A DNA stretch of 60,531 nucleotides, from positions 1 through 60,531 of the IMG/VR virus record IMGVR_UViG_3300040979_000011. The stretch is one strand, 5' to 3'. Source of the stretch: a virus. Of the stretch, positions 1-60,531 are shown in pieces (positions within the stretch are counted from its first letter, which is position 1; each line of letters starts with the position of its first letter). Both the position numbers and the translations under genes were made by a program. The notes under the pieces are model-generated. The model ran no database searches. It was given only the letters and a program-made list of their open reading frames with translations, and was not told where the DNA came from.

Positions 1-65
1 CCAAAGAGCTTATGAATTTCGATTTTGAACTGCATTAACTCCTCATGGACATCCTCTGGTGTCAT
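1..65 (-). CDS. Partial small gene running off the left edge
   Basis: Only the first 21 codons are inside the window, beginning MTPEDVHEELMQFK and running off position 1. The ATG overlaps the stop codon of the upstream gene (ATGA, positions 62-65), so it is translationally coupled to the DUF6011-like gene. The visible peptide looks amphipathic. No function can be assigned. The sequence upstream of the start contains GGAGGTG, a good ribosome binding site. Confidence 0.6.
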   Translation of the reverse strand, partial: MTPEDVHEELMQFKIEIHKLF

Positions 66-532
66 TCGACACCTCCTTCCATCAGCTTGATGCATTCGGG
101 ACCAATTCCAAGGTCTATGCTTTCCGGTACCGTCAGCGTGCGACCACAGCGGCCGCAGCGTCCCTCGTGTCTGACCACGAGCTCAGCCGGTAGGGCTCGC
201 GAGCGCCAGAAATACAAGAAAGCCTTATAGGAAGGCGCATCCAAAAAACGGCCGCTAGCCTTGGTAAGAGCAAAATTGCCGTTACGGATCATGCCCAGAT
301 AGATCCACTCACCTTCATCAGCCGAGCCGCCAGTCAACACCTTGACAAAATAGGTCTCGTCGCTATTGGCGTAGCCCTTGGCGGCCGATTTCTCAGGGTT
401 TGGCTTGGTGACCTTGTAAGTAAAATGGGCCCCAGTCTTAAGCGACTGAAGCGTAATGATCGCATTGCCGGCCAGGGTGAATGCCCTGGCGTCTTCGATG
501 GTGGCGAATCGGTGTTCAGTGGTTGCTTCCAT
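62..532 (-). CDS. DUF6011-like protein with zinc-binding C-terminus
   Basis: This 156-residue protein begins MEATTEHRFATIEDARAF. Residues near the C-terminus read CGRCGRTLTVPESIDLGIGP followed by EC, the CxxC plus GIGPEC signature I associate with DUF6011 in phages. The N-terminal part is a compact mixed fold with no catalytic motif. The start lies about 20 bp from a palindromic operator shared with other phage genes. The 3' end overlaps the next leftward gene by four bases. Function unknown; the cysteines suggest a structural zinc site. Confidence 0.75.
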   Translation of the reverse strand: MEATTEHRFATIEDARAFTLAGNAIITLQSLKTGAHFTYKVTKPNPEKSAAKGYANSDETYFVKVLTGGSADEGEWIYLGMIRNGNFALTKASGRFLDAPSYKAFLYFWRSRALPAELVVRHEGRCGRCGRTLTVPESIDLGIGPECIKLMEGGVE

Positions 533-550
533 ATCACACAGTATCGGCCA

Positions 551-580
551 TTCACTTGATAAATCAAGCGAATAATCAAA
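551..580 (-). promoter_or_regulatory. Palindromic operator/promoter, copy A
   Basis: An inverted repeat CTTGAT-AA-ATCAAG, flanked by TTC and GAA, is followed on the plus strand by GAATAATCAAA. The same palindrome and flank recur at 1564-1597, 44532-44575 and, in the opposite orientation, at 46268-46303. In every case it lies just upstream of a gene start reading away from it. Copy A serves the DUF6011-like gene. Probably a phage repressor operator overlapping a promoter; this is inferred from recurrence and position. Confidence 0.6.
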
Positions 581-587
581 AGAAGTG

Positions 588-692
588 CTACTTCCAGAAA
601 TGAAGCAGGAGGATTGCGGCGAGCAGGCCGAGTACCGCGATCCGATAGGAAAGCGGGATTGTGAACTTGAATAGGTTTGTGCTATTTTTCAT
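588..692 (-). CDS. Small single-span membrane protein
   Basis: A 34-residue reading frame starts MKNSTNLFKFTIPLSYR and continues as a hydrophobic helix rich in Leu, Ala and Ile, ending HFWK. One transmembrane segment covers roughly residues 17-32. It sits between two leftward genes in the same orientation, which supports its being real. Function is unknown; such proteins in phages are often accessory lysis or membrane-modifying proteins. Confidence 0.5.
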   Translation of the reverse strand: MKNSTNLFKFTIPLSYRIAVLGLLAAILLLHFWK

Positions 693-715
693 GTGGTATC
701 GTTCATCTATGGTCA

Positions 716-750
716 GGCGGGCCCGTTGTGCGGCGGGCCCGTCGCTTTTT
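716..750 (+). terminator. Hairpin with T-run (terminator-like)
   Basis: Two copies of the self-complementary octamer CGGGCCCG (718-725 and 734-741) form an 8-bp stem with an 8-nt loop. TCGCTTTTT follows on the plus strand. The T-run points to plus-strand termination, although the neighbouring genes read leftward. It may insulate the operon from antisense transcription, or act on leftward transcripts only as a stable hairpin. Confidence 0.5.
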
Positions 751-955
751 ATTCCTGGTCAAGGTTAAATTGTTTGACGACTTCAGGTTTGACGAACACT
801 CCGTCCTCTCTGAATTCCAGGAACGGATAGCAGCGATAAACTGTAGCCGCATTAGTCTTGATTGGCTGACGGAGGTGAATTGCGCGCAGGTAAGCAATCT
901 GTGCCTTGGTTGCCTGAAACCTCGAGGATTGCTGGTAGAATCGCTTCATGAGCAT
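749..955 (-). CDS. Small hypothetical phage protein
   Basis: About 68 residues, beginning MLMKRFYQQSSRFQATKAQ. The start codon overlaps the preceding stop (TGATG), typical of coupled translation; a second ATG at 949 is an equally possible start. Residues alternate charged and hydrophobic (EFREDGVFVKPEVVKQFN near the end), suggesting a small folded protein. It is the last gene of the leftward run that begins at 1564. No family recognised. Confidence 0.55.
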   Translation of the reverse strand: MLMKRFYQQSSRFQATKAQIAYLRAIHLRQPIKTNAATVYRCYPFLEFREDGVFVKPEVVKQFNLDQE

Positions 956-1113
956 CAGGAGTCCCGGCGAGAGAAAATCAAATAAATCGGGACCATAACG
1001 CCAGCCACGCATAAAGCCGTAACCAGATTGGGCGAGAGAATGGATAAAAGGATAAGGAGCAAGCTGAAAACGATCGCAGTCCGAGTGGGTTTTGGCTCTT
1101 GGTAAATGCTCAT
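955..1113 (-). CDS. Small two-span membrane protein
   Basis: A 52-residue frame beginning MSIYQEPKPTRTAIVF. Hydrophobic stretches at about residues 13-26 and 29-47 make two short membrane segments, and the tail SRRDS is charged. It is coupled by ATGA to the gene before it and by TGATG to the gene after it. Tight coupling on both sides is the main support. Function unknown; a holin-like or envelope accessory role is possible but unsupported. Confidence 0.55.
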   Translation of the reverse strand: MSIYQEPKPTRTAIVFSLLLILLSILSPNLVTALCVAGVMVPIYLIFSRRDS

Positions 1114-1304
1114 GATTTGGATAGGCTCACTTTCTTGCGAAGTTGGATGACTTCCTCGATGGCTTCTTCGTGTTGCTCAAGCAGGCTCTCGTAGCCAGCG
1201 GCTAGGGTGTAATAGGCGGTGGCGTAATCACGCTTGCTGGCGAAGCTTTTGGCCACGTCCAGCTGAAGCTGGAATTCGTCGATTGGGTCGTGGGTTTCGT
1301 CCAT
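1110..1304 (-). CDS. Small helical protein
   Basis: A 64-residue acidic protein, start MDETHDPIDEFQLQLDV. It is predominantly helical, with tyrosine- and alanine-rich helices (residues 15-40) and a C-terminal coiled-coil-like helix EEAIEEVIQLRKKVSLSKS. The in-frame region further upstream is read by the preceding gene in another frame, so this ATG, two bases after the previous stop, is the best start. Possibly a TPR-like helical hairpin; no function assigned. Confidence 0.6.
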   Translation of the reverse strand: MDETHDPIDEFQLQLDVAKSFASKRDYATAYYTLAAGYESLLEQHEEAIEEVIQLRKKVSLSKS

Positions 1305-1306
1305 AA

Positions 1307-1564
1307 TTAGACAGCCTCTTTCAGCTCCCGGATGGTCTGGGCTTCCTTGTGGAAATAGGCATCTTCCAGCGCGAACGCGGCGGTTTCCAGAATCGGTTCG
1401 CCGCTCCATTGGAAAAACTTCGAGATCAGAAGGCCGAGGGCCTCGGCATCGGTGGCGGCGTAGCTTTTAATGAAGTACTGGTCTTTAACTGCCGCAATCA
1501 GAGGGCTAAACGCAGCGCGAACGCTTTCAACAGTGATTTTTTGCATACATTTAATATCGGCCAT
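1307..1564 (-). CDS. Small hypothetical protein, first gene of a leftward operon
   Basis: Up to 85 residues, beginning MADIKCMQKITVESVRAAF; the internal Met at residue 7 could also be the start. The gene lies immediately downstream of palindromic operator copy B and heads a chain of overlapping genes reaching 749. The sequence is a mixed alpha/beta small domain with no recognised motif. Expression is likely controlled with the DUF6011-like gene and the ParB-like gene, which carry the same operator. Confidence 0.55.
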   Translation of the reverse strand: MADIKCMQKITVESVRAAFSPLIAAVKDQYFIKSYAATDAEALGLLISKFFQWSGEPILETAAFALEDAYFHKEAQTIRELKEAV

Positions 1565-1597
1565 TTACTTTGATTAGTAAAGTAAATAATCAAACTA
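1564..1597 (-). promoter_or_regulatory. Palindromic operator/promoter, copy B
   Basis: TTTACTTT (1564-1571) and AAAGTAAA (1579-1586) form a perfect 8-bp inverted repeat, followed by TAATCAAACTATTTTG. The tail is nearly identical to that of copy C at 44 kb. It adjoins the start of the leftward gene at 1564. Interpreted as a repressor-binding site overlapping a promoter. Confidence 0.6.
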
Positions 1598-1739
1598 TTT
1601 TGAGGGCTTGAGTAAGCAGGACATGTCATCGGGGAAAAAGCGGGACAATGTCATCAGGCCAAAAAGGGTCAAATTTACGTAAGTAGTTGAGCTATCAGCC
1701 GAAAACCCCAAATTGGGGTGTGCACACCGTTGCGCATTT

Positions 1740-1928
1740 TTAGGGGTCTGGCAGGGTCGCAATCCAGACGCAGAAAATGGCGGTAGCGATCAGTACTAAA
1801 ATGCAGAAAGCTTGCATCGCAGCGATCAGGCAGCTGATCGGCATCATCGCCGCTACCAACGGTTGGACCGCAGCTCGGACAATCACCTCTGGGCTTCGAG
1901 GATCAGTAGGGCGCTCGTTCTGGGGCAC
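1740..1928 (-). CDS. Small membrane protein
   Basis: A 62-residue protein beginning MPQNERPTDPRSPEVIV. A long hydrophobic stretch at about residues 20-57 (including AFCILVLIATAIFCVWIA) gives one or two membrane spans. Its start lies inside the 3' end of the upstream coiled-coil gene, in a different frame. Between its stop and the operator at 1597 lies about 140 bp with a CCCCAAATTGGGG palindrome and a short direct repeat. Function unknown. Confidence 0.55.
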   Translation of the reverse strand: MPQNERPTDPRSPEVIVRAAVQPLVAAMMPISCLIAAMQAFCILVLIATAIFCVWIATLPDP

Positions 1929-2043
1929 GCTCCAGTTTTGCCACGCGCGAGAACAGGAGTGCCAGCTCTTTTTCTAAGCGTTCGATCCGCAGCTCGAGGC
2001 CAGCCTGATAAAGCGCGCTATGATAGGCAAAGCGTTTGGTCAA
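1903..2043 (-). CDS. Small coiled-coil protein with TTG start
   Basis: A 46-residue frame starting at TTG, read as MTKRFAYHSALYQAGLELR, continuing ERLEKELALLFSRVAKLER with clear heptad spacing of Leu and Val. The TTG overlaps the stop of the preceding gene (TTGA), the same coupling used elsewhere in this phage. It overlaps the start of the next membrane gene by 26 bp. Probably a small coiled-coil partner protein; function unknown. Confidence 0.5.
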   Translation of the reverse strand: MTKRFAYHSALYQAGLELRIERLEKELALLFSRVAKLERAPERAPY

Positions 2044-2282
2044 ACTATCCCGCTTTCTCCCAGAAATCGGCGCGGCAGTCTCGCCAGGGCCTCTCTGATC
2101 TGTTCGCGGTTTCGGGCGTTCTCCAGTTCTCGGATGACTTCCTCCACTAGCGCTTTGCTAGGATCATCCTCGAAACGATGGCAAGCCCCACAGTAGCGAT
2201 GCTGCGCGTCATTGGGATTGTGGCTTTTCCGGCCACAATGCGGGCAGCTGTAACTTTGTTCGCTACCGTGCTGGCTACTCAT
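2040..2282 (-). CDS. Zinc-ribbon protein
   Basis: An 80-residue protein, start MSSQHGSEQSYSCPHCGRKS. It has CPHC (residues 13-16) and YCGAC (about 30-34), a four-cysteine zinc ribbon. A charged helical C-terminal half follows. The start overlaps the end of the upstream gene by eight bases. Zinc ribbons of this size in phages often bind nucleic acid or host transcription proteins; the specific role is unknown. Confidence 0.65.
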   Translation of the reverse strand: MSSQHGSEQSYSCPHCGRKSHNPNDAQHRYCGACHRFEDDPSKALVEEVIRELENARNREQIREALARLPRRFLGESGIV

Positions 2283-2460
2283 TTGGATTGGATATTCTCG
2301 GGAGCTTTGCCGGCAAATGCCCGAGCGCTTTGTCGCTTAAGCGCTCCATCAATAGGTCATAGGCTCGTGCGGTGTAATTGACATCCTCCGGGCAGGCGTG
2401 AGAGCCGGTCTTGACTGGACAGTCATCCAGGTGATTGGGTAATTCTACCAAATCTGGCAA
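2275..2460 (-). CDS. Small hypothetical protein
   Basis: A 61-residue protein starting MPDLVELPNHLDDCPVKTG. It contains two cysteines (C14 and C23) and a helical second half. It is the first leftward gene from the divergent junction at 2460/2467, where only six bases separate it from the rightward small-terminase-like gene, so both promoters must lie inside neighbouring coding sequence. No family recognised. Confidence 0.55.
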   Translation of the reverse strand: MPDLVELPNHLDDCPVKTGSHACPEDVNYTARAYDLLMERLSDKALGHLPAKLPRISNPNE

Positions 2461-2466
2461 TGTGGC

Positions 2467-3018
2467 ATGAGTGAAGAAAGAGAGATAGACGAGCTAGTTG
2501 ACTTTATCAAGGCGAGCTCTAAGCCTACTCATAAAGAGCTCAAGCGTCGCACAACTTTAGCTCCAGACGCGCCGGCGCCGCACCTAGAGGCCGTCATAGC
2601 CACTCAGGGCTTGGAGCCTACTACCAAGGCTCTGGAGGCCTGGAACGCGCGTCTAGCTGGGCATCCGATCATCGATATCGCTCATGATATGGGCGTCAGT
2701 ATTGAGCTCGCCAAAAAGCTCGTGAGCGAGGTGCACACCGCGATTTATGAAGACCTCAAAACCAACATGGACCTCAACCGTCAACTGGACCTGGGGCGGA
2801 TCGACTCGATCATTCGAGGACATCTTCCAAGTGCCCAGGCAGGGGATACTGACAGTGCAAATGTCGTCATCCGGGCATTATCACATCGAGCTCGTCTCAC
2901 CGGCTGCGAGCAGCCTAGCGATCCAGCCCGCGATGGTTCACCCCGGAATGTGATGATCTGGCTCACTAACCAGTTACCGTCGATCAATAAAATCGTCGAT
3001 GCTTTACCGCCAGAATGA
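2467..3018 (+). CDS. Terminase small subunit-like HTH protein
   Basis: A 183-residue acidic protein. Residues about 62-85 (RLAGHPIIDIAHDMGVSIEL) form a helix-turn-helix, and a helical region with ARLTGCEQP follows. This layout resembles phage terminase small subunits and related DNA-recognition proteins, which bind the packaging site and deliver DNA to the large subunit. It overlaps the next gene by four bases (ATGA). No large terminase is next to it, which weakens the call; a generic HTH DNA-binding protein is the alternative. Confidence 0.45.
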   Translation: MSEEREIDELVDFIKASSKPTHKELKRRTTLAPDAPAPHLEAVIATQGLEPTTKALEAWNARLAGHPIIDIAHDMGVSIELAKKLVSEVHTAIYEDLKTNMDLNRQLDLGRIDSIIRGHLPSAQAGDTDSANVVIRALSHRARLTGCEQPSDPARDGSPRNVMIWLTNQLPSINKIVDALPPE

Positions 3019-3725
3019 GCAACGATTTTGTTCCTTTCGATCCGAGCTTAGTGGATTTCATTCGCCGGATTTTATCAGTGGCTGAAACCGGTAAGCCCGA
3101 ATGGGATCCGAGCGCAGTTTATGTGTACGCCGATGACAATCGGTTTAAGCCGTCACGCAAACAGGTCACGCTCTCGATTGGATTTACTGAAGGCGGCAGC
3201 AATTTGAGAAAAGTGTTGCAACGCTATGTGGATAAAGGCGGCGCGTTGGCGGTGAGTTTCGCTGGTTATCTGCCAACCATCGGCAGCGGACCAACGCTAG
3301 CCAGTGATCAGAAATTTATTGGCCTGCTCAAAGAAGCCGGTAAAGAGCCAGCGATGGCGAACGCGCAAAAGGAATGTTTCGAAGAGTTCTATTTAGGACC
3401 AGCGTTCGCTTGGGCAAAGAAACACGGGTTCACCCAGCCGCTCTCATTCTTAGTGATTGCTGATTCTTATCTGCACTCAGGCTCGATGCTGGGCTTTTTG
3501 ATGGACAAATTCGCGGAGAAAAAACCGGTCGATGGTGGCGACGAGCAAGCGTGGATCAAAGCCTACTTGAACGCACGTAAAGCGTGGCTCGCGAATCATT
3601 CCAACAGCGTCTTGCGCGGCACAGTTTACCGCGCCAACTGTTATATCGCTGAAACCAATCGCGACAACTGGCTACTGGCGCAAGCGCCGGTTAACATGCA
3701 TGGCACCAATGTGAGTATGGCTTAA
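3015..3725 (+). CDS. GH46 chitosanase/lysozyme-fold-like hydrolase (candidate endolysin)
   Basis: A 236-residue protein without a signal peptide. The pattern QVTLSIGFTEGGSNLRKVL (about residues 50-69), the PAFAWAKKHGFTQPLSFLVI helix and the late ARKAWLANHSNSVLRGTVYR segment resemble family 46 glycoside hydrolases, which have a lysozyme-like fold and act on chitosan or peptidoglycan-like chains. An acidic residue (E59) sits in the expected loop. Coupled by ATGA to the HTH gene. It could serve as an endolysin or as a wall-degrading virion enzyme. The family call is from pattern memory only. Confidence 0.45.
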   Translation: MSNDFVPFDPSLVDFIRRILSVAETGKPEWDPSAVYVYADDNRFKPSRKQVTLSIGFTEGGSNLRKVLQRYVDKGGALAVSFAGYLPTIGSGPTLASDQKFIGLLKEAGKEPAMANAQKECFEEFYLGPAFAWAKKHGFTQPLSFLVIADSYLHSGSMLGFLMDKFAEKKPVDGGDEQAWIKAYLNARKAWLANHSNSVLRGTVYRANCYIAETNRDNWLLAQAPVNMHGTNVSMA

Positions 3726-3852
3726 GATCGGAAGAGGTGCGGGACGGCTTTTGAGGGCCGAGTAGCCCGTTCCAGACCTGAACACACGTTGCCGTGCCTC
3801 AGCGGATACGCTACTGCTATCCCGCATAAGAGAAACAACAGAGTAACAAACC

Positions 3853-4035
3853 ATGGCACGCAAGGTTATTCAACTCGCAAGCGTTCCGAACGAAGCCGAT
3901 CAGACTGTCACCCTCTTCGGTCTAGCCGATGACGGCACCATGTGGTACAAGCTCAAAGCCACTAAAGACGTCCTGCATAACCCCAATCAGAGCGAAGCCG
4001 GCTGGCAACAAATCCCCAATATCCCCCAGACATGA
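3853..4035 (+). CDS. Small hypothetical protein
   Basis: A 60-residue protein, start MARKVIQLASVPNEADQTV. The sequence VTLFGLADDGTMWYKLKA looks like a beta-hairpin repeat of the kind found in lectin-like or propeller proteins. It follows 127 bp of non-coding sequence that may carry a promoter. First gene of a run of small rightward genes. Function unknown. Confidence 0.6.
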   Translation: MARKVIQLASVPNEADQTVTLFGLADDGTMWYKLKATKDVLHNPNQSEAGWQQIPNIPQT

Positions 4036-4108
4036 AGCTTCTCTTTGTTAGCTGTTGGCCACTGGCTAGTCGACACTTTGGCCCTGGAGTGATACAACAA
4101 AAAGAGCC

Positions 4109-4378
4109 ATGAACCGCCGCAGCTTTTTTAGCCTCGCAGGGCTGGGCGCTCTCGCCGCCCTGTTCAAGCCCATGCCACGCCGCTCGATTCTGGATCTAGA
4201 GCCCCTGGATCTGGGCCAACTCAAGCCGCTCACGCCTCAAGAGAAACTCCAGGCCCAGATGATTAGCGACTTCGATGCCTGGGCCCAGAAGTATCAGCAC
4301 CTCATGCCCAGCAGCCAGAGCCACACGATCTATGACCCTGGCCACTACTGCGAGCGCCGACCGATCAGGTTGCTATGA
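4109..4378 (+). CDS. Protein with twin-arginine (Tat) signal
   Basis: An 89-residue protein starting MNRRSFFSLAGLGALAALF. The RRSFF motif followed by a short hydrophobic core is a good twin-arginine export signal, which would send a folded protein across the host inner membrane. The mature part (about 65 residues) is polar and has no cofactor-binding motif. The ATG follows an A-rich stretch. An exported phage protein could alter the host envelope; the substrate and partner are unknown. Confidence 0.6.
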   Translation: MNRRSFFSLAGLGALAALFKPMPRRSILDLEPLDLGQLKPLTPQEKLQAQMISDFDAWAQKYQHLMPSSQSHTIYDPGHYCERRPIRLL

Positions 4379-4394
4379 TGATTCAGGCGACCAA

Positions 4395-4691
4395 ATGAGA
4401 CAAACAAAACTCATCGACAAACTCCAAGAGCTGCGCCAAGTCCACGGCGATATCCTAGCCCAGAGCCATGAGCGTTTGCGCACACTGGAAGAAGCGCACG
4501 CCAATTTCGTGAGTGGCATGTTGACCCGGATGAGCGCAGTCGAACAGTCTATGGATGAACTCATCAAGGGGATGCGCGCACTGCAGGCTGAGTTAGCGCC
4601 TTTGATCCATCCGGCTCAGAGCGCCCAGAGCTTCACAAATAACACGCAAAAAGCACTAAGCTATACTCGCCCAAAATCAAAATGGGATTAG
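4395..4691 (+). CDS. Coiled-coil protein
   Basis: A 98-residue protein from MRQTKLIDKLQELRQVHGD. The ATG at 4395 is chosen because the frame upstream is read by the Tat-signal gene in another frame. Residues 1-75 show heptad-like Leu/Met spacing and alternating charges, predicting a long coiled coil, followed by a polar tail. It overlaps the next start by 10 bp. Function unknown; such proteins can be spanins or chaperones, but no signal sequence is present. Confidence 0.55.
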   Translation: MRQTKLIDKLQELRQVHGDILAQSHERLRTLEEAHANFVSGMLTRMSAVEQSMDELIKGMRALQAELAPLIHPAQSAQSFTNNTQKALSYTRPKSKWD

Positions 4692-4915
4692 GCACACGCT
4701 TCGAAGAATTGAGCTATGGCGAGCTACGGCTACTCAGTAGCTCCTTACAGGCTTATCGGACTTCTGTCCTGCTGGATGGAGCAAGCCCTCAACAGATCGC
4801 GACCGCGCTCCGGATCCTTGATCAATTAATAACCGATGTGGGCTTGGCTCGCCAGGAATTGATCATGGCTCAAAAGTACCCGCTCGAGCCAATCGACATA
4901 GAAATCCTCGACTAA
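4682..4915 (+). CDS. Small helical hypothetical protein
   Basis: A 77-residue protein, start MGLGTRFEELSYGELRLLS, made of amphipathic helices ending in an acidic tail. It starts inside the end of the coiled-coil gene and ends immediately before the next ATG (stop TAA at 4913-4915, ATG at 4916). This packing supports co-expression. No family recognised. Confidence 0.55.
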   Translation: MGLGTRFEELSYGELRLLSSSLQAYRTSVLLDGASPQQIATALRILDQLITDVGLARQELIMAQKYPLEPIDIEILD

Positions 4916-5266
4916 ATGGAAGAGGATCCCCGAAACCACTCCAAAACCGCAGAGCAAAGAGATGAAGCTGCTGCCCATGACCAATCAGCGATCGTGCCAG
5001 AAGTTACTACGCTCGAGTTTGATAAAGACCAAAACGCCGATGGCGACTGGCTCGATTATGGCGACTTCAGAATGACCTTGGAGGAGTTTGTCACCTACCA
5101 GCAAAAAGCGCTTGCCAAGTTCGCTCGCTTCTGGGCTCAGTCCGGCCAGCCCCAGCTTCAGGAACCAGAACAGTGGCAGAATTTCCTAATCGACTACTGC
5201 GATCACCAACCCCAATATAATGTCGGCTCCTGGCCGCTGAATCCTGACCCTCCACTCGAGTATTGA
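4916..5266 (+). CDS. Acidic hypothetical protein
   Basis: A 116-residue acidic protein beginning MEEDPRNHSKTAEQRDEAA. The N-terminal 40 residues look disordered; the rest contains an aromatic-rich helix region (EFVTYQQKALAKFARFWAQ). The start abuts the previous stop. Part of the 3853-6038 small-gene operon. Function unknown. Confidence 0.55.
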   Translation: MEEDPRNHSKTAEQRDEAAAHDQSAIVPEVTTLEFDKDQNADGDWLDYGDFRMTLEEFVTYQQKALAKFARFWAQSGQPQLQEPEQWQNFLIDYCDHQPQYNVGSWPLNPDPPLEY

Positions 5267-5269
5267 ACA

Positions 5270-5650
5270 ATGAGCATCCTGCCCCAAGATGATGAACTGC
5301 ACAAACTCTTGACCACCACGAGCGAATACAAGGAGAGTGAGGATTTTGACTTAGCCCTTGAGATCTACGTAGACGTGATCATCGAAGAAAAGGAAGTAGC
5401 CCGGATGAGTCTAGATTATGTTCCTGATACCGATGGTGCCCGCTGCATGCGAATCCATTTCCATCCGCCTGAAGAAGGCGATGAGCCAGGAACTCTTGAT
5501 CAATGGACAGCCGAGTTGCGCGCCATCACCAGGATTATGGAAGTGGCTCGACCCATCCTGGAAGCAGTCGAAACCAAATTGCGCCACGCAGGCCGAGAGG
5601 CTTGGGAAAACCAATCTAACCCCAGCTCAGAGCTCTTTGGTTATAAGTAA
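5270..5650 (+). CDS. Acidic hypothetical protein
   Basis: A 126-residue protein, start MSILPQDDELHKLLTTTSE, three bases after the previous stop. The pattern YVDVIIEEKEVARMSLDYVP suggests a beta sheet, followed by a helix around residues 75-110. The strongly acidic character could reflect a DNA mimic, but charge alone does not show this. No family recognised. Confidence 0.55.
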   Translation: MSILPQDDELHKLLTTTSEYKESEDFDLALEIYVDVIIEEKEVARMSLDYVPDTDGARCMRIHFHPPEEGDEPGTLDQWTAELRAITRIMEVARPILEAVETKLRHAGREAWENQSNPSSELFGYK

Positions 5651-5658
5651 AAGCTCCA

Positions 5659-5850
5659 ATGCGCACCCATTTCGATCTCCACTCCCAACCTTGGCTCCCA
5701 GCTTTCTTTCAACAGGTCGCTGACTCCTACTCAGAAGGCGACTTCATCAAGCTCCAAGCCCTAGCTAACCTCCAGGAAACCCTAGAGGAGAACTCAAACG
5801 CTCAAGCTTCTCTCCAGGCCAAATTCCGTTTACTCTGCCATACGCGATGA
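5659..5850 (+). CDS. Small hypothetical protein
   Basis: A 63-residue protein, start MRTHFDLHSQPWLPAFFQQ, mostly helical with polar residues. It overlaps the following zinc-finger gene by four bases (ATGA), placing it in the same operon. Function unknown. Confidence 0.5.
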   Translation: MRTHFDLHSQPWLPAFFQQVADSYSEGDFIKLQALANLQETLEENSNAQASLQAKFRLLCHTR

Positions 5851-6038
5851 AGAGCCACGGCCAACCCTCTCGCTATGTGAAGTGCGGTTGGTGTCGCCAA
5901 CCACTCAAAGCTCGTGCCTCCGAAATTAAACGCCGCCACGCCCTCTTCTGTACCCGCCGCTGCTATTTGCTCGCTTGGCGAGACTACCTTAAAACTTACG
6001 CGGAGAGGCGCGACGAAGAGCTGAAAACTGCTGCTTAA
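5847..6038 (+). CDS. Small zinc-finger protein
   Basis: A 63-residue basic protein. CGWC (residues 13-16) and CTRRC (about 35-39) form a likely zinc knuckle of the type seen in short phage proteins related to TRASH/MYM-like fingers, followed by the helix LLAWRDYLKTYAERRDEELK. It closes the rightward small-gene run. Possibly a nucleic-acid or host-protein binder. Confidence 0.6.
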   Translation: MKSHGQPSRYVKCGWCRQPLKARASEIKRRHALFCTRRCYLLAWRDYLKTYAERRDEELKTAA

Positions 6039-6345
6039 CCGCTGTTGTTTGGGCGGGCCCTTGGTTTGCAGGCTGCGGAGCGCGGCTCGGGCGCGATGAC
6101 ATGACGCCACGCGCCATGATGTCATGTCAGTAAGGCTGAGGCGCTCCAACTGTATCAGAAGAGCTCTGGGAGCTGTATCAGAGGCCGCTCTCTCCCTGGG
6201 GCGCGATCGTCCTCCGGGGACGAGCTCGGCGTTAACGCTCGCCGGCCCTCCTCCCCTATAGCGCCGGGCCCTCCCCGCATTAAACGGCATTAGTCGGGGG
6301 GTATTGCCCGCTGCAAGAGGAGGTGGAAAGCATTGCGCCACCCCC
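6039..6345. promoter_or_regulatory. Non-coding regulatory region with inverted repeats
   Basis: About 300 bp with no credible gene. It holds a 9-bp inverted repeat TGACATGAC/GTCATGTCA near 6099-6130, two direct copies of CTGTATCAGA around 6152-6190, and a hairpin CGTCC-TCCG-GGGACG near 6208-6222. The order of CTGTATCA, TCTCC(C)TGGGG and the CGTCC hairpin is also seen upstream of the integrase at 49207-49285. Probably a binding region for phage regulators; it lies at the boundary of the lysogeny-type module. Confidence 0.45.
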
Positions 6346-6534
6346 TCAAGTGGTGGGCCTAGTTTTTCCAAAAGGGTGGTCAGAGACGCGGGTAATTTTC
6401 CAGGAGATCTGGCCTAAGAGATAACCTTCATCGATACGGTGGCGCAAGATATCGAGAGCGACCTCGCGAGCGGGCCAATGGTTGAGGTTGTCGGCATTGA
6501 TGGTGAACTCTACGGAGACAAAGAATTTAGGCAT
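6346..6534 (-). CDS. Small hypothetical protein, divergent from regulators
   Basis: A 62-residue protein, start MPKFFVSVEFTINADNLNH, with a beta-alpha pattern (RHRIDEGYLLGQISWKITRV). It reads divergently from the ribbon-helix-helix gene, with only 42 bp between the two starts. A Cro-like or accessory role in the switch is possible by position, but no DNA-binding motif is evident. Confidence 0.55.
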   Translation of the reverse strand: MPKFFVSVEFTINADNLNHWPAREVALDILRHRIDEGYLLGQISWKITRVSDHPFGKTRPTT

Positions 6535-6576
6535 TACGGTATTGATGCATTACATCTTTTATGCAAAGCTGCAACT
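6535..6576. promoter_or_regulatory. Divergent promoter/operator region
   Basis: The 42 bp between the divergent starts contain GCATTAC twice (near 6530 and 6547) and a short inverted repeat TGCAT/ATGCA around a T-rich stretch. This is the likely operator for the adjacent ribbon-helix-helix and repressor-like proteins. It differs from the four-copy palindromic operator elsewhere in the window. Confidence 0.45.
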
Positions 6577-6921
6577 ATGAAAGCCATCACTGTGCGTTTA
6601 AGCGAAGATGAATATGAGAAGTTACGCTTTGAAGCGTATGAAGCGCGAGAGAGCGTAGGGAGGAGGGCGGGGGTGCTACTGGGGAAGGAGCTGATGAAGT
6701 TGGGCAAAGCGGAGGTGCGTCAGCGCACTGGTGAGGTCCTGAGGCACGCCGTCACTGATTCACCCAGTCAGGGCGTCAAAGATGCGTTGCCGAAGAAGGG
6801 AGTTGAAGTATCGTTAATGGAACCGGTGAATACGGTGGAAGAAGCGACGCGGAGGGCGGCGGAACTTAAACGGTTGCAGGCGGCGCGCAAAGACATGGAG
6901 AAGCGCTATGGGGCGAAATAA
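6577..6921 (+). CDS. Ribbon-helix-helix DNA-binding protein
   Basis: A 114-residue protein from MKAITVRLSEDEYEKLRFE. The ITVRLSEDEYEKL strand and following helix match the ribbon-helix-helix fold used by phage Arc- and CopG-like regulators. The ATG at 6577 is preferred because it places the beta strand at the N-terminus as usual; an in-frame upstream extension overlaps the divergent gene. The C-terminal half is charged and helical. It overlaps the next gene by 14 bp. Likely a transcriptional regulator of the divergent promoter. Confidence 0.6.
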   Translation: MKAITVRLSEDEYEKLRFEAYEARESVGRRAGVLLGKELMKLGKAEVRQRTGEVLRHAVTDSPSQGVKDALPKKGVEVSLMEPVNTVEEATRRAAELKRLQAARKDMEKRYGAK

Positions 6922-7498
6922 AATAGCCCAAGGGAGACAGAATCTGTCGACATTTCGAGCGACCCCGGAAGAGGCCCGTAAATTAGATCAATGCTTGGAA
7001 AAGCTAGGTATCGGCACCCGATCAAATTTTTTCCGATGTATCAGCAATCAGTTTATTGGGCAGGTGCAAGCCGGGGAATTGCCTTGGCCGCCAAGGTTTA
7101 AAGATCAGTCCAGTCGGAAAGAATCACCAAAGAAAAATGGGGGCTCAGGGTTCACTCTAACTCCGCCACCAACCCTGATGGCTAAAGCGGATGGGGAGCT
7201 ATATGCAGAAGTAGGTGCGTCGATTGGGGAGAAGCGAAGAGTTATAGGCAAAGAAGTCATTGAGAAACTGGGGAAAGTAATACTGCGGGATCGAATCAGT
7301 ATGAGCGAGCTAGCGGCGGCGAGCGGGGTCCAACTACCGACATTGCGCAATTGGTTTGCTGGTAAGCACGTGCCGACCACTAAGAAGCTGCAGCCCCTCT
7401 GTGATTATCTATCAGAAAGATGGACTGAGGCGGATGAAGTGGAATTGGAGCACTACAGGAGACTGATCTTCGGCCAGGAAAGAGGAGCGAAGCTTTGA
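6908..7498 (+). CDS. Repressor-like protein with RHH-type N-terminus and XRE-type HTH
   Basis: A 196-residue protein. Residues about 13-50 (STFRATPEEARKLDQCLEK and onward) look like a ribbon-helix-helix strand-helix unit. Residues about 130-165 (RISMSELAAASGVQLPTLRN, then WFAGKHVPTTKKL) form a helix-turn-helix of the XRE type. A proline- and glycine-rich linker joins them. Two DNA-binding folds in one protein could bridge two operators. By position it is the best repressor candidate in the window. Confidence 0.6.
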   Translation: MGRNKIAQGRQNLSTFRATPEEARKLDQCLEKLGIGTRSNFFRCISNQFIGQVQAGELPWPPRFKDQSSRKESPKKNGGSGFTLTPPPTLMAKADGELYAEVGASIGEKRRVIGKEVIEKLGKVILRDRISMSELAAASGVQLPTLRNWFAGKHVPTTKKLQPLCDYLSERWTEADEVELEHYRRLIFGQERGAKL

Positions 7499-7617
7499 GA
7501 AAGAAAGTGCCCGAACGCAAATTCCAAGGGATACCGGTCAGGGAGGCGCGAGCGGCCATGCACGTTCAGCCCAACAAACGCGACACCGCCGAGCAAATTC
7601 ATGTCAACCGAGATTAG
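7495..7617 (+). CDS. Small basic protein with TTG start
   Basis: A 40-residue frame starting at TTG that overlaps the repressor-like gene's stop (TTGA) and is preceded by AGGAG. It reads MRKKVPERKFQGIPVREARA and ends HVNRD. The TTGA coupling plus a good ribosome binding site support translation. Highly basic at the N-terminus. Function unknown; it lies immediately upstream of the structured leader of the Tas-like gene. Confidence 0.5.
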   Translation: MRKKVPERKFQGIPVREARAAMHVQPNKRDTAEQIHVNRD

Positions 7618-7749
7618 CCCTAGGGCTCGAAAGTCGCCGCGAGGGACGGCACTGCGCGTTGGCCCGGTTGACGAACCGGGGGCTTGGTAGCAACTCCGCG
7701 CGCTCCAGGGCCTGCTCGCCGTGGCAGGCCCATCCCTCCGCTTACTTTT
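7618..7749 (+). ncRNA. Structured GC-rich leader upstream of the Tas-like gene
   Basis: The 132 bp before the Tas-like ATG are GC-rich and carry two strong hairpins: CCCGGTT-GAC-GAACCGGG, near 7663-7681, and GGGCCTGC/GCAGGCCC enclosing TCGCCGTG, near 7708-7732. No ribosome binding site is obvious. It could be a regulatory leader or a separate small RNA. The assignment rests only on visible pairing. Confidence 0.35.
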
Positions 7750-8580
7750 ATGAAATCCTCTAAAGAGCTGGTAAAACTCCCTAAAGAGTTGGTGAAAGAG
7801 ACTCAGAGCGTCCTGATCGATAAGCTGATGCAGGACTACGAGCTGAAGAAAGAGCATGTGGCCGAAGCGGTCGAGTTGTACTACGACGCGCAGAAATTGC
7901 GGATAATGCACGCCAATAAACTGCGCAGCGAAGGGCAGAGCGAGTTGACGACTTGGTTCGCGAAGTGGCTGGAGTACGGCGAGAAACTCTTGTACAAAAA
8001 ACTCGAAGGCTGGGTCAACGGCCCGGAAGCGCCCGCGGAGACCAAGTGGGCAATTGAACAGTACGGCATCGGGCCGATCATTGCTGCGGGGCTCGCCGCG
8101 CACATCGACGTGACACGCGCCCGGACGGTCAGCGCGCTCTGGCGGTTTGCCGGTCAGGATCCGACTGCGGATAAGAAGGTCAAAGGCCAGAAGCTGCAGT
8201 ACAACGCGCGGCTGAAAACCCTCTGCAGCTATAAGCTAGCGGAGAGTTTCGTCAAGGTCAGCGCTAAAGAGGGCGCTCGCTATGGGATTTTGTACGCGGA
8301 GTTCAAACGCGAGGAGCTCGAGCGCAACGAAAGCGGCCGCTACGCTCTAGCGGCCAAACGGGAGCTAGCGGCCAAGAACTTTAAGAAACCCGAAATTAAA
8401 AAGCTCTTGGAAAGCGGAAAGTTGCCCGATGGGCATTTGCACTCACGGGCCAAACGTCGAGCGGTAAAGATCTTCTTACAACATTACTGGCTCAAAGCGC
8501 GTGAGGCGCGTGGGCTGGAAATCAACGAGCCCTATGCGATGGCGATCCTAAAGCATTCGGGCCAGATCAAAGCGGCTTGA
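7750..8580 (+). CDS. tasA: TasA-like Nop-domain protein (IS110 C-terminal-like), TIGR-associated
   Basis: A 276-residue protein starting MKSSKELVKLPKELVKE. Residues about 85-165 contain YGIGPIIAAGLAAHIDVTRA, ALWRFAGQDP and LKTLCSYKLAESFVKV, the helix-hairpin-helix region that phage annotations usually label as IS110-type transposase. The DEDD catalytic domain of true IS110 transposases is absent, and there is no HNH or RuvC domain. The protein is all helical, with a conserved HLHSRAKRRAVKIFLQHYWL near the end. It is followed within four bases by a 36-bp-period dual-spacer array. From memory, TIGR-Tas systems pair such a Nop-domain protein with arrays that yield 36-nt dual-spacer guide RNAs, so this is the nuclease-less (TasA) form. 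An in-frame upstream extension to 7684 has no ATG and is rejected. Confidence 0.75.
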   Translation: MKSSKELVKLPKELVKETQSVLIDKLMQDYELKKEHVAEAVELYYDAQKLRIMHANKLRSEGQSELTTWFAKWLEYGEKLLYKKLEGWVNGPEAPAETKWAIEQYGIGPIIAAGLAAHIDVTRARTVSALWRFAGQDPTADKKVKGQKLQYNARLKTLCSYKLAESFVKVSAKEGARYGILYAEFKREELERNESGRYALAAKRELAAKNFKKPEIKKLLESGKLPDGHLHSRAKRRAVKIFLQHYWLKAREARGLEINEPYAMAILKHSGQIKAA

Positions 8581-8583
8581 AGC

Positions 8584-9225
8584 GAGCAACCCCCATAATG
8601 AGCACGAGCGAGCCCAGATAAGCGAGTAACCCATGGAAAACGAGCGAGCCACAGCAGGCGAGTAACCCACGTAGGCTGAGCGAGCCATATGATAAGAGCA
8701 ACCCAGGACATTAGAGCGAGCCACATTAGAAGAGAAACCCATATAGGGAGAGCGAGCCATAATAAAAGAGAAACCCACGAAGCACGAGCGAGCCATCCGG
8801 ATAGATAAATCCAAACATGAAGAGCGAGCCATAGTGCGTGAGAAACCCAGCAACGTTGAGCGAGCCAATGAGCGCGAGCAACCCATTCGCGATGAGCGAG
8901 CCACATCAAGCGAGTAACCCAAGATAACGGAGCGAGCCCTTGACACTGAGCCACCCAATAAATAAGAGCGAGCCAGACTAGCTGAGCAACCCATATCGTT
9001 AGAGCGAGCCAGAACTCATGAGAAACCCATACTTGAAGAGCGAGCCCAATTTCCAGAGTAACCCATGGAAAACGAGCGAGCCACATAACGGAAGTAACCC
9101 ACAAGAACAGAGCGAGCCCTAACGTGGTGAGTAACCCATCGGCAAAGAGCGAGCCACACAACGGGAGTAAACCCATGAGAGTTGAGCGAGCCATAAGACA
9201 TGAGCAATCCAGTAAATAACGAGCG
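8584..9225 (+). repeat. TIGR-like array: alternating 9-bp boxes with 9-nt dual spacers, 36-bp period
   Basis: Seventeen exact copies of GAGCGAGCC alternate with eighteen copies of GAGNAACCC-type boxes. Box starts are 18 bp apart without exception from 8606 to 9110 (8606, 8624, 8642, 8660 and so on), giving a 36-bp repeat. The 9-nt gaps are highly variable, usually begin with A, and number about 33; ATGGAAAAC occurs twice (8633 and 9065). The fourth base of the second box varies (T, C or A). The first box (8584) is 22 bp from the next. The distal end is slightly irregular: 19-bp steps at 9110-9129 and 9165-9184, and a partial box at 9220. The array is on the same strand as the Tas-like gene. 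Each 36-bp unit would carry two 9-nt spacers, the layout described for TIGR arrays. Stop codons in the plus frames and spacer hypervariability argue against coding. Confidence 0.85.
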
Positions 9226-9598
9226 AAAAGAACTCGAAGACCAAGTGCGAGCCGAGCTGCAGGAGCTCGGCCGCGACATCAAAGCGAGCCTGCCAGAGGA
9301 GTTCGGTTTCGCGTTACTAGTGACCGCTGCCGAGCCGGGTGCGGCGCTGCTGTATTGTTCGACGCTTGATCGAGGCGATGTCCTGCAAATGATGCGGGAG
9401 TTCATTGCCACTAACCGGGAGGAACGGGTCTGGCAACGGGAGATGCCGGAGGTAGAGCTAAGTGAAGAGTTTGAGGCTTGGTGGGAAGCACAGCTTAAGC
9501 GCAAAGGGATGGCGGCACCAATGCCCGGTCGACCAGTGGCCGACCAAATCTACGAATGGACCAGGGACGCCTTTACCGCTGGGAGGGCGAGCGCATGA
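9200..9598 (+). CDS. Acidic hypothetical protein starting inside the array
   Basis: A 132-residue acidic protein beginning MSNPVNNERKELEDQVRAE. The first residues are encoded by the last array boxes, so the start is uncertain. The body is helical (EFIATNREERVWQREMPEVE) with a tryptophan-rich stretch EFEAWWEAQLKRK. Coupled by ATGA to the next gene. No family recognised. Its position directly after the array makes it a candidate accessory gene, but nothing in the sequence shows this. Confidence 0.55.
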   Translation: MSNPVNNERKELEDQVRAELQELGRDIKASLPEEFGFALLVTAAEPGAALLYCSTLDRGDVLQMMREFIATNREERVWQREMPEVELSEEFEAWWEAQLKRKGMAAPMPGRPVADQIYEWTRDAFTAGRASA

Positions 9599-10044
9599 AG
9601 AATCGCCTCAGGGAACAACTCGAGCTCATTGGCGAGCTGGAGCCAGCCTTACGGAAGTTGGCCGCTTCCATGGGGATCCGGCACGCCGTGTTAACTGAAG
9701 ACGGCGAGGTAATGGAATGCTCGTTTCTTACCTGGGCCCGGTGGTTAGACAAAAACCGCTCACACCGGATCATCGCGCAGGAGAAGTTGGAAGGCGGCTA
9801 CTTTCTTTCCACCGTGTTCCTCGGGCTCAATCATCAGTACGCGCCGGGAGCGCGGCCGCTCTGGTTTGAGACCATGCTCTTTAGCCCGCCCACGGGCTCA
9901 AAGAGTATGATCACTGGCAAAGAGCACTCGCTGGGCAATGAATGCTTTTGCCAGCGCTACGCGACATTAGCCGAAGCATTGGCTGGGCACGAGCAAGCAC
10001 TGAAAGAGTTCAGTGCTAAGGTTCGCCCTCGGCCGTCCGATTAG
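9595..10044 (+). CDS. Hypothetical protein
   Basis: A 149-residue protein from MKNRLREQLELIGELEPAL, its ATG overlapping the previous stop (ATGA). A central region with GGYFLSTVFLGLNHQYAPGA and RPLWFETMLFSP has an alternating beta pattern often seen in small phage proteins of unknown function. The C-terminus overlaps a short minus-strand gene. Function unknown. Confidence 0.6.
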   Translation: MKNRLREQLELIGELEPALRKLAASMGIRHAVLTEDGEVMECSFLTWARWLDKNRSHRIIAQEKLEGGYFLSTVFLGLNHQYAPGARPLWFETMLFSPPTGSKSMITGKEHSLGNECFCQRYATLAEALAGHEQALKEFSAKVRPRPSD

Positions 10045-10114
10045 TATCCTCGTCCCCTTCCTCTCTTTCTTTTGTCAAGCTCGCTAACAACTCTTTCCAA
10101 TCAATCCAAGGCAT
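10016..10114 (-). CDS. Very small acidic protein
   Basis: A 32-residue frame reading MPWIDWKELLASLTKEREEG and ending in an acidic tail. Its ATG shares the palindromic CATG with the rightward gene starting at 10113. It is antisense to the end of the preceding gene. The amphipathic helix with paired tryptophans looks non-random. Function unknown. Confidence 0.4.
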   Translation of the reverse strand: MPWIDWKELLASLTKEREEGDEDTNRTAEGEP

Positions 10115-10334
10115 GGCGTCTACTCCTTCTTCTTGTTGCTTGTGGATACTTTACCGGATAGAGGCCAAACATTTTGTGGCCGGGCTGGTGGTTGATTCTA
10201 GTATCAACAAAGTTATCAGCGCTGCCCCGATCTTGGCCTGGAGTCTGGGTAAACATTGGCCCGATGTTATGGACGCGCTTTACCGGGCTAATTATCAAAT
10301 TGAATTTATTGGATCCTTGGACGGCTGGTTGTAG
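10113..10334 (+). CDS. Small conserved-looking phage protein
   Basis: About 73 residues. The core IEAKHFVAGLVVDSSINKVI, ILAWSLGKHWPDVMDALYR and a C-terminal aromatic segment resemble short phage proteins in which a Phe-Val-Ala-Gly motif is followed by AP and a Gly-Lys/Trp helix. The start is uncertain: ATG at 10113 or TTG about 27 bases later. Function unknown. Confidence 0.5.
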   Translation: MASTPSSCCLWILYRIEAKHFVAGLVVDSSINKVISAAPILAWSLGKHWPDVMDALYRANYQIEFIGSLDGWL

Positions 10335-10345
10335 GGCTGGTGGGG

Positions 10346-10540
10346 CTAGTTGCCGCTAAAATCCGATATCATGATCTCGTTTGGCTGCCGGCTGTACTGG
10401 TTAGCCCGCTGGCAGATTTCCCAAGCTTCTGATTCGGTGTACCGGCCAGCCTTATGTAAGTCGGTGGTGTAGCCGCTTCGCTGTGGCGTCCACCAAGCGT
10501 TATGCTCATAGCTCCAGATTAAAAAAAGATTTTCACTCAT
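10346..10540 (-). CDS. Small aromatic-rich phage protein
   Basis: A 64-residue protein beginning MSENLFLIWSYEHNAWWTP. The LIWSYEHNAWW pattern followed by GYT is a type I recall in many short phage proteins of unknown function. It lies downstream of the small membrane gene and the beta-helix gene on the same strand, preceded by GAGGCGAGGAACA, a plausible ribosome binding site. Confidence 0.65.
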   Translation of the reverse strand: MSENLFLIWSYEHNAWWTPQRSGYTTDLHKAGRYTESEAWEICQRANQYSRQPNEIMISDFSGN

Positions 10541-10564
10541 TGTTCCTCGCCTCCCCGGCTATCC

Positions 10565-10690
10565 TCATGCCAGGTATCGAGTCAGCTCGATCAAGACCAT
10601 TATGGCTAGCAGTGCCAATGCCAACAAAATCAGTTTGTAGAGCCAGGGCAGTGGCTTGTCGTCGGGCTCGTGCTTCTTTTCGGACTTCAT
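10565..10690 (-). CDS. Small C-tail-anchored membrane protein
   Basis: A 41-residue frame, MKSEKKHEPDDKPLPWLYK, then a single hydrophobic segment LILLALALLAIMVLIEL. It begins two bases after the stop of the secreted beta-helix gene, so the two are co-transcribed. One membrane span with a charged N-terminus. Could be an anchor or lysis accessory protein; unproven. Confidence 0.55.
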   Translation of the reverse strand: MKSEKKHEPDDKPLPWLYKLILLALALLAIMVLIELTRYLA

Positions 10691-10692
10691 AG

Positions 10693-12564
10693 CTAAGGCG
10701 CGCTAAAGACTACATCGACCCAGTAGCTGCGCGAAACTTCGGTGGCCGGAAATTTTGTCTCGTTGCCATAACTGTATCCACCACGGGTCGCGCTCAGCGG
10801 GCCATTGGTGTAGGCGGTCGCAAAAAAGTCTTGGCTGACTGAGTAATGCCCGCCTGGCGCGTGATAGCTGACCCAGTAGGCTTGGCCGGCGCTGATTAGC
10901 ACCGGAGCATCCAGCGCGATTTCTTGCCAGCCGTAGTCGGTCTCATTGCAGAATGTTACCGCAGCCAATTGTTTGCCGCTTGCGTCCCAAAGAGCTCCGG
11001 TGTGGTTTCCGCCATTACCGGGGCCGCCTTTATAGAAGCGGATCGCTACGACCCGGCCATCGATATCGGAGATGAACTGGGTGCCGAGCTCGACACTCTT
11101 TGAATCGCTCTGCATCGCAATCTCTGGAGTCGGGCTAAAGAGCCGAACCAGCGCAAAAGGCTCTGGAGTTGGCGTCGGCCTCGGTGGGCTCGGAGTCGCA
11201 GTCGGCTCCGGAGTTGGGGTCGGGCTGGGTGGGCTTGGAGTTGGGCTTGGAGTCGGCGTCGGAACCGCACCGCTGACCAGCGGATGGGGATAAGCCAGCG
11301 GCCGATAGCTAGTCACCGGCGGATTGTACAAATGATAAGGGTAAGCGGAACTGCTCGGCGGCGAACCCGGTTGTGGGTAGCTGGGAGAGTGGACCGTTTC
11401 GCTTGGTGGCGCCAAAAAATAGTCGCGATCTTTCTGCACAAAAATTCCGTCATTGGGGTTCCAAGTACCGAAATTTCCAGGCTGTTGTGGGGCTCCGCCA
11501 AACTCGTTGTCCCAAAAGTAACAATTATTTAATTGTGCCTCAGCTGGCCAGCTGGTGCGCAAGGGATTAAATATATCGGTCCGATAACCTTCCTCATCGG
11601 TCATTGCCACTCCACGCGGCATGCTACCGCTCAGCACGGAGAACTGGTTGCGGGCAATGATCCATCTACCCCCACGCAGATAGATGAACCGATAGCCATT
11701 GTACATCTTAAAGACGCAATCGGTGAGCTCGCCCTGGATTGTGCCCTGATAGCTGCCAGCATCACGCCAGTAACCCTGGGTCCCATGGCTGCCAAAGGGG
11801 CCATCGTTGGAGCCCTTGTAAGCGCTGGTATCAAAGACACAGTGTCGGCACACGATTACTCCGGCTTGATCAAAATCGGTCAGCCCGCTCTGGCCGCCTG
11901 GACTGTAGCCCGAATCAAGCAAAAAAGTGCAATCCTCGCAGTAGACGGCGTTGCGGGTACCGAAACTGGGCGGCGCGCGCAGTTGGGGATCCCCGTTGCC
12001 ACTGACCATCCAAGCGGTTTCCTGGCCCGCATTGCGCAAGGTGCAATGGTCCATCACGCCAAAGGCGTTGTAATGCCAGTAAATCTGTCTTTTTCCGGCA
12101 TTAAAATAGCAGTGGTCGATCCGGATATTGGTCCAGCTGCCATCCATGGTCTCGGCTCGGCCGGGACCGAAAATGGCTACACAAGGTCGATCGCTGGAGG
12201 GTTTGATCACCACGTTGTCGATGTAGAAGCCCGTGACCCGGATGAAGGGATCGCCGCTTGCCCCGGCGATTGTGATCATCGCGCCGCTATAACTCGAGCT
12301 GCGAACGATCTTGGTTTCATCCATTCCGGCCCCTTGCAGAGTCAGGGCTTTAGAAATCGAGATCCCACTGCTCCAGGTCGCGGTGCCAGCCGGCACCACA
12401 ACGGTATCACCGGCTGCAGCCGAGTTAATGGCCGAGACCACATCATTCAGATTAGGGCTGGCCGCGTTGAGGGTTGCGCCTAGGAGGGCCTCAAGTGGAG
12501 CCAACAGAATTGCGGTCAGAGCCGCCGGGACCAGGAACAGATTGAGCAGGATTTTTTGGTGCAT
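10693..12564 (-). CDS. Secreted beta-helix protein with C-terminal DUF4082 domain
   Basis: A 623-residue protein. Residues 1-30 are a signal peptide with a long hydrophobic core. Residues about 35-400 have pectate-lyase-like right-handed beta-helix repeats (DVVSAINSAAAGDTVVVPAG, ITIAGASGDPFIRVTGFYID). A Pro/Thr-rich linker with PTPTPSPTPSPPSP follows at about 430-470. The last 145 residues (VELGTQFISDIDGRVVAIRF, WVSYHAPGGHYSVSQDFF) match DUF4082, a beta-sandwich found on secreted enzymes. Such an enzyme could act on surface polysaccharide. A signal peptide is unusual for a tailspike, so it is more likely exported from the infected or lysogenic cell. It lies opposite the fibre genes. Confidence 0.7.
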   Translation of the reverse strand: MHQKILLNLFLVPAALTAILLAPLEALLGATLNAASPNLNDVVSAINSAAAGDTVVVPAGTATWSSGISISKALTLQGAGMDETKIVRSSSYSGAMITIAGASGDPFIRVTGFYIDNVVIKPSSDRPCVAIFGPGRAETMDGSWTNIRIDHCYFNAGKRQIYWHYNAFGVMDHCTLRNAGQETAWMVSGNGDPQLRAPPSFGTRNAVYCEDCTFLLDSGYSPGGQSGLTDFDQAGVIVCRHCVFDTSAYKGSNDGPFGSHGTQGYWRDAGSYQGTIQGELTDCVFKMYNGYRFIYLRGGRWIIARNQFSVLSGSMPRGVAMTDEEGYRTDIFNPLRTSWPAEAQLNNCYFWDNEFGGAPQQPGNFGTWNPNDGIFVQKDRDYFLAPPSETVHSPSYPQPGSPPSSSAYPYHLYNPPVTSYRPLAYPHPLVSGAVPTPTPSPTPSPPSPTPTPEPTATPSPPRPTPTPEPFALVRLFSPTPEIAMQSDSKSVELGTQFISDIDGRVVAIRFYKGGPGNGGNHTGALWDASGKQLAAVTFCNETDYGWQEIALDAPVLISAGQAYWVSYHAPGGHYSVSQDFFATAYTNGPLSATRGGYSYGNETKFPATEVSRSYWVDVVFSAP

Positions 12565-12678
12565 CGTTAGTTTTGGTATGACCCAATGTCTTAGCCCAAG
12601 GCAAGCAGCTTCTCTTTTTTTTGCGCAACGATTTTGGTGGAGCAGAAGTGTGCGCCAGTTGGAACCAAAACCCGTGAT

Positions 12679-12795
12679 TTAAGGTGCAGTAGCCCGCCAC
12701 ATCCAGATGACCAGCGCGATCAAGAGAATGATCACAACCCAACCGAGGATGCAGAGCATCAAAACATAGAACGCGTTGGATGGTCTCAGTCTCAA
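12679..12795 (-). CDS. Small membrane protein with TTG start
   Basis: A 38-residue frame whose TTG overlaps the stop of the preceding gene (TTGA). It reads MRLRPSNAFYVLMLCILGWV and continues as an uninterrupted hydrophobic helix. One membrane span, ending WRATAP. TTGA coupling recurs elsewhere in this phage, which supports the start. Function unknown. Confidence 0.5.
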   Translation of the reverse strand: MRLRPSNAFYVLMLCILGWVVIILLIALVIWMWRATAP

Positions 12796-13025
12796 GGTGG
12801 AATAATGATTTGTGGTTCAGGTGGTTTGGTGCGCAGAGCCGCCAGTGTGATCTCGATTTTGAACGAGCCATCCTCGCTGTTGTAATGGACGTCGCCACGC
12901 ACGGGTACAATGCGCAGATCGGCGCTCTCAAATTCGATCCACTCGCCGGCGCGCAATTGTGCTTGGCCGCTCACGCCACCTTTAAGGTCGATGATCAGTT
13001 CACTTGGCATTTGAATCCGACTCAT
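12792..13025 (-). CDS. Small hypothetical beta protein
   Basis: A 77-residue protein, MSRIQMPSELIIDLKGGVS, with alternating hydrophobic residues that predict a beta barrel or sandwich, ending in Pro/Ile-rich PEPQIIIPP. A TTG six bases upstream is an alternative start. It overlaps the end of the upstream gene by 26 bp. No family recognised. Confidence 0.55.
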   Translation of the reverse strand: MSRIQMPSELIIDLKGGVSGQAQLRAGEWIEFESADLRIVPVRGDVHYNSEDGSFKIEITLAALRTKPPEPQIIIPP

Positions 13026-13191
13026 AAGCAATCCAGTAGTAACTGCCGGCTTCGAATTGATAATGGCCGAAAGGATGATCGGGAACTTTTAAAATGATAT
13101 TCTGGGTCAAATGAATCGGATTACGGCCATCGAGTGGTCCATCGACAAAATTGACGTAACGCCATCCTGGTGGCAGCGGCGGTTCATCCAT
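13000..13191 (-). CDS. Small hypothetical protein
   Basis: A 63-residue protein from MDEPPLPPGWRYVNFVDGP. The motif FVDGPLDGRNPIHL and a late HYQFEAGSYYWIAYE resemble short phage proteins with a GPLDG turn. It is the first leftward gene of this block and is divergent from the gene at 13254, with 62 bp of promoter region between them. Function unknown. Confidence 0.6.
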   Translation of the reverse strand: MDEPPLPPGWRYVNFVDGPLDGRNPIHLTQNIILKVPDHPFGHYQFEAGSYYWIAYESDSNAK

Positions 13192-13253
13192 TTGTTTGTT
13201 CAATTGAATTTCTCTTGGATAGTACAGATGGATCTGGAAGCAACTCTTTCTTA

Positions 13254-13652
13254 ATGAAGAAGCCAACAATTAAGCAAGCGGGCCGAATCGTGTGCGAAGG
13301 CCAACTGCAACTGCGGTTCTGGGCCCGGGCGCTCGGGCTCGAGAAAACCGTCGCGCGCGCGCAGGAATTGATGAGTCAAAAGCCACCGCGCAAATGGGGC
13401 ATGGTGCCCATCGTCAGCGAGTACCGAGTCGATGAGCGCTTGGTCTTTTTGTTCGTGCTCCTAGTCGATATCGACGGGCTTGGAATTCAAAACGGCACTG
13501 GTGTCATCCTTTACGCTAGCCCGGAGCGCGAGAACGAAGTCCGCAAAATCCGCGACGAGATGGCGGACGATATCCTAAAGAATATCTCGAAAGAAGCCTG
13601 GAACGAGACCGTCCCGATCGACGAGGGGCGCGAAACCGATCGCCTCGATTAA
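13254..13652 (+). CDS. Hypothetical phage protein
   Basis: A 132-residue protein, start MKKPTIKQAGRIVCEGQLQ. A central beta/alpha region includes LVFLFVLLVDIDGLGIQNGT, a hydrophobic core strand rather than a membrane span. Acidic C-terminus. The ATG at 13254 is preferred because the in-frame region upstream covers the divergent promoter. It stands alone between two leftward blocks. Function unknown. Confidence 0.6.
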   Translation: MKKPTIKQAGRIVCEGQLQLRFWARALGLEKTVARAQELMSQKPPRKWGMVPIVSEYRVDERLVFLFVLLVDIDGLGIQNGTGVILYASPERENEVRKIRDEMADDILKNISKEAWNETVPIDEGRETDRLD

Positions 13653-13813
13653 GGGATCATTCCGCCGCCGCCGGTTCCGCCCAGTCCGACAAGGCCTGAA
13701 CCTAAGGTCGGCAATTTCGGTTTAGCTGGTGGTCGGAAATTCTTCGAGCGGGCGGCCGCTTTCTTGCTGCCGGCTGCTTTGCGTTTGGGTGGAGCTTTCT
13801 TTTTGCTGGCCAT
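13649..13813 (-). CDS. Small histone-like basic protein
   Basis: A 54-residue protein beginning MASKKKAPPKRKAAGSKKAA with a Lys/Ala/Pro-rich N-terminal half and a glycine-rich end. Composition resembles histone-H1-like tails. It ends converging on the gene at 13254-13652 (4-bp overlap). Probably binds DNA or RNA non-specifically, perhaps packaged in the virion; this is inferred from composition. Confidence 0.5.
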   Translation of the reverse strand: MASKKKAPPKRKAAGSKKAAARSKNFRPPAKPKLPTLGSGLVGLGGTGGGGMIP

Positions 13814-13814
13814 A

Positions 13815-13967
13815 TTATTTCTTTTTCTTTTTGTAACCACCTTTAGGCTTCTGCGCCATCTCGTGTAGTTTCTTTGCGCCCATACCGGTGACTGTCGCTT
13901 TACCGGCCCGAGCGCGGGCGAGATCCGCCCCCATGAGCTTTTGTTGTTTTGGGCTTTTAGCTGGCAT
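13815..13967 (-). CDS. DUF3008-like small basic protein
   Basis: A 50-residue protein, MPAKSPKQQKLMGADLARAR, ending in GGYKKKKK. The MPAKSxxQQxxMG opening is the signature of DUF3008-like proteins common in phages. It overlaps the upstream stop by one base and lies in a leftward run with the histone-like gene. Role unknown; the basic tail suggests nucleic-acid contact. Confidence 0.6.
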   Translation of the reverse strand: MPAKSPKQQKLMGADLARARAGKATVTGMGAKKLHEMAQKPKGGYKKKKK

Positions 13968-14314
13968 TAGGAGCTGAAGAGGTAAGCGGGTTTGGGGGTG
14001 TGCGAGAGATCGAGCATGCCGTCGACCCCATCTAAGAAAATGGCATCCTGGCCAGCGCCTAAGCTCGCCACCCAGGCCGGGCAAAAGAGAGTGTTGGGAG
14101 CGCCCACTTGGCCTGTCATGCCGGGCAACGGATTTTGCGCGAGCACGAAAGGATCAAATTTGCGTTTAAGTGCGCGCAAGGTGTTATGGGCTGTACCACT
14201 CGCAGCCGGGTTGGCATTGGCGTCAGCGGGTTGGAGATAGCCTGCCGCGAGCTTTTGATCGCCCAGGATAATGAGAAGATCCTGTAGGGTGTTCACTCTG
14301 AATGAGGGTAGCAA
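13967..14314 (-). CDS. Hypothetical phage protein
   Basis: A protein of about 109-115 residues. The frame opens with TTG (LPSFRVNTLQDLLIILGDQK) and has a GTG seven codons in, which may be the real start. DQKLAAGYLQPADANANPAA suggests a helical N-terminal half, with a hydrophobic loop-rich second half. It is the first leftward gene before the fibre cluster. No family recognised. Confidence 0.5.
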   Translation of the reverse strand: MLPSFRVNTLQDLLIILGDQKLAAGYLQPADANANPAASGTAHNTLRALKRKFDPFVLAQNPLPGMTGQVGAPNTLFCPAWVASLGAGQDAIFLDGVDGMLDLSHTPKPAYLFSS

Positions 14315-14416
14315 GAAAAGAGCCGCTCCGATTAGGTGAGTTTTAACTCGCCCTCGGGCAAAAAGCCATCTACTTTTGCGCTCAAGAGCGCTCTTCTTCC
14401 GTGGTAACCCACGGCA

Positions 14417-16033
14417 TTGTCACAATTTAAAGGCGGCTTCCAAACTTACGCGCAGCTTCCCGTCATCGACGGGAGCGCAGCTTCTGTCGGCGACATGGCT
14501 TACACCGTCGACGACGGTGGATTCTGGGAAGCGTCGCCCCCTCCCGGTGGAACTGGTAACGGGCAATGGGCGTGGGTCGATACTCTAAAAGGCCCGCCAG
14601 GGCCTGAGGGTCCAGTAGGAGTCGGTTTACCCGGGCCAGCTGGTCAGATAGGGCCGCCTGGAATGCGAGGCGCTCAAGGGCCGCAAGGGCCGCCAGGACG
14701 CAACCTTTTCTGTTACCTGACCCAGCCCTTTAGCGTACCGGATTGCGGTGATCCGCCGATCCTGGCGTTCGTGACTGACTCCTCCTGGATGCAGCCCGGG
14801 CAATTGGTCTTTATCCCGGGTGGAGGCACCTTCACCGTGATCGGCAGCCCACCGACCGGCGGCAGCGTTTACCTCGCCAGCTCTTGTGATCCCAATAACG
14901 CGGCGGCCGGAACAGTCATCAGCGCTGGCACGATGGTCTCGCCTGCTAATTTGCGCGGGCCGATCGGCGGCCAAGGACCTCCCGGGCCGACCGGGCCACC
15001 TGGACCGCAGGGCGCAGCTGGCACTAGCGTTTACACGACGCTGAAACAGGATTTCACCATTCCGCCCGCCGATAACACGGCCCTGGCTTTCGTGATCGAT
15101 GCCGCTCCGTTCGGTGTCGGGCAGATCGTCTACATGCCAGAAGGCAACTACTTCAATGTCACCGCGACCGATACGACTCTTGACACCCTGACCTTAAATA
15201 ATCTGGGCTACCCAGGCACCGAAAGCCCAGGAACGGTTGTGCCAGTCGGAAGCTCGGTCTCAGGCACCGGCCCGCGCGGACCTCAGGGCGAAATCGGGCC
15301 AGCTGGTCCAATTGGGCCACAAGGCGCCATCGGCCAGATGCCGACCGGAGTCATCATGGCTTACGGCGCTCTGACGCCGCCAGGAGGCTGGCTCTTGTGC
15401 GATGGTAGAGCGGTTTCCCGGACGACTTATTCGGGGCTTTTCAGCATTATTTCAACCAACTGGGGCCCAGGCGATGGGGTTACGACCTTTAATCTGCCGG
15501 ATCTGCGCGGCCGCGTGCCGATCGGCATGGGAACCGGCGCGAGTGGCACCGCCTACGCGCTGGCCCAAGTCGGCGGCGAGGAGAAGCACAAGCTCGTTCT
15601 GGGCGAGATTGCTGCTCACGCCCACACTTTAACTGATCCGGGTCATACCCACCTCCAGAATGCGCATACGCACACGTTATCGGACCCCAGCCACAACCAT
15701 ACCATAAGTCAAAGCGGTCATACCCATGGCATCAATGATCCTAAACACGTTCACATGGACAAGAGCGGGGTCGCGAGTTTGGGCGGCGGCGGTACTCAGG
15801 CGGTGGCCGCCAGCGACAATGTAGCCACCTCACCCGCTGCAACCGGAATCACAATTCAGGAAGCCAACGCTAATATTGCCCTAGCAGGTGCGCTGACTGG
15901 CGTGACTGCTCTAGCCGCTACTGCAGTGAACCAGTCGCACACGACCGGAATCACCGTGGTCAGTGTAGGCGGGGACGGTTTTCACAACAATATGCAGCCT
16001 TACTTGGCTGTGCCGTGGATTATTAAAACATAA
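14417..16033 (+). CDS. Collagen-like tail fibre with phage tail-collar domain
   Basis: A 538-residue protein starting at TTG, read MSQFKGGFQTYAQLPVIDG. Three Gly-X-Y collagen-like blocks (for example GPPGPEGPVGVGLPGPAGQI at about residue 57) are separated by small beta domains with SVPDCGDPPILAF or TIPPADNTALAFV patterns. Residues about 310-385 (PTGVIMAYGALTPPGGWLLC, FNLPDLRGRVPIGMG) are the Phage Tail Collar domain. The C-terminal third is His/Thr-rich and likely ends in a trimerisation region. Probably a receptor-binding or fibre protein. Upstream 14315-14416 is non-coding. Confidence 0.8.
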   Translation: MSQFKGGFQTYAQLPVIDGSAASVGDMAYTVDDGGFWEASPPPGGTGNGQWAWVDTLKGPPGPEGPVGVGLPGPAGQIGPPGMRGAQGPQGPPGRNLFCYLTQPFSVPDCGDPPILAFVTDSSWMQPGQLVFIPGGGTFTVIGSPPTGGSVYLASSCDPNNAAAGTVISAGTMVSPANLRGPIGGQGPPGPTGPPGPQGAAGTSVYTTLKQDFTIPPADNTALAFVIDAAPFGVGQIVYMPEGNYFNVTATDTTLDTLTLNNLGYPGTESPGTVVPVGSSVSGTGPRGPQGEIGPAGPIGPQGAIGQMPTGVIMAYGALTPPGGWLLCDGRAVSRTTYSGLFSIISTNWGPGDGVTTFNLPDLRGRVPIGMGTGASGTAYALAQVGGEEKHKLVLGEIAAHAHTLTDPGHTHLQNAHTHTLSDPSHNHTISQSGHTHGINDPKHVHMDKSGVASLGGGGTQAVAASDNVATSPAATGITIQEANANIALAGALTGVTALAATAVNQSHTTGITVVSVGGDGFHNNMQPYLAVPWIIKT

Positions 16034-16044
16034 ACGGAGGCAAA

Positions 16045-18306
16045 GTGAGTAGCGGCACCGAATACTTCATTGCGCCGAGAGTACCAGGAGTAAGACCCGT
16101 TGACGACCCTGATTACGACGGGATCACTTTTGTCTATGTCTTCACCCGGATCCTGGATGTCTGGACCGTCCCGCCGATTACAGGCAATGTCGACGTCGTC
16201 GTTGATAACAGCCAAGGATTCGTTCCCGGGATGACGATCGCAGTGGAGGGTGCCGGATATTATCAGGTGGTTCAGACAACCGCTTTGAACCGGATGACGA
16301 TCGAGAATTTGCCTCATGGCGATAACGCGTTTCCCGGCAGCTCGATTCCACCAGGGAACATAACGACAACCAGTCTGCCTGGACCAAAGGGTGACAAGGG
16401 TGATCAGGGCATTCAGGGTTTGGCCGCCACCGTCGATGTCGGTACGACCGTTACCAGTCCCGCCGGTCAGAACGCCAATGTAGTCAATGCGGGTACACCG
16501 CAGGCTGCCATTCTAAATTTTACGATCCCGCGCGGGCTAGTCGGCCCCCAAGGGCCGCAAGGCGCGCCCGGCCAAGCGTTCAATGCGACTACGGGCGCAG
16601 ATTTTACCGCAGCGAATCCACCCACAGTACAAGTCCTTACCCTCAACACTACGACCGGACTTTTTCAGGGCGTTGTCCTCAACATCGATCCGATCGGTTA
16701 TTACCAAGTTCAGGACGTCATTTCGCCGACTCAATGCCACGTCGTCAATACCGGGACCGCAACCAATGCGCCAGCCGGAACCGTTTCTCCGAGCGGTTCT
16801 AATGTCTTGGGCACCGGCCCCGAAGGTCCGCCCGGAACTGCCGCCACCATCGCTGCCGGGAATACCACCACACTGCCGCCCGGTAATGCGGCCAGTGTTA
16901 CCCAGCGCGGAACTCCTGATGCAGCGATATTTGATTTCGGTATTCCCCAAGGTGTAGTCGGCCCACAAGGTAACGATGGCGCGCCGGGTGCGCCGGGCGC
17001 GGCGGGCAACGATGGAGTGACACCGACTGTTGATGCCGGGACTACCTCTACTCTCTCGCCCGGTCAGCCAGCTGCGGTTACCCAGCGCGGAACTCCGACT
17101 GCAGTTATTTTTGATTTTGCGATCCCGGAAGGTGATGTCGGCGCGACTGGCCCGGCTGGTGCCCAAGGCCCACAGGGTACACCGGGAGCCGCTGCGACCA
17201 TCACTGCCGGGAACACCAGCACCAGCGCGCCTGGAAGTAACGCTCTAGTTACCCAGCGGGGCACCGCACAAGCCGCGATCTTCGATTTTGCTATCCCCCG
17301 AGGCGATGTCGGTGCCACTGGCCTAAACGCCTTTACCATCACAAGCGGCCCCTTCACAGTCCCCGCAGTTGGCAGCACAGTCGTTGTCACTGTCAATGAC
17401 GCCAGCTTTGTCGTGGTCGGTCAGATGCTGGCGGTTCAAGGTGCGGGCGGCACCGGAATTGCCGGTTCGTTCTTGGTACAGTCGAAAACTGGTAACCAGC
17501 TGACGTTGCTCAATCCGGCAACATCCCAAATTCCATTAGCGGATTCGACTCACACCGGACTGCTCAAACAACTAAGTGGAAACACCACCGATTACGTTGA
17601 TGGCACCAATAACTCGCATCCGCTTGCCAACGTTCTCGGTCCGGCTCTGATCACCGGTAACCCGGATGCACCTTGGATCTATGGAGCGTACGACGATCAT
17701 TTCGATGGTAGCGTTTTAGCTGCGAAATGGGTACCGACAGACACGGCTGGCTATGCCAGTGTTTCTCGCGGCGTCAGTGCTAGCCGGTACTGGATTGTAG
17801 CTAGCGCGCCAGCTGATGCAACTTCGCGTATGGCTCAGATCGTTCAGGCGGTCAGCTTAACGCCACCAGTTTCAATCCGAATCAAGATCCAAGCGTTTGC
17901 CTCCTGGGCGACTGGTGTCGGCGCGGTCGAGAATTTCTTTATCAGTCTCTATGGAGGAAGTGCCTCTAGCTCTCGTTATCGATTCGGCTTCGTCAACTCA
18001 ACCACCTATAATGCGACCGCTAACGTGCAGCAATTAATCAGTGAGGCCGGTGCTAATTATGGCACTTTGGTCCAAAGCGTAGGCACTTGCGGACCGCTGC
18101 CCCCCTATTGGCGACTAGATTATAATGCGGATAAGAGCACACAGTTTTTTATTTCCTTCGATGGATTTAACTGGTGCGCACTAGCAAGCTGTTCGGCCGC
18201 CCAGACTCTGTTTGCCACCACGCCTCCAGATCACTTTGTGATTGGTTTAATGACCCAACAGAGCAGTGTCTCCCACCTTGATGTCGACTGGGTCAGATTC
18301 CAATAA
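16045..18306 (+). CDS. Long collagen-like fibre with lectin-type C-terminal domain
   Basis: A 753-residue protein with a GTG start preceded by ACGGAGG. Repeating blocks of Gly-X-Y collagen alternate with about 45-residue beta units ending TQRGTPDAAIFDFGIPQG, occurring at least four times. Residues about 440-545 contain a beta domain and a GLLKQLSGNTTDYVDGTNN connector. The last 200 residues (WIYGAYDDHFDGSVLAAKWV) look like a concanavalin-like carbohydrate-binding sandwich. It is a likely receptor-binding fibre. The connector is shared with the next gene. Confidence 0.75.
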   Translation: MSSGTEYFIAPRVPGVRPVDDPDYDGITFVYVFTRILDVWTVPPITGNVDVVVDNSQGFVPGMTIAVEGAGYYQVVQTTALNRMTIENLPHGDNAFPGSSIPPGNITTTSLPGPKGDKGDQGIQGLAATVDVGTTVTSPAGQNANVVNAGTPQAAILNFTIPRGLVGPQGPQGAPGQAFNATTGADFTAANPPTVQVLTLNTTTGLFQGVVLNIDPIGYYQVQDVISPTQCHVVNTGTATNAPAGTVSPSGSNVLGTGPEGPPGTAATIAAGNTTTLPPGNAASVTQRGTPDAAIFDFGIPQGVVGPQGNDGAPGAPGAAGNDGVTPTVDAGTTSTLSPGQPAAVTQRGTPTAVIFDFAIPEGDVGATGPAGAQGPQGTPGAAATITAGNTSTSAPGSNALVTQRGTAQAAIFDFAIPRGDVGATGLNAFTITSGPFTVPAVGSTVVVTVNDASFVVVGQMLAVQGAGGTGIAGSFLVQSKTGNQLTLLNPATSQIPLADSTHTGLLKQLSGNTTDYVDGTNNSHPLANVLGPALITGNPDAPWIYGAYDDHFDGSVLAAKWVPTDTAGYASVSRGVSASRYWIVASAPADATSRMAQIVQAVSLTPPVSIRIKIQAFASWATGVGAVENFFISLYGGSASSSRYRFGFVNSTTYNATANVQQLISEAGANYGTLVQSVGTCGPLPPYWRLDYNADKSTQFFISFDGFNWCALASCSAAQTLFATTPPDHFVIGLMTQQSSVSHLDVDWVRFQ

Positions 18307-18312
18307 ACACTT

Positions 18313-19251
18313 ATGCCTCCTCCAGTCCCAGGAATAGTTGTCGGAGCCAATGCTCAGGTCGGTCCAGGTGGTGATACCGGTTCGACTGCCGCTACTCCAT
18401 TAGCTGATACGACTCAAGACGGGCTGCTGCGCAAGGTCAGCGGCACTGCCACCGATTACGTCGATGCCACTAACAATTCCCGGCCACTTTCCAATATCAT
18501 CAGTACCGATGCCGGTAACGCCTTGGTCGTTGGCATTGATAACCGGATTAAGGCGGGCGGCCCGACGTCGCACTACTACGATTACGATGATTTGACTAAT
18601 GTGTTTGGCGTTACCGGTGGTGGTTTTGCGAGCAAATTACTAGTAATCAATAATAGCGGTGCCGCCGGAGCTGTTAGTACTAGCTATGCGGGTGATTCGG
18701 GTGACGGTCACCATGGTGTTGTTCAATTAGCGCCTGGAACTGTGGCTAATGCTTGGGCCAGAGCATATATAAGTAGTCCGATTTTCTTGCGGGCATCGAC
18801 CTTTACTTGGCGGACGTGGTTTATACCCTATAACGTTGCCGCCGGATCCACTAGCCAGCACATAATTGGATTTTCGAGAGATCCATCTTTAACGATAAGC
18901 GCGACCAGTTACTATATCGTTTTTTATTTGATTCCGAGTAGCAGCGTCAATTGGCACGCCCGGGTTAGCAGTGCTGCTGCCGTAACCGATCAGGATACCG
19001 GAGTCAACGGAATGACTCACGGGTGGTTCGATCTAAAGATCGTGGCAAACGCGACTCAAGTGAAATTCTATATTAATGGGAACCTGACTAACACGATCAC
19101 CACCAATATTCCGCCCTCGACCCAAGTTCTCTATGCTGCCGCTTGGATGAACGCAAGCACGGACCTTACCAACTATTTTTCTCTCTTGGACTATGCCGAG
19201 ATCGATATTGATACCGGCATTGCCGGCCGTTTTAGCAGATCACCTTTATGA
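18313..19251 (+). CDS. Fibre/lectin-like virion protein
   Basis: A 312-residue protein. Residues about 35-60 repeat the connector of the preceding fibre (GLLRKVSGTATDYVDATNNS). The rest is a laminin-G or concanavalin-like sandwich, with WFDLKIVANATQVKFYINGN near the end. The shared connector shows it descends from, or assembles with, the upstream fibre. It overlaps the next gene by four bases (ATGA). Confidence 0.65.
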   Translation: MPPPVPGIVVGANAQVGPGGDTGSTAATPLADTTQDGLLRKVSGTATDYVDATNNSRPLSNIISTDAGNALVVGIDNRIKAGGPTSHYYDYDDLTNVFGVTGGGFASKLLVINNSGAAGAVSTSYAGDSGDGHHGVVQLAPGTVANAWARAYISSPIFLRASTFTWRTWFIPYNVAAGSTSQHIIGFSRDPSLTISATSYYIVFYLIPSSSVNWHARVSSAAAVTDQDTGVNGMTHGWFDLKIVANATQVKFYINGNLTNTITTNIPPSTQVLYAAAWMNASTDLTNYFSLLDYAEIDIDTGIAGRFSRSPL

Positions 19252-19745
19252 GTGCATCACCTGATACCCTAGTAACTCCTGAACTCCAGGCCGGTGTAGG
19301 CAGTCAAGCCTTCCCGACTTGGCCGCCGCCCAGTGGCGGCGCACCCGTAACAGCCTGGGAAATGGGCCCGATTCTGAATCCCTATCCCTACGGCTCACCT
19401 CAACCAGCCAATATCTCAACCAGTCCGCCAGCACCAGCTCATCCCTGGAGCAGCACCTTCTTTCCTAAGAAGATGGCGGCGACTACCGGACAGAACCAGC
19501 CCGGTGGCACCCTGCCCGCGTGGCCACACTCGCGTGTGTGCGTCTTACCGGATAAGGCGAGTCCTGCCCTATCAGCGATCAGTCCGCCGCCTCGGTTTGG
19601 TCCAGGCCCGCAAAGCTTATCCTGGGAAGCTGGCCCAGATCCCGGTAACCCGGCTCCGAGACGGACATTCCCAGCGGGCAGTTACATTGATGGGATGGGT
19701 AACGTTATCACGCCAACCCGCATCGTTGGAGGCCTAGGAAACTAA
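19248..19745 (+). CDS. Proline/glycine-rich virion-type protein
   Basis: A 165-residue protein, start MSASPDTLVTPELQAGVGS. Rich in Pro, Gly, Ser and aromatic residues, with repeated W-E-x-GP motifs (AWEMGPILNPYPYGSPQP, SWEAGPDPGNP), suggesting short repeated loops. Sits between fibre genes and lysis candidates. Probably structural; unrecognised. Confidence 0.5.
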   Translation: MSASPDTLVTPELQAGVGSQAFPTWPPPSGGAPVTAWEMGPILNPYPYGSPQPANISTSPPAPAHPWSSTFFPKKMAATTGQNQPGGTLPAWPHSRVCVLPDKASPALSAISPPPRFGPGPQSLSWEAGPDPGNPAPRRTFPAGSYIDGMGNVITPTRIVGGLGN

Positions 19746-19746
19746 A

Positions 19747-20160
19747 ATGGGTAATCCTCCTTTTCTGCCGCCCAAGTTCGCTTCCGGGCCGCCGACCGCA
19801 CAGGTAGGCGTCTGGGAAGATGGCCCAGGCGTGTTCCTTAACCCGCCTAATACGGGCCAGCCGGTTCGCTACAACGGCCAGGATCAGGTCACTAGGATTA
19901 ATGTGGCTCAGCCAATGCCCGCCTGGGAGTTGGGCTGCGGGGCATGTGACCCGAATATCAGCAAGGTCAACGTCCAGGCTCCGAGCGGCAGTGGGTATGC
20001 GGCCAAAGGAGTCGGCGAGGTCGGTACCATTAATGCCGGGGCTAATATTCCGATCACTTCGCCCGGATTCACAGCCCAGATCGCGCGGCTATATGTCGGA
20101 GCCGATGGCAAACTGCATGCCTTTGAGAATCAAACCAGCCAGGATTTCGTCCTCACCTAA
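19747..20160 (+). CDS. Virion-type hypothetical protein
   Basis: A 137-residue protein, MGNPPFLPPKFASGPPTAQ. It shares the W-E-x-G motif with the preceding protein (VWEDGPGVFLNPPNTGQPV, AWELGCGACDPN). The C-terminal half is a beta pattern ending LYVGADGKLHAFENQTSQDF. The two genes are probably paralogous at the N-terminus. Structural role inferred from context. Confidence 0.5.
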   Translation: MGNPPFLPPKFASGPPTAQVGVWEDGPGVFLNPPNTGQPVRYNGQDQVTRINVAQPMPAWELGCGACDPNISKVNVQAPSGSGYAAKGVGEVGTINAGANIPITSPGFTAQIARLYVGADGKLHAFENQTSQDFVLT

Positions 20161-20178
20161 AAGATAGAAAGAGAACCT

Positions 20179-20367
20179 ATGGCCAAAGAAAAATGGATGC
20201 AGGAAGCATTCAAAAATGCGAGGGGCCAATTGCGTCGGAAAATGGGCGCAAAACCCGGTAAACCGATTGCTAGCGGGAAACTGGAAAAAGCGACTCACTC
20301 CCAAAGTCTCAAGACTAAACGGCAAGCGGTCTTAGCTAAAACCGCGAGGCGTTCTGCCGGAAAATGA
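20179..20367 (+). CDS. Small basic protein
   Basis: A 62-residue strongly basic protein, MAKEKWMQEAFKNARGQLRR, with Lys-rich helices and an Arg/Ser tail. The opening resembles the short basic phage proteins of which DUF3008 is one type, but the match is weak. Coupled by ATGA to the holin-like gene. Possibly nucleic-acid binding. Confidence 0.5.
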   Translation: MAKEKWMQEAFKNARGQLRRKMGAKPGKPIASGKLEKATHSQSLKTKRQAVLAKTARRSAGK

Positions 20368-20531
20368 ACTTGATCATCCTCCTTATTATTCTGGTCGCCC
20401 TGATCTGTCTGACGATCGGCCCGGCCTTTGGGGTCGCCATCACGCGCGGGTTTTGGGTCTTTATCTTTATCGCCCTGGTGGTTGCTGTCATTCTTACCCT
20501 GGTTCCGTTGGTCGGAATCGGCGCTAAATAA
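20364..20531 (+). CDS. Two-span membrane protein, holin candidate
   Basis: A 55-residue frame starting MNLIILLIILVALICLTIG. Two hydrophobic segments (about residues 1-26 and 31-52) are separated by a short turn with ARG-type charge (ITRGFW). Small size, two spans and coupling on both sides (ATGA, TAATG) fit a class II holin. No endolysin is adjacent, so the role is a guess from topology. Confidence 0.5.
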   Translation: MNLIILLIILVALICLTIGPAFGVAITRGFWVFIFIALVVAVILTLVPLVGIGAK

Positions 20532-20764
20532 TGCAAAGGGAACCGACCATCGTAGCGCCCTATTGCGGCCAAAATCAGCAGCAGAGTATCGTCCAGCCGC
20601 TCTCGATTCAGTACCAGAGCTGGGATGGCGAAGAAGGCCCTTGGGTGATGCCGCCTTATGCGAACCTTTATCCGCCGGCAACCCAAGGGCCCGGCGAAGC
20701 CTGGGTGCCGCCGCCGGTGAGCCAGACCGATATCTTCTTGGCTCAGCAAACGTGGCCTTTGTAG
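20531..20764 (+). CDS. Small proline/glutamine-rich protein
   Basis: A 77-residue protein, MQREPTIVAPYCGQNQQQS, its ATG overlapping the previous stop by one base. Low-complexity, rich in Gln, Pro and aromatic residues, with WDGEEGPWVMPPYANLYPP. Appears disordered. Structural or accessory; no family recognised. Confidence 0.45.
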   Translation: MQREPTIVAPYCGQNQQQSIVQPLSIQYQSWDGEEGPWVMPPYANLYPPATQGPGEAWVPPPVSQTDIFLAQQTWPL

Positions 20765-20773
20765 TTTGTCGCT

Positions 20774-21064
20774 ATGGAAAATGAGGGGAAGGGCAATAAC
20801 AACGCAAAGACGAACCTTCTCAGCCAACTGCTTGGTGGCGGTGATCAGACCGTCAAACTCATTACCCTAGCCGCAGTGGTCATCACCGGTGGCAGTAATT
20901 TCTGGGCAACCAAGGATGTTGCCAGACTCACTGATCAAGAAGCCCAGCGAGCGGTACGACAACTCGATGATCTCCATGAGCGTTTGGATACGACGATCCA
21001 ACGACAAAAGGAGATGTACGAGATGCTCAAAAAATTGAGCGAGGAAAAGAAACCCTCGAGTTGA
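20774..21064 (+). CDS. Membrane-anchored coiled-coil protein (holin/spanin-like)
   Basis: A 96-residue protein. Residues about 27-45 (TVKLITLAAVVITGGSNFW) are a single hydrophobic segment, followed by a coiled coil LDDLHERLDTTIQRQKEMYE. This topology is common among phage holin-like and Rz-like proteins. It closes the operon, and a strong terminator lies 90 bp downstream. Lysis role inferred from topology and position. Confidence 0.5.
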   Translation: MENEGKGNNNAKTNLLSQLLGGGDQTVKLITLAAVVITGGSNFWATKDVARLTDQEAQRAVRQLDDLHERLDTTIQRQKEMYEMLKKLSEEKKPSS

Positions 21065-21152
21065 CTCGCCAAAAGCCTCCCCCTAAGATAAAGGCTTCTT
21101 GTCAGGGACCACTCAGCTTGAGTCAGCTGAGAGGAGGTCGATCATCACTTAA

Positions 21153-21184
21153 GCCCGCCGTGAGTGCGGCGGGCGCTTTTTTTT
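21153..21184 (+). terminator. Rho-independent terminator
   Basis: GCCCGCC (21153-21159) and GGCGGGC (21168-21174) form a 7-bp GC stem with loop GTGAGTGC, followed by a run of eight T. It ends the fibre/lysis operon. The minus-strand HNH gene ends within the T-run. A second hairpin CTCAGCT/AGCTGAG lies just upstream near 21113-21132. Confidence 0.85.
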
Positions 21185-21602
21185 ACTTCTTTAGGCGTCT
21201 CCGATCAAAAATGCGACGGCATTCGCGGCAATGTCGGTGACCTCTCCATATATAGGTGTTTTCCTCATCGAATGGATGACCAGCCGGACAATGAGTCCGG
21301 CGTGCTTGCTGGGCGATAAAGTTCTCTCCGCGAAGCGTATTGATTCTATTGCTAACGAATTCCAAATGGAACGGGTTTACGCAGCAACGAGTTCGGCAAA
21401 GATGGTCAGTCGTTAATCTAGGCGGTCGGCTTTTGCCGAGCGCATTGCAGACGACAAGATGCGCTACTGTGGATTTTCCAGAAATACCTATTCGACCGTA
21501 GCCTTTGTAATCGATATAGCCGGTCCAGAGCCAGCATCCCGAATTGGGCTCGATAAAGATCTTTTGCTGTAACCTTGTAGGCAGGGCATTGAAACTCAGC
21601 AT
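21183..21602 (-). CDS. HNH homing endonuclease
   Basis: A 139-residue protein. FIEPNSGCWLWTGYIDYKGY, a VAHLVV helix, TDHLCRTRCCVNPFHLE with the HNH His and Asn, and a C-terminal zinc-type HCPAGHPF and CRECRR are typical of the HNH_3 phage endonuclease family. It lies between the fibre operon and the capsid gene, opposite in strand to both. Probably a free-standing homing endonuclease that spreads between related phages. Confidence 0.85.
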   Translation of the reverse strand: MLSFNALPTRLQQKIFIEPNSGCWLWTGYIDYKGYGRIGISGKSTVAHLVVCNALGKSRPPRLTTDHLCRTRCCVNPFHLEFVSNRINTLRGENFIAQQARRTHCPAGHPFDEENTYIWRGHRHCRECRRIFDRRRLKK

Positions 21603-21775
21603 TTTTAGATTGCAGTTTGGTAACTAAAGTTCTTTAGTGTCAATCGCAGTTCAGGAGCCTCCTGCACTATTGAGGTTCCAAAGCTCGCCACCGGAGTCAA
21701 TCGGGTGCCGAAACCCACCGGAAGCGTTCCAGCTACCGGCAAACCCGTATTTTCCTAACCCCCTTCTTTTATCCT

Positions 21776-23017
21776 ATGGGTGATTGCATCGTAACCCCTA
21801 TTCAAGCAACAGACTTTGCCAACAGGGACAATAATAGATTAGTCGGCCAGATCACGACTCTAATTATGCGGCGGGCCCCGTTCAACGACACGTTGGATGG
21901 CGGCGTTTTCGAAAACGCGATCAGTGATCAACAGCGCAACGTGGTCGTTGAGCGACCGATTCTCGGTCAATCGTTGGTACTTCCTGAGTACATTAACGAT
22001 ACCGACAGTTGCGGCACCTTCGGCCAGATCGCTCAGGTCGGAACGACCGAGTACATCACTCGGCTTGGCACCCTGCGCGGGCGCGGTCCAAAAGTTTGTG
22101 TAAAACAAATGCGGTCCGCGTTCCAGAACTCGTACGCGGCAGTTCAAGATTCTCTCCAAAAACAGTTGCTCTACCTTGCCAATTGCGACGTTCGAAGCCA
22201 GCTCTTCCTCCACTCAGGAGTGAAGGTCAAAATCAATCAGGGCAGGACTTTCGAACAAATGGTCAACGGCGACGTGCAGATGATTGACGTTCCGATGAAC
22301 GATTCGACTCCGCCGGATGCCAACCTCACCTTCAGCTTTCTCCAATACCTGCTCGTGTTCGCGCACGAGACACTGCTATGCGAATCCTTCGAATCAGAGA
22401 GGGGTACAGTAGCCAAGTTCATTGGCTCGCAGAATCAGTTGAACGTTTTCCGCGACGAACTGAATGTTCACCAGGATCTGCAGTACCTGACCACGGGTCG
22501 GTACGAGGTCGGCACCGAGAGTTTGACCGGGTACAGTTGGGAAGGTCCCTATCGGGGCATTGCCTTTGGTATCGATCAGCAACCATTGAGGTTCAACGCC
22601 TTCACTGTGTTGAACGGGCAATTGATTCCGCAATTCATCGAACCGGAGATTGCGGTTCCTGTCACTACTGGTTTTGGAGCGAGGACTAATCCGGCTTGGC
22701 TCTATGCCCAGTATGAAGTTGGATTTTTGATCTTCGCCAACTCTTTCCGCCGGTTGGTTCCCGAGCAATATTTGGGAGTCGGTGATTGGAAATTCCCGGC
22801 CCAGTTCGCCCAAGGCGAGCTCGAGTTCACGGTCATCCGGGATAACGATTGCAACACCTACGGCGACTACGGATACCACATCTATCAGATGATCAGAGCC
22901 TATCGGCCTGAGCGTCCGCATTCCGTTATTCCGATCGCTTACAAGCGTTGCAACCCGACCTTTAATTTCCTGACCTGCCCGTCCTATCCTGGCACGGCTT
23001 CAGGCTACTCCATGTAA
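21776..23017 (+). CDS. Major capsid-like protein
   Basis: A 413-residue protein, MGDCIVTPIQATDFANRDN. No membrane or enzymatic motif. Its length, the long helix SAFQNSYAAVQDSLQKQLLY, and a beta-rich second half (FGIDQQPLRFNAFTVLNGQL, VIRDNDCNTYGDYGYHIYQ) fit an HK97-fold major capsid protein of podovirus-like metagenomic phages. It has its own 170-bp upstream region and its own downstream terminator, consistent with high separate expression. The call comes from context and general shape. Confidence 0.6.
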   Translation: MGDCIVTPIQATDFANRDNNRLVGQITTLIMRRAPFNDTLDGGVFENAISDQQRNVVVERPILGQSLVLPEYINDTDSCGTFGQIAQVGTTEYITRLGTLRGRGPKVCVKQMRSAFQNSYAAVQDSLQKQLLYLANCDVRSQLFLHSGVKVKINQGRTFEQMVNGDVQMIDVPMNDSTPPDANLTFSFLQYLLVFAHETLLCESFESERGTVAKFIGSQNQLNVFRDELNVHQDLQYLTTGRYEVGTESLTGYSWEGPYRGIAFGIDQQPLRFNAFTVLNGQLIPQFIEPEIAVPVTTGFGARTNPAWLYAQYEVGFLIFANSFRRLVPEQYLGVGDWKFPAQFAQGELEFTVIRDNDCNTYGDYGYHIYQMIRAYRPERPHSVIPIAYKRCNPTFNFLTCPSYPGTASGYSM

Positions 23018-23023
23018 TAAGCG

Positions 23024-23054
23024 AAAAAGGGCTGCCTTCTGGTGGCCCTTTTTT
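23024..23054 (+). terminator. Rho-independent terminator after the capsid gene
   Basis: AAAAAGGGC (23024-23032) pairs with GCCCTTTTTT (23045-23054) around loop TGCCTTCTGGTG. The T-run and position seven bases after the capsid stop make it a clear terminator. No gene is apparent from 23055 to 23180. Confidence 0.85.
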
Positions 23055-23180
23055 CTCTCACTTTCCACCGGGAGGGGCCGACGACTTTTCTGTGCACTCT
23101 TAATATCAACCTCAGGAAGAAGAGCCTGCGCCAATGGCACTGAAGAGATGCCTTAAGGGTTGCTCGGTCCCTCAATTTTT

Positions 23181-23513
23181 ATGAGTCATACCAAACCGAT
23201 CGAGTTAGGCCGCAGCTTTGATGAGCTGGCCATTCCGATCATGGAATCGGCCAGAGATAAAAAGCATTACCCAGATCTTTTTCTGAGTGACGTCGACGAT
23301 GAGCGCATTCTCGATCTGCCTGACGAAGGCGTAGCCGAGATCCACTTCAAGGTGATCTCGCGCACCCATCGAGAAGAAAACGGCGATGGCAAAAAGAAAC
23401 GGCGCTCATGCTCGTTGCGGCTCGAGATCTATTCCATCGAGCCCGGTCACGACCCGAAGTTCAACGGCAACGGCAAGAAGAAGAAAACCCACTGGGAGAT
23501 GTTCAATAAATGA
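23181..23513 (+). CDS. Hypothetical protein preceding the neck protein
   Basis: A 110-residue acidic and lysine-rich protein, MSHTKPIELGRSFDELAIP. A beta-strand pattern EGVAEIHFKVISRTHREENG occupies the middle and KKKKTHWEMFNK the end. It overlaps the next gene by four bases (ATGA). Possibly a head decoration or completion protein by position; unrecognised. Confidence 0.55.
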   Translation: MSHTKPIELGRSFDELAIPIMESARDKKHYPDLFLSDVDDERILDLPDEGVAEIHFKVISRTHREENGDGKKKRRSCSLRLEIYSIEPGHDPKFNGNGKKKKTHWEMFNK

Positions 23514-25924
23514 TTGTTGTCTCTGACGTCATTGATCAGGTGGGCCGGGTGCTCGGAACCTGCGAACCTTCCTACACCTATGACGTCCTGACGCGCGCGG
23601 TCGAACTGCTGGCCAACAAACCCACCAAAACCAATGTGGTGTGGGATCCACTGATTTGTTACGTCGATCTGCCCGTAGTTAACGGCTACTACGTCTGTCT
23701 CCCACCGCATGTCTTAAAGCCGATCAAAATCAATCTGAATAAAGCGCCGGCCTTCACTCGCAACCAGTTCTTCGAGTTCAGTATGAACGGGCCCGGCTCG
23801 ATTGATCCCGAGGCTGGCTGGAGCTGGCAAGATCGTGGCTGGAAAGCGTTGCAGAAACCGTGGCCGCCCGGCGGCGCGCCTTACATTATGATGTCGAGCG
23901 ACTCAGCCGATCTCAATACAATCATTAAAGTCCACGTCGTTAACGAAGATCAATCCACCAGTTGGCTCGATGTCTTTATTGGTCAGCCTTACGAGACGAA
24001 GATCTACGGGATACTGGAAGCCTCCAAGCCCGACACCAAGGGCACGATCTCGGTCTACTCTAATCACTTCGTCTTAGAGAGTGCTCTGGTAGCCCAATGG
24101 GCTCCAGAAGTGCATTACCCGCAGTTTGAGTGGATCAAGCTTTCTCAGAACGCTGTTGCCTGCAAAATGCTTTGTCGGCGGCGCACCTACAAACTGACCC
24201 TGCCCACCGATGTCATCCCTCTCTCCAATCGGCAAGCGATCATCACCGCCTGCCTCGCCATCAAAGCCTACGACACCCTCAACTGGGACGACGGAGCTAC
24301 CGCTGAACAAAACGCTCTTCGATTCCTCGAAGAAGACCAAGGGGCGCGCAACCTCTTCCAGCGTGTTAGCAACATTGCTGAGACGAGCCCGACGCTTAAC
24401 CTGACGATCAACACGCGCGATTCGATTATCGCCGCCGATCTCTACGACTTTGCTTGCGACGTCTTCGGACCAATCGGCCAGCAGAAGATTTTTGATCGCA
24501 TGACTGAGGCGATCGAGCTCTTGGCTAACCTCGGGCCGATGTGGGATCCAATGATCGGTTATGTCGATATCACGACCTGGGACAGCTTCTATGTAACCTT
24601 ACCTCAGTACGTTGATCAGGTTTTGGCCATCAATGTGAATCACTCGATCGGCACCTTCAGGAACCAATGGTTCGAGTTTCACATGAACGGACTGGGCCAG
24701 GATAACGATCAGGCTGATGCAGTCGGCTCCAACCGGCCCTGCGGCGGCTGGGAAGAGATCGGCGAGATGCCGTGCGCTTTCCCTTTAATAGCTCCTTCGT
24801 ACGTAGTAGCGGCTCCTGTTAGTGCCACTGACAACGGTACCCCTATTCGGGTGTGGGGCATCGACATTAACGACCTGCCGATCTACGGCCCTGATGGTCT
24901 GCTCGGGATTCCAATAACTTGTGAACAAAACAGCTACGATATCACTAACCAGCAAAATCCTATTAAGCGAATCGACCGGATTGTTATCGAAGGCAGCCCT
25001 CAAAGCTTCATTCAGCTTTATGCTACGGACGGCACCCAATACCTGCAGAACTTAGGCACCTTCTGGCCCAATGTGGCCGAACCGAAGTTCCGCGTTATCA
25101 AGATCGGCCAGAAAGCCGTGACGGTGCGGCTCCGTTACAAGAAACGCCTACTCAAAATTACTTCGCTCACCGATCCGCTACACATGCGCTCGCGTAGCGC
25201 GCTCATGAACGCACTGCGCTCAATTGAGACGGCTACCATGGATGCGGCCAGTGCGGGAGCCCTTCTCCAGAGTGCCAGCATGTTGCTCCAGCAGGAATGG
25301 CGCGCCACCCATCCACACGAGACCCTCGGGATGCAGGTCGATCCGTCTACTTGGGGGGCATCGTTCGTTCAGATGCCAGCTCTATGTCCAATCCTTCTTC
25401 TTTCGTCGATTCAAGGCTTGTTCCCGATAAGTAGCCCAGTGCGCATTTCCTGGCTCATAGCCCCGATTGTTATCTATGCGCTCAAGAGTCAGCCGTGGTT
25501 CAGGAGGTTCGCCAACAGCGCGATAAAAACTCTCAAAAGAGTTTTCCCATTCAGGGCACACGGTAATTCTGCGCATCTGATAATTGCGAACTTCCTTTAT
25601 TCTCTTGGAACCCTTTGTGCGCAGTTTCATATTCATCCACGCCAAATAGACTTTCGATCTAGTCATGCCATGAGTGCGTCTCTTGGCTCCAGTCACCTCG
25701 CGACGCAAACAACCACAGCTCTTGGTGCCGTGACGCCTCAATGCTTGCCCCGTTGCGGTAATCTCTTTTCCACAGTCGCAGACACAAAGCCAAAGAGCTT
25801 TTCGGCGGACATTGGTTCCGACACGCCTCACTACAATGAGGCGATCAAAACGCTGTCCAAGCAGGTTAATCGCCGTGTTCATCCCGGCTCTGATCTGATT
25901 TTGGTTGGGGTGACGCATTTGTGA
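23510..25924 (+). CDS. Neck/tail protein with tandem-duplicated domain and foreign antisense C-terminus
   Basis: An 804-residue frame. Two related halves are visible: VELLANKPTKTNVVWDPLIC and NQFFEFSMNGPG in the first, IELLANLGPMWDPMIGYVDI and NQWFEFHMNGLG in the second, about 325 residues apart. This looks like a duplicated tail or gateway domain. Residues after about 625 are encoded opposite the minus-strand HNH gene at 25382-25918 and do not resemble a natural domain. The original protein probably ended near residue 625 and the frame happens to stay open through the inserted gene. Confidence 0.6.
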   Translation: MIVVSDVIDQVGRVLGTCEPSYTYDVLTRAVELLANKPTKTNVVWDPLICYVDLPVVNGYYVCLPPHVLKPIKINLNKAPAFTRNQFFEFSMNGPGSIDPEAGWSWQDRGWKALQKPWPPGGAPYIMMSSDSADLNTIIKVHVVNEDQSTSWLDVFIGQPYETKIYGILEASKPDTKGTISVYSNHFVLESALVAQWAPEVHYPQFEWIKLSQNAVACKMLCRRRTYKLTLPTDVIPLSNRQAIITACLAIKAYDTLNWDDGATAEQNALRFLEEDQGARNLFQRVSNIAETSPTLNLTINTRDSIIAADLYDFACDVFGPIGQQKIFDRMTEAIELLANLGPMWDPMIGYVDITTWDSFYVTLPQYVDQVLAINVNHSIGTFRNQWFEFHMNGLGQDNDQADAVGSNRPCGGWEEIGEMPCAFPLIAPSYVVAAPVSATDNGTPIRVWGIDINDLPIYGPDGLLGIPITCEQNSYDITNQQNPIKRIDRIVIEGSPQSFIQLYATDGTQYLQNLGTFWPNVAEPKFRVIKIGQKAVTVRLRYKKRLLKITSLTDPLHMRSRSALMNALRSIETATMDAASAGALLQSASMLLQQEWRATHPHETLGMQVDPSTWGASFVQMPALCPILLLSSIQGLFPISSPVRISWLIAPIVIYALKSQPWFRRFANSAIKTLKRVFPFRAHGNSAHLIIANFLYSLGTLCAQFHIHPRQIDFRSSHAMSASLGSSHLATQTTTALGAVTPQCLPRCGNLFSTVADTKPKSFSADIGSDTPHYNEAIKTLSKQVNRRVHPGSDLILVGVTHL
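25382..25918 (-). CDS. HNH/AP2-type homing endonuclease inserted antisense in a structural gene
   Basis: A 178-residue protein. An AP2-like N-terminal module (FDRLIVVRRVG, WLCVCDCGKEITATGQALRR, SCGCLRREV), then HGMTRSKVYLAWMNMKLRT and an HNH-type LTLERIDNNRGYEPGNAHWA are typical of phage homing endonucleases that carry a DNA-binding zinc module. It lies fully inside the 3' part of the tail-protein frame, on the other strand. The insertion would have replaced or extended the last part of that gene. Confidence 0.75.
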   Translation of the reverse strand: MRHPNQNQIRAGMNTAINLLGQRFDRLIVVRRVGTNVRRKALWLCVCDCGKEITATGQALRRHGTKSCGCLRREVTGAKRRTHGMTRSKVYLAWMNMKLRTKGSKRIKEVRNYQMRRITVCPEWENSFESFYRAVGEPPEPRLTLERIDNNRGYEPGNAHWATYREQALNRRKKKDWT

Positions 25925-25934
25925 GGATTATACT

Positions 25935-27758
25935 ATGGGAGCGCAGTCCTACAAAATTCTCATGGACGGCCAATGGTCGGGCGGGGTCGACAGTTATCTT
26001 TACCCGACCGATCTGGTTCAGGGCACTTACGCCTGGGCAGTTAACGCTGTTAACCGTGGCGGTGTAGTTCAGACCCGGCCGGCCAAACGTCGGGTCAAGA
26101 GTTTTTGTGGCCATCGGGCACAAGGTCACTTCTGGGTGCGGACAATGGATGACCGCAACTACGAACTGGTGGCGATCGACGGCAAAGTCTACTGGTCGCC
26201 CTTTCCTTTTACTGACTGGACACCGATGGAAGGCGTTAACCTTCGTCCTGATGCCGAGCGGATCTGGTTCTGTAACGCCGAACAGGCAATCCAGTACGAT
26301 AGCAGCAATTTTATTACTACGATCGAGCCGAAGAACGTCGTCTTCATGCAGGACGGCTCGAGCCTTCCCTGTTACTGGGATACGAGCGATTTTTCCAGCG
26401 GCGTCGTCAACCTGAATTATGTCACCGGCGAACCAGCAAAGCCGATGCCGACCGGCACGGCCATGCTCTGGCAAGACAACCGCCTCTGGTTAGTGATCGG
26501 TAACTTGGTGTTCGCTTCCGATCTGCTTTATCCGCAGAGTTTCAGTGAAGAGACGTATTTGGCCGAACAGACGGGTTTCCGTTTCCCACGGCCGGTAGTC
26601 AATCTCTGGCCTTCACCGGTCCAAGGCATCCTGGTCTTGACCAACTCGAGTATGCATTCGCTCCAGAGTCAGGTTCAGGACCGCACCCAGTGGCAAACTA
26701 CGCCCAATTTCCAGGCCGACGTTAACCTGGAAGTAGGACTAATCGCGCCATTTGCTATCGCTAATTTGCACGGGATGCCATGGATTCTCACCGCGCGCGG
26801 GCTGATCAGCTACGACCGCGCTCTGACACAAAACTTGAGCACCGTTCTGCTCACGGTCGACGCTGAGATGCAGCGGAGCAAAAACTTAATTGCGCCCGAT
26901 GTGACTCATGCGGCAATCGGCTTCTGGGAAAATGTGCTGATGGTGGCGATGCCCGCCAGCTCGCCCTTTAACCGGCACACATGGATCATGGACGGCGGCA
27001 TAGCCGAAAAACTCAATAACACTCAAGGGATGTGCTGGGTGGGAATCTGGACTGGCAGCTATCCGGTACAGTTTACTTCTCCGATCATTAATGGAACCCA
27101 GCACAACTATGAATTGGCTTACTCGAGCGGCTTTCTGTCGCTCAACTACGGCGATAGTCCATCGCCACAGCCTGAGACCACGATGCCGCCGCAGGCCTAC
27201 ATCCACTTGTACGAGAACTATACGCCTAATCAGTTCCAGGATGTTGAAAACCCGATTCATTGCTCGCTAGAGACCAAAGCTTTCACGCTGGAGACCGACG
27301 ATTACTACCGGTTTGTCTTTGCCGAGTTCATGCTTGTCAACCTCAAAGGCATTGTGCCGGTCCAGGTCTACGTGACTGGGCTGGGTGGCAATTACCAAAA
27401 GCTCTTTTCTACGACTTTGCGTGCCGACGTTGGCCCTTGGGGTAACCCCAGCCAGGACACCAAGCTCTATTATGTGGCTGAGGGTAAGACGACCCGGTTC
27501 GAGAACTATCGTCGGCAGGTCCGGCACATGCGGACCCAGGAATTTATCGTACACGAGAGCGCCGATGAAGCCGCCTGCCTCGAGATCGGGCGCTTGGACG
27601 GAGTCGATAAAGGTTTCCAGCTCATGATCCAGTGGCAAGGCCGGATGGGTGTGCGCGCGATCAAATTCTTCTACGACCGGCAGCTCCAGAGTCCGCAAGG
27701 GACTTGTCCGACTGATGAAACTCAAAGCCAGCACATCGTGCTCGAAGCAACTGCATGA
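25935..27758 (+). CDS. Tail structural protein
   Basis: A 607-residue protein, MGAQSYKILMDGQWSGGVD. Repeated beta patterns with conserved Trp, Gly and Asn (YLYPTDLVQGTYAWAVNAVN, MLWQDNRLWLVIGNLVFASD) resemble propeller-like tail-tube or adaptor proteins found after the neck protein in podovirus-like phages. It overlaps the next gene by four bases. Function is inferred from order and beta-rich composition. Confidence 0.55.
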   Translation: MGAQSYKILMDGQWSGGVDSYLYPTDLVQGTYAWAVNAVNRGGVVQTRPAKRRVKSFCGHRAQGHFWVRTMDDRNYELVAIDGKVYWSPFPFTDWTPMEGVNLRPDAERIWFCNAEQAIQYDSSNFITTIEPKNVVFMQDGSSLPCYWDTSDFSSGVVNLNYVTGEPAKPMPTGTAMLWQDNRLWLVIGNLVFASDLLYPQSFSEETYLAEQTGFRFPRPVVNLWPSPVQGILVLTNSSMHSLQSQVQDRTQWQTTPNFQADVNLEVGLIAPFAIANLHGMPWILTARGLISYDRALTQNLSTVLLTVDAEMQRSKNLIAPDVTHAAIGFWENVLMVAMPASSPFNRHTWIMDGGIAEKLNNTQGMCWVGIWTGSYPVQFTSPIINGTQHNYELAYSSGFLSLNYGDSPSPQPETTMPPQAYIHLYENYTPNQFQDVENPIHCSLETKAFTLETDDYYRFVFAEFMLVNLKGIVPVQVYVTGLGGNYQKLFSTTLRADVGPWGNPSQDTKLYYVAEGKTTRFENYRRQVRHMRTQEFIVHESADEAACLEIGRLDGVDKGFQLMIQWQGRMGVRAIKFFYDRQLQSPQGTCPTDETQSQHIVLEATA

Positions 27759-27955
27759 AACCGAAGACAACGCCGCCGCCACAGCCTAATTCCCAGGTCC
27801 CGATCGGGCTCGCCCCTCAGACCGGTATGCCCGCGATTTATTCGAGCCGATCACGCGAGCTGCTTTACGACACGCTCATGCACGAGCCGCTTTTTGTGAT
27901 GAACCCATTTGGGCCTCAGGTCTTACCTGCTTCACGTAAAAACCATCACTGGTAA
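27755..27955 (+). CDS. Small proline-rich virion-type protein
   Basis: A 66-residue protein, MKPKTTPPPQPNSQVPIGL, with a disordered proline-rich start and a hydrophobic end (EPLFVMNPFGPQVLP). It fills the gap between two tail genes with no spare bases on either side (stop at 27953-27955, next ATG 27956). Function unknown. Confidence 0.5.
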   Translation: MKPKTTPPPQPNSQVPIGLAPQTGMPAIYSSRSRELLYDTLMHEPLFVMNPFGPQVLPASRKNHHW

Positions 27956-29452
27956 ATGCCCCAACAACAGATACCGCTGACGATTGCGATTGCGCCCTTC
28001 CCGGAAGGTTTCCAGGGCGACATGGACGAGACCTTCCAACAGGCCGTCCAGAACATGGAGGCCTATATCGAAGGCAACTTCCTGACTGGATTGATCCTGC
28101 CAGCTGGTTCGACCTTACCTACGACTGATCAAGGCCCCGTCGCGATGGGCGATCAATGGTACTTCTGGAATGACGCTACCCAGAGCTACCAGCCGCAAAC
28201 GGTATCGACCAAGGTAGCGACTAACTTCGCGAAGAATTCTGCTTATCAAGTCCAGCAGACTGGTGCCGCTTTTAATCCGCCCAACGGAGTCAGCAAGACC
28301 TATGATCTGACACTGTTCCGCAATACTCAGGCTGCAGGGTTTGTGGCTATTAATGCCGATACCGGGCCGATAGCTGGAGCTGACAACGATCCCATTCCGT
28401 CAGCCATTCGTTATACGGTTGGCCCTTCTCTTTTGCCCAGCCCGGCCGCAACCGATCTAGTAACTCATGAGCATGTTTTTGAAGGGATCGATATCTCGCC
28501 TCTAATCGGACAGGCATTGAGTCTGTCTTTCAGTTTCTGGACCAATACGCCGGGTGATTACTCAGCTTATCTAACCAGTGCCGGGCGCGATGTCTCGATT
28601 GTTCTTCCATTCCAGATCGTTACGCCCGATGTATGGACTCGAATCAAGTTTCCAGGCCTTCCGCCGCTACCCACTGGTCAAGGCACCTGGAACTTTGGTG
28701 AAGGAGTGACCGGACTCTATTTCGGGTTGCCCCTCGCGATCGGCAGTCAATGGCAAACAGCCAGTGCTAATAGCTGGCAGAACCAGTTTGTCGGCGGCAC
28801 TAGCGCCAACATTAATCTGTTATCGATTGCCAACAACCAAATCAAACTCACTGGCCTAAAACTCGAGGCTGCCCCCAGTGTTAGCTATTACTCGATGCCG
28901 GTCTTTGACGCCGATTACTGGCAGGCCACTCGCTATTACTGGACCGGGTTCGGCTACCAGAGTCAGACCCCATCGATTCCAAGCTTTGGCCAATGCCAGC
29001 TTGATGGTCGATGGATGATCGCACAGCTCTTTGCTCATCGGATGTGCAACGCTCCGAATGTCGTGCCCTACAGTTATGTGACTCCGGCTAATCCGGGTTT
29101 CATCAGCGATCTCTCGACGGGCTATGAAATTGCCAAGGCTACCCTGGCAGCCATGCGCAAGGGCATGAATGATTCGGCAACTCTGACGGCCGTTTCTGTT
29201 ACTGGCAATATAACCAGCGGCAGCGCTACGGTTACTGCCGTATCGAGCACAGCCAATCTCAAGGCCCTCATGCCGGTCACTGGAGCTGGGATCCCATTCG
29301 GGACCGTGATCCGTAGCGTGGACTCAGGCACTCAAATCACCTTAAGCCAAGCCGCAGGGACTACCGCGACCGCCGTTGCTCTCACCGTTAACCAGACCCG
29401 CCGGGGCGATACCCTGGCCTGTTACCTCGTTGCCGATGCACGCCTTAGCTGA
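27956..29452 (+). CDS. Tail fibre/appendage-like protein
   Basis: A 498-residue beta-rich protein. Residues about 60-330 have a jelly-roll-like pattern ending IKLTGLKLEAAPSV, and DYWQATRYYWTGFGYQ follows; this LTGLKLE plus aromatic RYY arrangement is familiar from phage appendage proteins. A late beta repeat (GNITSGSATVTAVSSTANLK) forms a small domain. Probably virion, with sugar-binding potential. Confidence 0.55.
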   Translation: MPQQQIPLTIAIAPFPEGFQGDMDETFQQAVQNMEAYIEGNFLTGLILPAGSTLPTTDQGPVAMGDQWYFWNDATQSYQPQTVSTKVATNFAKNSAYQVQQTGAAFNPPNGVSKTYDLTLFRNTQAAGFVAINADTGPIAGADNDPIPSAIRYTVGPSLLPSPAATDLVTHEHVFEGIDISPLIGQALSLSFSFWTNTPGDYSAYLTSAGRDVSIVLPFQIVTPDVWTRIKFPGLPPLPTGQGTWNFGEGVTGLYFGLPLAIGSQWQTASANSWQNQFVGGTSANINLLSIANNQIKLTGLKLEAAPSVSYYSMPVFDADYWQATRYYWTGFGYQSQTPSIPSFGQCQLDGRWMIAQLFAHRMCNAPNVVPYSYVTPANPGFISDLSTGYEIAKATLAAMRKGMNDSATLTAVSVTGNITSGSATVTAVSSTANLKALMPVTGAGIPFGTVIRSVDSGTQITLSQAAGTTATAVALTVNQTRRGDTLACYLVADARLS

Positions 29453-29468
29453 ACCAGACAAAAGCGGT

Positions 29469-29843
29469 ATGTCGCTCATCCAGATCAATAACGAACGCGA
29501 GATCGCTCAATTCGGTATTGACCGAATTGCCGAACAGCTGTGGGGCGGCCAGGTTAGTCGCCAGTTCCCGATCTATCTGGTGCTGCATAAGGGACGAGTC
29601 TGCGGCTTTTTCCAAGCAATCCAGCAGACCTGTATCTACCCGGCGCTGCATCCTGAGATGATGTCCTCACGGGAGTTCGTGAAGGTCGCCAAGAGCTTGG
29701 CCACCGAATTGAAGCGGCACATCGGCAACCCAGTTTTCATGCTCTGCAAAAAGGCAACCGAGATAGGACCCAAAGGTATGCGAATGGTGCGACTCAAGAA
29801 AGCGCCCGAAGAGGCCTACATCTACACCGAGGAGGCTGGTTAA
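29469..29843 (+). CDS. Hypothetical virion-associated protein
   Basis: A 125-residue protein from MSLIQINNEREIAQFGIDR. An alternative ATG at 29436 overlaps the upstream gene. The fold looks alpha/beta with a His/Cys-containing core (YLVLHKGRVCGFFQAIQQTC). It is followed by one base and then the next ATG. Unrecognised; virion assembly suggested by position. Confidence 0.5.
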   Translation: MSLIQINNEREIAQFGIDRIAEQLWGGQVSRQFPIYLVLHKGRVCGFFQAIQQTCIYPALHPEMMSSREFVKVAKSLATELKRHIGNPVFMLCKKATEIGPKGMRMVRLKKAPEEAYIYTEEAG

Positions 29844-29844
29844 T

Positions 29845-31296
29845 ATGGGCGGCGGCGGTGGTGGCGGCGGCTCTACTCAATTCAGGGCTCAGGGAGCGCC
29901 CCCGAGCTTTACCTATCTTACGCCCGAGAGCCTTCAGCAGATGGCGGTCGGTGGCGATATCCAATCCTACGCGCTGAGCGATCGGGATTTCGCTAACCGT
30001 TACCCTTCATTACAGAGCGCCTACGATCAGTACCAAGCTAACCTTGGCCAGCAGGTTGGGATCGTCGGCCAGGGCCAAGTTGGGCAAGGGGCTTTGATGC
30101 AGGGCCTGGGCGGCCAGATCGCCGGACGCTGGGCTACACCAACCACCAGCGACATCACCGGGATCCGTAACGCGGCGGCCACTGCCGCGCAGGCGACTCA
30201 ACCAATCTATTCGCTGGGCCAATCCCAGGCCGGGTTAGCTCAACCACTGATTGGTCTTGGTCAGCAGCAGGCCGGGATCGGACAGGGTATCGCCGGGCTC
30301 GGCAGCCAATTAGCCGGTAGATCTCAGGTTCCCTGGCAGACCGGGATGAACCTGCTCAATGCGCCGATTGATCCGCAGGTCCAGCAGCAAATGATGCGCG
30401 CTGGCTTGGGCACGACTGCCGGCGCGCTTGGCGCAGCTTCGCTGGGTCAAGGTATGGCCGGGCAGGCTGCTGCCGCCCGACAGTTGGGCTTGAACACGAT
30501 GCAGTACGGCCAACAACGGCGTGCCGAGGCCATGCAGGACATCAACCAGTATGCCTCGATGCTCGGGCAGGCCGGTCAATTGCGAGGTCTAGGCGCGCAG
30601 ACGATCGGTGCCGGTGGCCAGACCATCGGGTTGGGTGGTCAGCAGCTGCAACAGGGTGCGCAAACCTATGCGCTCGGTGGCCAGAGCGCTGCGGTCGCGG
30701 GCGGCCTTTCGCAAGCGGCTCAAACTGCTCAGGAGCAGTACGGCATGGATACCGCTCAAATGGCCCAGATTTATGGCGGGCTCCAGGGCCAGCAAGCGCA
30801 GAACCTCCTTGGTTCTATTGCCAATGCGGGCCAGCAGTTTGCTAAACGTCCATTCGGCCTGGGCGGCACCAATATCGCCCAGGCCGAGCTGGGCCAGATC
30901 GGAGCCTACAATTCGTTCCAACAGGCCAACTATGCGACGATGAACGGCATTGCCTTCAACGCCGCTCAGATGAACGCTCAGCAGCAGCAGCTCCAGGCCC
31001 AGCAGAGTGCCGGTATGGCCAGTGCCGCAGTTGGTGTGGGAACGAGTGCTGCAACGACCGGCGCGACCATTGCCGCCCTGAGCTGCTGGGTGGCGCGCGC
31101 AGTTTACGGCGAGGGCCACCAGATGCGTACTTTCCGTCATTGGCTTTTAAACAAAGCGCCCAGAATCATTCGTCGGACCTACCTGCGTCACGGCAAAACT
31201 TTTGCCGAGATAGTGCGCGCTCACAAAGTTGTCCGAGCCATGGTCAAACTTTTGATGGATCCTGTCATCGAAAGGACCGTCTATGTCAGACTCTGA
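29845..31296 (+). CDS. Gly/Gln-rich internal virion-type protein, adjacent to YcaO
   Basis: A 483-residue protein. After an eight-glycine start it is a long Gln/Gly/Ala-rich helical region with repeats such as GQQQAGIGQGIAGLG and GLGGQQLQQGAQTYALGG. The last 75 residues are a different, compact module beginning SCWVARAVYG and continuing FRHWLLNKAPRIIRRTYLRH, a C-terminal module I recall in other phage structural proteins. It ends 14 bp inside the ycaO start, so the two are coupled. This context makes it a candidate YcaO substrate; no direct evidence. Confidence 0.6.
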   Translation: MGGGGGGGGSTQFRAQGAPPSFTYLTPESLQQMAVGGDIQSYALSDRDFANRYPSLQSAYDQYQANLGQQVGIVGQGQVGQGALMQGLGGQIAGRWATPTTSDITGIRNAAATAAQATQPIYSLGQSQAGLAQPLIGLGQQQAGIGQGIAGLGSQLAGRSQVPWQTGMNLLNAPIDPQVQQQMMRAGLGTTAGALGAASLGQGMAGQAAAARQLGLNTMQYGQQRRAEAMQDINQYASMLGQAGQLRGLGAQTIGAGGQTIGLGGQQLQQGAQTYALGGQSAAVAGGLSQAAQTAQEQYGMDTAQMAQIYGGLQGQQAQNLLGSIANAGQQFAKRPFGLGGTNIAQAELGQIGAYNSFQQANYATMNGIAFNAAQMNAQQQQLQAQQSAGMASAAVGVGTSAATTGATIAALSCWVARAVYGEGHQMRTFRHWLLNKAPRIIRRTYLRHGKTFAEIVRAHKVVRAMVKLLMDPVIERTVYVRL

Positions 31297-32554
31297 AACC
31301 AAAACTCGTTCCCAAATTCGCGCTGAGACCGCCCAAGCGATCAACAGTCTTTCCAGGGCTGAGCTGCTCAAGAACTTTGCCATCTCACGCGTAGCGGAAC
31401 TGACCGGCCTGGACTCGATCGGCGTGCCCGTCTTTACTTGTGTCCGGGCCCTTTCTGACACGATCAGCATCCACGGCGGCAAAGGTCTGGAACGAGATTA
31501 TGCGCGCTGCGGCGCGATTCTTGAGGGCATTGAATTTGAAGCGGCTGAACATCCGCAAGGCGATTTCATCGTTGGACGACCAACTGATATCCCGGCCGAG
31601 GATCGACTCGCGATTGAGGATTGTTTTCCAACCAGAGCCAGCACATTCAATGATTTCACTCAGCTAGCCTGGGAAGAGGTGACCAACGCCCAGAACGGTA
31701 AAAGCACTCTTATACCCAGTGACCTGATCTGGATGACGTCAAGGTTAAAGAACCAGCCGCTAATGTTTGTCCAGATGGGCTCCAATGGCCTTGCCAGTGG
31801 CGGCACCAAGGAAGACGCGATTTTAAGTGGGCTTTATGAGATCATCGAACGCGATGCCTGGACCTTGAATCAGTTCCTGTTGGATAACTGTGGGGTCTTA
31901 CCAACGCGCAGCCCGCTGATTAACTTGAGCGAGCGCATGGAAGGTCTCGTGCGCAAAATCGAGGCAGCTAAAGTTAAGCTCTACCTCTTTGATATCACGA
32001 CCGACGATTTTCGGGTGCCGGTCTTTAGCGCCATTCTGTTGGACTTGAGCGGCCATGTGGCTGGCACCTTTGGCGGATTCGGTTGTCACCTTAATGCCGA
32101 GGTCGCGGCTATCCGCGCCATCACTGAAGCGGTTCAGGCGCGTGCCTGTTACATCTCGGGCGCGCGCGATGATCTGTTCCGGCGGCAGTTCCTTCTCATG
32201 AAACACATGGATCAGCACAAGCTGGATTCGATGTTCAGCGAGCTGCCGGTTGGTAGTCCACTCAGCGATTATCGGGTAACCAAGTTTCCCGATATCCGCA
32301 CCGAACTTCGTTACCTGCTCAAATTGATCCGGCAATCGGGCGTTTCGGAGGTCTTTGTTAAACCGATGGGTGTCTTTCTGGACGGCGCGGTCCATGTAGT
32401 CAGAGTCTTCAGTCCCCAATGCGAGCCTTTCCGATTCGACCACTGGACTCCCGGTTTGCGCTGCCTCTCTTACGCCACGCGCAAGATGGAAACCTTGGCT
32501 GAGAAAGCGCCACCAGCCAATAACGAGGAGGGCGAACAATGGAAAAAGGAATGA
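31283..32554 (+). CDS. ycaO: YcaO-family ATP-dependent cyclodehydratase/thioamidase
   Basis: A 423-residue protein. ATP/Mg-binding motifs are visible: ILEGIEFEAAEH with E81 and E84, GSNGLASGG and YEIIERDA (about 167-192), and GCHLNAEVAAIRAITEAVQA (about 268-287). The protein length fits a stand-alone YcaO domain. The C-terminus lacks the PxPxP ending of azoline-forming enzymes. YcaO enzymes activate peptide amide carbonyls with ATP, giving azolines or, with TfuA, thioamides. It overlaps the previous virion gene and the tfuA gene, so it is expressed with structural proteins. Unusual in phage genomes. Confidence 0.9.
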   Translation: MSDSETKTRSQIRAETAQAINSLSRAELLKNFAISRVAELTGLDSIGVPVFTCVRALSDTISIHGGKGLERDYARCGAILEGIEFEAAEHPQGDFIVGRPTDIPAEDRLAIEDCFPTRASTFNDFTQLAWEEVTNAQNGKSTLIPSDLIWMTSRLKNQPLMFVQMGSNGLASGGTKEDAILSGLYEIIERDAWTLNQFLLDNCGVLPTRSPLINLSERMEGLVRKIEAAKVKLYLFDITTDDFRVPVFSAILLDLSGHVAGTFGGFGCHLNAEVAAIRAITEAVQARACYISGARDDLFRRQFLLMKHMDQHKLDSMFSELPVGSPLSDYRVTKFPDIRTELRYLLKLIRQSGVSEVFVKPMGVFLDGAVHVVRVFSPQCEPFRFDHWTPGLRCLSYATRKMETLAEKAPPANNEEGEQWKKE

Positions 32555-33879
32555 TCCTCGTTTATCTGGGTCCGAGTCTGCCGGTAGCTAAGGCACGCGA
32601 GATTTTACCCAATGCCATTTACCGGCCGCCCGCGCGCCAGGGCGACATTGTCACCGATGTTGTCACCTACTCTCCCTCGAGAATCATCCTAATTGACGGC
32701 GAATTTCGGCAGAATTTGTCAGTCTGGCACAAGGAGCTGGTTTACGCCCTCCAATACCCTGGGATCGAAGCTATTTACGGTGCCAGCTCGATTGGTGCCT
32801 TGCGAGCGGCTGAACTGGATTACCTCGGCATGATCGGCATCGGCCAGATCTACGAATGGTACCGGGACGGAGTGACCGAAGACGATAGCGAGGTAGCTCT
32901 TTCCTATGCGGCTCGCGATTCACTCGATGGGCCAGTCTATTTCCCTTCGACGGTACCGTTAGTTAACATTCGGGCTGCGGTTGAGCATTATGAGCGGGAA
33001 TTCCCGGGCGAACCGGTCGCGATCGCCGCCAGAGAGTTCTTGGAAAGCGCACGCAAAATCTTTTACATGGACCGAACTCCGCAAATCTGCGACCAGCTTT
33101 GGGAAGCGCGTTTCGGAATCAGTTTTCCTTCGATCGATCAGAAACGAATCGATGCGGTTCATGCGCTGACGGATTTCTCCACCTATCAGCCCAAAATAGT
33201 CGAAACGCCTAAGCCGGAATACCTCTCGGGGTTTTTCCAGGCTCTTTACGACCGGGACCGGCGAATCAATGTAAACGGCACCCCGGTCCCACAGCAGCAC
33301 ATCGATTCCTACGTGCTCTTACACAACCCGGAATGGGAACGGATCTGTTGGGATAGCGCTAACCAAGAGTTGGCGCTGATGCTCTGTAATCTCTTTAGCG
33401 TCACCGTATCGATCGAAGAGATCGGCCGGGAAAGCGCACGTTTTCAGAAAAAGAGCGAGATCGTTACCGAGGCCGATTTCCACGCCTTCTTAGAAAACAA
33501 CGGCTGGAGCGTGCCCGAATACGATCGGTTGATGATTCAGAATGCGCGGATTCGCAAACTTCAGCACCACATAACTGTTAGCAAAGGCTATCAGCGCAAC
33601 ACGCGCTCAATAATCGATTATCTGCGTACCCATCAGGCCTTTGATTACTGGGCGGTTCAAGCCGCACGCGAGGAAGAGAAACTCAAAAGCTCGGGCGTGG
33701 ACGATTGGCTCACGATTAATCTGGAGAAAACTGCGCTCGACCAGTTGGCTGAACACTTTGAAAAGGAGGGACTAGAACTCAAAAGCACACCCGAAGAATA
33801 CCTGTTGGAAACCGGATTCTCGAATTTTACCGAGCTGAGTGTAGCGCTACAACGCACCGCTGCAGCTGGGGAGGAATGA
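32539..33879 (+). CDS. tfuA: TfuA-like protein (YcaO partner)
   Basis: A 446-residue protein. The N-terminal TfuA core is clear: VYLGPSLPVAKAREILPNAI, RPPARQGDIVTDV, ILIDGEFRQN, and YGASSIGALRAAELDYLGMI (about 80-99). The C-terminal 250 residues are helical and extend beyond a minimal TfuA domain. TfuA partners YcaO in peptide thioamidation, where it is thought to help deliver sulfur. Start overlaps the end of ycaO by 16 bp, indicating one operon. Confidence 0.85.
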   Translation: MEKGMILVYLGPSLPVAKAREILPNAIYRPPARQGDIVTDVVTYSPSRIILIDGEFRQNLSVWHKELVYALQYPGIEAIYGASSIGALRAAELDYLGMIGIGQIYEWYRDGVTEDDSEVALSYAARDSLDGPVYFPSTVPLVNIRAAVEHYEREFPGEPVAIAAREFLESARKIFYMDRTPQICDQLWEARFGISFPSIDQKRIDAVHALTDFSTYQPKIVETPKPEYLSGFFQALYDRDRRINVNGTPVPQQHIDSYVLLHNPEWERICWDSANQELALMLCNLFSVTVSIEEIGRESARFQKKSEIVTEADFHAFLENNGWSVPEYDRLMIQNARIRKLQHHITVSKGYQRNTRSIIDYLRTHQAFDYWAVQAAREEEKLKSSGVDDWLTINLEKTALDQLAEHFEKEGLELKSTPEEYLLETGFSNFTELSVALQRTAAAGEE

Positions 33880-33883
33880 AACT

Positions 33884-35761
33884 ATGGCCACCGAAGCGAG
33901 TTGGGGCAATCTAAAAAACGTCTTTGGCTTAGACGATACTCAAATCCAGTCACTGCAAAAAGCTGGCTATACCGCTGATCAGGCGACCCAGCTTATGAAT
34001 TTGTCGGTAGGCGGCGGCGGCACAGCGACAACTGGCACCGGCGGCAGCAGCACGCGCAGTTACGCTACTCTTCCCACCATCGGCGGCAGCGGCCTTACGC
34101 CCAGTATGCTGGCTACTTTAGCCACTTTGCTTGGGAGAGGCGGCGGCGGGAATCAAGCTCAAGCTCAAGCCGGCCCGCGAATTGTTAGCGGCATTGGCGC
34201 GCCCGATAACCCGCAGGTGGCTGGCCAAGGCGCTCAAGGCGGCAACCAACTGGCTAGTAACCTCAGTGGTCAAGGCAACCAACTGATTACTGGCGGCAGT
34301 CAAGTCGGCGGCGGTCCAGGCGGCACTCAACAGGTTACTGGCGGCGCGATTGACCCTAATCAGGTAATGATCAATCTGGGTGCGCGGGCGCTAAACGAGC
34401 GCGCCGTTTATCCGCCGACACCGGGTCCAGCCGATCCGACCAGTGGTGTTTCAAGCGGTATCGGGCAGTCTAGCGCAACTGGAGCCACTCCCACTGTTGT
34501 TACGGCTGGCGTGCCAACGGCCCGGAATGTCGGACTAGCAGGCAGAAACCTTGGACCCTGGGCAACTACGCCGGGCGTTTTTACTAGGGTTCAAGCCCTG
34601 CAGCCATCGACCCCAATCGGCACGAGCCCTTTTACGCCCACGCCTCAAGCGACCGGGACTCAAGTCGCTCGGCCGCAGCCTTGGGCCACAGCGCCACCGG
34701 CTCCAGGAGTTAACGTCCAGGGAGTGGTGCCACCAGCTGCCCCCGGTGTAGCTCCTTCAGGTCAGGTTCCAACTCAGCCTGGATTCGATGCAGCTCATAA
34801 CTTGGCATTAACTCATGCCGGGATGAGCTTATATGCTCATTACGGTGGCAATCCCTTTTCTGCCAGCCCTGCGGATATCGCTGGCTTTCACGGTGAACTG
34901 CAGGAGGCACTAAAAGGAGGAAAACCCATTAAGATGCGCTCCGGCGGATTAGTGCCCGGTAGCGGAAACAAGGATAACGTTCCAGCACTCCTGACTCCTG
35001 GTGAGTATGTGCTCACTAAAGAGCAGGCAGCGCAACTCTTCGATGGGAGAACCCCGGTTAAAATGCAATCTGGAGGTTCAGTAACCGACGATGATGACCA
35101 ACCGTCTGAGGTTCCGAGGCCTACCCCGGAATCAGATACCGGCGCGGTCACGGCTCAAGGCAAATCCTACCAAGTCACCCCGCCATCAGAAGCTCCCAGA
35201 AGTAGCAGGCAGAAGTCCAGCTCTACCCCGCCAGCCGCTCCAGGTGGCAGTTCCCAAGATTATGCTAACTGGGCTAATCAACCGCAAAATCAGCAACGGC
35301 CTGCAGCCATCTACGATGCCCAGGGCAATGTGTGGGATAGCGATCCAAAATCGATCGCGCAAGATGTCGGCGGCAAAGGCGCGTACATGGGCCCAGGCGG
35401 TGAAGTTTATGATGCCAGTCATAATCTGGTTACTTCCAATGCGGACCTAACCGCGCAAGCCGCTGCTGGCCCAGGCGCAACGATGACTGGCAATCCGATG
35501 ATCGGCGATGGCGCTGGCGGTACCTCGAATGTCGGCAGGAATGTCGGCAGCGCGCTCGGCGGCCTTGCTTCAGCGGTCTCTCAAGCCGCCCAGACTTACG
35601 CTAACTCAATTCAACCCTGGACTTGGCAGAAGTCAGCAATCCCAAATCCGCCGAGTAGTCAAGGGCAACAGCCAGCTGCTCAATTGAGTCAGGTTCGAGC
35701 GCAGCCCAGTAGGCGACAGCAGACGATTTCCCCATTTACCCCTTATTATCCGTACACATAG
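33884..35761 (+). CDS. Large low-complexity virion-type protein
   Basis: A 625-residue protein, MATEASWGNLKNVFGLDDT. Long Gly/Gln/Thr/Pro-rich disordered stretches surround a short motif GGLVPGSGNKDNVPALLTPG followed by EYVL (about residues 352-375), seen in many phage tail or internal proteins; it is echoed weakly at KMQSGGSV. Immediately downstream of tfuA with only four bases between. Probably an ejected internal protein; function inferred from composition. Confidence 0.55.
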   Translation: MATEASWGNLKNVFGLDDTQIQSLQKAGYTADQATQLMNLSVGGGGTATTGTGGSSTRSYATLPTIGGSGLTPSMLATLATLLGRGGGGNQAQAQAGPRIVSGIGAPDNPQVAGQGAQGGNQLASNLSGQGNQLITGGSQVGGGPGGTQQVTGGAIDPNQVMINLGARALNERAVYPPTPGPADPTSGVSSGIGQSSATGATPTVVTAGVPTARNVGLAGRNLGPWATTPGVFTRVQALQPSTPIGTSPFTPTPQATGTQVARPQPWATAPPAPGVNVQGVVPPAAPGVAPSGQVPTQPGFDAAHNLALTHAGMSLYAHYGGNPFSASPADIAGFHGELQEALKGGKPIKMRSGGLVPGSGNKDNVPALLTPGEYVLTKEQAAQLFDGRTPVKMQSGGSVTDDDDQPSEVPRPTPESDTGAVTAQGKSYQVTPPSEAPRSSRQKSSSTPPAAPGGSSQDYANWANQPQNQQRPAAIYDAQGNVWDSDPKSIAQDVGGKGAYMGPGGEVYDASHNLVTSNADLTAQAAAGPGATMTGNPMIGDGAGGTSNVGRNVGSALGGLASAVSQAAQTYANSIQPWTWQKSAIPNPPSSQGQQPAAQLSQVRAQPSRRQQTISPFTPYYPYT

Positions 35762-35772
35762 CAATTTAACTT

Positions 35773-38472
35773 ATGGCCGATCCAGCTACCCAATTCCAAA
35801 CCGCCAGTCTTCAAGCCTCAGGCTATACACCAGTTACTGGTGGAAACCTTGGTGGCTCCCATCTATTCGGAGGCGCTGGAGCGCTCTGGGCACAGGTTGG
35901 CAAGACAGCTCTGGAGGCCGGTGAAGCGATCCAAAAATCACCTCTCAATCCGGCGGTGAGAGCGCAGATACAATATAATGTTGATCAGTACAAGCGTGGT
36001 CAGGAACTAATCGCAAAGCAGCGTCAGATGGGCGATTGGGGCTACCTGCTGGGACAAACCGGTCCGCAAGGCTACAGTCAAATTGCTCCAGGACAAATCA
36101 CTGATCCTACTCTGGCGCAACAGTATCTAAATAGACTGATACCTGGGTATCCCTCAGCAGGAGGAGGCGGCACAGGACCACCGCCAGCTGTCAACACAGA
36201 CACTGGCGAAGGGGGAGGACAGCCTGCGCCACAAGCACCACCTGCAACACCACCAGGAGGACCACCACCTGGAACTTTTTTAAGTCCCGCCACCGGAAGT
36301 TACGAGCCGTTGCAGCAGCCTGAGCAGCCGCCGCAGAAGAAACCAGAGGAGAAGAAGGAGAAGAAGAAGCCGCCTACCGCAAAGGAAATGGGACGTGGTA
36401 CCGCACAGGTCACTCCTGCGACGACTAACATGTTCGCTGCCGCGACCGGAGCACAAGCTCCTTCTCCAACTGACTTCCAGGGACCAACTCAAGCTCAAAC
36501 AGATGTAGCGGTTCGAGAAGCCTTAGGTCGCAACCAGTTCGTTTCTAGTGAACGAGGTGTTCCGGCTGGTTACCAGCCGCCATCGGGTTATTTCCTTAAT
36601 CCGGCTACGGGAAGTTACGAGCAATTGCAAGCGCAACAACCGCAAGCGCAACAACAACCCCAGGATCAGGATCAGACACCGCTGGGCAAACAGCTGATGA
36701 GCCAGTGGCAAAATCAGAACGCGCACCCGGTTGCGCCGGTCAGTGAAGCGCTCAAATGGGGCAAGAACAATTTTGATACCCGGATTCAGGATGCGACCTA
36801 TCTGCCGCATGGCGGCCCACTGAATCAGCCTGCTTACGCCTTCCATATGAAGGGAGGTGGGACAAATTTGGTCCCACTCTCGCAGATGGTACGAAACGGG
36901 TTCGCGCCTAATGTAGCCGGAAACCAGACCTCGATAACTTTGAGTCAGGCCGACGCAATGCAGCCGCAAGCGGACCAAGGTCAGATGCAGCCCACTGGGG
37001 CAGTGAGCGGTCAAGCGCTAGCGCTGCAACAGGGGCAGGGCGCTCAGCCTGCTGTCCAGATGCAGCCAACCGGCAATGTGGGCCAGCCGCAGCCGCCGCC
37101 GGCTGCGCCCGGAGCTGCGCCAGGAGCGATTGCCGGGGGGCTAGCCGGTGCGCCAGCGGCTCCAGGCGGTCAAGAGCTGAGGGATATCTACGGGAATCCT
37201 CTCAGTGCTTATACCGGCCTTCCGTCTAGAGGTGGCCCAGGCCCTGAGCAGTTAACTGCTCAAACGGGACCGGCAGGCACACGTATTGAGCCCGCGCCAT
37301 CACCCACTATTCCTAACGTCTCCAAAGCGGATCAAGATCTGGTCCAAGGCTTGGCAGACAAGACGGCGAAAGACGCTCCCGTTGATAAAATAAGTGGTGA
37401 TCGCAGAGTGGAAGGTACTCCGGCCGGAGGTCCGACTTATTATATAGACGACAACCCCGATTCACCCAGTCGAGGGCGTGTTTACACAGTTCTGCCAGGA
37501 CAGAAAGGATCCTATTATGATCAGGACCGTTGGTATTTAGGTAGAAACGAATACAGAACGTATTCGCTGCCTACATCTGTGATGCGGCAGCATATGGAGG
37601 ACTACTGGGTCAAAGCTGGTCAGCTTACGCCAGCGGAGATCAAAAAGATGAGTCCAGAGGAGATGAAGCCGTGGCTGGAGCGGGCTTGGCAGAATAACAA
37701 TTATACACGGTCTCCTGCAGAGACGGGCACCAATCTCAGCCTTGATACGTTGGAGGATCTCCATAAAACCACTGCGCAAATTAAGGATATACTTAAAACA
37801 GTGGCCAAGCATGGGTACCCAAAGTTGAACTCGATGGATAGAGGTAATGCTGCAATACAGAATGCAGAAACATCTATTGGGCTTCGTGGGGAATGGCTCC
37901 GCTTCATGGAGCCGAGTGTTGCTGAGGCCGTCCGCACCTTGGATCAGAAACTCGATCATGCACGTATTTTGATCAAAGAACATCCAGAATTACTAGTTAG
38001 TCTTGGTACGGCCCAAGGATTAGGATTGCCTAGCCTTCCTGTGCCAATGGTAGGAAATGTAGAACTGCCGAGCATACCGAAGTCAGATGTCCTTAGTGAT
38101 TCAGCTTTTTCCGGCCAAGATGTGGATGCCAAATTAAAGGCCCTAGATGGTTACCAGAAAGCCGTTGATACTCGCTACAAGAACTTGGTTAGCGGAGCCC
38201 AGACGCAGTGGCAAAAAATCGATGATAGACATGCAGCGAACCTGATTAGGTTAGATCAAGGCAAGGAGATACCTGACGAGACCAATCTTTATAGTAGCCG
38301 CGAGCTTCCGACGGTAAGCGAAGCCAAACCGACTGCTCAACCATCACCAACACCTATGGTACATGTTAACAGTCCATCGGAGTTCGAGGCATTCAAAAAG
38401 AAATATCCTTCTGGAACACATTTTATGGGTCCAGACGGCAGTGGTGGCGTCAGAGAGTGGGTAACACCATAG
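35773..38472 (+). CDS. Large low-complexity virion-type protein
   Basis: An 899-residue protein. The first 470 residues are Pro/Gln-rich with two copies of an FLxPATGSYExLQ motif (about residues 171 and 276). Residues about 570-860 are helical and better folded (LDTLEDLHKTTAQIKDILKT, VAEAVRTLDQKLDHARILIK). No enzyme motif. Part of the set of giant proteins at the end of the virion operon, likely packaged and ejected. Confidence 0.5.
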   Translation: MADPATQFQTASLQASGYTPVTGGNLGGSHLFGGAGALWAQVGKTALEAGEAIQKSPLNPAVRAQIQYNVDQYKRGQELIAKQRQMGDWGYLLGQTGPQGYSQIAPGQITDPTLAQQYLNRLIPGYPSAGGGGTGPPPAVNTDTGEGGGQPAPQAPPATPPGGPPPGTFLSPATGSYEPLQQPEQPPQKKPEEKKEKKKPPTAKEMGRGTAQVTPATTNMFAAATGAQAPSPTDFQGPTQAQTDVAVREALGRNQFVSSERGVPAGYQPPSGYFLNPATGSYEQLQAQQPQAQQQPQDQDQTPLGKQLMSQWQNQNAHPVAPVSEALKWGKNNFDTRIQDATYLPHGGPLNQPAYAFHMKGGGTNLVPLSQMVRNGFAPNVAGNQTSITLSQADAMQPQADQGQMQPTGAVSGQALALQQGQGAQPAVQMQPTGNVGQPQPPPAAPGAAPGAIAGGLAGAPAAPGGQELRDIYGNPLSAYTGLPSRGGPGPEQLTAQTGPAGTRIEPAPSPTIPNVSKADQDLVQGLADKTAKDAPVDKISGDRRVEGTPAGGPTYYIDDNPDSPSRGRVYTVLPGQKGSYYDQDRWYLGRNEYRTYSLPTSVMRQHMEDYWVKAGQLTPAEIKKMSPEEMKPWLERAWQNNNYTRSPAETGTNLSLDTLEDLHKTTAQIKDILKTVAKHGYPKLNSMDRGNAAIQNAETSIGLRGEWLRFMEPSVAEAVRTLDQKLDHARILIKEHPELLVSLGTAQGLGLPSLPVPMVGNVELPSIPKSDVLSDSAFSGQDVDAKLKALDGYQKAVDTRYKNLVSGAQTQWQKIDDRHAANLIRLDQGKEIPDETNLYSSRELPTVSEAKPTAQPSPTPMVHVNSPSEFEAFKKKYPSGTHFMGPDGSGGVREWVTP

Positions 38473-38483
38473 AGCTTTATTAA

Positions 38484-41400
38484 ATGCCTACGGCTGCAGA
38501 GCGCGTGTCTTTGGAGGAGGCCAGTCGATATGCCGGGAGCCCAACGCCATGGACATCTGAAAACGCTCCAGATGTTGGCCTTGATCCGAACAAAGGATTT
38601 ACCAATCCACAATTTGGAGTCTCGCAGCCAGTCCAGTCCACTCTGCCGCCGGAAACAACTCCGCCTCCTTCGATGGCACCGGGGCTGGGAACGATAGGCG
38701 GAGCGCCTCTTGCTGAGCCGACAAAAGAAAAATGGACCCCGGCTGATGCTGGTGCAAAGCCAGTTAGTGATCAGAGCAAGGCAGAGACCGCAACTGACAA
38801 CAAGCCCAGCGATAAACCTGCAGGGAAATCATGGACTCCGGCTGATGTCGGTGCAAAGCCAGTCGATCAGACCGCAGCTTCACAGCCCACAGAGAAATCA
38901 TGGACCCCAGCTGATGGCGGTGCTAAGCCAGTCACCACCGAGGCCCAGCCACAGCCGCAGCCACAGCCGCAACCCCAGCCGCAGGCCAAGCAACCGTTAG
39001 TCGTCCCAGCCCCGACACCTCAAGGACCGACGACCACCGAACAACTGCCCGAAGGGCAAGAAGATCAGCATACCCGGATCAATGACCTGATTACTTCCGG
39101 GAAAAGTCCGGGTGAAGCCCAGGCCATCGTCAGTGGCAAGGAGCCTAAGACAATCTCAGGAGCACCGCCGAAGGTAGTCAAACCCGAGGAACCTAAAGCG
39201 CAGGCCGAGCCCGAGGCTCCTCAAGTGCCCCTGGAGGAAGATCCTGTCTTGAAGCACTACCGGGAGGTGGCTCGGCAAAGGGCTCAGGCAGAAGCTCAAC
39301 CCCAGACAACGCAACCGCAGCAGCCTCCCCAGATGATTGAGTACTCGGCTAACCCCAATGCTTATAGCAAGGGCCGGGGCGGTAACCATATCCAGAACAT
39401 TATCCTGCATTCCAGTGATGGCAGCGAAAAGGGCGATGTTAACCAGCTGACTCAACACCTCTCGTCCCATTACTATGTCACCCGGGATGGACGGATCTAT
39501 CACTTCGTTAATGACAACGACAGCGCGTGGCATGCCGGAAAAACCATCAATAATAACACCTACGGCAATTCGGCTACCATTGGCATTGAACAGGAGCACG
39601 TCGACGGCAAACAGGATTGGCCCGAGGCCCAGGTGCGAGCCACTGCTCGATTAACATCCTACCTGCAAAACAAATATGGTCTCAGTAATAGCAACGTCCT
39701 GAAACATTCGGATATCGCACCGGAACGCAAAGTCGATCCGATCGATTATCCCTGGGATAACTTCTATAAATATGTGGCCGAATCCGGCGGCGGCGTCGGC
39801 AAAGGCATAGCTGGTCACGGCGGCGGCGCACTACTGCCGAAGTCCACGGCTGGACTCAATGTCACTCATTTCGGTTACAAGACTGATCCGAATCTCGATC
39901 CCGAAAGCGCCAAAGGTCATGGCAAGTACGTCGACCACATGATTGCTGGCTACGATGTGGCACTGAATAAGGCAGGAGCAGCAAAAGTTGGGAACCCTAA
40001 GCCCGGCGCAAAATTTATTTATGATGGCAGAGAATTTCGTTACGCAGACGCCGTTCCAGAGAAATATGCTGATGCGCGCTTTGACGTGTTTGACCCCAAT
40101 TTCGGCGGTCGCGAAGCAGAGGGCGGCAAAGCTGTCGCTGGTGCCGGTAAAGGCGGCAAAGCTCTCCCCGGTGGAGGTGAAGGCGGGAAACCATCACTCG
40201 AAGGCGGCGGAGGTGCTCCAATTCTCGGCGGTGGTCCGATGGTTTCGGTAGGCTATGCCGGGCCTAGTGGTTCTGCGCAAGCAGAGCAGCAGCAAAGCCC
40301 TTTTTATGCCGGAGGTGGCCGTGGTGGTGGTGGTGCGACCGAAGCTGCACCGGGCGGTGGCGAGTTTTCCATTTCTTACCCTCCCTCACTTGGAGGCGTT
40401 GTTATTGTTGGTGATGGAAAAACCAAAGCGAAACGAATTGCTTCAAAAGAAGAAGAGGAAGAGGAAGAAGATCCCGTGGTCACAGCGCTGATGACTCGTG
40501 GGTTTACACGCCCACAAGCTCTTAAGTTTGCCCTGAGCAGTCGGGCTCTCATTTCCCCTATAGGTGTTCGGGGTGTTCGGACGCAACCTCCAGCTGCTCC
40601 GATACAGCCTTCGACCGCCAAGCCTTTGGCGCTCCCTCCGCCTGCGCCGGCTGCGGCAACGGCGACAGGCGTCAAGCCTTCTCCCGAGGTTACGCTCCCG
40701 TCAAAGCAACCGCAGATCCCTGCTCGGAAAGTTCCACCAACTGCTGCACCGTCAACTGCTGCGTCAGCCGATAAACAGGCGGTAGTCCAGGCTTTAGTGG
40801 GCATGGGTATCAAGAAAGCGCATGCTCAACAGCTCGTAGCCAATGTGCATGGCGCTAACGTAGATGAGCTATTGCGAAACGCTTTAAGAGCGCACGCCCA
40901 GGCCGTCAGGGGAGTTGAGGGCGGCTCCTTCAGGCCACCGCAGCAAACTCCTCCTCCAGCGCCGCCGACACCTAAGCCTCAGGAGCAACGGACCACTGCG
41001 CCAGAGCCGGTGTTGCATAAAGCGCCAGTTCCTGAGCCAGAACCACGACCGGCTGAGGAACCGACTCCGTATCCTACGACAGGTGGAACCCATGGTGTAG
41101 CAAACCCGCCATCATTCGCGAAGCTTACACCAGGACTGAAGTTGTCTGACGCGGTGAAGGAGCACGCTACACTGGTCTCTGAGGATGACCCGCGCGTCAA
41201 GAAACAGGCTGACGGCATGACCAAGGGCGAGCACTTCGTCCCAGGAGATCCGATTCATGATCAGCTGCTTAATGGGTTGCCCGAAGGCCAAGGCGGACGC
41301 CAGCATCAGATACTAGGCGAAGCTGAGCAAGCAATCGCGGAAAAGCGACCAATGCATATCAGCTATCTTTCCGCGCCCAAAGAAGCCCAGCGTTACCCAA

Positions 41401-44225
41401 CCCGCGAATCGCGAATGGTTCAATATGACGAGCACAGCCCTGAGGCGCGTCTCATGGGTACAACAGTGGGCCAACTAGTGGGGCACAGTTTCATCCCGAC
41501 TGCGATTGGCATCAAGCTTCCTACCAAAGCCGATGAACCCCACCAGAGCTATATCCAGGGCATCTCAACTAACATTCTGGCCAACAATTTCCAGCACCTC
41601 AATGAGAAGCTGGCCTCGATGGGTGTGGAAACACCTTACAAGAGTCTCGGACACAAATTCTTTAACGATTTAGAAGGTTATTTTTCTAATTTGAATGCCG
41701 GACATAGCGGCACCGGACGCGGTTATGCGATTGGCACCGAACACCACCCCAGCGAACCGGACACCTCACATGTGCCCTATAAGCTGACTCATAAGGAAAC
41801 TGATTTTATCAATACGGTGATTAATAACACCGCAGCATTTGCCAAACACGAGGACGCGCAGAAGCTGCGGGACTTGGCCAGAGCCAATGGCACTCTGATC
41901 ACAGAGGAAGGTGAGACCAACCGCATGCGGCACAATATCGAACAGCACGAGCCCGGTTGGCGGCAACGAGTGCTGGAGCCAAGTATCCGAACTTTTAAGA
42001 CCGGCCTGATCGTTGCTCACCATGCAGGTGAGCAGAATATGCCGCAGACCATCCGGCCCGGTAAAGAGTTCCAGGATCTGACGCGAGCCATACAACGCAC
42101 CAGTGAGCGGGGTCGACCGGATGTGCCGATCAGTGTTTCGCTCCATCATAGCTTCCACGACAATCGATTAATCAACAAGATCGAACGTGAGTTCTCCGAA
42201 AACCGGATCGACGAGGCAGAGGCACGCAGACAGTTAGAAGCCATGGGTGAAGATCCCAATGAATACCGTTTTCACGGCGGCAGCGGTGGCTTGATCACGC
42301 CTTATGAAGAGGACCCGGAATCGATCACGCCGGAGGAACACACCCAGATGCGGGATAACCTGCGCAAACAATGGGTGAGCGGAAAACTGAATATCGAGGA
42401 CTACCGCAGAAAAGCTGCCGAAGTTCCGTTACCCTCAAAGCCGTCCCAGGCAGCTGCGCCCAAGCCAATCTCAGAGCCCGAAGAGCCTGAGACACCCGAA
42501 GAAACGCCGGGAACGCCCACTGCCGTGCCGAAAACTGCCGCCCCTATTCCCAGGCCTAAACCGGTACCAGAAGCGCCCCCAGAGCCTACAGAGAAACCGC
42601 AGATACCAAAGAAACCCGGCACTGAAGAACTTGCTAAGCCCCAGAAAGCTCAACCACCGGCACTGGGCGAAGCGCCCAAGGCAGAGGCCAAACCTGAAGC
42701 TGAGGGTGCCCCATCTAGCCGTGAAGCAGGCGAGGCATATCGGCCACCTGTAGAGCCGCCGCCGGCACCGGGTGAGGTGCCCACCCCGACCAAGGCGAAA
42801 GCCTTAACCAAGCCTGCCCCCAGCGCCGCGCAAGGCCTAGAGAAACCCAAGTGGGAGCGCGCAACCGAGAAACAGCGGCAAGCTTATTTAAAACAGCGAG
42901 TAGCTCAGACCCTCGAAGAGCAGCATTCCGATGCCATGCCGCTCAAGCCGATCATGGACGAAAAAGGTGGTTATTCTTATGATCCGCAAGGCAATCCGCG
43001 CTTTGAGCAGCCCGATTATAATCTGGTTAATTCGCCATTATTAAAGAAGAAAGCCCTTGGGCAGATTGAGGGCGCGGACGACCACGAGGACCAATTGAGC
43101 GAGGATGAGCATAACCACCTCAACTTCGTTGAGCGACGGCGCTTGAGCGCAATGCGCAAGACTAGCGCCGTCAAAACCATGGGCGATCGGATCGTCCAAA
43201 ACTACAATCAGATCAAAGACATTCCCGAGATCGCTGCCGGTAAAGGCTGGTACTCGCGGATGCGTGAGAAGCTCCAGCAACATCTGGGCGATGATCGTGA
43301 GATGTTCGCTCAACTGCTGGGAGCCACCAGTGCTAAAACGCCGGTGCGTCACAACTTCATCCAGGCTCTGGACGCTTATGAGCAATGGAAACGTGGCGAT
43401 TTCGATAACCACATCCAGAAGTATCTGGAGGCCCATAACCAGCTCCAGCAAGGCGGCAAAGGCGCGCTGACTAAGTACATGCGCGAGAAAGGCATCCTGG
43501 GTGAGAACGATCCTGATCATAAGAGTGATGCAGCGGCCATGGCCCACTGGATTGATCATCACGGGATCTTGCCTAAGCAGCAGAACGGATCCAAGTACAA
43601 TGCCAATAGCGATCAGGTCTTGAAGGTGCTCGCCGGTACATGGCTCAAGGAAGTCGGCGCACCCAAGACGCCCAACTTCGCCGGGAACCTATCCGGGCGC
43701 ACGCTCCAGGCGACAATCGATGTCTGGGCTGCACGGCACTTGCGTCGACTCGGCTACGAGGGCCAGACCGGCGACGAACCCTGGCGGCATCAGCCGCGCG
43801 GCGAACCGGGCGTGAGTGGCCTCGATTTCGCCTTCAGTCAGGACGCGATGAAGCATGCGGCCGACAAGATCGGCGTTAACCCAGACGATCTCCAGGCTAT
43901 CCTCTGGTACGCTGAGAAACATCACTGGGACCAGCAAGGCTGGACCCGGGGTGAGGGCTCCAAGAAAGCATCCTTTGACGATGTCTTTGATAAAGTCTTT
44001 TCTAAGACTGGTGAGCCGATGAGTTCAAATGATCTCCGGGCCCATTATGCGGCGGAAGCCGAAAAGGCTAAGCGCGTCACTAAAGCCCAGGAATACATGA
44101 CTCACGCTGATCCTAAGATGCGGGCCAAGCTCGAACCCTACATGGCCAAGCACGGGCTCGCACACGAGGACCTGCGGGCGGCTGCGCCGCAAGAAGAAGA
44201 GCAGGGCCTCGAAGAAGCGGCTTGA
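38484..44225 (+). CDS. Giant (1,913-residue) virion protein with peptidoglycan amidase and UBA-like modules
   Basis: Residues 1-280 are disordered with three WTPAD-xGAKPV repeats and Gln/Pro tracts. About residues 284-433 form an amidase_2/PGRP-type N-acetylmuramoyl-L-alanine amidase: NIILHSSDG, HYYVTRDGRIYHFVNDN, SATIGIEQEH and VLKHSDIAPERKVDP hold the zinc-ligand-type histidines and the D of the DPG/DPI motif. Around 663-687 and 764-804 are UBA-like helical modules (VQALVGMGIKKAHAQQLVAN). Residues about 885-1300 and 1550-1870 are two further folded regions unknown to me. The last (LSGRTLQATIDVWAARHLRR) resembles regions of polyvalent phage proteins. Probably ejected, with local wall digestion during DNA entry. 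Confidence 0.65.
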   Translation: MPTAAERVSLEEASRYAGSPTPWTSENAPDVGLDPNKGFTNPQFGVSQPVQSTLPPETTPPPSMAPGLGTIGGAPLAEPTKEKWTPADAGAKPVSDQSKAETATDNKPSDKPAGKSWTPADVGAKPVDQTAASQPTEKSWTPADGGAKPVTTEAQPQPQPQPQPQPQAKQPLVVPAPTPQGPTTTEQLPEGQEDQHTRINDLITSGKSPGEAQAIVSGKEPKTISGAPPKVVKPEEPKAQAEPEAPQVPLEEDPVLKHYREVARQRAQAEAQPQTTQPQQPPQMIEYSANPNAYSKGRGGNHIQNIILHSSDGSEKGDVNQLTQHLSSHYYVTRDGRIYHFVNDNDSAWHAGKTINNNTYGNSATIGIEQEHVDGKQDWPEAQVRATARLTSYLQNKYGLSNSNVLKHSDIAPERKVDPIDYPWDNFYKYVAESGGGVGKGIAGHGGGALLPKSTAGLNVTHFGYKTDPNLDPESAKGHGKYVDHMIAGYDVALNKAGAAKVGNPKPGAKFIYDGREFRYADAVPEKYADARFDVFDPNFGGREAEGGKAVAGAGKGGKALPGGGEGGKPSLEGGGGAPILGGGPMVSVGYAGPSGSAQAEQQQSPFYAGGGRGGGGATEAAPGGGEFSISYPPSLGGVVIVGDGKTKAKRIASKEEEEEEEDPVVTALMTRGFTRPQALKFALSSRALISPIGVRGVRTQPPAAPIQPSTAKPLALPPPAPAAATATGVKPSPEVTLPSKQPQIPARKVPPTAAPSTAASADKQAVVQALVGMGIKKAHAQQLVANVHGANVDELLRNALRAHAQAVRGVEGGSFRPPQQTPPPAPPTPKPQEQRTTAPEPVLHKAPVPEPEPRPAEEPTPYPTTGGTHGVANPPSFAKLTPGLKLSDAVKEHATLVSEDDPRVKKQADGMTKGEHFVPGDPIHDQLLNGLPEGQGGRQHQILGEAEQAIAEKRPMHISYLSAPKEAQRYPTRESRMVQYDEHSPEARLMGTTVGQLVGHSFIPTAIGIKLPTKADEPHQSYIQGISTNILANNFQHLNEKLASMGVETPYKSLGHKFFNDLEGYFSNLNAGHSGTGRGYAIGTEHHPSEPDTSHVPYKLTHKETDFINTVINNTAAFAKHEDAQKLRDLARANGTLITEEGETNRMRHNIEQHEPGWRQRVLEPSIRTFKTGLIVAHHAGEQNMPQTIRPGKEFQDLTRAIQRTSERGRPDVPISVSLHHSFHDNRLINKIEREFSENRIDEAEARRQLEAMGEDPNEYRFHGGSGGLITPYEEDPESITPEEHTQMRDNLRKQWVSGKLNIEDYRRKAAEVPLPSKPSQAAAPKPISEPEEPETPEETPGTPTAVPKTAAPIPRPKPVPEAPPEPTEKPQIPKKPGTEELAKPQKAQPPALGEAPKAEAKPEAEGAPSSREAGEAYRPPVEPPPAPGEVPTPTKAKALTKPAPSAAQGLEKPKWERATEKQRQAYLKQRVAQTLEEQHSDAMPLKPIMDEKGGYSYDPQGNPRFEQPDYNLVNSPLLKKKALGQIEGADDHEDQLSEDEHNHLNFVERRRLSAMRKTSAVKTMGDRIVQNYNQIKDIPEIAAGKGWYSRMREKLQQHLGDDREMFAQLLGATSAKTPVRHNFIQALDAYEQWKRGDFDNHIQKYLEAHNQLQQGGKGALTKYMREKGILGENDPDHKSDAAAMAHWIDHHGILPKQQNGSKYNANSDQVLKVLAGTWLKEVGAPKTPNFAGNLSGRTLQATIDVWAARHLRRLGYEGQTGDEPWRHQPRGEPGVSGLDFAFSQDAMKHAADKIGVNPDDLQAILWYAEKHHWDQQGWTRGEGSKKASFDDVFDKVFSKTGEPMSSNDLRAHYAAEAEKAKRVTKAQEYMTHADPKMRAKLEPYMAKHGLAHEDLRAAAPQEEEQGLEEAA

Positions 44226-44231
44226 AATTTT

Positions 44232-44516
44232 TCAGGCGGAACGCTGTTGTTGTGCTTTCTGCCTTCGGATTTTACGCTTAGCTAGTCCCAAAAAGAAGCC
44301 GATAACCATGAGTAAGATGACAGCGGTGAAAAATAAAAATGGCTGATATTGCAACGCTGCCATTATCACGAACACCAGGGCTATCAGGATCCAGATCCCG
44401 ATCTGGATAGCAGCAGGGGTGATAAAGATGATGAAGAGCCAAGCACCTAAACTCATCGGCTCCTCCGTATAGCCTGTCAGGTTGCCGTCTTTGTCGTAGG
44501 TTTTCAAGGTTCTCAT
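44232..44516 (-). CDS. Membrane protein under palindromic operator C
   Basis: A 94-residue protein, MRTLKTYDKDGNLTGYTEEP, with two hydrophobic segments (about 24-50 and 57-76) and a basic tail. It starts about 15 bp from operator copy C and ends converging on the giant virion gene. It shares its operator with early leftward genes, so it is probably expressed in the lysogen or early. Membrane exclusion or superinfection roles are possible but unshown. Confidence 0.65.
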   Translation of the reverse strand: MRTLKTYDKDGNLTGYTEEPMSLGAWLFIIFITPAAIQIGIWILIALVFVIMAALQYQPFLFFTAVILLMVIGFFLGLAKRKIRRQKAQQQRSA

Positions 44517-44531
44517 ACACTATATAATCGA

Positions 44532-44575
44532 CCGTTTACTTGAAAGATCAAGTAAATAATCCAACTATTTTCCCC
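44532..44575 (-). promoter_or_regulatory. Palindromic operator/promoter, copy C
   Basis: TTTACTTGA (44535-44543) and TCAAGTAAA (44548-44556) are a perfect 9-bp inverted repeat with spacer AAGA, followed by TAATCCAACTATTTTCCCC. This is the most symmetrical of the four copies and defines the consensus. It precedes the leftward membrane gene. Interpreted as a repressor operator. Confidence 0.65.
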
Positions 44576-44625
44576 TTACGATAACATAGACTTGAAACCT
44601 ACGCAACGCTGCGTATGTTTAAAGC

Positions 44626-44847
44626 GTGAAGAAACTTCTGTTGGTAGGACTTTTGGCAGGGACGAGCGCATTCGCTGGAGACCTCTGGGAATGGGCTCCA
44701 GGCCATTATACTTACACCGATAACCATGGCCGAGTGAGCAACGGGTGGACCTGGGCTCCCGGGCACACCAGCTGGACCGATTCTTGCGGGCATACCCGTG
44801 ATGTTTGGGAATGGGCTCCAGGGCACTTCTCGATCAGCGGAGACTGA
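44626..44847 (+). CDS. Secreted WAPGH-repeat protein
   Basis: A 73-residue protein with a GTG start: MKKLLLVGLLAGTSAFAG is a clear signal peptide with an alanine-rich cleavage site. The mature part is three repeats of about 20 residues, each with W-x-WAPGH (LWEWAPGHYTYTDNHGR, TWAPGHTSWTD, VWEWAPGHFSISGD). Short Trp/His repeats of this type may bind sugar or metal. It lies in the divergent region after the giant gene. Function unknown. Confidence 0.6.
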   Translation: MKKLLLVGLLAGTSAFAGDLWEWAPGHYTYTDNHGRVSNGWTWAPGHTSWTDSCGHTRDVWEWAPGHFSISGD

Positions 44848-44870
44848 AACAGTCGCGGCGAATCACTGAT

Positions 44871-45347
44871 ATGTTGCCACGTACCAGAGCAGAATCTTCG
44901 CCGGAAGCTGAAGCGACCATCGCTTCACTGCGGCGTGAATACCAGAAGCAGTCCAAACGCCACTTTAGCTGGGGTCCGATTATGGCCGCCTTGGCTATCG
45001 GTTGGGTTGGAGCCATCCTGTTTATGAGCCGGACCAAAAATGCTGACCCACTGGCTGATGCCCGGCTCAATAACGCGCCGGCGGTGGCAGCCGCGCCGAC
45101 TCCGACAGTGCCGCGTGCGCAATTGGTTAATCACTTCGCGCCGCGTCCGATCGGCGGTGCTGCACGGGTACAATTACCAGATGGACGCATTCTCTGGACC
45201 AAGGTATGTGTGGGAGTAAAGTCGCTAACCGATCTACCGCGAAGCGGCAACTTGATTGGCGATATGCGGTACGTCAGCGGGACCAACGCTTTTTGGGTGT
45301 GGACAACACCGATTAGCGGCGGCCTCCCAACCTGGATTGATCCCTAA
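44871..45347 (+). CDS. Membrane-anchored hypothetical protein
   Basis: A 158-residue protein from MLPRTRAESSPEAEATIAS. One transmembrane segment (about residues 36-53, WGPIMAALAIGWVGAILFM) follows a charged N-terminus, so the C-terminal domain is probably outside. That domain ends WVWTTPISGGLPTWIDP. The ATG at 44871 is preferred to the in-frame start at 44805, which overlaps the WAPGH gene. TAATG joins it to the next gene. Confidence 0.5.
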   Translation: MLPRTRAESSPEAEATIASLRREYQKQSKRHFSWGPIMAALAIGWVGAILFMSRTKNADPLADARLNNAPAVAAAPTPTVPRAQLVNHFAPRPIGGAARVQLPDGRILWTKVCVGVKSLTDLPRSGNLIGDMRYVSGTNAFWVWTTPISGGLPTWIDP

Positions 45348-45880
45348 TGCCTAAAGAACAACAACCACAGCAACCGCAGCAGCAGGAGCAACCTCCGCAG
45401 CAGGACCAAACCCATCCGATCGCTGATCAGTTCAGCGATGACGAGATGGAGCAAGTCCAGCGTTACGGTCAAGCCCTCTCCACTCCGAGCGATTTCTCTG
45501 ATGAAGTTGAGAAGGAGCTTAATAAGCGCGGCGCTTACGAACGGCACCGTGAAGCTGGTGCACAGAAAATGCATCAAGCTCAGACCTCTGGTTCTGAAGG
45601 CCTGGGGCCGAGCGAGGCCGAACAAAAACTCAGTCAACAGAGAAACGCGCTGCTCCAGCGGCAGGCTCAGACCGGCACAGCTGGTGCTGCCCAGGCCCAG
45701 CAAGGCCGATCCGGCTCACCCACTCCCCCGCCAGCACCCACCGGCCCTCAGGGCGTCACCCAGCCATACTCGTCCCAGGCCGGTGCGGTCGGCGGAGCTG
45801 GCCAAGCCCCGCAACCCCAGGCGCAACCGCAAGGGCCACCAGCTGCGCCTGAAGGCGAAGCGCCACCAGAACAAACTTGA
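45347..45880 (+). CDS. Pro/Gln-rich low-complexity protein
   Basis: A 177-residue protein, MPKEQQPQQPQQQEQPPQQ. A central helical segment (DQFSDDEMEQVQRYGQALS through EQKLSQQRNALLQRQA) is flanked by Gln/Pro-rich disordered regions. Composition matches the giant virion proteins upstream. Its ATG overlaps the previous stop by one base. A terminator follows. Confidence 0.5.
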   Translation: MPKEQQPQQPQQQEQPPQQDQTHPIADQFSDDEMEQVQRYGQALSTPSDFSDEVEKELNKRGAYERHREAGAQKMHQAQTSGSEGLGPSEAEQKLSQQRNALLQRQAQTGTAGAAQAQQGRSGSPTPPPAPTGPQGVTQPYSSQAGAVGGAGQAPQPQAQPQGPPAAPEGEAPPEQT

Positions 45881-45933
45881 TTTATTCCGTGATCAAGGTT
45901 AAGAGTAAAGAGTCCCGAAAGGGGCGAAAACGT

Positions 45934-46179
45934 TCATATACGAGCCGTCCGGGGCCTAAAAACTCCGGGCGGTCTTTTTGTGACTAGTGGCCTATGGCCG
46001 ATGATCAGCGATCGGCTCTGATCGTATTCTGCGTGCACGATCCGTTCGCGATCGGTGTAGGGTAGGGCTAGGTATTCGGCGGGCGTTAGTTTTCTGATTT
46101 TCTCACGCCAGCGGCCATTGATTCTGACCGAGAGCGAGCCGCCTTGGTGGAAGACGACTTTGTTAGGTTTGTGGTTCAT
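45934..46179 (-). CDS. Small basic hypothetical protein
   Basis: An 81-residue protein from MNHKPNKVVFHQGGSLSVR, basic, with a YTDRERIVHAEYDQSRSLII stretch. Upstream on the minus strand a GTGCGTG/CACGCAC inverted repeat near 46180-46207 may be an operator. Its C-terminus overlaps the terminator hairpin. No family recognised. Confidence 0.45.
   Translation of the reverse strand: MNHKPNKVVFHQGGSLSVRINGRWREKIRKLTPAEYLALPYTDRERIVHAEYDQSRSLIIGHRPLVTKRPPGVFRPRTARI
45943..45979 (+). terminator. Rho-independent terminator
   Basis: CCGTCCGG (45945-45952) and CCGGGCGG (45965-45972) form a GC-rich stem, followed by TCTTTTT. It lies 60 bp after the Pro/Gln-rich gene and ends this rightward operon. The minus-strand gene at 45934-46179 also reads through it. 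Confidence 0.75.
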
Positions 46180-46267
46180 GTGCGTGCAGTAATTTACCAC
46201 ACGCACTTTCTGCGAAGCCTCTGTTTAAGCCGTTTCGCTGGTCGTTTCCCTGGGAGCGAAAAAATAA

Positions 46268-46303
46268 TTTGACATGATTATTCACTTTGACTTATCAAGT
46301 GTG
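46268..46303 (+). promoter_or_regulatory. Palindromic operator/promoter, copy D (ParB-like gene)
   Basis: CACTTTGA/TCAAGTG with spacer CTTA is the same palindrome as copies A-C but in the opposite orientation, preceded by TTGACATGATTATT. TTGACA is a good -35 box. Because the site covers the first ATG of the frame (46274), translation more likely begins at 46325. Confidence 0.55.
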
Positions 46304-46324
46304 GTTTGCATTCGATGTCGGTCA

Positions 46325-47527
46325 ATGAAACTTGAGCCTCATCCAATCGCACTCTGCTATCCGCCCTTGAGCGAGGTGGATTTTTGCGACTTGAAGGAGA
46401 GCATCCAGAAAAACGGCCAACTCAATCCCATTACCTTATATGAAGGCAAGGTGTTGGACGGCACTCAACGTCAGCGTGCTTGTAATGAGCTTGGGATCGA
46501 GTCCAAGACAATCAGTCCCCAAATTGATGATCCAGTTGCTTATGTTGTTAATCAGAACGAACGACGACGTCATTTAACCAAACTCCAAAGAACTGAAGTG
46601 GCTGCACGCCTCGTAGGGCTTAAATGGGGGACTAATCAGTATGCGCAAAAAGTGGAGTCCTCGCGTGAGGACTCCACTTTTCCATTTACAAAAGCAGCTA
46701 AACTGATGGGCGTTAGCGAGCCGCAGGTGTCGCGATTTAGAAAGGTGCTTAAGTCGGGTGTACCGGAGTTGATGCAAGCGGTGAAAGAGAAACGAGTCAA
46801 CCTTGATATCGCGAGCAAAATCGCCAAAGCCTCTCCCGATCAACAGCGGCTAGAGCTGACACGACCTCCCAATGTTCTTAGGGCACAATTCTCACCGCGA
46901 AATAAAAAGGAAGTTAAGGTAATTGATCCCAAGCAAGATGAGCTTTTGGCTGAGATCAACGCGCCCAGCATTTTCCCAAAAGGGTTGCCGCTCCCGGTTC
47001 ATCCGACCAGACCTGACCACACGAAAATCATTCAGGAGGCGATCCTGACTCTGCAAAGAAACGAGCCGGAGATTGCGCGGTTGCAATCGCGGAAACAACT
47101 CAACGAAAAGATCTGGGTCTACACGCAATGTATCCAGACTTATGCGCTCAAGATGGAGGATAGAACGACCGGCCCGATCGATCTGTCCTGGATTCGCTGG
47201 GCTCAATCGGTTGCCGACAAATACCGGCGACGAGAAGAGATGTTTCTTCGGCAGGAACGGAGGGCCGGGACGCTGAGTAAAGAGCGGCAACCAGAACCGC
47301 CAAAGAGACGCTTCGTAGAAAAGGGTTATCAGGGCCGATTCAAACGCTTAAGTATCGAATACAAGCGCTTGCTACGAAAAATGGGTTTCAGTTTGGCTGA
47401 CGAAACTCAGCTCCTAGGCGACATCCAAAAGCTGACCAAAAGTTATTTCGAAGCATTTCGGGGACCGCAGGATCGCAATGGTTCTGTGCCCGCCTCGCAA
47501 CCATCGGAGCTATGTGCTCCGCATTAA
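46325..47527 (+). CDS. ParB/RepB-type protein
   Basis: A 400-residue protein from MKLEPHPIALCYPPLSEVD. The ParB N-terminal fold is clear: KNGQLNPITLYEGKVLDGTQ and RQRACNEL (about residues 29-56), then a helix-turn-helix FTKAAKLMGVSEPQVSRFRK (about 121-140). The C-terminal 230 residues are charged and helical, unlike a canonical ParB dimerisation tail. An in-gene 15-bp palindrome (46648-46681) encodes residues about 108-120. ParB-like phage proteins partition plasmid-prophages or act as regulators; the nearby palindromes suggest a DNA site. The start at 46274 is the alternative. Confidence 0.75.
   Translation: MKLEPHPIALCYPPLSEVDFCDLKESIQKNGQLNPITLYEGKVLDGTQRQRACNELGIESKTISPQIDDPVAYVVNQNERRRHLTKLQRTEVAARLVGLKWGTNQYAQKVESSREDSTFPFTKAAKLMGVSEPQVSRFRKVLKSGVPELMQAVKEKRVNLDIASKIAKASPDQQRLELTRPPNVLRAQFSPRNKKEVKVIDPKQDELLAEINAPSIFPKGLPLPVHPTRPDHTKIIQEAILTLQRNEPEIARLQSRKQLNEKIWVYTQCIQTYALKMEDRTTGPIDLSWIRWAQSVADKYRRREEMFLRQERRAGTLSKERQPEPPKRRFVEKGYQGRFKRLSIEYKRLLRKMGFSLADETQLLGDIQKLTKSYFEAFRGPQDRNGSVPASQPSELCAPH
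46648..46681. repeat. Perfect palindrome, parS-like candidate 1 (inside the ParB-like gene)
   Basis: AAAAGTGGAGTCCTC (46648-46662) and its reverse complement (46667-46681) flank a 4-nt loop, GCGT. It shares the core AGTCCTC-N4-GAGGACT with the palindrome at 48524-48545. ParB proteins bind short palindromic parS sites that often lie in or near parB. Confidence 0.6.
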
Positions 47528-47547
47528 AAAAATGGAGCTAGAAGCTC

Positions 47548-48450
47548 ATGAAAGACCCAAAGGATCCAAAAGATCCCAACGATATTCCGCCGGAAGCGGA
47601 ATCACCACCACCTCTGATAGATTTACCTCCTCCTCCGCCCGAATTTCGAAGCGGTCCAGAGAAGTTCGATCCAGAGCGGTGTGGGGAGCTGGTTAAGCAT
47701 GGGAGTAGGTATCAACGTCCGCCAAGCATGGCGACGGTACGGAGATACGCTCGCGATCTCCGTAACGGAAGATGGCGCTGGAATGCAGCCCCAATCCGTT
47801 TTGATGGAGTCGATGAACACGGACATCCAAAGATGGTGGACGGATTTCATCGCTGTATGGCAGTTATAGAAGCAAACGTTACCGTTTACTTCTTTTGCAC
47901 CTATGGCATCAGCTTGGAAGCGATGCATACGACTGACACAGGCCGTACGCGTTCGCTGGCTCAGCAGTTTTACCTAAACGGCGTACAAGCGCCGAAAGTG
48001 GCTGCTGATATCATCAAGTTGTTGGCGGTTTATCGTCTCAACCCCAAGCGCGGATTCTCTGGTCCATTATCGAGTGATTCAGAGTATCACGAGTGCCTAG
48101 AGGCTAATCCTGGAGTACGGGATATCGCCAAAGAGTATGTGCGTCAATTACCGAAAAATTTGTCGGATGGCCTGATCGGCTGCGCTCACTACCTGTTCGC
48201 AGAAAAAGATCCGGTTGCCGCCAAAAGCTTCTGTGATGCCGTTGTTTCGGGTGAACATCTCGCTATCGGCGAACCAGCCTACGAATTCCGCGAGTGGGTA
48301 ATCTCGCTGGATAAAAAGACCGAAAGAGTCAGTACGGCCAAGATCGGTAATGTGTTGGTCGATTGCTGGAACAAATTCGCTGAAGGCAAACGCGTTACTC
48401 GAATCAGGATCCCGCGCCAGTGTCCCGAGATCCTTAGCCCCCAACATTAA
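47548..48450 (+). CDS. ParB/Srx-fold phage protein
   Basis: A 300-residue protein. A proline-rich N-terminus (about 35 residues) precedes a ParB/sulfiredoxin-like core: RPPSMATVRRYARDLRNGRW and PKMVDGFHRCMAVIEANVTV (the DGxHR box, about 91-96), then a helical C-terminus. Proteins of this type are common in tailed phages; some have DNA-binding or nuclease roles. It lies 20 bp after the ParB-like gene, so the two are probably co-expressed. Confidence 0.6.
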   Translation: MKDPKDPKDPNDIPPEAESPPPLIDLPPPPPEFRSGPEKFDPERCGELVKHGSRYQRPPSMATVRRYARDLRNGRWRWNAAPIRFDGVDEHGHPKMVDGFHRCMAVIEANVTVYFFCTYGISLEAMHTTDTGRTRSLAQQFYLNGVQAPKVAADIIKLLAVYRLNPKRGFSGPLSSDSEYHECLEANPGVRDIAKEYVRQLPKNLSDGLIGCAHYLFAEKDPVAAKSFCDAVVSGEHLAIGEPAYEFREWVISLDKKTERVSTAKIGNVLVDCWNKFAEGKRVTRIRIPRQCPEILSPQH

Positions 48451-48464
48451 GCCTCGGTAAAACC

Positions 48465-48497
48465 CCGCCTCTTCTCGGACTAAACGGGAAGAGGCGG
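48465..48497 (+). terminator. Strong hairpin after the ParB-fold gene
   Basis: CCGCCTCTTC (48465-48474) pairs with GAAGAGGCGG (48488-48497), a 10-bp perfect stem, 15 bp after the upstream stop. There is no U-run, so termination may be weak or Rho-dependent, or the hairpin protects the mRNA end. Confidence 0.5.
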
Positions 48498-48523
48498 CTG
48501 CTAACGATCGATTGGCAAAAATC

Positions 48524-48545
48524 CAAGTCCTCAAATGAGGACTTG
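48524..48545. repeat. Perfect palindrome, parS-like candidate 2
   Basis: CAAGTCCTC (48524-48532) and GAGGACTTG (48537-48545) form a perfect inverted repeat around AAAT. The core AGTCCTC-N4-GAGGACT is identical to the palindrome inside the ParB-like gene at 46648-46681. Probable recognition site of the same protein. Confidence 0.6.
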
Positions 48546-48576
48546 AAAATCTCACGCGCAAAAGAGGCAATCCTAA

Positions 48577-48888
48577 ATGCTGGTCACTGAAGAAAGTTTC
48601 AAGCTTGATCCTTCAAGGACGCAGGAACGTATCGAAGCCTACTTGGAAATAGGTTTGAGTCTCGAGGAGGCGAAGAAAGCGGCTGAGAACGATAACCTCG
48701 ATTTTTTTGAGACTAGGTTTCCCTACCCAGATAGCTGCCCGTGCTGTGGGAAAAAAGTCACCGTGCCTTTCGTTTACTGGAATATGTCTATTGCTGAAGG
48801 AGGCATTTCCTTGCATTTGGAATGTGCCAGCCATCTTGGAAGTAATCTCCTGCTCGATGTGGCGAGGGATAAAGTGAAGCGCCGCTAG
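48577..48888 (+). CDS. Zinc-finger-containing small protein
   Basis: A 103-residue protein, MLVTEESFKLDPSRTQERI. A helical N-terminal half with a UBA-like look is followed by CPCCGKKVTVPFVYWNMS (about residues 51-68) and a later HLEC, together forming a zinc site. It follows the parS-like palindrome and converges with the excisionase-like gene. Role unknown. Confidence 0.6.
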   Translation: MLVTEESFKLDPSRTQERIEAYLEIGLSLEEAKKAAENDNLDFFETRFPYPDSCPCCGKKVTVPFVYWNMSIAEGGISLHLECASHLGSNLLLDVARDKVKRR

Positions 48889-49157
48889 CGGTCGCGACGA
48901 CCCATCTGGCGAGAAAGGAGTTCTTGCCACCACTGCGAGACCAGCTCGCGCCGGAAACGCCATTTGCCACCTTTCTCGTTTTGGAAAGCGCCGTCGATTC
49001 TGCCTTTCCGCACCCAATCGCGCAGAGTCGTAATGCTGATCCCAGAGAGTTCAGCCAGCTCATAAAGATCGATACTCTTGCGGTGATCACCGGGCGGGAA
49101 AAGCGCAGGGATTTGCTGGTCGAGCCCCTTCGAATCGAAATGAAATTTCCTTGGCAT
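48885..49157 (-). CDS. xis: MerR/excisionase-type HTH protein
   Basis: A 90-residue protein, MPRKFHFDSKGLDQQIPAL. Residues about 28-70 (SIDLYELAELSGISITTLRD, WVRKGRIDGA, KGGKWRFRRELVSQWW) are a winged helix-turn-helix of the excisionase/MerR HTH_17 type. It is divergent from the integrase with a 245-bp region between, the usual arrangement for a recombination directionality factor. The xis name is inferred from fold and place. Confidence 0.65.
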   Translation of the reverse strand: MPRKFHFDSKGLDQQIPALFPPGDHRKSIDLYELAELSGISITTLRDWVRKGRIDGAFQNEKGGKWRFRRELVSQWWQELLSRQMGRRDR

Positions 49158-49402
49158 GAGGGTGTTCTATCACGCTTTCGCACTGCCGCAACTTCTCGCA
49201 GATTTGGTATCAGCTTCTGTATCAAATCGGGGCGCTAAAAGCCCTTTCTCCTGGGGAACAGCTCGTCCCTCCGGGACGAGCGGACACCAAAAATTGCCCC
49301 AGGCAAGCTCTGTCTCCTAGGAGCGGTGAAAATTCTGTATATAAAAAGTGTGAATCCTGTTGATCTTTGACCGATCATACTGTATCATCTGCACAATCGT
49401 AT
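49158..49402. promoter_or_regulatory. Integrase/excisionase control region
   Basis: A 245-bp region between divergent xis-like and integrase genes. It contains GATTTG-GTATCA and GTATCA-AATC in an inverted arrangement near 49201-49228, a perfect hairpin GCTCGTCCC-TCC-GGGACGAGC (49261-49281), and another CTGTATCA near 49380. The GTATCA repeats may be integrase arm or excisionase sites; an attachment core cannot be identified from one copy. Confidence 0.45.
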
Positions 49403-50662
49403 ATGAAAAGACTGACTGCTAAAGTTCTCGACTTCACCCAAGAGGGTTCACGCCAACGCTATCAGGTAGTGATCCCTGGCTACCTCAACAGCGGCAAACG
49501 ATGGTTTCGCCGCTTTATCAGCAAAGACGACGCGATCGCCTTTGCCGAAGATCTGACCCGTGACCCGGCTGGTACCATTGCCGAGCTGCGCGGGCTCGCC
49601 GCTGGCAGCCGCCCTGCACCCTTTACCCGCATCGATCGCAACGACGCCGAGTATCTGCTCAGAGGTTTTCGCGAGAAGTTCGGCACTGCCGATATCACCG
49701 TGGGACTCAAGGCTTTTGACGAGTATTACCGGACGCATATCGCCACCGTTCAGATTTCAGTAGCCGATGCCGTCAAGGAGTACTTCGAGCATCGCAAGCT
49801 GGTGGCGCTCAACCCGGCCACGATCTCTGATGACCAATACCGACTGGCTAAGTTCGTCGCCAAGTTCGGGCATCTGCCACTGGCCAGCGTCACGACCAAT
49901 GACCTGCGCCAATACCTCAACGGCATTCCACTGACCGACGAGGGCAAAGCTTCTAATCGCATCGGAGCCCGCAAAAAAATTGGGCCGTTCTACACCTGGG
50001 CGGTCAATGAGCGCAAATATCTGAAGGAAAATCCGATCCTGGCGATCAGCAAGAAAAGCCTGGGCGAGATGGGAGTGAACAATGAGTTCTACGCAGTCGA
50101 GAAATTTGAGCACATGCTCAGCGCCGTCTGGACGATGCCGGAATTCCGCGAGACGCTTTTTCCTTGGTTCATCGTCTCGGCTTTCGGTGGGGTGCGCAGC
50201 GATGAAGTTGCCCGCCAGAGCAAGGATGCCGATGCGCTGCGCTGGAGCGATATCTATTGGAATGCGGAAACGCCGAACATCCACATCCGCAAGGAAGTCG
50301 GCAAGGGTGGTAAGGAGCGGCACATTGACGCGAGCTGGGCGACGGAGTGCCTGCAAGCGTGGCTGGCCTTCGCCCCTCGCTCCAACGGTGAGTTTGTGTG
50401 CGCGACTCAAAGTCAGATTGATTCGGCGAAAGCGCGTTTCACCAACCTAACCGGCATCAAGTTAAACCCTAACGGGTTTCGTAATTCCTTCGCCACCTAC
50501 GGTTGTGCGTTGACTGGCAGCGTCTCAATCGTCTCGAAGCAAATGGGCAATAGTCCTCAAGTCGCCGAGCGCCATTACATCAAGTCGTTGCCAAGCGGAC
50601 GCGGAAAAGCGTTCTTCGGCCTTCGTCCTTTGAAATTGGTTACCGAAGAAGCGGCGGCCTAA
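49403..50662 (+). CDS. int: Tyrosine-family site-specific recombinase (integrase)
   Basis: A 419-residue protein from MKRLTAKVLDFTQEGSRQR. An arm-type N-terminal part, a SAM-like core-binding domain (about 117-200) and a catalytic domain are present. R265 (FGGVRSDEVAR), the beta-strand K region (KEVGKGGKERH), R360 (NGFRNSFATY) and nucleophile Y392 (ERHYIKS) match the family. N357 and N383 stand where His and His/Trp are usual. A TTG at 49367 is an alternative start. It ends overlapping the leftward block, and its product would integrate the phage into the host genome. Confidence 0.85.
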   Translation: MKRLTAKVLDFTQEGSRQRYQVVIPGYLNSGKRWFRRFISKDDAIAFAEDLTRDPAGTIAELRGLAAGSRPAPFTRIDRNDAEYLLRGFREKFGTADITVGLKAFDEYYRTHIATVQISVADAVKEYFEHRKLVALNPATISDDQYRLAKFVAKFGHLPLASVTTNDLRQYLNGIPLTDEGKASNRIGARKKIGPFYTWAVNERKYLKENPILAISKKSLGEMGVNNEFYAVEKFEHMLSAVWTMPEFRETLFPWFIVSAFGGVRSDEVARQSKDADALRWSDIYWNAETPNIHIRKEVGKGGKERHIDASWATECLQAWLAFAPRSNGEFVCATQSQIDSAKARFTNLTGIKLNPNGFRNSFATYGCALTGSVSIVSKQMGNSPQVAERHYIKSLPSGRGKAFFGLRPLKLVTEEAAA

Positions 50663-51036
50663 CTCCAGCCGTGATTCTCGGTCCCAGGTCGAGGAGTGGC
50701 GACATCCCACTCCTCGTCTCCCATCCAAATAATACCGTAAGTAGTCGCAACACTGTAGGGCCCGGCCGAGCTGGGTCCTTTGACTGTGAACTGGCCAGCT
50801 TGAGTCGGTTTGTAGGGAGTTGTTCGGTGCACGATAGCGATCTGGGCAACGCGCGGCAGAGCTTTGTAGGTCTTAGAGTACCGGTCGACGCAATAAAGCG
50901 GCTGGAGGCGATTCTGAGCGGGCCAGACGGTTCCCGGCGCTTTCACGCAAGGCGCTTTAGGCCAGCCAGAGAATTTGCCGCAGCCTGAGTACGGACTCTT
51001 AAAGAGGATGCTCTGGATTATCGGTACTTCGTTCAT
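50659..51036 (-). CDS. Hypothetical protein in the glycosyltransferase operon
   Basis: A 125-residue protein, MNEVPIIQSILFKSPYSGC, beta-rich and with repeated Tyr/Pro/Gly (YKPTQAGQFTVKGPSSAGPY). It is the last gene of the leftward block and overlaps the end of the integrase by four bases. It is coupled by ATGA to the upstream frameshifted gene. Function unknown. Confidence 0.55.
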   Translation of the reverse strand: MNEVPIIQSILFKSPYSGCGKFSGWPKAPCVKAPGTVWPAQNRLQPLYCVDRYSKTYKALPRVAQIAIVHRTTPYKPTQAGQFTVKGPSSAGPYSVATTYGIIWMGDEEWDVATPRPGTENHGWS

Positions 51037-51759
51037 ACTCTGAGAAGTCGGCGCGCAGCTTCGCGGCCGTCGCGAGTTTTAATCCCGTGAAAGAGCGCTG
51101 GCCTGACGCCATTTTTCTGGATCGTAAGCAACTCTTCATAAGTCATCCCATGCCGGTTCCAATGCTGGAAAATCAGATTAGAATCAACCGACATAGCCAA
51201 GAACCGGTCGCGGAAGAAATAATCCCAGCCCTGACATCCACTGCCGACGATCCAAGTCGGATGTTCATCAAAGAACGTTGTTCTGAAAACGGCGTTGCCG
51301 TTCATGTGAAGGCCGTCTGGCCCCAGGTCGTGCCAATGACCAAAGGCTTCTTTGCCAAGGGCGCAGACTCGGTCCCACTCGGCGCTGAGTTGGTCAATCC
51401 AATTGCGCGCCATCGGGATGCAGTCAGGTTCGAACAACAAAAACCCGGAGTTCTGACAAAGGCCTTCGCGGCGCAGCAAGGTCATTTCGATAAAGGCGCT
51501 GGCCGCTAACATATTGCAGCCACCCTGCTTACGGCCAGCCTTCGTCATAATTGCGTGCCTGCCTAGCAGCAACTCGCTCAAAATGACGACCGGCTAGCTT
51601 TTCAAACTCCTTCCCAAGCCACAATGGGCAGTCTTTTCGATAAATGAGGAAAAACTCGGTTCCTTCGCGTCTCTTGGGCTCGCACCAGCAGATGAGCTGG
51701 GTGAGCTCGGCGGTCGCATCCATGTCAAAGGGACTGCACTGTAAACACAAACTGATCAT
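51033..51759 (-). pseudogene. Glycosyltransferase-like gene interrupted by a frameshift
   Basis: Two overlapping frames encode one protein. The first (51529-51759, 76 aa) begins MISLCLQCSPFDMDATAEL and ends NYDEGWP. The second (from about 51581 to 51033) continues GGCNMLAASAFIEM and reaches FLLFEPDCIPMARNWIDQL, a GT-A-type DxD-like segment (EPDC), then WDYFFRDRFLAMSVDSNLIF. The join needs a +1 shift near 51530-51550, around CGTAAGCAGGG. The pieces fit naturally with no missing residues, so this is a recent mutation, a sequencing error or a programmed shift. Probably a surface-glycan glycosyltransferase. Confidence 0.6.
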
Positions 51760-51767
51760 CGCCGGAT

Positions 51768-51941
51768 CTAAAAGTCTTCTGTTTGCTGGTTCAGTCTATC
51801 GATAACCTTACGTCCGTTATCCCAGAGACGTTTGTGCTCAAGTGAGCAGAATTTGTAAATGCGGTCTCCGACTTTCAGGGGTTCGCGCATCGGTTCTCCG
51901 CAGAGCATGCACGTGCGGATATATTCAGCTTGTTTAGTCAT
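51768..51941 (-). CDS. Small zinc-finger protein
   Basis: A 57-residue protein, MTKQAEYIRTCMLCGEPMR. C11-MLC and a later FCSLEHKRLWD form a four-ligand C-C-C-H zinc site. It lies between the GT-FkbM fusion and the frameshifted glycosyltransferase, on the same strand, with no bases lost to spacing upstream. Function unknown. Confidence 0.55.
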   Translation of the reverse strand: MTKQAEYIRTCMLCGEPMREPLKVGDRIYKFCSLEHKRLWDNGRKVIDRLNQQTEDF

Positions 51942-53420
51942 TTAAGTTACAAGCACATCATGTCCATGATGACCAGCTGCGACCGATTCTGGGGGGAACG
52001 GCGAAAAGTTCTTGTAGCCGAGCTGGCGTAGGTAACCATAGAAATCCTCTTCACTAATTCCGGCGGCAGCGAAAGCGCTTGGCTGAGTTTCGATAAAGAG
52101 CGCCGGGCGCTCCTTAAGCAGGAGCTTCTCGGCACCTTTGAGCACGCCCAGTTCGCCGCCTTCAACATCGATCTTGATGAAGCTGACCGACCTATCCAAA
52201 GGCACACTGTCCAAGGTAACTACATCAACTGAGAACCCATTCCTGTCACCGAACAGGTTCCCGAGCAAGCTCGCTCCCGCGATGTTACTGGGGTTACAGT
52301 AAAGTTTGGTTTTTCCATTGGTTGCTCCGACCGCCTTCTGGACACGCACAACGCGAGCTAGGTCGCTATCTTCGTTGGCAGCTTTTTTTACGTTGGCTTC
52401 CAGGCAATCGAAGACGACTGGAAAAGGTTCAAAGGAAATCACGATACCGGTCGGGCCCAACGCGCGCGCCATCGGCACAGTGAAATTTCCGATATGGGCT
52501 CCGACATCGATAGCAAGCGAGCCGGGTGTCAGATAAGGCCGAATAAATTCTTGCGGTGAACCACTGGGATCGACGTCCAGCTTGCCGCCGCGAATCACGA
52601 ACCCACTGTGACCTTCAGGATCGCCACTGAGAACAGTCCAGCCTTCTTGAGTCATCATTTTGGTGGGTGGCCCGGTCAACATTCGATCGAACTCAGCTTG
52701 TCGCTCCAAGCTCCAGTCACTCCAGCTATGGTACTGCTTGACTGGCCAGTTCGGCGCTTCAGTAACGGAGCGCAGAACGTAGCGGTCAGGCTCATGAAGA
52801 GCGGCATAAAATCCGATCACGTTATGCTCAGAAATCTTGAACGGATGGTGAAAAAAGTTAGCCGGATTATATGGGGTATCGCTATAGAGGCTGTCGAGCA
52901 GGTTGTAGCCGGTCCTGGCTGTGATCAGCCGGCGCACCGCAGCGATCGTGGAAGCCCGGTAGAGAAAAGGGAAACGCTGCATATAATCGGCGCGCGGTTT
53001 AACCCGCAGCCAATACTCCATGCGCGGGCCCCACATCTGTTGAGCCATAGTGGGGGCGCTATCATCATAAGACCGAAAGTAGATGATGGGTTTGCCATCC
53101 TGCATCTGATCACTAGCCCGCATGGGCTCAAAGAGCATCGTGTCAGAATCAAAGACCGCGAAGAGCTCGGCGTCACTAAAGTGATCGGCCAAGAGCGTCA
53201 AGAAACACTGGAACTGATTTCCATCAGGCCAGGGATGAGCGTAGAAATATTTAACTCGCGAGCTAAAGCCCCAGCTCTGGATTACCTCCTGACACTGGGG
53301 CTCAGCTAGTACGATGATTTGCGAATTGGGCTCTAACCAATTGCGTTCCAAAAAACGCAAGCAATACGAAACCCAACAGAGGTCATTCCACCAAGTTTTG
53401 ATGAGGACATCGCATCTCAT
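51942..53420 (-). CDS. Glycosyltransferase fused to FkbM-type methyltransferase
   Basis: A 492-residue protein. Residues about 1-250 look like a GT-A-type domain: VLIKTWWNDLCWVSYCLRFL at the start and VFDSDTMLFEP (DSD at 91-93) as the metal/nucleotide-sugar motif. Residues about 296-492 are FkbM methyltransferase: SLAIDVGAHIGNFTVPMARA (SAM motif I), SFEPFPVVFDCLEANV and FIKIDVEGGELGVLKGAEKL. FkbM enzymes O-methylate sugars, so the two activities may build and cap one glycan. Substrate unknown; phage or host surface glycan is plausible. Confidence 0.75.
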   Translation of the reverse strand: MRCDVLIKTWWNDLCWVSYCLRFLERNWLEPNSQIIVLAEPQCQEVIQSWGFSSRVKYFYAHPWPDGNQFQCFLTLLADHFSDAELFAVFDSDTMLFEPMRASDQMQDGKPIIYFRSYDDSAPTMAQQMWGPRMEYWLRVKPRADYMQRFPFLYRASTIAAVRRLITARTGYNLLDSLYSDTPYNPANFFHHPFKISEHNVIGFYAALHEPDRYVLRSVTEAPNWPVKQYHSWSDWSLERQAEFDRMLTGPPTKMMTQEGWTVLSGDPEGHSGFVIRGGKLDVDPSGSPQEFIRPYLTPGSLAIDVGAHIGNFTVPMARALGPTGIVISFEPFPVVFDCLEANVKKAANEDSDLARVVRVQKAVGATNGKTKLYCNPSNIAGASLLGNLFGDRNGFSVDVVTLDSVPLDRSVSFIKIDVEGGELGVLKGAEKLLLKERPALFIETQPSAFAAAGISEEDFYGYLRQLGYKNFSPFPPESVAAGHHGHDVLVT

Positions 53421-53434
53421 CGTATTGAGGGGAT

Positions 53435-54145
53435 TTATCTCTGCGGAATCGGGACCTGGAACGTTTTGCCAGGACCAAGTGAGACGTGGATCGTGACGGT
53501 ACCCGGCGGCAACACAATCGGATGCTCTGGGGTGAGTCCGTCACCTCCACCTTCTTCCGGCGGCAATACGATCGGATGAGAAGGACTAATCGGTATGTAA
53601 ATGGGATGCTCAGGCGTCCCTTCCGGCGGAATGACGATCGGATGTTCCGGCGCGATTGGGACGTAAATCGGATGCTCGGGTTTACCGATTGGCAGATAAA
53701 TCGGATGTTCGGGGCCGATGGGCGGCAGCACGATCGGATGAGTCGGAAAAACTGGATTATAAATCGGATGTTCAGGGCTTCCCGGCGGTAACGCGATTGG
53801 ATGAGTCGGTACTCCTGGGGCAGCTCCTTCCGGCGGCAGTACGATCGGATGAGCGGGCTCGACTGGAATATAAATCGGATGAGTCGGATCACCCGGCGAA
53901 GGCAAGTAGATCGGATGTTCGGCGGTCGGCGGCACGATCACAATCGGATGCGAGGGGTAAATCGGAATGTAAATCGGATGGCTCGGTTCGCCACCACTGG
54001 GCGGCACGATCGGGATATAGATCGGATGAGCGGGGTGTCCGGGCGACGGCCAGATCTCTGGAGGCGGCCCACCGGGTGCGATGGGATGAGTTGGGAGTGC
54101 CGGAGGTCCTTCTACCCAGGTAATAATGCAGGGTTTGGATGGCAT
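53435..54145 (-). CDS. HPI-repeat extended protein
   Basis: A 236-residue protein made almost entirely of repeats with HPI at intervals of about 10-15 residues (HPIYIPI, HPIVLPP, EHPIY and so on), about 16 copies in all. The Pro/Ile spacing suggests an extended or beta-ladder fibre. In the DNA, ATCGGATG recurs on the plus strand. It lies between two glycosyltransferase genes and ends with a short non-repeat tail IHVSLGPGKTFQVPIPQR. Possibly a virion filament or surface scaffold. Confidence 0.65.
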   Translation of the reverse strand: MPSKPCIITWVEGPPALPTHPIAPGGPPPEIWPSPGHPAHPIYIPIVPPSGGEPSHPIYIPIYPSHPIVIVPPTAEHPIYLPSPGDPTHPIYIPVEPAHPIVLPPEGAAPGVPTHPIALPPGSPEHPIYNPVFPTHPIVLPPIGPEHPIYLPIGKPEHPIYVPIAPEHPIVIPPEGTPEHPIYIPISPSHPIVLPPEEGGGDGLTPEHPIVLPPGTVTIHVSLGPGKTFQVPIPQR

Positions 54146-54170
54146 GATTTTTCTTTCGCTTTTTTATTTT

Positions 54171-55571
54171 TTAGAAAGCCGCCACAGGGGCGGTGTGTTC
54201 GGGCATGAACGCAACGTTGCCCACATGCCCGCATACTAATTGCGTATCCAGCCAAATAGGAATTGAGCAAGCTTTAATTCGCGTACAGAAGGCTTCATCT
54301 TCACCTTCGTCACCGATCGGTTGAAAGAAACGCCAGGGGCCGTACTCGACTTGCGGCGCAAGCTCGGGGAAACGCCGTTGCACTTCCACAAAGACTTCCC
54401 GGTGCACCAGCGCACAACCGAATCCGATCCAATCTACTTCGACCAGTCCGCGCGCGGTGCCTTTCCTCAAATCGTTACAAAGAAGTTTATCTTCATGACT
54501 ACGTGGCCGAATTTCGGGTTGAATAACCAGTTGACCGTGCCAACGGCGCGAAGCATAAACTCCACCAATGACGGCTTTGTTGTGCCCAGTTAGTCGCGCT
54601 AACACATCGTACCGACAGGCTTCATCTGGTATGGTAGTGCTGCCGGTAATCCACCGGTACCACTCGGCATTAGCAAGTGGGGGCACCATGTCGCTGTCTA
54701 ACCACAAACTCCACAGCGCTCCGCTATTAAGGAACCGCTGCGCTAGCATGTTGCGCGATCGATGGATCACGGTGTCAGATTGAATATCGAACCCCAGCTC
54801 GTATTTCTTAGCCAAGTAGACCAGCGCCCACATAAAGGGCAGTGTCGGCTGGCCCAGAATAGGAGAGCAGACCACTACATTGGTCTTGCCCCGGTTGGGC
54901 AAACTCTGGATTCCATTGCGATCGTGGACAGCGAAATGGGGCTCAAGTTCATCGGCTATCATCTCGGCCACACCGGGCCGTTTATGGAGGAATTTGTTGA
55001 TCGCCTGCAACGGGATAGCAGCTGGGTTCTTGAGCCAATTCTTCATGGTCGCGGCCGAGCGATCATAAAACTTCTGAGCACCCTCGCTATCTTCCCCGCC
55101 CAACTCGAAGATGTGATCCAAGAGCAGTTGGGCCAGATCGACTTTCTTCTTCTTTTCCGGCTTCGGCGGCTCAACCGGCGGCTCCGCCGTGCCAGTCGGC
55201 ACTTCGGGCTGGGTTGCCACCATCGGGTTGGAAGTAGTGCGACTGATCGGGCTCGCCGACTGCTCCACAAAGGTCCCGATACTGGTTCGGTTCGTCGGCT
55301 GGGGCGGCACCACAGCCATCGAAGGCGTTGGCATACCGCCCTCCTCTTTGGGCGGTACAACCGCCATGGACGGCGCTGGCTGACCACGTCCAACCAATTG
55401 CTGAATGATTACTCCAGGCGGGACCTCCTGGCCCTTCGGGATCTGGCCTTGCTGCTGGGCTGGCGGCGGCTTACCGCTTCCCGGATAATAGAATTCAGCC
55501 TCTTTGGTCGGCTCCGCTGTGGCGGCCTTTCCGTAGCGCGCCTCTAAACTATTTGCGTCAACTGTGATCAT
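54171..55571 (-). CDS. GT-A-type glycosyltransferase with disordered N-terminus and HTH-like segment
   Basis: A 466-residue protein. Residues 1-145 are Pro/Gly/Lys-rich. Residues about 147-195 (LAQLLLDHIFELGGEDSEGA, then MKNWLKNPAAIPLQAINKFL) are helical with a turn-helix look. Residues about 230-460 contain HRSRNMLAQRFLNSGALWSL, then WLDSDMVPP (DSD at 292-294) and EDEAFCTRIKACSIPIWLDT, a GT-A signature. Probably transfers sugar to a phage or host molecule. It overlaps the HNH gene upstream by 14 bp. Confidence 0.65.
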   Translation of the reverse strand: MITVDANSLEARYGKAATAEPTKEAEFYYPGSGKPPPAQQQGQIPKGQEVPPGVIIQQLVGRGQPAPSMAVVPPKEEGGMPTPSMAVVPPQPTNRTSIGTFVEQSASPISRTTSNPMVATQPEVPTGTAEPPVEPPKPEKKKKVDLAQLLLDHIFELGGEDSEGAQKFYDRSAATMKNWLKNPAAIPLQAINKFLHKRPGVAEMIADELEPHFAVHDRNGIQSLPNRGKTNVVVCSPILGQPTLPFMWALVYLAKKYELGFDIQSDTVIHRSRNMLAQRFLNSGALWSLWLDSDMVPPLANAEWYRWITGSTTIPDEACRYDVLARLTGHNKAVIGGVYASRRWHGQLVIQPEIRPRSHEDKLLCNDLRKGTARGLVEVDWIGFGCALVHREVFVEVQRRFPELAPQVEYGPWRFFQPIGDEGEDEAFCTRIKACSIPIWLDTQLVCGHVGNVAFMPEHTAPVAAF

Positions 55572-56013
55572 ATGATCTTCTTGCCCTTTCTCGGGCGCAT
55601 GTTTTGCACTCCCGGTGTCCCGAGGAGTAACGATTTTCTTCGGTCAATGCATGACCGCGTTTGCAAAATTGCTTTTTTTGGAGACGCGGCCTTGGATTAT
55701 CTTGCCACCCAACCAATGCATTTCGGCTTCTGGTAACTTGCTCCAGATGGTCTGGATTGCAGCATGCACGTGTCCGACAGCGGTGATGCATGTTAGGCAG
55801 GTCAATCCGTCCCTTTAAGAGCCGGTAAACCGCACGATGAACCAGCCGCTCGCCAAGAATAGCGTAACGGTTCCAAAATCTGCCATAGCCATTCCAGTTC
55901 CAATCCCTGAGCCAGAGCCAACAGCCAGTGTTGGGCTCGATATAGATCCACTCGTGAAGCTCGAGAGGTAAATCACCTATTGCTGCCGCCTTCATTCCAG
56001 TCAAATTGCTCAA
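55558..56013 (-). CDS. HNH homing endonuclease
   Basis: A 151-residue protein. WIYIEPNTGCWLWLRDWNWN, LVHRAVYRLLKGRI, MHHRCRTRACCNPDHLEQVT (HNH-type His and Asn) and CKRGHALTEENRY, CKTCAR are the HNH_3 family layout, also present in the 21183 protein. It starts inside the end of the scaffold-like gene, on the same strand, and overlaps the next gene. Probably mobile. Confidence 0.85.
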   Translation of the reverse strand: MSNLTGMKAAAIGDLPLELHEWIYIEPNTGCWLWLRDWNWNGYGRFWNRYAILGERLVHRAVYRLLKGRIDLPNMHHRCRTRACCNPDHLEQVTRSRNALVGWQDNPRPRLQKKQFCKRGHALTEENRYSSGHRECKTCARERARRSYDHS

Positions 56014-57298
56014 ATGCTTTGCGGACGTCCAAATCCTTAATGCTTAAGCTCTCGCCAGTTTTCTTACCAGCGCTTGGCGGCGGAGTGCCGGTAGTGTGAG
56101 AAATCTTACGCCGTGCGCCAGCGATCTTATCCAGCTCGGATTTGTAGCGGTCCCGTTCAGCCTTGACGCCTTTCAGTTCGTCGGTCAGCTCCTTGTACTG
56201 CATCTCCAGGTACATCGCTCTGGTTGCTTCCACGCTCGCTCTGACCCAGCCGCGCGGACCTTTGCTCGAAATGTCCTTCATCGTTTCCACGAAGTGATTG
56301 TTCAACTTTTGGAAGCGTTCGTTGTGAGCCTCGATCGCGGCGCGTTCCTCGGTTGTTTTCGCGCTCTCGGGATCGCGAGGCAGCACTTCGGAAATCCGTT
56401 TTTCCTGTTCGCCGATTTCCGACATGATCTCTTCTTGCACCCGGGTAGCAGTTGTCTGGGTTTTCTCCTGGATCCAATTATCAAAAGCGCTTTTGTCGGA
56501 TGTGCGTCGGCTGATCTCTTGGTCTCGTTCGCGCTGGCTTTTGAGTAGCTCAGTGACACTGGAGAGCAAGCTGGCGCGATCCAATTCATTAGGGACTTTG
56601 GCAACAACCGAGTTCAGCCACCATTCGCGCGAGAGCTGATCAGGCTGATAGTTTTGAACGATATGGTTAGCCCAGGCGGTTGCGGCTTCCTTGTCCGGCA
56701 GTGCCTGGATTGCTTCGTTCAAGACCGATTCAAATTGGGTCCTAACCGGCGCATGCCATTTCTGGATGAACTCTGGATCACTGACAAAATCGAATCGGCG
56801 ACGAACACTGGCGGCATGTTCGTAATCGGCTTTTTGTTCGGGAGTCCACGCATTTTTACGGGTCTCGGCCAGTTCCGACTCGAGCTTCGCGGCGCGATCC
56901 TGAGCGGCCTTAGTTTCCGCGCGATCTTTAAGCCAAAGACTTTTGACTCGCTTAAAATCATCGACGTGCTCTGGCCGCGCATTGGGCGGCAAAGTCATCC
57001 GCTCGATCTCGGCATCACTTGGCGAAGTGGACTCTGTACTTGGTGGAGTGGGCTCTTTAGTTGGCGGAGTGACCGGCTTAAGTTCGGGCTTAGACTCCTT
57101 AGTTTCCTGGGCTGCCCCTTCACCAGCGCCTTCGCCGGGCGCAGCTGGGGCCGGTTCGGTGCTCTTAGTTGTCCCGTCTTGATCCGCCCAAAAGTCGGCA
57201 AATTCTTTGTTCAGATCTCCGAGCTGTTCTTTATCGGCACCAGTCTCAATAGTTACGGTCTCGGGAACTTCGGTAGAGATCGGAGGATTATCGGCCAT
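55973..57298 (-). CDS. Scaffold-like coiled-coil protein
   Basis: A 441-residue acidic protein. Residues 1-120 are Pro/Glu/Ser/Thr-rich. Residues about 120-430 are long helices with charged heptads (KAAQDRAAKLESELAETRKN, GVKAERDRYKSELDKIAG). This composition and position, two genes after the portal, fit a capsid scaffolding protein. It overlaps the HNH gene by 41 bp. No protease domain was seen. Confidence 0.55.
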   Translation of the reverse strand: MADNPPISTEVPETVTIETGADKEQLGDLNKEFADFWADQDGTTKSTEPAPAAPGEGAGEGAAQETKESKPELKPVTPPTKEPTPPSTESTSPSDAEIERMTLPPNARPEHVDDFKRVKSLWLKDRAETKAAQDRAAKLESELAETRKNAWTPEQKADYEHAASVRRRFDFVSDPEFIQKWHAPVRTQFESVLNEAIQALPDKEAATAWANHIVQNYQPDQLSREWWLNSVVAKVPNELDRASLLSSVTELLKSQRERDQEISRRTSDKSAFDNWIQEKTQTTATRVQEEIMSEIGEQEKRISEVLPRDPESAKTTEERAAIEAHNERFQKLNNHFVETMKDISSKGPRGWVRASVEATRAMYLEMQYKELTDELKGVKAERDRYKSELDKIAGARRKISHTTGTPPPSAGKKTGESLSIKDLDVRKAFEQFDWNEGGSNR

Positions 57299-57308
57299 AG
57301 GACTTTTT

Positions 57309-57572
57309 TCAATCGCGCGTAGGGTCTATAGATTTCACGCCGGCAATCTCGCCCGTTGCCGCAAAGCGAGTGGCAGCGATCTCAGCGAAAAACGATTCAT
57401 ATCCAGCACTGTATGCACCGGTCATCGCCGCGCGCTCGGTCCCTGCTGAGAGGTCGACCCTCGGTTTACGGGTCAGTAGCACACCCATCCATTTGCGTCC
57501 GACTGGCGTGTTGAGAAAGTCATTGACCGCCGCAGCTTCAGACGGGCTCCACTCGATTCCTGGCAAAGGCAT
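57309..57572 (-). CDS. Small protein between portal and scaffold
   Basis: An 87-residue protein, MPLPGIEWSPSEAAAVNDF. Helical, with NDFLNTPVGRKWMGVLLTRK and a polar C-terminus. Its start abuts the portal stop (57573) and it is followed by the scaffold gene, so it is co-expressed with head genes. May be a small head-assembly factor; unrecognised. Confidence 0.55.
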   Translation of the reverse strand: MPLPGIEWSPSEAAAVNDFLNTPVGRKWMGVLLTRKPRVDLSAGTERAAMTGAYSAGYESFFAEIAATRFAATGEIAGVKSIDPTRD

Positions 57573-60071
57573 TTAACCAGCACCTCCTCCTGCCATTGCT
57601 GCGGCCATAGCGCCGTTACCACCACCGAGGCCCGGCGGAGCTCCGCCCATGCCGGCTGCGTTACCGCCCATCGGTAATCCCATCGGCCCGGTGTTAGTGG
57701 AACCACCACCGCCTGGGCCACCCATTCCGGGCATAGCCATGCCAGCTAAACCGCCATTCTGCTGAGCCATCATTTGCATCTGAGCCGCCTGCATCTCGGC
57801 CTGAGTCACCTTGGTGTTCAGTTCGTTATGCATCTTCTCCAGATCTTTGAGCTGGAGGATTTGCGGCTTAAGCTGGCGTTTGTTCGCGCCCTGCTGCATC
57901 ATGGCCTGAACGTGCGCTTCGGCGTGAGTGACGCCGAGTTTGCACGCTTGCAATAGATCTTTGGGCACCTGGATCGGCGGCATTTGCATCCCGATCTTTA
58001 AGTGGTCGGCTACCGCCGGAACAATCGTCTGAAAATGCTGCATGTGCGGATCGCGTTGACTAACCTGCACACCGATTCCACCCAACATGGTAGTCCACTC
58101 GAGCTGCTGGGCTCGCTGGGCCTCGATATCGGATGTCTGAGAGGGCTGGGGTACAAACAGCTCCTTAGTGGCTTTAAATCCGATGAGTCGGTTCCCTGCT
58201 TGTTCATCGAGCCTGGATTGATCGAAGTTAGGATTGTTTTTCGCCATCTGGTAAAACTGCAAAAACATCATGTCGTCATCCCGGCCAGCATGAGAAGTAA
58301 ATTCAGTGGCTGGCTCGTGAGCTAGTAGAATGATCTCCTGAATCGAAAGACCGTCGTCTAACAGATTGATAATGGTCTCGACACTAGCTTCATCGGCTTG
58401 CCCGATATCAGGCGCTTTAACAAACTGTTTGTCGGTATCGGTATCGACCTCATGCATCGCTTTGTAAAGGTCGGCATTGATCAACGTCTTGCCGGTATCG
58501 GCCGCTTTGAGCCGGGCTTTGCGTTGGTCAAGGGCGGCGCGCAAATTGGTCTTAGAATAGATCCGCCGCTGCATGCTCGAGACGCCCTTAGTGAACTGAA
58601 CCCACCACCGATTCATCATGCCCTGCTTCACTTCTTCTTCCTTGACCACGTCGATGCTGGACTGGGTCGCGGTCTGGATCTGTTGCCCGTTATTGGAAAT
58701 CTGTTGCTGATCGGGCAGGAACGCGCCGGCAATGACTTCGGCGGTATTGAGAAGTTTCTGATCCAGGCCCAACCAGTTGTTGATATCGACCCGGAACTGT
58801 TGCGCCATCAACGCGAAACCTTCGGGCACGATCATGAAGGGCGAACGAATGTGCGGCTGCAAGCGCCCGATGATCGCTTCCTCGGCTTGGCCGACTAGCA
58901 TCCCGCTAATCCACATCGCATCCACAAAGGCCATCCGAGTCTTTTCCAAAGCTAGGGAAATGTTGTATAGAAGCCGACCGATTCCCTTGGAACCAAAGAG
59001 TCTATTATTACCGGCTTGAAAACTGAACAGAGTGATGATGTCAGCCATCGAGACCGCGACTGCTTCGCCATAGAAGAGTTCGTAAGGATCATTCTCCATT
59101 GGCCTGGGTTGATCGCCGCTTGGATCAAAGGCGGGAGCACTCGAGCGTTTCTGACGATAGGCAGATTCTTTGTTCGAGCGCTTAGACCCGTTCCGATTTA
59201 CCCACCAATGATCAACGGTGTTATCATAACATTTGCAAAAGACGTGCACCGTTTCGAGCATCTTGCTTGAGCGATGAAAGGAATAATAGAGATTGCCTTC
59301 CCGGACCATGTCGGACAACTGTCGCGGGTTGTACACGAACGAATCATAAGGTGGAGCGGCCTTCTCGATAGCGGCCTGGATGTTTTTGACGTTGTATCCG
59401 GCTTCCTCGGCGGCCTCGGCATCCTCAATGATGGCGATCGCCTCATGAATGTAGTAGTTGGCTTTGACGACAAAAACCGGCACCTTTTCGGAGAGCTGCG
59501 GAGTTTGTTCGTCAAAAAGGAGGTCCTCTTGCCGGAAGGTTTGGGGCCGCCATTCATATTCGTCCATCTGAACGGAACCAGTGTATCCGTACAAAACGTT
59601 CTCCGTCGCCACCTGCTCGACGTAATCAATCCAACCGCTCCAACTGCGGATCTGTTCGGTGGTTCGTTCCCTGAATTTCTGAGTCTTGTTAACGGCGTCG
59701 ATAAAGCTGTCGGGAAGCTCGCTGGCGGTGAGGTACTTCATAGCGTGTACCGCATCGGTAAGACGGGGAGTAACGCGGTCAACGAACGTAGCCAGGACCA
59801 GGGTACTGAAATTGGCGCGCCAGCCTTCCCCATTGGCATCGAGTTTTTTCTGATCAAAGGGGCTGCCGCCATTGTAGCTATCAGTGATGAGCTTATTACG
59901 GTTGGCTCGAGCCAAGTTATCGCGCTGGAGCCGTTGAAAAACTTCGAAGGCTTGATAGGCGCTGGCGATCGGCCGGTTGGTTACCTTGGTGGTCCCTTCT
60001 TTGAATTCAGGCGTGTTGAAGCGCCCCATTTGTTCGCCACCGAATGAAGCTGAAATATTATCGCTAGCCAT
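57573..60071 (-). CDS. Portal-like protein
   Basis: An 832-residue protein. The body is long, mixed alpha/beta, with GRLLYNISLALEKTRMAFVD and AEVIAGAFLPDQQQI patterns and helical repeats (LQLKDLEKMHNELNTKVTQA). The last 70 residues are Gly/Met-rich. Length, composition and the following small protein and scaffold genes fit a podovirus-like portal. It would form the ring at one vertex through which DNA enters and leaves. No decisive catalytic motif exists for portals, so the call is from overall pattern and context. Confidence 0.7.
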   Translation of the reverse strand: MASDNISASFGGEQMGRFNTPEFKEGTTKVTNRPIASAYQAFEVFQRLQRDNLARANRNKLITDSYNGGSPFDQKKLDANGEGWRANFSTLVLATFVDRVTPRLTDAVHAMKYLTASELPDSFIDAVNKTQKFRERTTEQIRSWSGWIDYVEQVATENVLYGYTGSVQMDEYEWRPQTFRQEDLLFDEQTPQLSEKVPVFVVKANYYIHEAIAIIEDAEAAEEAGYNVKNIQAAIEKAAPPYDSFVYNPRQLSDMVREGNLYYSFHRSSKMLETVHVFCKCYDNTVDHWWVNRNGSKRSNKESAYRQKRSSAPAFDPSGDQPRPMENDPYELFYGEAVAVSMADIITLFSFQAGNNRLFGSKGIGRLLYNISLALEKTRMAFVDAMWISGMLVGQAEEAIIGRLQPHIRSPFMIVPEGFALMAQQFRVDINNWLGLDQKLLNTAEVIAGAFLPDQQQISNNGQQIQTATQSSIDVVKEEEVKQGMMNRWWVQFTKGVSSMQRRIYSKTNLRAALDQRKARLKAADTGKTLINADLYKAMHEVDTDTDKQFVKAPDIGQADEASVETIINLLDDGLSIQEIILLAHEPATEFTSHAGRDDDMMFLQFYQMAKNNPNFDQSRLDEQAGNRLIGFKATKELFVPQPSQTSDIEAQRAQQLEWTTMLGGIGVQVSQRDPHMQHFQTIVPAVADHLKIGMQMPPIQVPKDLLQACKLGVTHAEAHVQAMMQQGANKRQLKPQILQLKDLEKMHNELNTKVTQAEMQAAQMQMMAQQNGGLAGMAMPGMGGPGGGGSTNTGPMGLPMGGNAAGMGGAPPGLGGGNGAMAAAMAGGGAG

Positions 60072-60072
60072 T

Positions 60073-60531
60073 TTACTTTGAGCCTTTCCAACAAACAGCC
60101 GGTGCTTGTTGTTCGCTAGTTGAGTGAGTGTCAGTCAGCCAAACCGCAACCTCGTTTACGTGCCCAAAGATCCGGCAGACAAATAGGTTGCGATCATAAG
60201 GGGTGCGCAAACTTCCCTTGGCGTTCTGGGTCCGAACCAGGACCGTGTCGTTACAGGGAGCGCAAGGAGTGGCCCACTGGACGTTCTGCGGACACTGCGC
60301 GCAAATCTGGGCCCGTTGGCTGGCTAATGCCGAATCTATCTTCTGGATGCTTATGTTTCCGATTTTTGCCAGCCAGTCGGCAGCGCGGTCGATGGGGCGC
60401 TGATAATTGGTGATACCAATTCCGACCCGGGCCGTGACAGCAGGACTGGTCGGGGCATCGGCGCAGTTCTGCCGGAAATGCTTACAAAAGTAATTCTTTA
60501 AATCAGCGCGACAGGCTTCGATCGTGGCTTT
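60073..60531 (-). CDS. Truncated cysteine-rich protein upstream of the portal
   Basis: The visible 152 codons have no start inside the window, so the gene continues past the right edge. It reads KATIEACRADLKNYFCKHFR, later QICAQCPQNVQWATPCAPCN with CxxC and CxxC pairs of a zinc ribbon, and ends QQAPAVCWKGSK. The stop is one base from the portal ATG. A packaging or DNA-binding role is possible; the large terminase may lie further upstream. Confidence 0.65.
   Translation of the reverse strand, partial: KATIEACRADLKNYFCKHFRQNCADAPTSPAVTARVGIGITNYQRPIDRAADWLAKIGNISIQKIDSALASQRAQICAQCPQNVQWATPCAPCNDTVLVRTQNAKGSLRTPYDRNLFVCRIFGHVNEVAVWLTDTHSTSEQQAPAVCWKGSK

What the first reader, a model, noticed from the sequence alone, without database searches (positions are those of the whole stretch)
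7750..9225. TIGR-Tas-like RNA-guided module in a phage: stand-alone Nop-domain protein plus 36-bp dual-spacer array
Directly visible: boxes GAGCGAGCC (17 copies) and GAGNAACCC (18 copies) alternate every 18 bp with 9-nt variable gaps, giving a 36-bp period, and the array starts four bases after a protein carrying the IS110/Nop-like helix-hairpin-helix but no nuclease. As I recall, TIGR arrays yield 36-nt tigRNAs with two spacers and pair with Nop-domain Tas proteins. No HNH or RuvC domain is fused here, so this would be a TasA-type, possibly binding-only system in a temperate phage.
Basis: partly seen in the sequence, partly recalled or inferred. Interest (0 to 1): 0.97.

Follow-up and report, generated by a model that had tools for sequence, protein, structure and literature searches.

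The report
TIGR-TasA RNA-guided locus in a phage

Summary
The array at 8584-9226 has 17 exact GAGCGAGCC boxes alternating with 18 GAGNAACCC positions (13 exact), giving 17 full units of mostly 36 bp (chance expectation 0.16 half-units, 17 found). The 276-aa protein scores 146 bits against NCBIfam NF052498 (TIGR-Tas; cut-off 100), matches solved TasR (E=6.6e-22) and TasH (E=8.9e-13) by sequence, and its AlphaFold model (pLDDT 88.8) finds TasR/TasH first in the PDB. It lacks the N-terminal RuvC/HNH domain, so it is TasA.

Searching IMG/VR with the array DNA alone returned contigs of which 64 carry arrays and 50 of those also encode Tas; box D covaries between edge and loop repeats (AG/AG in 79 contigs, TG/TG in 6). 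That is independent confirmation of family membership.

Targets remain unknown. 1,162 tigRNA units against 3.1 Mb of related phage DNA gave chance-level matches overall. One lead stands out: a sister system's guide matches a relative's terminase gene exactly, while its own copy differs by three synonymous changes.

Verdict: new member of a known, published family (TIGR-Tas, 2025). It is ordinary in kind; the comparative set makes spacer turnover and targets testable.

The parts
7750..8580 (+). tasA: 276-aa Nop-domain Tas protein without nuclease domain
   Evidence: NCBIfam NF052498 146.2 bits (cut-off 100); TasR 9mty E=6.6e-22 and TasH 21kl E=8.9e-13; phrog_4285 E=1.9e-37; AlphaFold2 pLDDT 88.8, best PDB folds TasR/TasH
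8584..9226 (+). TIGR dual-repeat array, 17 full edge-A-loop-B units on the same strand as tasA
8581..8605 (+). decayed 5' end of the array: loop box 8584-8592 and a 13-nt gap; the 5' truncated edge repeat and first spacer A seen in relatives (TAAGCCA..., TAGCCA...) are missing
   Evidence: one search compares 12 loci of the clade; inference
8606..9192 (+). 17 edge repeats GAGCGAGCC (starts 8606, 8642, 8678, 8714, 8750, 8786, 8822, 8858, 8894, 8930, 8966, 9002, 9038, 9074, 9110, 9147, 9184)
8624..9210 (+). 17 loop repeats GAGNAACCC or variants (starts 8624, 8660, 8696, 8732, 8768, 8804, 8840, 8876, 8912, 8948, 8984, 9020, 9056, 9092, 9129, 9165, 9202)
8633..8641 (+). spacer B of unit 1, ATGGAAAAC, identical to spacer B of unit 13 (9065-9073)
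9083..9091 (+). spacer A of unit 14, ACATAACGG, one mismatch from spacer A of unit 16 (9156-9164, ACACAACGG)
9221..9226 (+). 3' truncated edge repeat GAGCGA (followed by AAAG), as at the ends of other TIGR arrays
9200..9598 (+). downstream ORF (132 aa, no family match) whose first ATG lies inside the last unit; no terminator found between array and ORF

Best explanation
This is a TIGR-TasA system. The array is transcribed with tasA, a host RNase with TasA's help cuts it in the edge repeats into 36-nt tigRNAs, and a TasA dimer carries one tigRNA. Spacer A pairs with one strand and spacer B with the other strand of a 16-18 bp DNA site, which is opened and bent but not cut, because there is no nuclease domain. 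The most likely use is as a guided roadblock that represses transcription or replication of other DNA, such as competing mobile elements. Shown here: protein family, fold, absence of a nuclease, array architecture, co-occurrence with Tas. Inferred from published relatives: processing, dimer, DNA pairing and bending. Guessed: the purpose.
For: Curated family model above cut-off; TasR/TasH matches by sequence, profile E=3.8e-58 and 1.9e-41 and fold. Array architecture as published. An IMG/VR scan with only the array DNA pattern gave 70 contigs: 64 with real arrays, 50 of them with a Tas gene; over all contigs with both, the nearest array is on the same strand in 76 of 76 and within 300 bp in 73 of 76. 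Box D covaries between edge and loop repeats (AG/AG 79 contigs, TG/TG 6), the rule stated in PMC12045711. Eleven Tas proteins at 52-66% identity, next to such arrays and of a size that leaves no room for a nuclease domain, form a clade with this one. Published TasA binds 36-nt RNAs.
Against: No RNA data. No native target: the window's spacer pairs have no match with two or fewer mismatches in the window itself in the predicted geometry, and matches in related phages are at chance level. Five loop boxes are degenerate, the 5' end is decayed and there is no terminator, so part of the array may be unused.
Confidence: 0.83

Rival explanations
1. The repeats are DNA-level iterons (a partition or operator site) bound by a phage protein such as the ParB-like protein, and the Nop protein is incidental.
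For: The phage encodes a ParB-like protein at 46274-47527 and the boxes recur every 18 bp.
Against: Two different boxes strictly alternate with variable spacers; the boxes covary with each other across phages; 50 of 64 array contigs found by DNA pattern alone also encode Tas. The ParB-like gene is 37 kb away.
Confidence: 0.03
2. The locus is a decaying relic: TasA is intact but the array is no longer used.
For: Five of 18 loop boxes are degenerate, the 5' truncated edge and first spacer are lost, no terminator follows, and the downstream ORF may start inside the last unit.
Against: All 17 edge boxes, where processing occurs, are perfect; tasA is intact and its family is conserved at 52-66% identity over about 260 aa.
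Confidence: 0.08
3. TasA with tigRNAs guides something other than DNA blocking, for example RNA modification like box C/D snoRNPs or help to the phage integrase by DNA bending.
For: Nop domain kinship with Nop5 and IS110; PMC12045711 suggests integrase assistance; an integrase-like gene is present.
Against: No fibrillarin- or L7Ae-like gene was seen among the genes scanned; TasR does not act on RNA; 17 different guides are more than one attachment site would need.
Confidence: 0.1

Closest known systems
TIGR-TasA (Faure et al. 2025, PMC12045711; e.g. Flavonifractor plautii FpTIGR)
   Same: Solo Nop-domain protein, dual-repeat array with about 9-nt spacers beside it on the same strand, in a mobile element
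   Different: 17 units rather than the usual 5-15; no terminator after the array; about 38 residues before the region shared with TasR, with a short helix of unknown role in the model; processing not tested
SpTIGR-TasH (Salicola phage CGphi29)
   Same: Near-identical edge repeat (AAGCGAGCC against GAGCGAGCC), effective 8-nt spacers, sequence match E=8.9e-13
   Different: TasH carries an HNH nuclease; here it is absent
TaTIGR-TasR (PDB 9mty)
   Same: Best structural match; Nop and coiled-coil region aligned
   Different: TasR has an N-terminal RuvC domain; box D there is UG, here AG
IS110-family transposases (IS621, ISCro4)
   Same: Weak fold match of the Nop-like RNA-binding part
   Different: No DEDD catalytic domain; array instead of a single bridge RNA; Pfam Transposase_20 below cut-off

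Membership tests
TIGR-Tas (dual-repeat) | Nop-domain protein of the Tas family | tested here: met
   NF052498 146.2 bits vs cut-off 100; TasR/TasH by sequence and fold
TIGR-Tas (dual-repeat) | Two distinct alternating 8-12-nt repeats separated by about 9-nt variable spacers | tested here: met
[quoted passage not shown]
   AG...CC(A) in both repeats here; AG/AG 79 contigs, TG/TG 6
TIGR-Tas (dual-repeat) | Array adjacent to tas | tested here: met
   3 nt after the stop codon; same strand in 76 of 76 contigs with both
TIGR-Tas (dual-repeat) | 5' and 3' truncated edge repeats flank the array | tested here: inconclusive
   3' truncated edge GAGCGA at 9221 present; 5' end decayed
TIGR-Tas (dual-repeat) | Rho-independent terminator after the array (typical, not universal) | tested here: not met
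   No + strand terminator-like site between 9226 and 10653; several relatives also run straight into the next gene
TIGR-Tas (dual-repeat) | Processing into 36-nt tigRNAs | not testable with these tools
   needs small-RNA sequencing
TIGR-Tas (dual-repeat) | Tandem-spacer DNA targeting | tested here: inconclusive
   No target found above chance for this array
TasA subtype | No nuclease domain | tested here: met
   276 aa, all-helical model, no RuvC/HNH in Pfam or in the model; alignment to TasR begins at TasR residue 116
IS110 transposase | DEDD RuvC-like catalytic domain | tested here: not met

The most novel reading that the evidence does not exclude
TIGR arrays of this kind are weapons between sister phages and turn over spacer by spacer: a phage keeps a guide that exactly matches a rival's essential gene and escapes its own guide by silent changes. 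The example is G058/G067 (loci L129/L141), whose guide matches 16 of 16 bases, in the predicted A + reverse-complement B geometry with no gap, of the terminase large-subunit gene of relative G049, while their own terminase carries three synonymous differences in the spacer-B half.
Probability: 0.25. Interest if true: 0.85.

Novelty: new member of a known kind. Interest (0 to 1): 0.4.

Why it matters
TIGR-Tas is a recent RNA-guided family whose natural targets, spacer origin and, for nuclease-less TasA, function are open questions (PMC12045711). This locus belongs to a clade of TasA phages with up to tens of guides each and close relatives, some with and some seemingly without Tas. That allows spacer turnover to be measured and target hypotheses to be tested, which single isolated loci do not.

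Tried and rejected
Self-targeting by the window array: no match with two or fewer mismatches in the predicted geometry. Targets in related phages: 1,162 units against 3.07 Mb gave equal counts for the predicted and three control geometries. Tas-less relatives of the window phage: no excess. The exact match of a sister array (L124, ATCGACCGT/ATTCAAGTA) to window 44528, beside a palindrome, looked striking, but an IMG/VR scan for that site gave two hits, so no excess. Rfam: nothing in the window. Array transcript folding not special (z -1.3); 5' leader of tasA not special (z 0.0). PADLOC has no model for the protein. No close relative in phage or plasmid records. Host not identified. The A + reverse-complement B geometry was derived from the published 3' overhangs, not read from a stated sequence.

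Full report
OBSERVATION. The sequence at 8584-9226 was read directly. GAGCGAGCC is present 17 times without a mismatch; between the copies lie loop boxes GAGNAACCC, 13 exact and 5 degenerate. 31 of 34 box-to-box distances are 18 bp, two are 19 and the first is 22. The 27-base half-unit with up to 3 mismatches is found 17 times in the window (16 of them in the array) against 0.16 expected from shuffles. There are 17 full units followed by a truncated edge GAGCGA at 9221. The base after CC is A at most positions, which corresponds to box C 'CCA', so about 8 bases per spacer are truly free.

PROTEIN. The 276-aa product of 7750-8580 scores 146.2 bits against NCBIfam NF052498 'TIGR-Tas' (cut-off 100), matches TasR (9mty, E=6.6e-22) and TasH (21kl, E=8.9e-13) by sequence, and in a 26-member profile matches them at 3.8e-58 and 1.9e-41, with IS621 at 0.017. 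The AlphaFold2 model (pLDDT 88.8, pTM 0.84) finds TasR and TasH as the ten PDB matches with E below 0.001, then IS110-type recombinases. The match to TasR begins at TasR residue 116; Pfam and the all-helical model show no RuvC or HNH domain. This is a TasA by the published nomenclature. Residues 12-29 form a helix of unknown role before the shared region.

ARRAY AND FAMILY. Tas relatives found by protein have the same kind of array beside them, including the experimentally studied Salicola phage CGphi29 system. I then searched IMG/VR with the array pattern alone. Of the 70 contigs compiled, 64 carry arrays and 50 of those encode Tas; over all contigs with both, the nearest array lies on the same strand in 76 of 76 and within 300 bp in 73 of 76. 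The majority box D is the same in edge and loop repeats (AG/AG in 79 contigs, TG/TG in 6), which is the covariation rule published for this family. Eleven proteins with 52-66% identity form the closest clade. In most of that clade the array follows tasA at once, and the stop codon often overlaps the truncated first edge repeat; in this window that first edge and spacer have decayed. In at least L115 the array precedes tasA and the truncated last edge runs into the start codon. Here the array has no terminator and the first ATG of the next ORF lies in its last unit.

PHAGE CONTEXT. The window is an IMG/VR virus record with tail-fibre, endolysin-like, ParB-like and integrase-like genes, related at about 70% nucleotide identity to G041, G028 and G032, which also carry TIGR-TasA. 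Of the genes around the locus only tasA is widely conserved, so TIGR-TasA looks like accessory cargo. Sixteen further relatives gave no Tas match, though contigs may be incomplete and that search carried no positive control.

TARGETS. [quoted passage not shown] Self matches of the window array with two or fewer mismatches: none. Across 1,162 units and 3.07 Mb, matches in this geometry equal those in three control geometries; 0.47 Mb of Tas-less relatives of the window phage gave no excess. So I cannot say what this array targets. One result departs from the background. Among contigs sharing at least 2 kb of homology, exact 16-base matches occur only in the predicted geometry at gaps 0-1 (two independent events, about 0.2 expected by my estimate; none in 21 control cells). 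One is the L124 guide on window 44528, which got no support from a wider scan. The other is the G058/G067 guide on G049's terminase large-subunit gene; their own terminase differs by three synonymous changes, all in the spacer-B half. For the seven close-relative pairs examined, exact matches at gaps 0-2 are expected about 0.01 times (estimated). It was noticed first and its probability computed afterwards, so it is a lead, not a finding.

ARRAY EVOLUTION. Within arrays, spacers at the same position resemble each other (A-A 37, B-B 31 of 10,083 pairs at no more than 1 mismatch in 8) about six to seven times more often than between phages, whereas A-B cross pairs stay at background; only 6 pairs share both spacers. 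Units 1 and 13, and 14 and 16, show this in the window. Two phages with 2 differences in 14.8 kb outside the array have 7 in it, 6 of them in one 8-nt spacer. At 10-12% flank divergence, arrays differ two to three times more than flanks. In other near-identical pairs the array has no or almost no differences, and assembly error cannot be excluded for a single spacer.

VERDICT. The system is a new member of a published family, so its interest is moderate. The value lies in the comparative set, which makes the open questions on targets and spacer turnover testable.

Noticed in passing
L001/L002 (G002/G003), array around L001:6657-7053: Two phages with 2 differences in 14.8 kb outside the array differ by one replaced 8-nt spacer (unit 4, spacer B) in the array.
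   Followed up: partly
L129/L141 (G058/G067) and L110 (G049): A tigRNA exactly matches a relative's terminase large-subunit gene; its own copy has three synonymous differences in the spacer-B half. A ParB-like gene lies directly before the array, but no Tas was found in G058 or G067.
   Followed up: partly
window 21776-23017: A 413-aa protein of unknown function is 93-96% identical in relatives whose neighbouring genes are mostly 40-80% identical; no match in PHROGs below 0.1 or in phage records.
   Followed up: partly
window 44535-44556 and 551-572: Palindrome TTTACTTGA-AAGA-TCAAGTAAA, with a copy at 3 mismatches; 0.01 expected by chance. Perhaps operators of a phage regulator.
   Followed up: no
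window 2467-3018: Protein matching PHROG 645 'RNase E' (E=4.7e-14), with no Pfam or NCBIfam match. The RNase that matures tigRNAs is unknown, so it may be worth a look.
   Followed up: no
window 7708-7731: Perfect 8-bp hairpin GGGCCTGC-TCGCCGTG-GCAGGCCC just before tasA, with no obvious ribosome-binding site at its ATG.
   Followed up: partly
G060 (locus L133), G051 and other array contigs: 14 array-bearing contigs lack a detectable Tas gene, some of them long (G060 is 86.8 kb with 41 units): fragments, orphan arrays or very divergent Tas.
   Followed up: no
spacers of all arrays: Spacers are purine-rich in both positions (A above T in 54 of 64 arrays, G above C in 53 of 64), unexpected if they were drawn evenly from both strands.
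   Followed up: no

Follow-up and report, generated by a model that had tools for sequence, protein, structure and literature searches.

Environmental phages of a large group, not described so far, are shown here to carry an intact YcaO-TfuA gene pair, which forms a conserved module of the virion cassette shared by two clades of phage-borne YcaO proteins. No such pair in a phage virion cassette was described in the literature that we searched. Our analysis started from a viral record in IMG/VR of 60,531 bases (the whole of which is called the window below), and 96 IMG/VR contigs, the window included, were found to encode YcaO, as a rule followed by tfuA. A first-pass annotation had proposed that a thioamidation-type pair sits among virion genes, which is borne out by invariant residues, by purifying selection, by TfuA in nearly all relatives and by a slot that is kept, with few exceptions, across the 96 contigs. 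The assignment of the pair to the TfuA-associated, thioamide-forming type is well supported. Our leading interpretation, to which we give slightly less than an even chance, is that the pair is a working phage backbone thioamidase dedicated to the virion and that its likeliest substrate is the Ala/Gly-rich, uncharged segment of the gp14-like protein encoded directly upstream. A fuller version is more tentative, and we regard it as possible rather than probable: a thioamidation system specific to phages, and gained by them on at least two occasions, would modify a membrane-active Ala-rich segment of a DNA-ejection protein, and the thioamides would be functional in virions. Backbone thioamides are known from McrA, from RiPPs and from ribosomal protein uL16. 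If true, our interpretation would add a new location for them, with what is probably a new function, in at least 96 viral contigs, and would offer a testable substrate for genome ejection by short-tailed phages, a step of poorly known chemistry.

The gene pair and its slot in the virion cassette

In the window, ycaO (31283-32554, + strand) encodes a 423-aa ATP/Mg-dependent YcaO and tfuA (32539-33879, +) a 446-aa TfuA of the long type. From the letters alone it had been noted that the two genes overlap each other and the upstream structural gene, that a virion-type gene follows after four bases and that no small precursor peptide lies in between, and our data agree on each point. The upstream gene ends at 31296, giving a 14-base overlap with ycaO, and ycaO and tfuA overlap by 16 bases; the next ORF starts at 33884 and has PHROG matches, and no small ORF was found between the upstream gene, ycaO and tfuA. 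Translationally, ycaO is coupled to tfuA as well as to the upstream gene. Scanning for promoters and terminators around the pair revealed no excess and no prominent internal signal, and the G+C content across the region is even (0.53-0.60).

The cassette genes listed next are all on the + strand. The probable major capsid protein (21776-23017, 413 aa) was labeled from position and conservation, and the function of a conserved tail protein, probably of the nozzle type (25935-27758), is likewise inferred from position. Neither of these two genes had an identifying sequence match (for the capsid, none in Pfam or PHROG), PDB profile searches with both alignments returned nothing credible, and the structure model of the capsid was unusable (pLDDT 33). 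Further downstream are a tail-fiber-type gene (27956-29452), which has the same place and is conserved in close relatives and whose product had no Pfam match, a small virion-cassette protein (29376-29843), supported by blastp in 33 relative loci and by its position there, and the gp14-like gene (29845-31296). On the other side of the pair we found a 625-aa protein (33884-35761; phrog_35029, 9.6e-11; tape-measure-type phrog_24676, 6e-4), an 899-aa protein (35773-38472), which from its position and partial matches in 12 relative loci is a possible gp15-like ejection protein, and a 1913-aa protein with an N-terminal amidase/endolysin domain (38484-44225; phrog_1794, 6e-20, and others), possibly a gp16-like ejection protein. 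Upstream of the pair there are PHROG matches of tail-fiber and minor-tail type, and it is from these, from the match of the downstream amidase/endolysin protein and from synteny that the cassette is labeled a putative virion operon.

In clades I and II, ycaO lies directly behind the gp14-like gene in the 85 loci for which the latter was read. Tail genes precede the gp14-like gene, and tfuA is usually followed by two to four genes, the last of which encodes a very large protein. Phages without YcaO and TfuA, found as relatives through the 25935-27758 protein, have the same gene order, with the gp14-like gene leading straight to the large genes; in these phages a GNAT-like gene occupies the place of 29376-29843. 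The exceptions are three clade II loci (L296, L301 and L331) that have no gp14-like gene directly upstream, and one locus (L023) where the pair lies behind a portal-like gene.

Some additional features of the cassette were observed. HNH/homing-endonuclease-like ORFs are inserted in the window (25382-25918, - strand) and in L011 (9502-10041), where the ORF separates the gp14-like gene from ycaO. In the 804-aa protein at 23510-25924, a domain of which YcaO-less relatives have one copy (~316 aa) seems to have been duplicated internally in tandem; versions of 1252-1554 aa occur in L324 and L288. In relatives, the homologue of 51033-51581 (-) immediately precedes the capsid gene and has the same orientation, so the window has been rearranged or was assembled differently at this point. 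FkbM-type methyltransferase and integrase-like genes (51942-53420, -; 49367-50662, +) lie toward the right end of the record.

The gp14-like protein as candidate substrate

The upstream protein (483 aa) is a probable ejection protein, and its likeness to T7 gp14 is an analogy by position and composition, not homology. In the window it contains an Ala-rich segment, TSAATTGATIAALS (aa 400-413), followed by a CFI-box-like C-terminal domain that begins CWVARAVYG... (aa 414-475). The protein scored 19.2 bits with CFI_box_CTERM (NF041770), below the cut-off of 40, and the CFI-like family was still recovered in viral contigs. Most gp14-like proteins end in such a domain. The segment compared comprises the 14 residues preceding the CFI Cys or, where the CFI domain is missing, those at the C-terminus. 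The mean Ala fraction of the segment was 0.47 and 0.52 in a first and a second set of YcaO-carrying phages, as compared to 0.19 in YcaO-less phages; charged residues were absent in the former and amounted to 0.52 per segment in the latter. Ala-rich segments (at least 0.35 Ala) made up 96% of 48 unique segments from YcaO-carrying phages and 14% of 63 segments from the others. Also where the CFI domain is missing, in both clades, all of the eight proteins from YcaO-carrying phages terminate in an Ala-rich segment. HMO-2011-type phages (NC_021864 gp25) have a protein with a related C-terminal CFI-box domain followed by large genes, but they lack YcaO and TfuA, and the segment before their CFI Cys is not Ala-rich.

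The link between Ala-rich segments and YcaO is a strong correlation built on few independent events. In the tree of CFI domains YcaO presence changes about three times, and nearly all pairs go in the expected direction, short of significance (sign test, p = 0.25); with only about three independent transitions, shared ancestry could explain the link. Two other marks of a substrate were tried and rejected. The CFI box itself, found in at least 568 viral contigs, failed since YcaO is absent from 79 of the 80 best contigs with this domain and CFI is absent from eight proteins of YcaO-carrying phages; an 'LSD..F' motif in the N-terminal part of gp14-like proteins is missing in several YcaO-carrying phages.

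We infer the thioamide chemistry, the substrate, the role in ejection and the benefit as follows. YcaO with ATP and Mg would activate a peptide-backbone carbonyl and install sulfur, and TfuA would deliver the sulfide by hydrolyzing a thiocarboxylated ThiS-type carrier of the host. TfuA has been described as a hydrolase that acts with such a carrier (PMC13063428). ThiS was found in none of 25 phage records, as compared to 11 of 14 control genomes, so the carrier would be that of the host. During virion assembly the gp14-like protein would receive the thioamides in its Ala-rich segment, before its CFI-box domain or at its C-terminus, where they would make a membrane-inserting segment that serves in DNA ejection stiffer or resistant to proteases.

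The first-pass annotation had named a virion protein, an ejected peptide or a host target, without choosing. Our comparison favors a virion protein, the one directly upstream, and nothing in the data points to a separate peptide. Possibly, another virion protein (the capsid, the nozzle or a large downstream ejection protein) is thioamidated and the slot is a mere operon position. These proteins are encoded in the same transcription unit as the pair, the pair of L023 lies beside a portal-like gene, and the capsid is under extreme constraint: it is 93-96% identical in close relatives, where other virion genes show 50-76%, and its dN/dS is ~0.02 at ordinary dS, so that the constraint reflects purifying selection. 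In YcaO-less relatives, however, the capsid is just as slow (97%, as compared to 79% for the 25935-27758 protein), so its conservation does not support it as the substrate. Moreover, the downstream genes are poorly conserved among YcaO-carrying phages, and the upstream gene is almost always the shared neighbor of ycaO. We consider a different virion substrate unlikely, while giving it real weight.

Retargeting of the host is common among phages, and the pair could act late in infection on a host protein, for example a ribosomal protein. A cellular YcaO does thioamidate uL16, a full-size cellular protein, in Pseudomonadota, as the E. coli enzyme does (PMC13063428). In contrast to the phage pair, the E. 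coli system works without TfuA, and YcaOs suspected of modifying uL16 have no tfuA gene nearby (PMC13063428); in sequence the window YcaO is very distant, with just 28 bits to the E. coli-type model, whose cut-off is 700 bits. Also, in two YcaO clades the pair lies in the virion cassette and is translationally coupled to a virion gene, which argues against a host target; we find such a target rather improbable.

Properties of the YcaO and TfuA proteins

The window YcaO belongs to the YcaO superfamily (PF02624, 4.7e-55, 187.6 bits; cut-off 25.7), its best NCBIfam matches are the thioamidation-related TIGR03266 and TIGR00702, and it matches PDB 6PE3 (MJ1094; 1.4e-29). The residues that are invariant against five other YcaOs, and likewise across 15 divergent phage YcaOs, include K67, E81, E84, E186, E189, R190, E282, Q285 and R287, and the glutamates among them form the Mg/ATP site, as is established for the family. 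Loss of the Mg/ATP residues had been named in advance as grounds for abandoning the proposal; the alignment shows none, and the residues are invariant in the 15 phage YcaOs. Furthermore, ycaO adjoins tfuA, the adjacency by which a TfuA-associated thioamide-forming YcaO is recognized. The TfuA protein belongs to its family with 105.1 bits (PF07812, 2.7e-30; cut-off 30), and its AlphaFold model (pLDDT 89) matches, over its first half, the fold of M. acetivorans TfuA (6XP8; Foldseek E 9e-14, 223 columns). The N-terminal ~220 aa form the TfuA core and the C-terminal ~220 aa a helical extension, which had no match in the PDB. The extension is common to long bacterial TfuAs and absent from some phages (L109 and L111), and is thus not essential to all; the minimal TfuAs of these phages are 177-195 aa long (L109, 2779-3312; L111, 10930-11517).

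YcaO-TfuA pairs form thioglycine in methanogen McrA (PMC5589413). The phage pair resembles that system in both protein families, in the overlapping genes, in the active-site residues and in a proposed full-size protein target, but the phage YcaOs fall outside the archaeal clade, the phage TfuA is ~220 residues longer and no McrA is present. The window YcaO also scores below the cut-offs of the McrA-glycine equivalogs (TIGR03266, 166.7 vs. 365 bits; NF033432, 140.5 vs. 235.2 bits).

A C-terminal PxPxP tail marks azoline-forming YcaOs. Azolines or amidines instead of thioamides could be expected from the same superfamily and the same ATP chemistry, but the tail is absent from the window YcaO in the alignment, there is no adjacent E1-like partner, nearly all relatives have TfuA and the nearest NCBIfam models are the thioamidation ones, which together make such products very improbable. 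That the pair makes a RiPP-like peptide (bacteriocin or toxin) out of a precursor encoded by the phage is in our view more improbable still: many TfuA-YcaO pairs do form thioamides in RiPP clusters (thioviridamide-like and others; PMC8120280, PMC6511847), where a bacterial YcaO likewise adjoins TfuA, but the phage pair lies in a virion cassette rather than a biosynthetic cluster, has neither precursor peptide nor RiPP tailoring genes, and overlaps or touches its neighbors; in the loci compared, neither a conserved small ORF nor a peptidase or transporter gene adjoins it, and the conserved 66-aa ORF of the window (27755-27955) has BLAST matches in close relatives only.

Distribution, selection and origin of the phage pairs

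The first scans with single sequences gave no relatives and alignments were required; IMG/VR scans with these recovered 30 contigs and then 65 more, which with the window makes the 96. No relative was found by tblastn of the window YcaO, the window TfuA and a clade II YcaO against 50,697 GenBank phages, and BFVD held one viral TfuA, labeled COG3482. In all of the 25 phage records that were searched whole there is exactly one YcaO. Both genes are under purifying selection, with dN/dS as low as that of virion genes (close pairs: YcaO 0.055-0.067, TfuA 0.08-0.11, neighboring tail gene ~0.09).

In the phylogeny, clade I comprises 25 phage YcaOs including that of the window (support 100/100) on a long stem, and clade II comprises 21 sampled phage YcaOs (97/89) beside Acidobacteria and Actinomycetota sequences. 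Both lie outside the archaeal McrA, rhizobial and actinobacterial YcaO clades, and the suggested comparison with McrA and RiPP clades thus places the window YcaO in neither the McrA clade nor the sampled bacterial ones. A single phage clade was rejected by the AU test (p = 0.005, for groups named after the tree was seen and with long branches), so YcaO was probably captured by phages at least twice. The TfuA tree recovered clade I (SH-aLRT 85), clade II having been left out by a motif filter. Bacterial loci with YcaO and a long TfuA (~445 aa in several) from Acidobacteria, Actinomycetota and Alphaproteobacteria (L113, L114, L116, L123, L131 and L140) include the nearest cellular neighbors of clade II, but identity is ~30-33% and those loci are cellular.

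The placement of three YcaOs (L107, L117 and L023) is unsure. L117, a marine Prochlorococcus single-cell contig that may be viral or cellular, has the reversed order, TfuA then YcaO. The phage contig L023, outside both main phage clades, carries the pair between its portal-like gene and later virion genes. Another YcaO-TfuA pair beside a transfer machine was seen on a Legionella longbeachae plasmid (L004, 1660-5023), where ThiS/MoaD-like, ThiF-like, YcaO and TfuA genes stand in a row before conjugative pilin TraA genes.
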